Shown here: positions 1-23,396 of the stretch, one piece after another
How the letters are laid out: each line of letters begins with the position of its first letter
Numbering within the stretch: position 1 is the stretch's first letter
Assembly: GCA_026706395.1 (NCBI GenBank)
Contig: JAPOYU010000028.1
Span: 1-23,396, forward strand
Length of the DNA stretch: 23,396 bases
DNA from: Chloroflexota bacterium
GTDB taxonomy: Bacteria; Chloroflexota; Anaerolineae; Aggregatilineales; Phototrophicaceae
Direction of reading: 5' to 3'
Translations under genes and position numbers: made by a program
Notes under the pieces: generated by a model
What the model was told of the DNA's origin: nothing
Database searches by the model: none
The model's input: only the letters and a program-made list of their open reading frames with translations

Positions 1-26
1 GCCTATTGTCCGAAAAAAATTTTTCT

Positions 27-54
27 TTGTCCGACAATGGACAATGTCGGACAA
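27..54. promoter_or_regulatory. Paired palindromes resembling GntR/FadR-type operators
   Basis: TTGTCCGACAA at 27-37 is a perfect odd palindrome with a GT-N3-AC core. ATGTCGGACAA at 44-54 is the same site with one mismatch, 17 bp away. A third partial copy, TTGTCCGAAAA, lies at 6-16. The outer arms 4-12 and 48-56 are also complementary. GT-N3-AC is the core recognised by the FadR subgroup of GntR regulators, so this is probably a repressor-binding cluster. No GntR gene is in the window, and the controlled gene may be off the left edge, since the nearest gene here starts more than 300 bases away. Confidence 0.45.
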
Positions 55-201
55 TACACAAACGAAAAGCTAACAATCGCTTCGCCAATTGCTGCTCGCT
101 CGCGAATCGCCATAGCGCCGGGATACAGCGGGAAATGATCAGGACGAACCGCGGCCGCGGGCTGGAATCAAACGCCAGACCGCCAGTACCGGATAAGCCT
201 T

Positions 202-293
202 GTAGGGGCGACTGACAGGCTGTGTCCACGCGCCCCTGTGAGGCCCCCGAAATATACGTGACGGGATCGACGGGCGACCCAGTGGGTCGTCCC
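202..293. repeat. Two intergenic hairpin repeats (family A)
   Basis: The first copy (202-236) begins GTAGGGGCG and closes with CGCGCCCC. The second (272-293) is a tight hairpin of GGGCGACCC, loop AGT and GGGTCGTCCC with one bulged T. The same pattern (GTAGGGGCG, then a CGA-rich arm, a short loop and a CGCCC arm) recurs near 8821, 16081, 17237, 21179, 21234 and 22578. Bases 60-200 and 294-389 show nothing else I can name. Confidence 0.55.
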
Positions 294-389
294 TTCATGA
301 ATCGACTTTGATCGGGTTCAGTGTTTTGTGTGAGCCAGGTTGTGACTTGCGAGCGGCTGTGGTAAAAGAATACGGAAAGCGGAATCGGT

Positions 390-1460
390 ATGGCAATGTA
401 CGACCCCAAAGAGCACCTCAAGCGACTCGTCGAAACCCACGCCCCCAGCGGTTACGAAGCGCCCGTGGCCGAACTCCTGCGCGAGGAATGGGCTGAGCTG
501 GTCGAGGACTTTGAGGAGGACCGCCTCGGCAGCTTGATCGGCATCAAGCGTGGGGCGCAGAATGTTGAGCAGAGGCGCAAGATCATGCTGGCGGCGCACA
601 TGGATGAGATCGCGCTGATGGTCCGGGGGATCGAAGACGGCTTCATCTACACGCATCGCGTGAGCGGCATCGACCCGCGCGTCATGCTCGCCCAGACTGT
701 GCTGGTGCACGGGAAACGCGAGTTGCCCGGCGTGGTCGCCACCATGCCGCCGCATCTGCAAACCCCCGCTGATCGTAAGCGTTATCCGCCGGTCGGCGAC
801 CTCGTTGTTGATGTCGGTCTGCCCGCTGCCGAAGTCGACGACCTCGTCCGCATCGGCGACCTGATCACAGTTGAAGGCCCAATGATGGAGTTGAAAGGGC
901 GGAAAGTCGCCGCTAAAGCAATGGACGACCGCTGCTGCGTCGCTGTCATCACCGCTTGTCTCGAGCTGCTGCGGAACATGAATCACAGCTGGGACGTGAT
1001 GGCGGTCGCGACCGTGCAAGAGGAGGTCGGCTTGCGCGGCGCCACGACAGCCGCCAATCACATTGAGCCAGACTGCGCCATCGCCCTCGATGTCGGTTTT
1101 GCCGAACAGCCGGGTGTATCGACAGCGATAAAACTAGGTGGCGGACCCTTGATGGGCATCGGCGCCAACTTCCATCCCAAAATGGTGAAGCGTCTGCAAG
1201 ACATCGCCGCGTACTACGACATCATATGGCAGGCGGATATCATTCCGGCTCGCGCCGGTTACGATTCCTGGGCGATACAGGTCTCGCGCGGCGGTGTTCC
1301 CACGGCGCTCCTGGGTATCCCCCTGCGCAATATGCACTCGCCGGTGGAAACGCTGGACCTCAAGGATATCGAGCGCACAGGCCGCCTGCTCGCTCATTTC
1401 ATCTGCGCGCTGGATGAGGACTTTGTCGATTACCTTTCGCTGATGCCGGGGGCGGATTAA
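390..1460 (+). CDS. M42 family metallopeptidase (aminopeptidase, FrvX/glutamyl aminopeptidase-like)
   Basis: A cytoplasmic di-metal aminopeptidase of the M42 group; members form large tetrahedral particles and trim peptides from the N-terminus. The 356 residues match the usual family length. Expected metal-site and catalytic motifs are in order: AAHMDE (H70, D72), AKAMDDR (D179/D180), the QEEVGLRGA block (E211 as general base, E212), ALDVGF (D234) and NMHSPVE (H316). There is no signal peptide. The ATG at 390 is preceded by a weak purine stretch, GGAAAGCGGAA; an in-frame ATG at 396 is an alternative. The stop lies one base from the stop of the opposing gene, with no terminator between them. 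Sequence alone cannot separate peptidase from the cellulase-like annotations sometimes given to this family. A link to the catabolic cluster is not evident. Confidence 0.9.
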   Translation: MAMYDPKEHLKRLVETHAPSGYEAPVAELLREEWAELVEDFEEDRLGSLIGIKRGAQNVEQRRKIMLAAHMDEIALMVRGIEDGFIYTHRVSGIDPRVMLAQTVLVHGKRELPGVVATMPPHLQTPADRKRYPPVGDLVVDVGLPAAEVDDLVRIGDLITVEGPMMELKGRKVAAKAMDDRCCVAVITACLELLRNMNHSWDVMAVATVQEEVGLRGATTAANHIEPDCAIALDVGFAEQPGVSTAIKLGGGPLMGIGANFHPKMVKRLQDIAAYYDIIWQADIIPARAGYDSWAIQVSRGGVPTALLGIPLRNMHSPVETLDLKDIERTGRLLAHFICALDEDFVDYLSLMPGAD

Positions 1461-1461
1461 C

Positions 1462-2622
1462 TCAAGTCGAATACAGGTTCTTGGCTTCGTCAAACAGGCG
1501 CTTGAGCTCAGCCAGCACCTGCCGCCGGTCTCCGCCTTCCATCAGGTACTCGCGAATGGGCGCGCCGCCACGGTCTTGGAAATGGAGATAACCGGGGAAT
1601 CGCGGGCGCAGATAGGCGCGATCCAATGCGGGCAGGGTATTGCGGAAATAGTCATTCGACCGCCGGTTCACTTCCGCATCCAGCCAGGCGCTCCTGTGCC
1701 CGGGCTGGCCACCGTTCTCGAAGAAGAGACTGCGCTGAATCTCCGGGCTGGCGGTGAACATGGCATAGTCCCGCGCGATGTCGAGCGCCCCGCAGCCGGT
1801 TGAAATCGCCAGGCCGGTGCCGCCGAGCGTTGTCTGGCAGCGCCCATGCCCGTCAATATCCACCATATCGTCGAATGTCAGCAGCGCCTCCGAATAGCCG
1901 GCGCGGGAGTAATTGGAATAACCGTAGGCGAAGGGACAATAGACGAAGTCGTCGCGGCGGGAGAGCGCTTCGTAAACCGCGATGGGGTTCCAGCCGAAAA
2001 TATCGCGCGGGCACAGGCTGGCCAACTCGTGCAGCTGATCCAGCGCTTGCAGGCTCATGTCGTCCGATACCGCCCATTCATCGTCAACGAAGGGCACTTC
2101 TCCCTGGGTGGCGCAAAGCATATACCAGTTCATCAAGGTGTCGATGGGGATGCCGGGCATAATCACCCGTCCGCGCCGCGCCAACTCCAGCAGATCGCGC
2201 CAAGTACCCGGCTGCTCCAGGTCGTAGCGCTCCAGCAGATCGGGGCGATAAGATGCGACCGGCGTCGCCGCGTCGATGGCCAGCGCGCACTGACTGCCGC
2301 GGAAGATATAACTGGGATGGGAATGCCCGACCGAATTCTCCGCCTGATCGCGCATGTAGTCTTCCGGGACGATCTCCTGCAGCGGCACGAGCACTTTGCT
2401 ATAGGCGGCGTACCCGGCCCAGGGATGGTCGATCACCAAAAGGTCGTAACGCTCCGCCAGCCCTTGAATCGGCGCATCGGCGAATTCCTGCAGGGAGCGC
2501 TTCTCCCAGGTGATCTCGACATCCGGCCGCATCTCACAGAAGCGCTGCGCCGTCGCCACGACCGAGACGAAACCGCGCGAATGATTCCAGGTGATGCCTC
2601 GCAATTCTGTCTTGGCTGTCAT
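1462..2622 (-). CDS. Solute-binding-protein homologue (SBP family 1) without a signal peptide
   Basis: 386 residues with the general pattern of family-1 solute-binding proteins: an early beta strand with RGITWNHSRGF, a following EKRSLQEFADAP helix, LLVIDHPWAGYA, LVPLQEIVP, a central GTWRDLLELA segment and the late FTASPEIQ region typical of the sugar-binder C-lobe. It starts MTAKTELRGITW, so neither Sec, lipoprotein nor Tat signal is present. Reading upstream in frame meets a TGA a few codons before the ATG, so a signal cannot be recovered by a longer start. A GGGGGCGACGG stretch precedes the ATG. No permease is adjacent. It is divergent from the MaoC-IclR operon and shares its putative operator region. 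It may be a cytoplasmic ligand-binding protein; its exact job is unknown. I recall similar signal-less proteins beside CaiB genes in other bacteria, but this is from memory. Confidence 0.75.
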   Translation of the reverse strand: MTAKTELRGITWNHSRGFVSVVATAQRFCEMRPDVEITWEKRSLQEFADAPIQGLAERYDLLVIDHPWAGYAAYSKVLVPLQEIVPEDYMRDQAENSVGHSHPSYIFRGSQCALAIDAATPVASYRPDLLERYDLEQPGTWRDLLELARRGRVIMPGIPIDTLMNWYMLCATQGEVPFVDDEWAVSDDMSLQALDQLHELASLCPRDIFGWNPIAVYEALSRRDDFVYCPFAYGYSNYSRAGYSEALLTFDDMVDIDGHGRCQTTLGGTGLAISTGCGALDIARDYAMFTASPEIQRSLFFENGGQPGHRSAWLDAEVNRRSNDYFRNTLPALDRAYLRPRFPGYLHFQDRGGAPIREYLMEGGDRRQVLAELKRLFDEAKNLYST

Positions 2623-2754
2623 GTTCCGTCGCCCCCATCATCATTAGAATTCACTTACTCATAAGGAAAACACTCTGTGTCCTCTGTAGTGAAAAGACTA
2701 TACCGTGCGAGGCAAGAGCGAACGTCCCTCAACTTCGGGCCGTCGCGCACAGTG

Positions 2755-2806
2755 TTTTGCTTGCAAAATCCAATTTTATCTGCAAAATATAGTGAGTGAA
2801 TCACTC
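2755..2806. promoter_or_regulatory. Putative IclR operator pair in the divergent SBP/MaoC intergenic region
   Basis: TTTTGCTTGCAAAA at 2755-2768 is a palindrome with 6-bp arms and a TT centre. A second, weaker copy, TTTTATCTGCAAAA, lies at 2774-2787, 19 bp centre to centre (about two helical turns, same DNA face). The same motif in reverse orientation sits at 6617-6630 upstream of the CoA-transferase gene. A third, unrelated palindrome, GAGTGA-A-TCACTC, is at 2794-2806. TATAGT at 2788-2793 could be a -10 box, but I see no convincing -35 at proper spacing. The IclR gene is second in the operon read rightward, so autoregulation is likely. Confidence 0.55.
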
Positions 2807-2862
2807 CTTGTCAACTCAGCGGCCATATAACACTGGTACGGGACTCCCCTTAGGAAAACACC

Positions 2863-3321
2863 ATGATTAAGACCACCTATTTTGAAGAGTACGAGATTGG
2901 CTCCAGCCGCGAAACCTTCGGCCGGACCATAACCGAAGCCGATATCGTCTTGCACGCCGGGCAAACGGGCGACTTCTTCCCCCACCACATGGACGCTGAA
3001 TGGGTCAAGACGCAGGAGTTCAAGGAGCGCATCGCTCATGGCACGCTGATCCTGAGCATCGGCATTGGTATGACCGCCAACGAGATCAACCCGGTCGCCT
3101 TCTCCTACGGCTATGACCGCGTCCGCTTCATCCGCCCGGTTTTCATCGGCGATACGATCACGGTCAAAGCGACCATCAGCGAAAAGCGCGATTATCCCAA
3201 GCGTGCCGATCATGGCTATGTGATTGAACAAGTCGAGATGTTCAATCAGCATGGGGCAATCGTTCTCGCCTGCCAGCATCTCTATCTCGTACAGCGTAAG
3301 GAACTCGCTCCGGCCGATTAA
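2863..3321 (+). CDS. MaoC-like hydratase/dehydratase (catalytic residues intact)
   Basis: A single hot-dog-fold MaoC domain of 152 residues, the usual size of (R)-specific enoyl-CoA hydratases. The hydratase motif is seen as [10 protein letters not shown], with catalytic Asp37 and His42 (D-x4-H), followed by RIAHGT (H59-G60) at the start of the central helix and [11 protein letters not shown] at the substrate tunnel. It probably adds water to, or removes it from, a short CoA thioester in the cytoplasm. An AGGA lies 9 bases before the ATG. It opens an apparent operon with the IclR gene 40 bases downstream. A second MaoC gene at 7869 is clearly related (shared FSYGYD-(R/K)-(V/L)-RFI and PVFIGDTI) but lacks the catalytic His. 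The physiological acyl-CoA is not known; the neighbours suggest a product of sugar-acid breakdown. Confidence 0.88.
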
Positions 3322-3361
3322 CCCGCTCTTGCCGACCACGGCAGGCTGAAAGCGAACCAAC

Positions 3362-4165
3362 ATGGTCGAAATGAAATCCGCGCCCAATTACAGCGTGCCG
3401 GCTTTGGAGAAAGGCCTGGCGGTGCTTGAGTTGCTGGCGCAGGCTTCCGAGCCGCTCTCGCTGTCCCAAGTGTCCGAATTGACGGCGAACAGCGCCAGCC
3501 AACTCTTCCGCACGATGAACTGCCTGGTGGAAAGCGGCTATGTCAGCAAAGACGAGGCCTCCGGCAAATACATCCTGACGCTCAAGCTCTTCGAGCTCGC
3601 CAGCCGTCACTCGCCGCTTAAACACTTGCTGCGGGTGGCCCATTTGCCGATGCAGGAACTCGCCTGGAACATACGCGAATCCTGCCATATCAGCATCATT
3701 CAACATCGACAGCTGCTCGTGGTCGGTCAAGCGGAAAGCCCGGAAAGGGTGCAGATCACCGTATCTGTCGGCGCCTCCTTCCCGCTCGTATCGACGGTAT
3801 CCGGGCGGCTCCTGCTGGCGGCGCTGGATGAGGGCAGCCTCAGCGCCATCCTGGATGAAGACGGCGACTACCGGCGTATGTCCGGGTCCGAGCGCGATAG
3901 TTTCTGGGAGCGGATAGATGGGATTCGGCGAACCGGCATGTCAACCGCGGTCGATGAATCATTCATCGGCTTGCATGATACCGCTGTTTTGATCGGCAAC
4001 CCGGATATCGGCGTCACCGCAGCGCTCGCGATCACCCAGCTGACCGCCAGCCGGAAGAGCGGCGAAACGCAGCAAGTGATCGACGCCTTGCAGCGCTGCG
4101 CCCATCAGATCAACGAGCGCGCCGGTTTGACGGATTTTACCGAGCAGCCGGTCCCCGCCTATTAG
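3362..4165 (+). CDS. IclR-family transcriptional regulator
   Basis: 267 residues with an N-terminal winged helix-turn-helix (about 13-75: PALEKGLAVLELL, LSLSQVSELT, SQLFRTMNCLVESGYV) and a C-terminal IclR effector domain (about 80-255), including the family signature PLVSTVSGRLLLAAL near 141-155. IclR proteins bind small acids or aromatics and usually act as repressors of nearby catabolic operons, often their own. The gene sits between a hydratase and a dehydrogenase gene. The palindrome TTTTGC-NN-GCAAAA found upstream of both halves of this cluster is a fair candidate for its binding site. An ATG at 3371 is an alternative start. The next gene starts 29 bases after the stop, consistent with cotranscription. 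Confidence 0.9.
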   Translation: MVEMKSAPNYSVPALEKGLAVLELLAQASEPLSLSQVSELTANSASQLFRTMNCLVESGYVSKDEASGKYILTLKLFELASRHSPLKHLLRVAHLPMQELAWNIRESCHISIIQHRQLLVVGQAESPERVQITVSVGASFPLVSTVSGRLLLAALDEGSLSAILDEDGDYRRMSGSERDSFWERIDGIRRTGMSTAVDESFIGLHDTAVLIGNPDIGVTAALAITQLTASRKSGETQQVIDALQRCAHQINERAGLTDFTEQPVPAY

Positions 4166-4194
4166 AATTGCCAATCAATACAGGATGCTGTCAG

Positions 4195-5277
4195 ATGCCA
4201 GACTTTCAATACCGTCAGAGCGCGATACTGCCGGCGCACCCGCTGCCGATAGTGAGCATCGGCTTGGGCGGGATCGTGCATGACGCCCATTATCCCGCTT
4301 ACAAGGTAGCCGGTTTCGATGTGGTCGGCGGCTATGACATTGATGCCGTGCGTGCGTCCATGATGCAGCATAAATTCGGCATCCCGCTGCTTTATGACTC
4401 GTTGGCGGCTGCGATCGAAGGGGCGCCGGCCAAGGCCGTCTTTGATATCGCCGTGCCGGGCGACGCTATCGCCGATATCCTGCGCGAGATACCCGCGGGC
4501 CGCGCCGTTCTCATCCAGAAGCCCATGGGTGAAGATCTGGCTGAAGCGCGGCAAATCCTTGACATCTGCCGCGAACAGGAGCTCGTCGCCGCCATCAACT
4601 TCCAACTGCGCTTCGCCCCTTTCATCATCGCCGCCCGTGATATGATCGAGCAGGGCTTGATCGGCGAGCTTTATGATGTGGAGTTCCGCGTTCAGTGCAA
4701 CACGCCCTGGCATCTCTGGAGCTTCCTCTTCCCCTTGCCCCGCATCGAAATCCTCTACCACAGCATCCATTATGTCGACCTCGTCTGCTCCTTTTGCGGT
4801 ACGCCACAGGGCGTCTACGCCAAGACCCTTAGCCACCCGTCGGCGCCCGACCTGCGCGGAGGCGCTCGTTCGATGATCATCATGGACTACGGCGAGAACC
4901 CACGCGTCAACATCATGACTAACCACAGCCATGCCTACGGACCCGAAAAGCAGCAGTCCTACGTCAAGTTTGAAGGCAGCGAAGGCGCTATTCAAATCCG
5001 CGCCGGTCTCAACATGAATTATCCCGACGGCGTCCCTGACCGCTTCGAGTACATCTTGCTATCGGACGGAGACGCCCCGCAGTGGCAGTCTCTGGAAATC
5101 AATGGGTCATGGTTCCCCGAAGCCTTCATCGGCACGATGGCCAGCCTGATGCGCTACGCCAATGGCGAGACCAGTACCTTGCCGACATCGGTCGAGGATG
5201 CCATTCAGACGATGGCGACGGTGGAAGCCGCTTACGAATCCAGCACAAATGGCGGTACGCCTTTGCCGGCGGTGTGA
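4195..5277 (+). CDS. Gfo/Idh/MocA family NAD(P)-dependent sugar dehydrogenase
   Basis: 360 residues. An N-terminal Rossmann domain carries IVSIGLGGIVHDAHYPAY (G23-x-G25) and an acidic YDID stretch after strand 2 (D48, D50) that hints at NAD preference. The family EKP motif reads QKP (108-110). The C-terminal alpha/beta domain contains HYVDL (H192, D195), the usual catalytic His-x2-Asp. Members oxidise sugars, inositols or sugar derivatives with NAD(P). ATG 4195 is chosen because AGGA lies 9 bases upstream; the longer reading from TTG 4168 adds only nine residues and has no site. It follows the IclR gene closely. With the lactonase at 5653 and the mutarotase at 8398 it suggests aldose to lactone to acid, though the substrate cannot be read from sequence and some family members act on ketosugars or thioesters. 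Confidence 0.85.
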   Translation: MPDFQYRQSAILPAHPLPIVSIGLGGIVHDAHYPAYKVAGFDVVGGYDIDAVRASMMQHKFGIPLLYDSLAAAIEGAPAKAVFDIAVPGDAIADILREIPAGRAVLIQKPMGEDLAEARQILDICREQELVAAINFQLRFAPFIIAARDMIEQGLIGELYDVEFRVQCNTPWHLWSFLFPLPRIEILYHSIHYVDLVCSFCGTPQGVYAKTLSHPSAPDLRGGARSMIIMDYGENPRVNIMTNHSHAYGPEKQQSYVKFEGSEGAIQIRAGLNMNYPDGVPDRFEYILLSDGDAPQWQSLEINGSWFPEAFIGTMASLMRYANGETSTLPTSVEDAIQTMATVEAAYESSTNGGTPLPAV

Positions 5278-5344
5278 GGGGCGAACTTGCCAACCGCATT
5301 CGGGAAAGTTATGATTGAGGTATCGGCGAAAAAGGACTGTCGAT

Positions 5345-5647
5345 ATGCAATTGGACACGACGCTTTCTCTGGATGTGGTAATCGCAATTATCGCCATATT
5401 TGTAGCTGTTTGGCTGCTCAATCGGGACATAGACAGCAAGATCTCTGACTTGCGTAGGGATCTCAAAGCCGACAACACTGACTTGCGCAAAGAACTGAAA
5501 GCAGACATCGTCGAACTGCGCAAGGAACTAAATGCTGTTGAATCGAAAGTCGACGGCGGCAACCAGCGCCTCGCCAGGCTCGAGGGAGTCATCTTGTCGC
5601 GCGAAGGCTTGGTTGACGCAATAGTCGAAACTGGTGCGACTGGCTAG
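5345..5647 (+). CDS. Small membrane protein with hendecad coiled-coil repeats
   Basis: 100 residues. A hydrophobic segment at about 10-26 (VVIAIIAIFVAVWLL) is followed by a charged coiled coil made of three 11-residue units, DLRRDLKADNT, DLRKELKADIV and ELRKELNAVES, then RLARLEGVIL and a short tail. Such 11-residue periodicity gives a right-handed or nearly straight coiled coil. The protein is probably anchored in the inner membrane and oligomeric. AAAGGA sits 8 bases before ATG 5345; the longer TTG 5315 reading lacks a site. I do not recognise a function. It lies 67 bases after the dehydrogenase gene and ends 5 bases from the stop of the opposing lactonase gene. It may be unrelated to the pathway. 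Confidence 0.65.
   Translation: MQLDTTLSLDVVIAIIAIFVAVWLLNRDIDSKISDLRRDLKADNTDLRKELKADIVELRKELNAVESKVDGGNQRLARLEGVILSREGLVDAIVETGATG
5447..5545 (+). repeat. Three in-frame 33-bp tandem repeats
   Basis: Units at 5447-5479, 5480-5512 and 5513-5545 begin GACTTGCG, GACTTGCG and GAACTGCG and encode the three 11-residue coiled-coil units of the small membrane protein. They diverge at synonymous and conservative positions, so they look like an old duplication kept under protein-level selection rather than a recent slippage array. Confidence 0.75.
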
Positions 5648-5652
5648 ATCGC

Positions 5653-6498
5653 CTAGGACCCCAGCCCGTAAAACACGTTGCCCGTTCCACCCAAGATCGC
5701 GTCTCTCTCGTCATCAGAAAGGTCCGCCAGGCATTTGTTCGTCTCCGCCCAGACCTTGGCATAATCCCCCGCCAGCACAGCCACGGGCCAATCACTGCCG
5801 AACATTAAACGATCGGTGCCGAACTGCTCTATTGCATAATCGACCAGCGGCTTGATGTCCTCAAAAGTCCAATTTTCGAAGTCCGGCGTCACTGTGTTTA
5901 AGCCGGAGACCTTGGCATAAACATTTGGGCTTTCCGCCGCCGCCGCCAGTTGCTCCCGCCAAATCGCCCGTTCGTCGTCGCCCAATGGCGGCTTGGCCAG
6001 ATGGTCGACCACCATCTTCAGGTTCGGCACCTTCTCCGCCAAAGTCGGCACATGCTTCAAGTGGTTCGGGAACACCGCGACCACATCAAAGGTCAAGTCG
6101 CGATCGGCCAGGATGGTCAAGCCTTCGATGACCTGCTTCTGTATCACCCAGTCGGGATTCGTCTCTTCGTGAATCAAATGCCGCATGCCCTTGAAATAAG
6201 GGTTCCGCCCGTATTCATCGAGCTTCTTCGCTGTTTCCTCCGGGTCATGAAGCGGCACCCAGCCGACCCCGCCGGCCACCCACTCATAGGCTTCCGCGAT
6301 CGCCAGCATGGAATCGGTATCGGCGTAGGAATCCATCGCCTGCACGATCACCGTCTTGTCGACGCCGGCAGCCGCCAACTGCGGCGCCAGTTCATCAGCG
6401 TCAAAGTCCCGATAAATGGGTCCGTAGGCCGGCACCAGCCAAGGATACGCCACCTCGTCCAGATTCCAAAAATGCTGATGCGTATCAACCTTTAGCAT
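5653..6498 (-). CDS. COG3618 amidohydrolase (L-fuconolactonase/L-rhamnonolactonase-like)
   Basis: 281 residues of a TIM-barrel amidohydrolase of the lactonase branch (L-fuconate, L-rhamnono-1,4-lactone, pyrone-dicarboxylate lactonases). Seen: THQHFW (H7, H9) at strand 1, GMRHLIHEE (R106, H107) at the substrate side, VVDHLAKP (H166), YAKVSGL (K196) and FGSDWPV (D236), all in the expected order. It probably opens a sugar-acid lactone in the cytoplasm. ATG 6498 is chosen because a perfect GGAGG lies 5 bases upstream on its strand; the 6510 TTG reading would place that site inside the gene. It is divergent from the CoA-transferase gene across a region holding the shared palindrome. The RhaM-like mutarotase nearby supports a 6-deoxyhexose substrate, but the exact lactone is inference. 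Confidence 0.85.
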   Translation of the reverse strand: MLKVDTHQHFWNLDEVAYPWLVPAYGPIYRDFDADELAPQLAAAGVDKTVIVQAMDSYADTDSMLAIAEAYEWVAGGVGWVPLHDPEETAKKLDEYGRNPYFKGMRHLIHEETNPDWVIQKQVIEGLTILADRDLTFDVVAVFPNHLKHVPTLAEKVPNLKMVVDHLAKPPLGDDERAIWREQLAAAAESPNVYAKVSGLNTVTPDFENWTFEDIKPLVDYAIEQFGTDRLMFGSDWPVAVLAGDYAKVWAETNKCLADLSDDERDAILGGTGNVFYGLGS

Positions 6499-6570
6499 GG
6501 TCGCCTCCAATAAGCCATATCATTTATCGCGACGCTTGCGTCCACAGCGGTAGCGCGCCGCCGCAATAAT

Positions 6571-6599
6571 TTGACAGAACTGACTTTCCCCACTATATT
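6571..6599 (+). promoter_or_regulatory. Sigma-70-type promoter for the CoA-transferase operon
   Basis: A consensus -35 TTGACA (6571-6576) is followed after 17 bases by TATATT (6594-6599), so transcription should start near 6606. This is the best-looking promoter in the window. The palindromic operator at 6617-6630 lies just past the predicted start, a position suited to repression. Confidence 0.7.
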
Positions 6600-6616
6600 T
6601 TACGGACAAAAAGCGT

Positions 6617-6630
6617 TTTTGCAAGCAAAA
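6617..6630. promoter_or_regulatory. Putative IclR operator, second copy
   Basis: TTTTGCAAGCAAAA is the exact reverse complement of the site at 2755-2768. It overlaps the expected start of the CoA-transferase transcript. Immediately to the left is another symmetrical element, CAAAAA-GCG-TTTTTG (6607-6621). Confidence 0.55.
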
Positions 6631-6710
6631 CAGATCTGAGCTATTTTCGGCATTCCGAATGCACTGCTATCCCAGAAGTCTAGGCAGCCGCCGAGGAGAC
6701 TTGAGACACG

Positions 6711-7859
6711 ATGAGACCACTGGAAGGCTTACTGGTACTGGACTTCAGCATCTTCTTGTCGGGTCCCTCGGCGGCGCTACGTTTGGCCGACCTGGGCGCG
6801 CGCGTCATCAAGGTGGAGCGGCCGGACGGAGGAGACCTGTGCCGCCAGCTCTACATATCAGAACTCGAACTCGATGGCGAAAGCACGCTCTTCCATTCTA
6901 TCAACCGGAACAAGGAGAGCTTCGCCGCCAACTTGAAAGATCCGGTCGATCTCGAACGCGCCAGGGAGCTCATCAAGCAAGCCGATGTGATCGTGCAGAA
7001 CTTCCGTCCCGGCGTTATGACGCGGCTTGGACTCGATTACGAATCCGTCCACGAAATCAATCCCCGCATCGTCTACGGCGAAATCACCGGCTATGGCAAT
7101 GAAGGTCCCTGGGTTTACAAGCCGGGGCAGGACCTGCTGCTGCAGTCGATCTCGGGCCTGGTCTGGCTCAATGGCGATGCTGACCGCCCCCCGACGCCCT
7201 TCGGACTGGCGGTGGTAGATCTCTTCACCGGCGCGCATCTGGTGCAAGGCATTCTCGCCTGTCTGGTCCGCCGTGGCGTCACCGGCGAAGGTGGCCTGGT
7301 GCAAGTCAGCCTGCTCGAGTCCATACTCGATTTCCAATTCGAAGTGCTGACGACTCATCTCAACGATGGCGGCAAACAGCCGCAGCGCAGCACGATCAAT
7401 AACGCCCACGCCTACCTCGCCGCGCCGTATGGCATTTACCAGACGGCCGATGGCTTCCTGGCGCTGGCGATGGGTTCGATCCCTGTCCTCGGGGAGCTGC
7501 TGGATTGCCAACCGCTGCTGCAATTCACCGACTCCGCCACCTGGTTTACCCGACGCGACGAGATCAAGGCGATACTGGTCGATCATCTGAAGACGCAGTC
7601 GACAAATCACTGGCTCGGCATCCTCGAGCCGCAGGATATCTGGTGCGCCGATGTGCTGACCTGGGACCGCCTCATGCAGCACGAGGGCTTCAAGGCGATC
7701 GATATGATCCAGGAAGTCGCGCGCGACGAAGACGTCAAGCTGGATACCACCCGCTGCCCCGTCCGCATCGATGGCGAGATCCTCAAGAGCCACAAAGGCG
7801 CGCCCCGCATCGGCGAAGATACCGAGCGCATCATGTCTGAGTTTGCGATTATGAATTGA
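6711..7859 (+). CDS. CaiB/BaiF (family III) CoA-transferase
   Basis: 382 residues, a usual length for family III transferases, which form interlocked dimers and move CoA between carboxylic acids through an aspartyl-CoA mixed anhydride. Seen: the N-terminal [37 protein letters not shown], then [46 protein letters not shown] and [11 protein letters not shown], where D170 matches the catalytic Asp of formyl-CoA transferase. The start is ATG 6711; GAGGAG lies a rather long 12 bases upstream. The stop is 9 bases from the next start. Transcribed from the strong promoter at 6571, it probably activates an acid of the pathway or recycles CoA. The donor and acceptor are unknown; related enzymes act on succinate, itaconate, mesaconate and carnitine. 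Confidence 0.9.
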
Positions 7860-7868
7860 GGGAACCTC

Positions 7869-8387
7869 ATGTCTAAACCCGAGAACACTCCTGTTGAAAT
7901 GCACGCGGACCTGCCGCTCTTCAACACCGAGAGCTGGATGTACGAAGACTTCAAACTGGGCGCCAAGATCAAGTCGATCCGCCGCACCCTCTCCGAAGGC
8001 GAGTGCATGATCTTCAACGCCATCGTGCTGGATATGCATCCCTACGTCGCCGATGAGATCTTCGCCCGCGACGAAGGCATCTTCGACAAGCGTCTCGTCG
8101 CCGGTTCGATGGTCTTCAGCATCGGCTTGGGCTTGATGGCACATAACAACGTGCATACCTTCAGCTATGGCTACGACAAACTTCGCTTCATCAAGCCGGT
8201 CTTCATCGGCGATACCATCTACACTGTCCGCACTCATCTGAGCAAGGAACCGAAATATGCCGAGATGGGTCTGGTCAAGGTCAGCTACGAGGTCTACAAG
8301 AACGAAGGCGTGCTCGCGTTATACTGCGAGCACCTGCAAACGGTGAAATACCGCTACCCGGAAAACTTCAATATCAATTCTGATTAG
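7869..8387 (+). CDS. MaoC-like protein lacking the canonical catalytic histidine
   Basis: 172 residues: an 18-20 residue N-terminal extension and one MaoC hot-dog domain clearly related to the 2863 protein ([45 protein letters not shown]). At the active site the D-x4-H motif reads [10 protein letters not shown]55 is kept, but the position of the catalytic His is Val60, and the RIAHG segment reads RLVAG (A78 for H). His57 sits nearby but out of register. It may be a non-catalytic partner, as in heteromeric hydratases, or an enzyme with a changed site. It lies 9 bases after the CoA-transferase gene and 10 before the mutarotase gene, so is certainly in one operon. An intact reading frame and good conservation outside the site argue against decay. 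Confidence 0.85.
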
Positions 8388-8397
8388 GAGACAGCAC

Positions 8398-8721
8398 ATG
8401 CAACGCTTTGGACAAGTAATCGGCATACGCCCGGAAACCGCTGACGAGTACATCCGCATTCACGCGGACGTCTGGCCCGGCGTCCTGAAAAAGATCGAAG
8501 AATGCAAAATCCGCAATTACTCGATCTTCCGCTACGGCGATCTGCTCTTCGCCTACATGGAGTACCATGGCGATGATTTTGAGGCCGATATGGCGGCGAT
8601 GGCGGCCGATGAAACCACGCAGAAGTGGTGGGATGTCTGCATGCCCATGCAGAAGCCGGTCGCAGAGCGCGCCGAGGACGAATGGTGGCACAACATCGAA
8701 GAAGTCTTCCACATGGACTAG
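8398..8721 (+). CDS. rhaM: L-rhamnose mutarotase-like protein (RhaM family)
   Basis: 107 residues, close to the size of E. coli RhaM (YiiL). It aligns throughout: Y18-I-R-I-H22-ADVWPGV matches the region of the catalytic His22 of RhaM; NYSIFRYGDLLFAYMEY and TQKWWDVCMPMQ (W77, W78) match the sugar-binding ferredoxin-like fold; VFHMD ends it like VFYLP. The family interconverts anomers of L-rhamnose and, in relatives, L-fucose. AGGAG lies 7 bases before the ATG. Last gene of the CoA-transferase run. It is the strongest clue that a 6-deoxyhexose or similar pyranose is the substrate of this cluster. Gene symbol is by family; the true sugar is not proven. Confidence 0.85.
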   Translation: MQRFGQVIGIRPETADEYIRIHADVWPGVLKKIEECKIRNYSIFRYGDLLFAYMEYHGDDFEADMAAMAADETTQKWWDVCMPMQKPVAERAEDEWWHNIEEVFHMD

Positions 8722-8820
8722 CCGCACCCTGCCACCGCACTTCAACTCGACTGAAGGGGGCGATCCATTGGACCGTCCGTTACCGCCTTAACTTTCTAAC
8801 GACTGTTCTTCAATTGAAAT

Positions 8821-8847
8821 TGTAGGGAAGACCCTGTGAACCGCCCG
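8821..8847. repeat. Degenerate family A hairpin repeat
   Basis: TGTAGGGAAGACCCTGTG followed by AACCGCCCG fits the family A pattern but with several arm mismatches, so it looks old. A TTCAATTGAA palindrome lies just before it (8809-8818). The rest of the 8722-9055 gap holds the promoter below and nothing else I can name. Confidence 0.4.
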
Positions 8848-8923
8848 TATACGACCGCGGATTCCGTCTGTCCGCCCCCGGTGAATCGCCCGTTGGTAAT
8901 AAGCCGGTCGATATGTCGCCTTT

Positions 8924-8952
8924 TTGTTGCGTCGCCGCAGATATGTTATCTT
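8924..8952 (+). promoter_or_regulatory. Probable promoter of the Opp/Dpp transport operon
   Basis: TTGTTG (8924-8929), a 17-base spacer and TATCTT (8947-8952) give a reasonable sigma-70 promoter, leaving a leader of about 100 bases before the binding-protein gene. No palindrome matching the IclR-type site is present here, so this operon may be controlled separately. Confidence 0.45.
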
Positions 8953-9055
8953 ATGCCCACTGCGAAAACGAAGTTGAAAGAAAGGTGAATACTATCGAAT
9001 AGACTCACAGTTTAAGTTCAAAGCTTTGCACAAAATCATTCCAAGGAGATTTCTG

Positions 9056-10957
9056 ATGCACAAGAAATATCGTAGGGTCCTCGTCTCGATCCTTGTCCTG
9101 GTCGCCGTCGTCTTCTTCTCCACCGCGCTGGTCACTGCGCAGGAGCAGACCGAAGTCGGCACGCCCCGAGCCACGACCTTGATCGTCGACCAACTCGATG
9201 GCCGTATCGACAATCCCACACAGACCAACCCCTATCAAGCGGGCACTCGCTTCAACCAGGGCTTGCACCAACTGGCTTACTCCAATATGTGGGAGATCAA
9301 CACCGCCACGGGCGAGCAATTCCCAGGCTTGGCGGCTGAAATGCCGGAGGCGCTCAATGACGATTACACCAGCTTCCGCATTACCTTGCGCGACAACCTG
9401 CGCTGGAGCGATGGCGAGCCCATCACAACCGCCGACATGGCTTTCACCATCGACATGGTTTTGGGCACGCCGGAATTCCCCTATAGAGGCTTCCTCTCGC
9501 AAGTGGTGGACAGCTACGAGATTGTTGACGACTTGACGATGATTCTCAACACCAAACGCTCCGAACCGCGTCTGGGCTATACGCTCGGCGTGCACATTTG
9601 GGGCGATTCTTTCCGTCTGGTGCCCAAGCATATCTGGGAGAACGAAGACCCGGCCACCTTCCAGAATTATCCGCCGGTCGTCAGTGGACCTTACACGCTG
9701 GCGGATGTCGACCCCAACGGCAACTGGTTCCTCTATAACAAACGCGCGGACTGGGAGAATACGGACGTAGGCCAGATCTTCGGCGAACCCGGACCGGAGC
9801 ACGTCCTCTTCCGTTTCTATGGCACGGAAGAGCGCCGCATTATCGCCGGCATCCAAAACCAGCTGGATATCTTCACCGATATCTCGCCGGAAGCCTGGGA
9901 TATCCTGCGCGATGCCAACCCGAACGCCCGCGCCTGGCACGAAAACTTCCCCTGGGCCAACTTCGACGATCCTTGCGAGCGCGGCATCGTCTTCTCCAAC
10001 TCGCAGGAACCCTGGGATAACCAGAATGTCCGCTGGGCGATGGCCCTGGCCACCGATATCAAGAGCGTCGGCCTGGCCACATTCGCCGGCATCCTGCGCG
10101 TATCGCCGCTGGCCGTGCCGCCCGTTCAGGTCATTCACGACGCCTTCCACAAACCCATGCGCGATTGGATGACGGAATACGCCTTCGAAGACGGCTACCA
10201 GCCCTTCGATCCCAATTATGCGGTCGACATCGCCGCGATCCTGGCGGAGCAAGGCGTCGAAGGCTTGCCCGAAGGTGAAGATGCCTTGGTTGATCTCTTC
10301 GGCGTCGGCTGGTGGAAGCACGATCCGGCCAAAGCGACAGAGATGCTGCAAGCCGAAGGCTTCACGCTGCAAGACGGCGCCTGGCACAAGCCCGATGGTT
10401 CGCCTTGGCAGATCACCATTAACTCGCCCTCCAACTTCGAGGTGCAGTCACAACGTCTGGCTTTCGCCGTCGCCGATAACTGGCGCGCCTTCGGCATTGA
10501 CGCGGCAGTGCAGCAGATGGACTCCGGCACCTTCTGGAGCAATTACACCCGCGGCGAGTTTGACGCCGGCTCCTATTGGCCCGGCTGCGGCGCCCTGCCC
10601 GATAGCTGGGATCTGCTGGATGCCTTCTGGCACAAACGCCACATCGTGCCCATTGGCCAGCCCGCGCCCGGCAACGCCATGCGTTACGACAGCGACGCGC
10701 TAAGCGGCATTCTCGATCAGATCGCGCCTCTGCCGAGCGATCATCCGGATACGATCCCGCTGCTGACCGAATTCGAGAAGCAGTTTATCATCGAACGGCC
10801 CTGGCTGCCGATGTTCGGCACCTCGAAATTCGTGCCGGTGATCACGACCTACTGGGACGGCTTGCCCACCGCGGACTACTTCTACGAAGGACCTTGGTGG
10901 TGGTGGTCGCTATTCAAGTACCACATGCCATTCATCCAGCCAAAGTCTGACGGCTAG
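9056..10957 (+). CDS. ABC transporter substrate-binding protein, family 5 (Opp/Dpp type)
   Basis: 633 residues with a Sec signal peptide: basic MHKKYRR, hydrophobic VLVSILVLVAVVFF and a cleavage site near ALVTA-QE (28/29). No lipobox Cys is present, so it is either free or held by other means. Family-5 features: SFRITLRDNLRWSDGEPITTADMAF near the first lobe, PPVVSGPYTL, the PWDNQNVRWAMALATD segment and the late LTEFEKQFIIERPWLPMF. Members bind peptides, opines or oligosaccharides. The C-terminus is very rich in Trp (GPWWWWSLFKYHMPF). ATG 9056 is chosen for AAGGAGA 6 bases upstream; the TTG 9026 reading would bury it. First gene of a five-gene importer operon, followed by a strong hairpin. The GH172 gene at the end suggests a carbohydrate ligand, but that is inference. 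Confidence 0.9.
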   Translation: MHKKYRRVLVSILVLVAVVFFSTALVTAQEQTEVGTPRATTLIVDQLDGRIDNPTQTNPYQAGTRFNQGLHQLAYSNMWEINTATGEQFPGLAAEMPEALNDDYTSFRITLRDNLRWSDGEPITTADMAFTIDMVLGTPEFPYRGFLSQVVDSYEIVDDLTMILNTKRSEPRLGYTLGVHIWGDSFRLVPKHIWENEDPATFQNYPPVVSGPYTLADVDPNGNWFLYNKRADWENTDVGQIFGEPGPEHVLFRFYGTEERRIIAGIQNQLDIFTDISPEAWDILRDANPNARAWHENFPWANFDDPCERGIVFSNSQEPWDNQNVRWAMALATDIKSVGLATFAGILRVSPLAVPPVQVIHDAFHKPMRDWMTEYAFEDGYQPFDPNYAVDIAAILAEQGVEGLPEGEDALVDLFGVGWWKHDPAKATEMLQAEGFTLQDGAWHKPDGSPWQITINSPSNFEVQSQRLAFAVADNWRAFGIDAAVQQMDSGTFWSNYTRGEFDAGSYWPGCGALPDSWDLLDAFWHKRHIVPIGQPAPGNAMRYDSDALSGILDQIAPLPSDHPDTIPLLTEFEKQFIIERPWLPMFGTSKFVPVITTYWDGLPTADYFYEGPWWWWSLFKYHMPFIQPKSDG

Positions 10958-10975
10958 GCTGTAGTGATAGCGTAT

Positions 10976-11011
10976 TGGATTGGGTCTGTTCTTTTGAGTA
11001 GACCCAATCCA
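10976..11011 (+). terminator. Strong intergenic hairpin after the binding-protein gene
   Basis: TGGATTGGGTCT and AGACCCAATCCA form a perfect 12-bp stem with a 12-base loop. No run of T follows, so it is not a classic terminator. It more likely protects the 3' end of the binding-protein message and limits read-through, giving more binding protein than permease, as known for maltose-type operons. Confidence 0.7.
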
Positions 11012-11030
11012 CCTTGCGCGAGACTCATTC

Positions 11031-12029
11031 ATGCAATTCGCGAAATTCGTTGTTACGCGGATCATCGCTTATGTTTTGGTGATCTGGATCGGCATCACCG
11101 TGGTCTTCTTCGTGCCGCGCTTCATGCCGTCCGATCCCGTCGAGTCGATGCTCGGCCGCATCATGACGCGCGGCGCCTATATGGAGGCGGAACAGGTCGA
11201 GGCGATGCGCGCCACCCTGACGCAGGCTTTCGGCCTGGAAGGGACATTAGCAGAGCAGTATTTTGGCTTCTTCCACCGCACCTTTCTCACCCGTGACTTC
11301 GGTCCCTCGCTGTCATTGTTCCCCAAGCCGGTGAACGAGGTGATCGGGCGCGCGCTCCCCTGGACGCTTGGCCTGCTGCTGTCGTCAACCATCATCGCCT
11401 GGATCCTGGGCAACGCCATCGGCCTGCTCGCCGGTTATAAGAGCCGCTGGCTCTCCTCCCGCGCCCTGGAAGTCATCGCCATATTCGTCTATCCCATCCC
11501 CTATTACATCACCGCCCTCATCTTGATCATCTTATTCATCCACATCAATCCGATTTTTCCGCTCTTCTTCTCCATCCGTGGCGACCCGCCCTCTCTCGAA
11601 TTCATCTTCAGCGTCATCTACAACTCGATTCTGCCGGCTTGGTCCATCGTCATCGTCGGTTTCGGCTGGTGGGTGCTGAGCATGAAAGCGCTATCCTCCA
11701 GCATCTCGGAAGAAGACTTCGTCTATTTCGCCAAGCTGAAAGGCGCGGGCGAGGGGCGCATTATGACCGCCTATGTCATGCGCAACGCCATATTGCCTCA
11801 GGTCACCGTGCTGGCGCTGCAAATTGGCGCCATCTTCAACGGCGCGCTGATCACAGAGATCCTCTTCGGTTATCCCGGCTTGGGCACGATCACCTATAAC
11901 GCCGTGCTGCAAGCCGATTACAATCTGCTCATGGGCACGATTTCGATTTCCATCATCGCCGTCGCCTCGTCGACCCTGGTCATCGACCTGCTCTATCCCT
12001 TCTTTGATCCGCGGATCAGGCAGAGGTAG
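11031..12029 (+). CDS. ABC transporter permease, OppB/DppB type
   Basis: 332 residues, typical of the first Opp/Dpp permease. A first membrane helix (RIIAYVLVIWIGITVVFFVPRFMP) is followed by a periplasmic region and then a helical core. The cytoplasmic coupling loop EEDFVYFAKLKGAGEGRIMTAYVMRNAILPQ corresponds to the EAA loop that contacts the ATPases, and ALITEILFGYPGLGTITYNAV is the conserved late segment. The ribosome site is weak (GAG before ATG), fitting lower output than the binding protein. The next permease starts 2 bases after the stop. Confidence 0.92.
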   Translation: MQFAKFVVTRIIAYVLVIWIGITVVFFVPRFMPSDPVESMLGRIMTRGAYMEAEQVEAMRATLTQAFGLEGTLAEQYFGFFHRTFLTRDFGPSLSLFPKPVNEVIGRALPWTLGLLLSSTIIAWILGNAIGLLAGYKSRWLSSRALEVIAIFVYPIPYYITALILIILFIHINPIFPLFFSIRGDPPSLEFIFSVIYNSILPAWSIVIVGFGWWVLSMKALSSSISEEDFVYFAKLKGAGEGRIMTAYVMRNAILPQVTVLALQIGAIFNGALITEILFGYPGLGTITYNAVLQADYNLLMGTISISIIAVASSTLVIDLLYPFFDPRIRQR

Positions 12030-12031
12030 CG

Positions 12032-12865
12032 ATGCGTAGATCTAATCCCAGGCTAAGGATCGGCCTGTTTGTCCTCGCCGCCTTCATCATCCTCGGCGGC
12101 ATCTTGCCCTTCTTCTCGCCGGAAGACCCCCGCTCCTGGATCAGGCACCCGCGCAACCTGCCCCCCAGCACCGAGCATCTCCTGGGCACCACCAATCTGG
12201 GCCAAGATACCTTCTGGCTGCTGTCATACGCGACGCAGAATTCCCTCTTCATTGGCTTGTTTGTCGCCTTCTTCGCCACGCTAATCGGCGTCTTCGCGGG
12301 CTTGGCGGCCGGCTTTCTAGGCGGCGTCCCGGATCGCGTAATCACCCTCTTGGCCGACGTGTTCATCGTCGTCCCCTCCTTGCCCATCCTCATCCTCATG
12401 TCTTCCCTCCTTCAAGGGCGCGCCTCGCTCGTTCTGATCAGCATCATCCTGATCCTCTTCAACTGGCCCTGGCCCGCCCGCCAAATGCGCTCGATCGCCC
12501 TGAGCATGCGCGAACGCCAATTCGTCAACACGGCCCGCTTCTCCGGCTCCAGCACCATCCAAATACTGGCGGAAGAAATCGTGCCCCATATCTTCAGCTG
12601 GGCCATGGCCAACTTCGTCAACACCGTTCTGGTCGCCATCGCCACCGAGTCCGGCCTGGCCGTGATCGGCTTGTCCAGCCTGGAAGAAGCCACCCTCGGC
12701 ACCACAATCTATTGGGCCTTACAGCACCAGGCCCTGCTCGGCCGGCGCTGGTGGTGGATCGGCTCGCCCGTCGTCGCTATCATCCTGCTATTCATCGCCT
12801 TGTTCTTAATCTCTACCGGTATATCGAGCCTGTCGGCCGAGCGGCGGGGGCACGGCGATGCTTAG
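12032..12865 (+). CDS. ABC transporter permease, OppC/DppC type
   Basis: 277 residues. An N-terminal helix (RIGLFVLAAFIILGGILPFF), then EHLLGTTNLGQDTFWLLSYATQNSLFIGL, the family hallmark before the core (usually HWLGTDxxGRD), and the coupling loop ERQFVNTARFSGSSTIQILAEEIVPH. Late ESGLAVIGLSSLEEATLGTTIYWA also matches the family. GAGG 5 bases before ATG 12032 lies inside the end of the previous gene. The stop overlaps the start of the first ATPase gene by 8 bases, indicating translational coupling. Confidence 0.92.
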   Translation: MRRSNPRLRIGLFVLAAFIILGGILPFFSPEDPRSWIRHPRNLPPSTEHLLGTTNLGQDTFWLLSYATQNSLFIGLFVAFFATLIGVFAGLAAGFLGGVPDRVITLLADVFIVVPSLPILILMSSLLQGRASLVLISIILILFNWPWPARQMRSIALSMRERQFVNTARFSGSSTIQILAEEIVPHIFSWAMANFVNTVLVAIATESGLAVIGLSSLEEATLGTTIYWALQHQALLGRRWWWIGSPVVAIILLFIALFLISTGISSLSAERRGHGDA

Positions 12866-13835
12866 GCTGCGAGAATTAAGATGCTACTACGATACGCCCC
12901 GCGGCGTCGTCCAGGCCGTCGACGGCGTCTCCTTCGATATCCGCCCTGATGAAGTGCTCGGCATCGCCGGCGAATCGGGCTGCGGCAAATCCACCTTGCT
13001 CAAGGTCCTCTACGATTACTTGCAGCCGCCGCTGCAAATCGTCTCCGGCACTTATGAAGCCGATTTTCCTGATGGGGACGGCAAGGTCAAAACCATCGGC
13101 CCGGGCGAAATCCGCCAGCATTGGTGGGAATACATCTCATATATCCCCCAAGGCTCTATGAGCGTGCTCAATCCCGTCATCCGCATCGAGAATCAGTTCT
13201 TCGACGCCGTGCCCAAGGGCCACCCCCTCAAAGCGGTGGGCAAAACAGCCATACGCGAACGCGTCGCCGCCTATCTGAAAGAACTGGAGTTGCCGGTCGA
13301 GGTCTTGAAGTCCTACCCCCATCAACTCAGCGGCGGCATGAAGCAGCGGGTCCTCGTGGCGCTCGGCACCTTCCTGCACCCACAGATCGTCCTGGCGGAC
13401 GAGCCGACTACCGCCCTTGATGTCGTCGTGCAAAAGGGCATCCTGCTGATGCTGACTGAACTGCAGCAGCAGATGGAAAACACCCTGGTCGTCGTCTCCC
13501 ATGATATGGGCGTGCATTATCAGATCAGCGACCGCTTGGCCATCATGTACGCCGGCAAGCTCGTGGAATACGGACCCACCGACGCCATCTTCAACAACCC
13601 TTTGCATCCCTATACCGAAATGCTGATTCAGTCTTTGCCCCGCGTCGGCGACCGTGCGCAGCGGGTCGGCATCTCCGGCCGACCGCCCAGCTTGGTTGAC
13701 CCGCCCGCCGGCTGCCGATTCGCCGCCCGCTGCCCCAAAGTGATGGACCATTGCGCCCATCAAGAGCCCGCCCTCCTCCAGATCGAGCCCGAGCACTTCG
13801 TGTCCTGTCACTTGTATGGGGGAGCCGCCTCTTGA
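12858..13835 (+). CDS. ABC transporter ATPase, OppD/DppD type
   Basis: 325 residues with all nucleotide-binding motifs: Walker A GESGCGKST (38-46), signature LSGGMKQR (157-164), Walker B IVLADEP with Glu182, the D-loop ALD, and H-loop His215 in VVSHDMG. The C-terminal Opp/Dpp extension has Cys286, Cys292, Cys299 and Cys317 (C-x5-C-x6-C-x17-C), the pattern that holds a 4Fe-4S cluster in a characterised DppD. It couples ATP use to the two permeases from the cytoplasm. Start ATG 12858 has GGGGG 7 bases upstream. Its TGA overlaps the TTG start of the partner ATPase. Confidence 0.93.
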   Translation: MLRLRELRCYYDTPRGVVQAVDGVSFDIRPDEVLGIAGESGCGKSTLLKVLYDYLQPPLQIVSGTYEADFPDGDGKVKTIGPGEIRQHWWEYISYIPQGSMSVLNPVIRIENQFFDAVPKGHPLKAVGKTAIRERVAAYLKELELPVEVLKSYPHQLSGGMKQRVLVALGTFLHPQIVLADEPTTALDVVVQKGILLMLTELQQQMENTLVVVSHDMGVHYQISDRLAIMYAGKLVEYGPTDAIFNNPLHPYTEMLIQSLPRVGDRAQRVGISGRPPSLVDPPAGCRFAARCPKVMDHCAHQEPALLQIEPEHFVSCHLYGGAAS

Positions 13836-14827
13836 GCCAGAATCTGCTCGAACTGCGTAATGTCAGCAAAGTCTTCCGCATCGGCGGCCTTGTCTTCGGT
13901 ACACGCTTGGTGGCGGTCGACGATGTCAGCCTAAGCTTGCCGGCGGCCGAACCATCGATTCTCAGCATCGTCGGCGAATCCGGCAGCGGCAAGACCACCC
14001 TGGCTCGCATAATCCTAGAATTGGAACACCCGACTTCCGGCGATGTGCTGATTGAAGGACATCCGCTGTTCGAAAAGAGCGGCGCGGGACTGAAGGGCAG
14101 AGACTACTACCGCGCCGTGCAGCCGATCTTTCAGAATCCCTTCGAGGCCTTCAGCGCGCGCAAGCGGGTGGACAAATACCTCTTCGACGCCGCCCTGCGG
14201 CTGAAGATCGCGGCCAGCCGCAAGGAAGCCCGCGAGATCGTCGCCGAAGTCCTGGAATCGGTCGGACTCGATCTGTCCCGCGTCGAAGGCAAATACGCCA
14301 ATCAATTCTCCGGCGGCGAATTGCAGCGGATCTCCGTCGCCCGCGGCCTCATCCCCCGCCCCAAACTCATCGTCGCCGATGAACCGGTCAGCATGATCGA
14401 CGCCTCCCTGCGCATGAATATCGTCAACCTCTTCCTCGAATTGAAAGAGCAGTATAAGGTCTACGTCAGCGATTACATCGGCATCATGTATCGCGGCAGC
14501 GTGGTCGAGTATGGCCCGTCGGAGCAGATCCTCACCGACTCCGCCCATCCCTATACCGAACTGCTGCTTGATTCAGTGCCGACCGTCGACCACAAGTGGG
14601 AACGGCAGGTCGCTCTGCCGGATATCGAGATTAAAGAGTTTCAGGGGGATGCCTGCAAATTCGCCAAACGCTGCAAATATGTCCAACCGATCTGCGAGCG
14701 CACGGTGCCGCCCATGGTCCAGGTGTCAGCGGAACGCCAAGCGCTCTGCTACAAACCGGTCGACTTCGACCCCGAGGCAAGCACGCCGCAGCAAGCGAAC
14801 GAAGCATTGGCCGCAGCCGGGAAATAA
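13832..14827 (+). CDS. ABC transporter ATPase, OppF/DppF type, with the H-loop segment missing
   Basis: 331 residues. Walker A GESGSGKTT (48-56), Q-loop Gln101, signature FSGGELQR (159-166) and Walker B LIVADEP (Glu184) are intact. After VNLFLELKEQYKV (to 210) the chain passes directly to YVSDYIGIMYRGSVVEYG. Relatives have about 13-15 residues here, containing the H-loop His-Asp. That segment is absent, in frame, with the junction near base 14461. The C-terminal C-x5-C-x6-C-x17-C set (275, 281, 288, 306) matches the partner. I chose the TTG at 13832 because GGGGGAG lies 7 bases upstream and the start overlaps the previous stop; the longer reading shadows the previous gene. Either one ATP site of the pair is truly degenerate or the assembly lost about 40 bases. 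Confidence 0.88.
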   Translation: MSQNLLELRNVSKVFRIGGLVFGTRLVAVDDVSLSLPAAEPSILSIVGESGSGKTTLARIILELEHPTSGDVLIEGHPLFEKSGAGLKGRDYYRAVQPIFQNPFEAFSARKRVDKYLFDAALRLKIAASRKEAREIVAEVLESVGLDLSRVEGKYANQFSGGELQRISVARGLIPRPKLIVADEPVSMIDASLRMNIVNLFLELKEQYKVYVSDYIGIMYRGSVVEYGPSEQILTDSAHPYTELLLDSVPTVDHKWERQVALPDIEIKEFQGDACKFAKRCKYVQPICERTVPPMVQVSAERQALCYKPVDFDPEASTPQQANEALAAAGK

Positions 14828-14865
14828 CGCAGGGTCAACCCATCACGAATGTGAAGGATAGCCTA

Positions 14866-15978
14866 ATGGAATACTTCAACGGATTGCATTTGAATATGGG
14901 AAATATCTCGCGCCTGTCCAAGGCGAAGACCCGCTCCATAAGCGCCGAGAACTTCAAAGGCGAAAAAGGGGCGGGCGGCATGGCTACCGATGGCTTCTCT
15001 CTGTCGGCGGCGCAAGACCTGGGGCAGGGCTGGAAGGTCTCGCCTTGCATCCACCTGGAAGCCAACAGCGTAACGACGCTGGCCGAGATCGAAGGCCCCG
15101 GCGCCATTCAACATATCTGGATCACCACCTACGCCAAGTACTGGCGCTCGTTTATCCTGCGCTTTTATTGGGACGACGAAGAGACGCCCTCGATCGAGAC
15201 GCCATTTGGCGACTTCTTCTGTAATGGCTGGACGGAATTCTGTCATGTCAACTCTATACCCATTTCGGCCAATTCCCACGGCGCTTTCAACAGCTATTGG
15301 GAAATGCCCTTTCGCAAGTGTGCCCGCGTTACGATAGAAAACCTGCTCGATGTGCCGGTACAGCCCATGTTCTACCAGTTCGACTATACGCTGACCGATG
15401 TGCCGGAGGATGTCGGCTACCTCCACGCGCAATGGCGGCGCAGCAACCCGCTGCCATACAAAGAGGTGTATACCATTCTCGATGGCGTCAAAGGCATGGG
15501 CCACTATGTCGGGACGTATATGGCTTGGGGCAGCAATAACCGCGGCTGGTGGGGCGAGGGCGAAATCAAATTCTATATGGACGGTGATACCGACTTTCCC
15601 ACGATCTGCGGCACCGGCACGGAAGATTATTTCGGCGGTGCCTGGTGCTTCGCCTCTAAGGACGGATCCTACATGCCCTACACAACGCCCTATCTGGGAT
15701 TGCCCCAGGTCATCAAACCGGATGGCTTCTACCAGAGCCAGCAGCGCTTTGGCATGTATCGCTGGCATATCCCCGACCCGATCCGATTTGAAGAGGACCT
15801 CCGGGTGACCATTCAAGCGCTCGGCTGGCGCTCGGGGTCGCTGCACGAAGCGCCTTTTGAAGAGTGGCGCTATTTGCCGCTGCAAGACGATATCGCATCA
15901 ACGGCATTCTGGTACCAGGCCGAGCCCCACGCCCCCTTCCCCCAACTGCCCGATCGCGATTACCTCGAGGTGATCTAA
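14866..15978 (+). CDS. DUF2961 / GH172 family protein, probably cytoplasmic
   Basis: 370 residues with the DUF2961 pattern from N to C: SRLSKAKTRSISAENFKGEKG, IHLEANSVTTLAEIEGPGAIQHIW, ILRFYWDDEETPSIETPFGDFF, GWWGEGEIKFYMDGD (E231, E233) and GTGTEDYFGGAW (E253). The conserved acidic residues are the likely catalytic ones. Characterised GH172 members cleave or form difructose dianhydride and release D-arabinofuranose, so a furanosidase or related activity on an imported sugar is likely. No signal peptide. AAGGAT lies 6 bases before ATG 14866; GTG 14851 would extend it by five residues without a site. It follows the ATPase gene by 38 bases and is probably the last gene of the importer operon. 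Confidence 0.85.
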   Translation: MEYFNGLHLNMGNISRLSKAKTRSISAENFKGEKGAGGMATDGFSLSAAQDLGQGWKVSPCIHLEANSVTTLAEIEGPGAIQHIWITTYAKYWRSFILRFYWDDEETPSIETPFGDFFCNGWTEFCHVNSIPISANSHGAFNSYWEMPFRKCARVTIENLLDVPVQPMFYQFDYTLTDVPEDVGYLHAQWRRSNPLPYKEVYTILDGVKGMGHYVGTYMAWGSNNRGWWGEGEIKFYMDGDTDFPTICGTGTEDYFGGAWCFASKDGSYMPYTTPYLGLPQVIKPDGFYQSQQRFGMYRWHIPDPIRFEEDLRVTIQALGWRSGSLHEAPFEEWRYLPLQDDIASTAFWYQAEPHAPFPQLPDRDYLEVI

Positions 15979-16036
15979 TCGTACGGCCGATCCGCTGCCT
16001 CGCCCACAATCACATCAAAGCCCAAAGGTCTTAGCT

Positions 16037-16090
16037 TCCCCCCATCCCGATGGGGGGACCGAGGGGGTAACTGAAGCCCCGCCCCTACAA
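16037..16090. repeat. Hairpin repeats between convergent genes (families B and A)
   Basis: A perfect 9-bp stem, TCCCCCCAT / ATGGGGGGA with loop CCCG (16037-16058), is followed by GAGGGGGT (family B) and then by CGCCCCTACAA (to 16090), the end of a family A unit read on the minus strand. The family A end supplies the stop codon of the desaturase gene. The stem lies between two convergent genes and may act in transcript end formation for both. Confidence 0.6.
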
Positions 16091-17098
16091 CCTCTGCGGA
16101 CTCGGCAACTCCGGCGCGAACTGATAATCCGGCTCGATCTGCTGACGCCGCAGAATCGGGATGATCTGCCGCCATGTCCCAATGATTCCTTGACAAGGCT
16201 CCGGCATATCATGCTTCACCAGCCGGTGCAATTTGGGCAGATTGTAGAAAGGCACCGCCGCGTACATATGATGCTCGATGTGGTAATTCATCTGCCAATA
16301 GAGGAAAGCCAGGGCAGGATTCAGCGTGATGGTTCGCGTATTGATGCGATAATCCGGCGTGTTGTCCGTTAAACCAATATGCTGCGCCACATTCAATAGA
16401 TATTGAAAACCGCCGGCATAAAATGGCGCGAAACTCACCAGCACCGCCAGCATCCACCAGCCCGTCAGCGCCGAGAACAGCACGATCAGCCCGTGACCGA
16501 TGATGAGTGTCCGCGCCCAGTTGAAGAGCGCCCGCCGGCCCTTCACATTTTCCGGCGGGAAAAGAACCTGCTCCCAATCGTCTTTGATCACGCCGAAACA
16601 GAGTCTAAGCGTGTGTCTCATGCGCAAGAAGAAGCCGCGCGCATTGATGAAGGCAAAGCCGAGATAAGACTTGAGCGTGAACTTGACCGGCAGCACAACC
16701 TCCGAATCATCGGGCGGGTGCAAGGTGTAGCGGTGATGCGCCTGATGGCTCGCCCAGAACGAGATGTGATTGTGCCAGCCCAGAAAGCTGAAAATGCGGA
16801 CAAAGAACTCATTTAGCCATTGGGTCTTGAACACGGTCTTGTGGCAGAATTCGTGGTGTCCATTAACGGTAAATTTTTGCAAAGATCCATGCAAGTAAAT
16901 CAGCGCGATGACGACCAACCAATGCGCCCGGCCGACGGCGTACCAAGCCAGCGCCCCCGTGATGAAGAGCACTGCCAGGAAAGCTAAAGTCTGCGCCATG
17001 CCCTTGACATCGCTGCGTTGGTTGAGCCGCGCCAAATCCGCGGCCGACACCGGCGAACGATAAAAATTGATGCGTCTTGCTCGCTTGTCTTCGGTCAT
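16085..17098 (-). CDS. Membrane fatty-acid desaturase/hydroxylase
   Basis: 337 residues with several membrane spans (about 36-70 and 196-232) and three histidine boxes: GHHEFCH (H82-x3-H86), SHQAHHR (H118, H121, H122) and NYHIEHHMY (H273, H276, H277), plus NVAQHIGL (H240). These bind the di-iron centre of membrane desaturases and hydroxylases. The QHIGLTDNTPDYR ... YWQMNYHIEHH region resembles MocD-like members, but acyl substrate and regiochemistry cannot be read. ATG 17098 with GAGAGG 7 bases upstream is preferred to GTG 17116. The stop codon lies in a dispersed repeat. It is monocistronic and unrelated in direction to its neighbours; electron donor genes are not present here. Confidence 0.88.
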   Translation of the reverse strand: MTEDKRARRINFYRSPVSAADLARLNQRSDVKGMAQTLAFLAVLFITGALAWYAVGRAHWLVVIALIYLHGSLQKFTVNGHHEFCHKTVFKTQWLNEFFVRIFSFLGWHNHISFWASHQAHHRYTLHPPDDSEVVLPVKFTLKSYLGFAFINARGFFLRMRHTLRLCFGVIKDDWEQVLFPPENVKGRRALFNWARTLIIGHGLIVLFSALTGWWMLAVLVSFAPFYAGGFQYLLNVAQHIGLTDNTPDYRINTRTITLNPALAFLYWQMNYHIEHHMYAAVPFYNLPKLHRLVKHDMPEPCQGIIGTWRQIIPILRRQQIEPDYQFAPELPSPQRL

Positions 17099-17236
17099 CC
17101 CTCGACCTCTCTTCACCCCGGGCTATATCAATGGCATAACCCGGTCTTGCCCCTACTAAGCCCAATTATATACGGATAAAGCCACAAATTCGCAGCTTCG
17201 GCGCTGTCCCGCCGTTTGCACACCCACCCAACCGGC

Positions 17237-17262
17237 TGTAGGGACGAGCCTTGGCTCGCCCG
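17237..17262. repeat. Family A hairpin repeat
   Basis: TGTAGGGA is followed by the stem CGAGCC, loop TT, GGCTCG and CCCG. The same stem, CGAGCC-TT-GGCTCG, is repeated at 21236-21249. Confidence 0.65.
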
Positions 17263-17301
17263 CCTGCTCCCATGCAACCTGCGCCACCCGCCGGCTCCCC
17301 C

Positions 17302-17590
17302 TTAGCTCTCCACCGATTCATAAAGCAGTCCCAACTCAGCCAACTGCCGCTGACTCTCCACCATCCCGCCCGGACGACTCCGCGCCAACCAGAGCAAAGG
17401 TATAGACTATCGTATTGCGCAGCGCGATCCAGAAGTCATCATCGTCCACAAGCTCAACATAGTTCTCCGCCCCGGCGAATTTCGGCGCGCTGAAGACATC
17501 CCATTCCGCTGTCGACAGCGCCAGCCCCCCAACCGCCGGAATGAAGATGAACAGCATCACCAGAATGAAGTTGGGCGCCAGGAACAAACA
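17302..17590 (-). pseudogene. Decayed remnant of a sugar ABC permease (MalF/UgpA-like N-terminus) joined to an unknown C-terminal tail
   Basis: On the minus strand from about 17587 the reading FLAPNFILVMLFIFIPAVGG, then FAGAENYVELVDDDDFWIALRNTIVYTF, matches the N-terminal part of carbohydrate ABC permeases, where a helix and an ENY segment precede the core. A TAG stops the frame just upstream and no full start is present. After NTIVYTF the sequence no longer fits a permease. A different frame then reads GGMVESQRQLAELGLLYESVES and stops at 17302; this looks like the tail of another protein, which I cannot identify. It appears to be a deletion relic of a former transport locus. The remainder of 17099-17846 holds one repeat and nothing else recognisable. 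Confidence 0.65.
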
Positions 17591-17846
17591 CGCCCAGCAA
17601 TCTGACTAAGTAGCGCTCTGCGACCGTATTGCTTTCCCAAGCGGGCGGCGCTCACCCGAATAATGCCGCCGATATTCATCTTCAAACAGCGCCCGTATTT
17701 CGCATTCCCAAAATACAAATTTACCGCGTCTCTCCGCTCAAAACGAATTGATCCCGATTTCGACCGCCACCCCGCAAAATCACGGCCTGCCTTCGGATGA
17801 ACTCCCCCTCTTGTACCCACACAACCCCCGCCCCCACAACCAACTT

Positions 17847-17875
17847 TTGCACCTCCGTCCCTTGCCATGTACAAT
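17847..17875 (+). promoter_or_regulatory. Promoter of the carbohydrate ABC operon
   Basis: TTGCAC (17847-17852), a 17-base spacer and TACAAT (17870-17875) form a good sigma-70 promoter about 34 bases before the start codon of the binding protein. No operator-like palindrome is obvious beside it. Confidence 0.55.
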
Positions 17876-17908
17876 TCCAAATAGAAACCACTGAAAGGGG
17901 AAAACAAA

Positions 17909-19135
17909 ATGAAGCAACGCTTACTTACCCTTGTTCTGCTCACCTTCCTGTTCAGCCTCTTCCTCACCGCCCCGGCCGCCGCCCAGGACACCATCTCCTT
18001 CCTCGCGCCGCCCTGGGGCGTGCCGCCGGATGAAGCCCTACTCAACGCCTTCATGGAAGAGAGCGGCATCACTGTCGAAATCCAGTCCGTGCAAATGCAG
18101 GATCTCCACAGCCGCGTACAAGTCTCCGCTGCCGCGGGGGAGGCGCCTGCCGACGTCATCTTCATTACACAAGAAGGTCCGTCAAATGTCGTCGCCACCG
18201 GCAATTTGCTGCCGCTCAACGACCTGCTTGATATGGGCGATCTGGATCTGGACGACATCGAGAAAATGGATTTCTGGACCATCGACGGCGATGTCTTCGC
18301 CATTACCACTTACCTGCAACTGGTCATGATGGACTACAACAGCGCCCGCACCGCCGAAGCCGGCTTTGATTCGCCGCCGACCACCTGGGCGGAAGTAGAC
18401 GCGCAGGCGCGCGCCATCCGCGACGCTGGCATCGACGATCATCCCATCGCGATGGGCGCCATCAACTGGTCCTGGTGGCTGATCGCGCTGAGCATGGGCG
18501 ACCCGATGTTCGATGACGATCTCAACCCGGTCTTCGCTGATGAAGGCAGCAAGGCCCGCGAGGCGATGGCTCTGCTCAAGACCTGGTTTGATGACGAGTT
18601 GATCAGCCCCGCCATCCTCGAAGGCAGCATCGGCCAGCATCCGCTTTTCTGGAGCGGCGTCGGCACCTTCCATCAAGGCTGGCAAGGCTCGGTCGTGCGC
18701 GGCAACGCCGAAGCTTCCATGCAAGCGCCCAATGTCGAATACCTCGTACTGCCCGAAGTCGGCAATACCTGGAGCTTCCCCGCCGGCATCGGCATCTCGG
18801 TCGATAGCGAAAATGTCGAAGCGGCTTGGGAATTCGTCAAATGGTATGTCGGTGATGACAACATGATCGCCATTTGGAACGCCTTCGGCCTCTATCCGTC
18901 TCGCATTTCCATCAGCAGCGCCCTAAACGAAGCCGGCGAGATTCAGGGCTATGACGAAATCGTCGAGCAGGGCATGCACGTCAATGAATTGCCGCGCTAT
19001 GCGCTTTGGTGGGGACCCTGGTCCACATCCGTCAGCGAGGTCATCCGCGAAGGCATGACCGCCGGCGCCTCCGCCGACGACATGATCAATCAGTTAGCTG
19101 ATGAATGGAACGAGCTCAAGGAAGAGTACGAGTAG
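17909..19135 (+). CDS. Carbohydrate ABC transporter substrate-binding protein (family 1)
   Basis: 408 residues with a Sec signal: MKQR, a hydrophobic core LLTLVLLTFLFSLFLT and cleavage near PAAA-QD (25/26). The mature part shows family-1 sugar-binder traits: an early TISFLAPPWG strand, EAPADVIFITQEG, the middle PPTTWAEVDAQARAI helix, GVGTFHQGWQGS, GIGISVDSENVEAAWEFVKWYV and an acidic C-terminus. Many Trp residues (WSWW, ALWWGPW) fit sugar stacking. GAAAGGGG lies 8 bases before the ATG. It is separated from its permeases by 225 bases with hairpin repeats. No ATPase gene follows, so a shared MsmK/UgpC-type ATPase elsewhere is likely. The ligand cannot be read from sequence. Confidence 0.9.
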   Translation: MKQRLLTLVLLTFLFSLFLTAPAAAQDTISFLAPPWGVPPDEALLNAFMEESGITVEIQSVQMQDLHSRVQVSAAAGEAPADVIFITQEGPSNVVATGNLLPLNDLLDMGDLDLDDIEKMDFWTIDGDVFAITTYLQLVMMDYNSARTAEAGFDSPPTTWAEVDAQARAIRDAGIDDHPIAMGAINWSWWLIALSMGDPMFDDDLNPVFADEGSKAREAMALLKTWFDDELISPAILEGSIGQHPLFWSGVGTFHQGWQGSVVRGNAEASMQAPNVEYLVLPEVGNTWSFPAGIGISVDSENVEAAWEFVKWYVGDDNMIAIWNAFGLYPSRISISSALNEAGEIQGYDEIVEQGMHVNELPRYALWWGPWSTSVSEVIREGMTAGASADDMINQLADEWNELKEEYE

Positions 19136-19165
19136 ACTTGCTACTGGGGGCGGGATGGTTGTGAT

Positions 19166-19361
19166 TTTATCCCCCTCTAAATCTCCCCTCATTGCAATGG
19201 GGGGAGACTTCTTTGTCGCCGGACAGTTGGTCGTACCATACCGACGCGCGGATCCGGCGCATCATTCCAATTGTCGTCTCCGCCAGAAGCGCTCTCCCTC
19301 CCTGATGCTTCGGACGTCTGCCATAGAGATGGCGGGAAAAGGCCGAGGGGAGGGGTAGAAA
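19166..19361. repeat. Family B repeats between binding-protein and permease genes
   Basis: CTCCCCTCATTG / CAATGGGGGGAG (19183-19206) is a near-perfect inverted repeat with one T-G pair. A second, partial copy has GCTCTCCCTCCCTGATGC (19291-19308) and GGGGAGGGGTAGAAA (19347-19361), the latter identical over 15 bases to 22537-22551. That end forms the ribosome site of the following gene. The hairpin is placed where a transport operon often lowers permease output. Confidence 0.6.
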
Positions 19362-20278
19362 TGCGCCGCCTGCTATCATCCGACTCGCGTTACGTCATCG
19401 TCGTCCTCGCGCCGATCATCCTGCTCATCGCTTTCTTCATCTATTATCCCGCGATCAATACCTTCCAAACCAGCCAGACAAACTTCAACCTGCGCATACA
19501 CCGCGAACAGGGCAAGGCGAAGTTCCGCGGCTTCGACAACTACGTCAAACTGGTCGAAGACGAAGAATTCTGGGAGGTCACCGGGCGCAGCTTCCTCGTC
19601 GTCGGCTTGACCCTCCCGCTGGAAATGGTCGTCGCCTTCGGCATCGCCATGCTCCTCAACCAGCGTTTCCCCGGCCGCGGGATCGTCCGCACCCTGGCCA
19701 TCCTGCCCTGGATGCTGCCCGGCGTCGTCAACGGCTTCCTCTGGGGCTGGCTGCTCAACGGCGAATACGGCGCCCTCAACGGCTTCCTCTATCAACTAGG
19801 CTTGATCGGCGAATACCGCTATTGGCTGCGCGCCCCGGAAAGTCAGATCCTGTGGGTCGCCGTCGTGCAGACCTGGACCCGCTACGCCTTCCCCACCATC
19901 ATCCTGCTCGCCGGCCTGCAAAGCATACCGGAAGACCTCTACGACGCCGCCAAAGTCGATGGCGCCAGCGCCATCAGACGCGTCCGCCATATCACCTTCC
20001 CCCTGCTCCTGCCCTCCTTCGGCATCGCCCTCGTCGTCGAATTCATCGCCGCCTTCCAAATCTTCGATGTCGTCTGGACCCTCACCGCGGGCAGCTCGGC
20101 CGGCGGCGCCATGAACCCCTTCACCAAAACGCTCATGCTCTACAATTACGAACTGGTCTTCCGCGATCTGCGCGTCGGCCTCGGCGCGGCCCTGTCCTAC
20201 ATCATCCTCGTCATGTCCCTCTTCGTCGGGCTCATCTTCGTCTGGCGCGTCTACAACCAGGGAGTCCAGGAACAATGA
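19361..20278 (+). CDS. Carbohydrate ABC permease 1 (MalF/UgpA type)
   Basis: 305 residues, about six membrane spans. The first helix is YVIVVLAPIILLIAFFIYYPAI; FRGFDNYVKLVEDEEFW precedes the core; the coupling EAA loop is EDLYDAAKVDGASAIRRVRHITFPLLLP; the late FDVVWTLTAGS segment is conserved. ATG 19361 is chosen because GGGGAGGGG lies just upstream and the first helix begins soon after; longer readings extend into repeat DNA. Its stop overlaps the next start (ATGA), so the two permeases are translationally coupled. It works as a heterodimer with the next gene product in the inner membrane. Confidence 0.92.
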   Translation: MRRLLSSDSRYVIVVLAPIILLIAFFIYYPAINTFQTSQTNFNLRIHREQGKAKFRGFDNYVKLVEDEEFWEVTGRSFLVVGLTLPLEMVVAFGIAMLLNQRFPGRGIVRTLAILPWMLPGVVNGFLWGWLLNGEYGALNGFLYQLGLIGEYRYWLRAPESQILWVAVVQTWTRYAFPTIILLAGLQSIPEDLYDAAKVDGASAIRRVRHITFPLLLPSFGIALVVEFIAAFQIFDVVWTLTAGSSAGGAMNPFTKTLMLYNYELVFRDLRVGLGAALSYIILVMSLFVGLIFVWRVYNQGVQEQ

Positions 20279-21159
20279 AACTCGGCCTCCGCGGTCAGGA
20301 ACGCCTCCGCCTCGCCATCATCTACGCCCTCTGCGCCATCGTGCTCATCTGGGCTCTCGCCCCCATCTACTGGGTCGCCGTCAGCAGCATCTCCACCCGC
20401 CGCGAACTCTACGCCCGCCCCTACAAAATCTGGTTCCCCAGCCAACCAACGCTGGAATCCTATCACACCATCTTCACCCAGGGCGCCAAATTCCGCGACG
20501 GCGGCTTCTCCCCCACCGCCGACCTGATGAGTTCGGGCCTGCGCAACAGCGTCATCATCAGCATCGCCTCGGCCGGCATCGTCACCCTGCTCGCCACTGG
20601 TGCCGGTTACGCCTTCGCCCGCATGGAATTCAAGGGTAAAAACGCCATCTTCCTGCTCATCATGCTCATGCTGCCCCTGCCCATCTGGGTCTCGCTCATC
20701 GCCCTTTTTTTCATCATGTCCCGGCTCGATCTGATCGATACTCTGCTCGGCCTCATCCTTATCTTCGTCACCCTGCTCCTGCCCCTCTCCGTCTGGATGA
20801 TGACCACCTTCGTCCGCGATATCCCCTACGAGATCCAGGACGCCGCCCGCGTCGACGGCGCCGACCGCTGGCGCCTGCTCTACAGCATCATCCTGCCCCT
20901 GGCCCGCCCGGGCATGGTCGCCGTCTTCCTGGTCGGCATGCTCTCCACCTGGAATAACTTCCTCATCCCCCTGATCTTCTCCCGCACCGACGATTCCCAG
21001 CCCCTTACCATCGTGCTCACCCTCTTCATCGGCCAATACGAAGTCGCCTGGGAAGACATGTCCGCCGCCGCTGTGGTGACCATGCTGCCGCCTTTCCTTA
21101 TGGCGCTCTTCTTCCAGCGCTACCTGGTGCGCGGCTTGACTATGGGCGCGGTCAAATAA
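20275..21159 (+). CDS. Carbohydrate ABC permease 2 (MalG/UgpE type)
   Basis: 294 residues. The N-terminal helix IIYALCAIVLIWALAPIYWVAVSSI and FPSQPTLESYHTIF are typical of MalG-type partners; RNSVIISIASAGIVTLLATGAGYAFARMEF opens the core; the EAA loop is YEIQDAARVDGADRWRLLYSIILPLARPGM; the C-terminus RYLVRGLTMGAVK is the familiar ending of this family. ATG 20275 overlaps the previous stop. Codon use is strongly C-ending, like permease 1, which also creates long meaningless antisense readings. Confidence 0.93.
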   Translation: MKLGLRGQERLRLAIIYALCAIVLIWALAPIYWVAVSSISTRRELYARPYKIWFPSQPTLESYHTIFTQGAKFRDGGFSPTADLMSSGLRNSVIISIASAGIVTLLATGAGYAFARMEFKGKNAIFLLIMLMLPLPIWVSLIALFFIMSRLDLIDTLLGLILIFVTLLLPLSVWMMTTFVRDIPYEIQDAARVDGADRWRLLYSIILPLARPGMVAVFLVGMLSTWNNFLIPLIFSRTDDSQPLTIVLTLFIGQYEVAWEDMSAAAVVTMLPPFLMALFFQRYLVRGLTMGAVK

Positions 21160-21178
21160 CGCCACCCCACGCGAAATC

Positions 21179-21253
21179 CGTAGGGGCGGCTCGGTCGTCC
21201 GACTTGTACCACACACAAAAGAATCGGTGGAGAGGCGAGCCTTGGCTCGCCCG
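21179..21253. repeat. Two family A hairpin repeats
   Basis: The first unit (21179-21201) begins CGTAGGGGCGGCTCGG. The second (21234-21253) is a perfect GGCGAGCC, loop TT, GGCTCGCC hairpin with the same stem as 17246-17258. No promoter or gene is obvious in the rest of the 21160-21454 gap. Confidence 0.6.
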
Positions 21254-21454
21254 TAATCAGCGCATCCGGAGGTGATTTCTCAGGCTTATTCCTTGACCTG
21301 GAGCAGCCGCCGCAACGGCAATCTGAACCCAGGCAGCATCGTCCCGCCGCTCAATGCATCCTCCAGCCCGAGCGTCTCGCGCCGCGCCGAACACGCAAGC
21401 TTGCGGGTCAATGACGAACGCGATATAGTACGGGCAATAGTGGTGCGAGAGATC

Positions 21455-22375
21455 ATGCCCGTACAAGAAACGGCTACACTCACCCCCCAGTCTTTAACTA
21501 GTAACGGCTACACCCTCTCCTCAGCGCCGAACCGCCTTGGCTGGTTGACTCGCTCTGACCCGGACGCTTCCATCAGCTCGCTGCGAGAGCAGTATGACGA
21601 ACAGGGCTACCTCTGGCTCAAAGGCATCCTCGACCGCGCCGACATCCTCGACTTCCGCCGCCGCTACTTTGCCGCCTTCGCCGATACTGGCTTGGTCCGT
21701 TGCGACATTGACCCCGGCGAAGGCATCTACGACGGCGCGAAGGAAGACAAGAACCTGATCCGCAAGTTGCAGATGGAAACCCATCGCTGGGCCGCGTACG
21801 AAGCCTTCTGCCTCGCCAAACCGATCTATCAGTTCTACGAATCCTTCTTCGAGGGCGCGGTCTACCTGCACAAGCGCAAGCTCATCCGCCACGTCCCGCC
21901 CGGCGATGTCAGCACGACCGGCGCCCATTACGACCTGGTTTACTTCCGCGCCGGCACCGATGCCGTCTGCACCAGCTGGATACCCATCGGCGATACCCCG
22001 CCTGAGATGGGCGGGCTAATCTACCTGGAGAACTCGCACCACTTCGGACGCCGCAAAGAAGCCGAGTTCACGGCGCTCAACGCCGATCTGGAACCGGAAG
22101 AGCGCATAAACGCCTTCAACAAGAATATGGGGCTGCACGGCTGGCTGACCAAAGACCTGCCCGCGCTCGCCGATCGCCTCGATACGCGCTGGCTGATGGC
22201 CGATTATGAAGCCGGCGACATGGTCGTGCACGGCGCCTACACCACCCACGCCGCCACCGCCAACGCCTCGCCCGATTGCCGCATCCGCCTCTCGACCGAC
22301 ATCCGCTACCAACGTGTAAAAGAAGAGATCGACATCCGCTGGAGCAACCACTGGTCCTTCGATGATGTCCAATAA
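21455..22375 (+). CDS. Phytanoyl-CoA dioxygenase (PhyH) family Fe(II)/2-oxoglutarate oxygenase
   Basis: 306 residues. EQYDEQGYLWLKGILDRADIL is the usual PhyH N-terminal helix-strand. The iron-binding H-x-D is seen as GAHYDL (H158, D160), and the distal His is probably H265 in GDMVVHGAYTTHAATAN, followed by R276/R278, one of which would hold 2-oxoglutarate. GGLIYLENSHH is the conserved beta strand before the second lobe. Cytoplasmic hydroxylase; bacterial PhyH proteins act on many small molecules and phosphonates, so the name says little about substrate. The start is uncertain: ATG 21455 has GAGAG upstream, whereas an upstream reading to 21272 adds a low-complexity Ser/Arg stretch that looks non-coding. 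It is in the same direction as the permeases but 295 bases away. Confidence 0.85.
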   Translation: MPVQETATLTPQSLTSNGYTLSSAPNRLGWLTRSDPDASISSLREQYDEQGYLWLKGILDRADILDFRRRYFAAFADTGLVRCDIDPGEGIYDGAKEDKNLIRKLQMETHRWAAYEAFCLAKPIYQFYESFFEGAVYLHKRKLIRHVPPGDVSTTGAHYDLVYFRAGTDAVCTSWIPIGDTPPEMGGLIYLENSHHFGRRKEAEFTALNADLEPEERINAFNKNMGLHGWLTKDLPALADRLDTRWLMADYEAGDMVVHGAYTTHAATANASPDCRIRLSTDIRYQRVKEEIDIRWSNHWSFDDVQ

Positions 22376-22506
22376 TCCACAGCCCCCGCAAACGCATCAA
22401 TTCTCAACACGCGCCGGGGCGGCGCTTGGCCAGCAGGCCAAATTCGCTCTCTCGTGCTCAGCGTGGCTAAACTCGCGGCCAAATCATCGACTTCGCGCAG
22501 CTTTCG

Positions 22507-22601
22507 CTCCCCTCCCCAATGCATGGGGAGGGGCTGGGGGAGGGGTAGAAAACCCAGCCCATCCACGTCGAAATCTGCAGGGCCGACTCTGTGAGTCGCC
22601 C
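22507..22601. repeat. Family B and family A hairpin repeats
   Basis: Family B: CCCCTCCCC (22509-22517), loop AATGCAT, GGGGAGGGG (22525-22533), followed by a further GGGGAGGGGTAGAAA (22537-22551). Family A: CGACTC, loop TGT, GAGTCG (22584-22598) within GCAGGGC ... GCCC. They occupy the gap between the PhyH gene and the Tat-type binding protein. The rest of 22376-22697 shows no gene. Confidence 0.6.
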
Positions 22602-22697
22602 AGGATGAGTTCTAAGGAGGTGACCTTTAGACTCACGCGCCAAAAATGAATAGTAGCGCCATACTCGCAAATCTATAGCCAAATAAGGAGCAATCTC

Positions 22698-23396
22698 ATG
22701 ACCCAACAAAGGAAAACCGGACTGTCTCGCCGGGAAATGCTCAAGACCATCGCCGGCAGCGCCGTCGCCCTTGGCGCGCTGCCCGCCGTCAGCGTCTTGG
22801 CGCAAGATCCGGTCACCATCACTTACTGGCATGGCTGGACCGAACAATGGGAGAACTACGTCCAGGACATCGTCGACGCCTTCCACGAACACCAGGATGC
22901 CATTCGCGTCGAGCCGCTGGTCGTCCCCTACGGCGACTTTCTGGTGCGCTTGACCGCCGCCATTTCCGCCGGCAACCCGCCTGACATCGTCACCTTCTTC
23001 GGCTCGAATGAGATTCCGGGATTGGCCGCGTTGGGTGGCATCACGCCATACACAGAGCTGGGACCGCCAGAAGAGATCGCCGCCATTGAGGAGTTTCTCA
23101 CGCCAGCGGCTTTGGCCGGCGGCGTGGTCGACGGCACGGTCTATGGCACGCCGAGCGGCTTCGGCGTCTACGACCTGGCCTGGAACAAGAATCAATTTGA
23201 AGAGTCGGGCCTGGACCCCGAAGTCGGCCCCGGCACGATCGAAGAACTGGATGCGATGGCGGAGCAACTCACGGTCGAAGACGCTGATGGCAATCTGGAT
23301 CGCGTTGGTCTGCTGCATCTTGGCTCTCACGCTTCACACCATCGCGCCTGGTTCGGCAACTTTGGCGGCCAGATTTACGATGCCGAGAACGACGCC
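22698..23396 (+). CDS. Tat-exported carbohydrate-binding protein (family 1), cut by the window edge
   Basis: 233 codons are visible without a stop, running to the last base. The N-terminus has a twin-arginine motif SRREMLK (10-16), a mild hydrophobic stretch TIAGSAVALGALPAVSV and a cleavage site near VLA-QD (35/36). The mature part begins with the family-1 sugar-binder pattern VTITYWHGWTEQWENYVQDIVDAFH, then PPDIVTFFGSNEI, YGTPSGFGVYDLAWNKNQFEESGLD and a LDAMAEQL helix. AAGGAG lies 7 bases before ATG 22698. It probably begins another sugar importer operon to the right. Tat export suggests the protein folds before transport; binders in Chloroflexota and Actinobacteria often use this route. Confidence 0.9.
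   Translation, partial: MTQQRKTGLSRREMLKTIAGSAVALGALPAVSVLAQDPVTITYWHGWTEQWENYVQDIVDAFHEHQDAIRVEPLVVPYGDFLVRLTAAISAGNPPDIVTFFGSNEIPGLAALGGITPYTELGPPEEIAAIEEFLTPAALAGGVVDGTVYGTPSGFGVYDLAWNKNQFEESGLDPEVGPGTIEELDAMAEQLTVEDADGNLDRVGLLHLGSHASHHRAWFGNFGGQIYDAENDA

Follow-up and report, generated by a model that had tools for sequence, protein, structure and literature searches.

The window, by which we mean the whole stretch of DNA analysed here, comprises 23,396 nt from a Chloroflexota bacterium (GCA_026706395.1, contig JAPOYU010000028.1, positions 1-23,396 of the forward strand). It carries a gene cluster that, judging from its sequence, probably serves the breakdown of 6-deoxy sugars of the L-fucose or L-rhamnose type via a CoA-linked sugar acid, followed by loss of water. 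The features are as follows.

1462-2622, minus strand: SBP1, cytoplasmic sugar-binding-fold protein (SBP_bac_1, class II solute-binding fold, no signal peptide)
2755-2768: operator TTTTGC-TT-GCAAAA, downstream of the SBP1 promoter; one of two matches in the window, kept in relatives
2786-2814, minus strand: SBP1 promoter, TTGACA-N17-TATATT (11 of 12 consensus positions)
2863-3321, plus strand: MaoC1 (PF01575, 85 bits; R-specific hydratase/dehydratase fold, catalytic Asp and His present)
3362-4165, plus strand: IclR-family regulator (PF01614 and PF09339; 87.6 bits, Pfam)
4168-5277, plus strand: Gfo/Idh/MocA dehydrogenase, presumed sugar 1-dehydrogenase (PF01408, 34.2 bits; PF02894, 33.6)
5653-6510, minus strand: COG3618-type lactonase (Amidohydro_2; PF04909, 163.8 bits)
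6571-6599, plus strand: CoA-transferase promoter, TTGACA-N17-TATATT (11 of 12 consensus positions)
6617-6630: operator TTTTGC-AA-GCAAAA, downstream of the CoA-transferase promoter; kept in relatives
6711-7859, plus strand: class III CoA-transferase (PF02515, CoA_transf_3, 321.7 bits over residues 4-371, the whole length)
7869-8387, plus strand: MaoC2 (MaoC Pfam 45.8 bits; hydratase fold, with Val in place of the catalytic His and a new His two positions past the Asp)
8398-8721, plus strand: RhaM-family 6-deoxysugar mutarotase (PF05336, 110.8 bits)

Gene content and shared promoters

A preliminary description had placed the cluster at 2863-8721, and the genes it named there are borne out by the Pfam matches: a mutarotase, a Gfo/Idh dehydrogenase and a COG3618 lactonase, together with a family III CoA-transferase and two MaoC-type proteins. 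Its left boundary has to be moved, because the unit reaches to SBP1, which had been overlooked. The reported lack of a sugar-acid dehydratase, a KDG-type kinase and an aldolase was reproduced, none having a Pfam match among the 20 window ORFs scanned (those at 19271-20278 and from 22698 onward lay outside the scan). Nine dehydratase proteins gave zero tblastn matches in the window, and neither a 4-dehydrogenase with a diketo-acid hydrolase nor an aldolase was found there.

The promoter-operator layouts of SBP1 and the CoA-transferase are identical, and their promoters have the two best consensus scores within 2500-8800. The window contains precisely two copies of the palindrome TTTTGC-NN-GCAAAA, against 0.06 expected allowing up to one mismatch; both lie in divergent promoter regions and only at these two promoters. 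Across the window and 12 Chloroflexota loci, 20 of the 22 corresponding intergenic regions contain the exact 14-mer, where it links SBP1, the CoA-transferase and, in L012, L015 and L024, a sugar ABC transporter gene; it was not present at L009, L017-L020 and L038. The shared operator thus supports the earlier view that one regulator governs the cluster, and the IclR-family protein, as candidate operator ligand, would regulate the gene set.

The oxidative rhamnose/fucose front half proposed earlier holds at the level of Pfam families; the NCBIfam equivalog cut-offs were not reached. The lactonase scored 201 bits against the L-fucono-1,5-lactonase model NF052480 (cut-off 400), its nearest PDB entry being 4dlf (125 bits); RhaM scored 48.5 bits against TIGR02625 (cut-off 99.6), and the best score of the Gfo/Idh protein was 48 against a cut-off of 355. 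The sequence therefore leaves the substrates unfixed.

Related loci in six phyla

The preliminary description had suggested looking for the gene set in other genomes, and as a neighbourhood it does recur, in loci of six phyla. At least 592 SBP1 places were confirmed in a scan of species genomes; the best 80 of the 592 (L007-L086), the window and L111-L129 make up the 100 loci counted here, all picked by SBP1, so that its own presence is by construction. Outside this count stand L001-L006, L087 and L088 (plasmid records; L004 is the same place as L087, and L005 as L088), the 4-kb L089-L110, the gene loci L130-L133 and the extensions L134-L139. A gene was scored as present on a tblastn match at E 1e-8 over 40% of the query, with contig and window ends clipping loci. 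A CoA-transferase lay within 8 kb of SBP1 in 92 loci and a MaoC protein or crotonase in 91 (these genes and SBP1 are the module referred to below), and a Gfo/Idh relative was found in 64, window counted. These counts back part of the earlier proposal, that the acid is activated as a CoA thioester and then hydrated or dehydrated; dehydratases in the same clusters elsewhere tell against it. By tblastn, no CoA-transferase was found in eight loci (L008, L009, L017, L018, L019, L038, L046 and L086) and no hydratase in nine. Some loci without a CoA-transferase are short pieces; L009, L017, L018 and L086 measure 13 to 21 kb. In the Klebsiella phylum, 18 of 398 genomes carried SBP1 at E 1e-40, and in the Alicyclobacillus phylum one of 299, this being the starting genome itself; the enteric SBP1-CoA-transferase DNA had no match in the E. 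coli genomes searched.

In several relatives, genes for the early and the late steps of sugar-acid pathways flank the module, which we count in favour of a CoA-dependent route. The enteric locus L058 holds a RhaT-family transporter, RhaM, Gfo, lactonase, the module, a DHDPS-family aldolase and a lactaldehyde reductase (NF007911, 665.7 bits, cut-off 537); L063 and similar Bacteroidota loci combine RhaT, Gfo and the module with a Zn-ADH and a KduD-like SDR (327 bits, cut-off 339). A pair of SDR and FAH genes occurs in L087, L088, L120, L122 and L123, the L122/L123 proteins being 56-68% identical to those of L087 and the FAH protein scoring 425 bits for 2,4-didehydro-3-deoxy-L-rhamnonate hydrolase (cut-off 500). 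A crotonase can stand in for MaoC beside SBP1 and the CoA-transferases: L125 (type C) has a frame of aldose epimerase, SDR, CoA-transferase, SBP1, crotonase and FAH-family genes, and a second cluster of L088 has the crotonase frame as well, without SBP1. L-Fucose and L-rhamnose are 3R, which fits an R-specific MaoC, and D-xylose and L-arabinose are 3S, which fits a crotonase. When a pentose route was tried, the type C SDR scored 161 bits against D-xylose 1-dehydrogenase (cut-off 400), and for its FAH-family protein no NCBIfam match was obtained at E 1e-20. Module loci also lie alongside fucosidase, rhamnosidase-annotated, sulfatase and agarase-like genes, with GH29 fucosidase relatives in L003, L029, L034, L041, L049 and L074 and a GH78 gene, by record annotation, in L002.

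SBP1 and the active sites of the module

A confident predicted model compared with the PDB indicates that SBP1 folds like a sugar-binding protein of class II. None of 87 SBP1 sequences bore a signal peptide mark, a simple hydropathy mark that five of six controls did carry (three truncated controls left out). The role of an ordinary ABC solute-binding protein was rejected, there being no signal peptide and no permease beside SBP1 in the window. SBP1 differs in the first respect from the sulfoquinovose-binding protein SmoF and other SBP_bac_1 proteins, and in the second its neighbour in most loci is, unlike theirs, the CoA-transferase. It appears to stay inside the cell, where it is probably a co-regulated partner that binds or presents the sugar acid.

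Asp170 of the CoA-transferase was present in 138 of 139 sequences, the exception being a truncated row; we take it to be the counterpart of Asp169, the catalytic residue of formyl-CoA transferase. In the excerpts of PMC5592240, Asp169 of CaiB is stated to be conserved. The GNxH loop of YfdE-type enzymes reads NNAH in the window, and its His occurred in 62 of 87 sequences and 42 of 52 of clade a, a variability that, as far as a sequence motif can tell, counts against the CoA-dependent route. MaoC1 carries the motif GD-[FY]-[FY]-P-H-H; all 57 sequences keep its Asp and His, presumably the catalytic pair of the hydratase 2 motif. MaoC2 has D-x-H-P-Y-V, with His replaced by Val, in all 138 sequences examined (the window, 17 from loci and 120 among the matches listed of 2162 homologues). 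Since MaoC2 lacks the catalytic His, the two may form a heterodimer, resembling HadAB-type split dehydratases, in which one hot-dog subunit carries the catalytic residues and the other lacks the His. The substrate of those enzymes is acyl-ACP, unlike that of the MaoC pair proposed here, and the pairing of MaoC1 with MaoC2 is a proposal only. The tandem CoA-transferases found in many relatives might pair in the manner of the benzylsuccinate CoA-transferase BbsEF (PDB 9fn0), whose two class III subunits differ from each other; the window differs in having a single CoA-transferase, and benzylsuccinate is an unrelated substrate.

A proposed CoA-dependent route and its alternatives

In our judgement the chances are evenly balanced that the cluster encodes a CoA-dependent, non-phosphorylating 6-deoxyhexose pathway in which the CoA-transferase and MaoC (elsewhere crotonase) would dehydrate the acid as its CoA thioester, by the logic of CaiB and CaiD. 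The sugar would be L-fucose, L-rhamnose or a stereoisomer. RhaM would equilibrate its anomers, the Gfo/Idh dehydrogenase would oxidize C1 to give the lactone, and the COG3618 lactonase would release the free sugar acid. The class III CoA-transferase would form the CoA thioester, with a more acidic C2 proton, and MaoC1, with MaoC2 as its likely non-catalytic partner, would remove water across C2-C3. Tautomerisation of the product would yield the 2-keto-3-deoxy acyl-CoA, and the CoA-transferase would hand the CoA to the next sugar acid, freeing the 2-keto-3-deoxy acid for aldolase cleavage or for oxidation and hydrolysis, by enzymes that for the window would be encoded elsewhere.

Carnitine metabolism offers a likeness to the module, CaiB and CaiD being a class III CoA-transferase and a hydratase that act on a 3-hydroxy acid as its CoA thioester. 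The CoA-transferase is not orthologous to CaiB (NF002914, 89 bits, cut-off 413), and substrate class and partners differ as well. Mesaconate/itaconate systems, as excerpted in PMC5592240, likewise join a class III CoA-transferase to a MaoC-family hydratase. Degradation of these acids, the alternative named in the preliminary description, was rejected on NCBIfam scores far under the cut-offs (NF041294, 183 of 700 bits; RipB/Ich NF038241, 67 of 340) and because the window ORFs scanned include no CoA-lyase. The non-phosphorylating L-fucose/L-rhamnose pathway, as outlined in excerpts of PMC11199699, runs through FucM, FucA, FucB and FucC, then FucF-FucG or FucH; at the level of protein families, the cluster shares its mutarotase, 1-dehydrogenase and lactonase (COG3618 in a cited title), and relatives also share its 4-dehydrogenase and FAH-family hydrolase, or its aldolase. 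The CoA-transferase, the MaoC proteins and cytoplasmic SBP1 have no place in that route as outlined there, and the sugar-acid dehydratase that it includes was not found in the window. Among the matches listed, no open-licence PubMed Central title or abstract opening described the module.

Dehydratases in relatives bear most directly on the route. An annotated L-fuconate dehydratase shares the operon with the module in the alphaproteobacterial loci L087 (Pararhizobium) and L088 (Martelella), as does a UxaA-type dehydratase in L119, L122 and L123, and enolase-superfamily genes adjoin clusters L010, L011, L016 and L026; L087, L088, L119, L122, L123 and L026 rule out that there is no dehydratase anywhere. 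Dehydratase or aldolase genes co-regulated elsewhere, which the preliminary description had set against its own proposal, thus exist in part, the aldolases being of the DHDPS family (L047, L058, L069) or RraA-like (L022, L023 and L047 by Pfam; L015 and L050 by clustering with those). The Citrobacter locus L047 is not dehydratase-free, a UxaA-type gene lying about 6-8 kb off, beyond the regulators. Searches with nine query proteins only placed a dehydratase-type gene within 8 kb in 16 of the 100 loci. Loci clipped at the edge of a contig or window, such as L112-L114, L116 and L117, may conceal more. The same-operon dehydratases, the loci with SBP1 but without a CoA-transferase or a hydratase, and those lacking the exact operator count against the CoA-dependent route, as does the role of SBP1, which CoA-thioester chemistry leaves unexplained.

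These operons also suit a rival that we consider unlikely, namely that an ordinary dehydratase handles the main acid and the CoA module serves a second, rarer one feeding the same 2-keto-3-deoxy acid; this second acid would be another stereoisomer or a 3-O-substituted acid (3-O-methyl, 3-O-sulfo or 3,6-anhydro, for example). In K. spallanzanii (L134), at a distance of about 12 kb from the module, tblastn detected a second RhaM along with an enolase-superfamily gene and a COG3618 lactonase. In the marine variant, the aldehyde dehydrogenase is closest to PDB 3k2w and 6j75, agarase-like proteins lie nearby, and the leaving group would be an ether; we take 6j75 to be 3,6-anhydro-L-galactose dehydrogenase, the PDB match itself being named aldehyde dehydrogenase A. 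What a second acid alone leaves unexplained are the sets of downstream enzymes without a nearby dehydratase. A candidate downstream enzyme lay within 8 kb in 20 loci, 12 of them counted for a Zn-ADH alone (one, L086, at 26% identity). In 16 of the 20, the nine queries matched no known-type sugar-acid dehydratase within 8 kb of SBP1, and with stricter markers (DHDPS, FAH, FAHm) the same was true of five of eight. In L058 and L069 (enteric), L050, L052, L063 and L071 (Bacteroidota) and L125, the dehydratase step has no visible candidate besides the module. A dehydratase could act from elsewhere, as all 30 genomes searched with FucD at E 0.001 had an enolase-superfamily relative; among them, only the G021 match was FucD-like throughout (41%, nearly full length, in a frame with one stop). 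PF00920 was present in 14 of 14 genomes, in single copy in eight.

That the module instead epimerises the acid at C2 or C3 for an ordinary dehydratase, by removing water from the CoA thioester and adding it back, would account for the same-operon dehydratases of L087, L088, L122 and L123 and for two MaoC proteins with unlike active sites; we hold it very improbable, L058, L069 and the Bacteroidota sets having no nearby dehydratase match to take the epimer. Scarcely more probable is that the CoA-transferase and MaoC act on another acid, released from a glycan or glycoside that carries it as an acyl decoration (a hydroxy acid, for instance), so that the genes reflect joint substrates and not one pathway. 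Short acids are the best-known substrates of class III CoA-transferases and MaoC hydratases, the PDB chains closest to the CoA-transferase are formyl-CoA and succinate-hydroxymethylglutarate transferases, and in Roseibium L001 an aromatic-type cluster beyond a MarR gene includes a thiolase and an AMP-binding gene. Against such a decoration stand the predicted sugar-binding fold of SBP1, the exchange of crotonase for MaoC beside the same SBP1 and CoA-transferases, and the make-up of the loci: with 28 of 40 gene families (each in at least five loci) labelled by profile, crotonase is the sole beta-oxidation-type enzyme, and no CoA-lyase or thiolase is seen.

Extending the CoA-dependent route beyond 6-deoxyhexoses, we tentatively raise the possibility, somewhat doubtful on balance, that CoA-transferase, MaoC or crotonase and SBP1 form a general CoA-dependent sugar-acid dehydratase replacing the metal-dependent enolase-superfamily and IlvD-type enzymes for 6-deoxyhexoses and perhaps pentoses and 3,6-anhydrogalactose, with SBP1 as subunit or carrier. 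If the CoA-dependent route is correct, CoA-thioester chemistry would enter sugar catabolism at the step given to metal-dependent dehydratases in described routes, and many proteins named merely solute-binding proteins, CoA-transferases or MaoC proteins would gain a function. Given the fucosidase, rhamnosidase-annotated, sulfatase and agarase-like genes beside it, the module may also bear on the use of sugars from algal and plant polysaccharides.

Gene content and promoters of the cluster

All seven genes of the preliminary description were borne out by Pfam, at unchanged coordinates:

2863–3321, plus strand, MaoC-type hydratase (MaoC1)
3362–4165, plus strand, IclR-family regulator
4168–5277, plus strand, Gfo/Idh dehydrogenase
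5653–6510, minus strand, COG3618 lactonase
6711–7859, plus strand, class III CoA-transferase
7869–8387, plus strand, second MaoC-type protein (MaoC2)
8398–8721, plus strand, RhaM

In keeping with the reported lack of downstream genes, none of the 20 window ORFs scanned with Pfam matched a sugar-acid dehydratase, a sugar-acid kinase or an aldolase, and nine dehydratase protein queries gave no tblastn match. A 110-aa ORF between the Gfo/Idh and lactonase genes (5315–5647) has no Pfam match; among the loci compared, its relatives occur only in L015 and L017 (51–64%).

The two best sigma-70-type promoter matches in 2500–8800 precede the CoA-transferase gene and the gene for SBP1, a solute-binding-fold protein presumed to be cytoplasmic (1462–2622, minus strand); each matches at 11 of 12 positions, with an identical spacer of 17 bases. 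Directly downstream of both promoters lies the palindrome TTTTGC-NN-GCAAAA; the 23.4 kb contain no further copy, the number expected with up to one mismatch allowed being 0.06. These like promoters and their common palindrome support the single regulator proposed earlier; we infer that IclR binds this operator, whose position beyond the −10 box suits repressor action. Of 22 equivalent intergenic regions from the window and 12 Chloroflexota loci, 20 contain the exact 14-mer, which is absent from L009, L017–L020 and L038. In L012, L015 and L024 an extra copy of the palindrome lies upstream of a gene for the binding protein of a sugar ABC transporter. Elsewhere in the window, positions 9026–15978 carry no copy of the palindrome and encode an ABC transporter of oligopeptide type, made up of a binding protein, two permeases and two ATPases, with a DUF2961 protein after it. 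At 17909–22375 are genes for another ABC transporter, of sugar type, whose binding protein bears a signal and which has no operator upstream, and for a PhyH-family protein.

Distribution and composition of related loci

Scanning species genomes with SBP1 confirmed at least 592 places, the best 80 of which were retained; by record titles these belong to Chloroflexota, Bacillota, Bacteroidota, Pseudomonadota, Planctomycetota and Acidobacteriota. The closest genome relative by SBP1 among the matches listed was a Chloroflexi MAG (L007, 91%). In a sample of the Klebsiella phylum, SBP1 was found at E 1e-40 in 18 of 398 genomes; a sample of the Alicyclobacillus phylum gave 1 of 299, the centre genome itself.

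Gene content was counted over 100 loci, all chosen by SBP1 (the window, L007–L086 and L111–L129). The co-occurrence considered in the preliminary description was evident: 79 loci have a CoA-transferase at most 2 kb from SBP1 and 92 have one at most 8 kb away, and at least one hydratase was present in 91 (MaoC1 in 63, MaoC2 in 23, crotonase in 27). Gfo/Idh and IclR genes were each found in 64, lactonase in 27 and RhaM in 20. No CoA-transferase was found in 8 loci and no hydratase in 9; some of these are short pieces, and L009, L017, L018 and L086 are not. L009 and L018 carry close relatives of SBP1 (79–86%), the rest of the cluster not being found in the available sequence. L127, L128 and L129 have a remoter SBP1 homologue, with a set of CoA-transferase, crotonase, SDR and rbs-type ABC genes several kb away.

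Tandem CoA-transferases are common among the relatives (54 pairs); one clade of 52 takes in 49 of the 54 first members and leaves out the window enzyme. MaoC2 occurs in 22 of 33 one-transferase loci (23 of 35 with two places double-counted) as against 3 of 59 two-transferase loci, kinship being ignored. A second solute-binding-fold protein, SBP2 (family f5), adjoins the CoA-transferases in 39 loci, mostly from Bacteroidota; none of the 39 has a signal-like start, and the two compared with window SBP1 showed 17–19% identity. An AMP-binding CoA ligase encoded close to the module in Alicyclobacillus fastidiosus (L026, 6542–8110) could possibly serve to prime the CoA thioester.

The single parts of the module (SBP1, CoA-transferase and MaoC or crotonase hydratase) are known families. 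Searches of open-licence full texts found no description of it, and neither the combination nor a presumed intracellular sugar-binding-fold protein is described in the literature they covered.

Pathway settings and neighbouring dehydratases

The known L-fucose/L-rhamnose-type route, as outlined in PMC11199699, reaches L-KDF by way of a mutarotase, a dehydrogenase, a lactonase and a dehydratase; after that comes either an aldolase or a 4-dehydrogenase with one more enzyme. A 6-deoxyhexose setting (frame A) is seen in Klebsiella spallanzanii (L058), where lactaldehyde reductase (665.7 bits; cut-off 537), MaoC1, RhaM, a DHDPS-family aldolase, lactonase, Gfo/Idh and a RhaT-family transporter are followed by SBP1 and two CoA-transferases. 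Bacteroidota loci resembling L063 combine RhaT, the module, Gfo/Idh, Zn-ADH and a KduD-like SDR, and L003 additionally has a beta-propeller lactonase and a GH29 fucosidase. A medium-chain (MDR) KDR dehydrogenase figures in a title cited by PMC10444878. Frame B, which is marine, comprises SBP1, two CoA-transferases, a crotonase and an aldehyde dehydrogenase, and may serve 3,6-anhydrogalactose use. Genes of GH2, agarase-like and sulfatase type lie near it, the agarase-like and sulfatase ones in some of the loci of this type, which include L032, L036, L040 and L073. Frame C (L125; variants L118 and L124) has aldose epimerase, SDR, CoA-transferase, SBP1, crotonase and an FAH-family protein.

A candidate downstream enzyme lies within 8 kb of SBP1 in 20 loci, 12 of them counted on Zn-ADH alone, and for 16 of the 20 the same distance contains no match of the enolase-superfamily, UxaA or IlvD kind. 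With stricter markers (DHDPS, FAH, FAHm), five of eight loci lack a dehydratase match (L058, L069, L118, L124 and L125), the others being L047, L122 and L123. In 16 of the 100 loci a dehydratase-type match lies no more than 8 kb away; some enolase-superfamily relative was found in 30 of 30 genomes searched.

The dehydratase described as missing was not found in the window, but dehydratase genes do accompany the same clusters elsewhere. In Pararhizobium L087, annotation places on one strand an L-fuconate dehydratase, members of the FAH, SDR, MaoC, Gfo/Idh, RhaM and mandelate-racemase families and a sugar ABC transporter, with SBP1, CoA-transferase and MaoC2 close by. Genes of these kinds are also present in Martelella L088. 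A UxaA-type dehydratase is placed between MaoC1 and SDR in L122 and L123, and another is present in L119 with its extension L138. Because of these genes, the module cannot simply be the sole dehydratase in those five loci. A parallel route, with the module acting on another stereoisomer or on a 3-O-substituted acid, would fit; in its favour, about 12 kb from the K. spallanzanii module, tblastn gave matches to a second 6-deoxysugar-type set (L134: enolase-superfamily protein 34%, COG3618 lactonase 30%, RhaM 46%).

Hydratase active sites and the proposed chemistry

With Asp, His and Asn positions assigned by the hydratase 2 motif, the catalytic Asp and His of MaoC1 are kept in 57 of 57 sequences. 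In MaoC2 the Asp is kept, Val replaces His and a new His stands at the Asn position in 138 of 138 sequences (the window, 17 from loci and the best 120 of 2162 homologues). The simple reading of these residues is that MaoC1 and MaoC2 would form a catalytic/non-catalytic pair. The C3 configuration is R in L-fucose and L-rhamnose and S in D-xylose and L-arabinose; a fit of C3 R sugars to MaoC and of C3 S sugars to crotonase is only suggestive.

The step common to all pathway frames is sugar-acid dehydration. For the CoA-dependent module, a CoA thioester on the sugar acid would make the C2 proton more acidic, much as carnitine is handled as a CoA thioester by CaiB and CaiD with the same logic of acidification.
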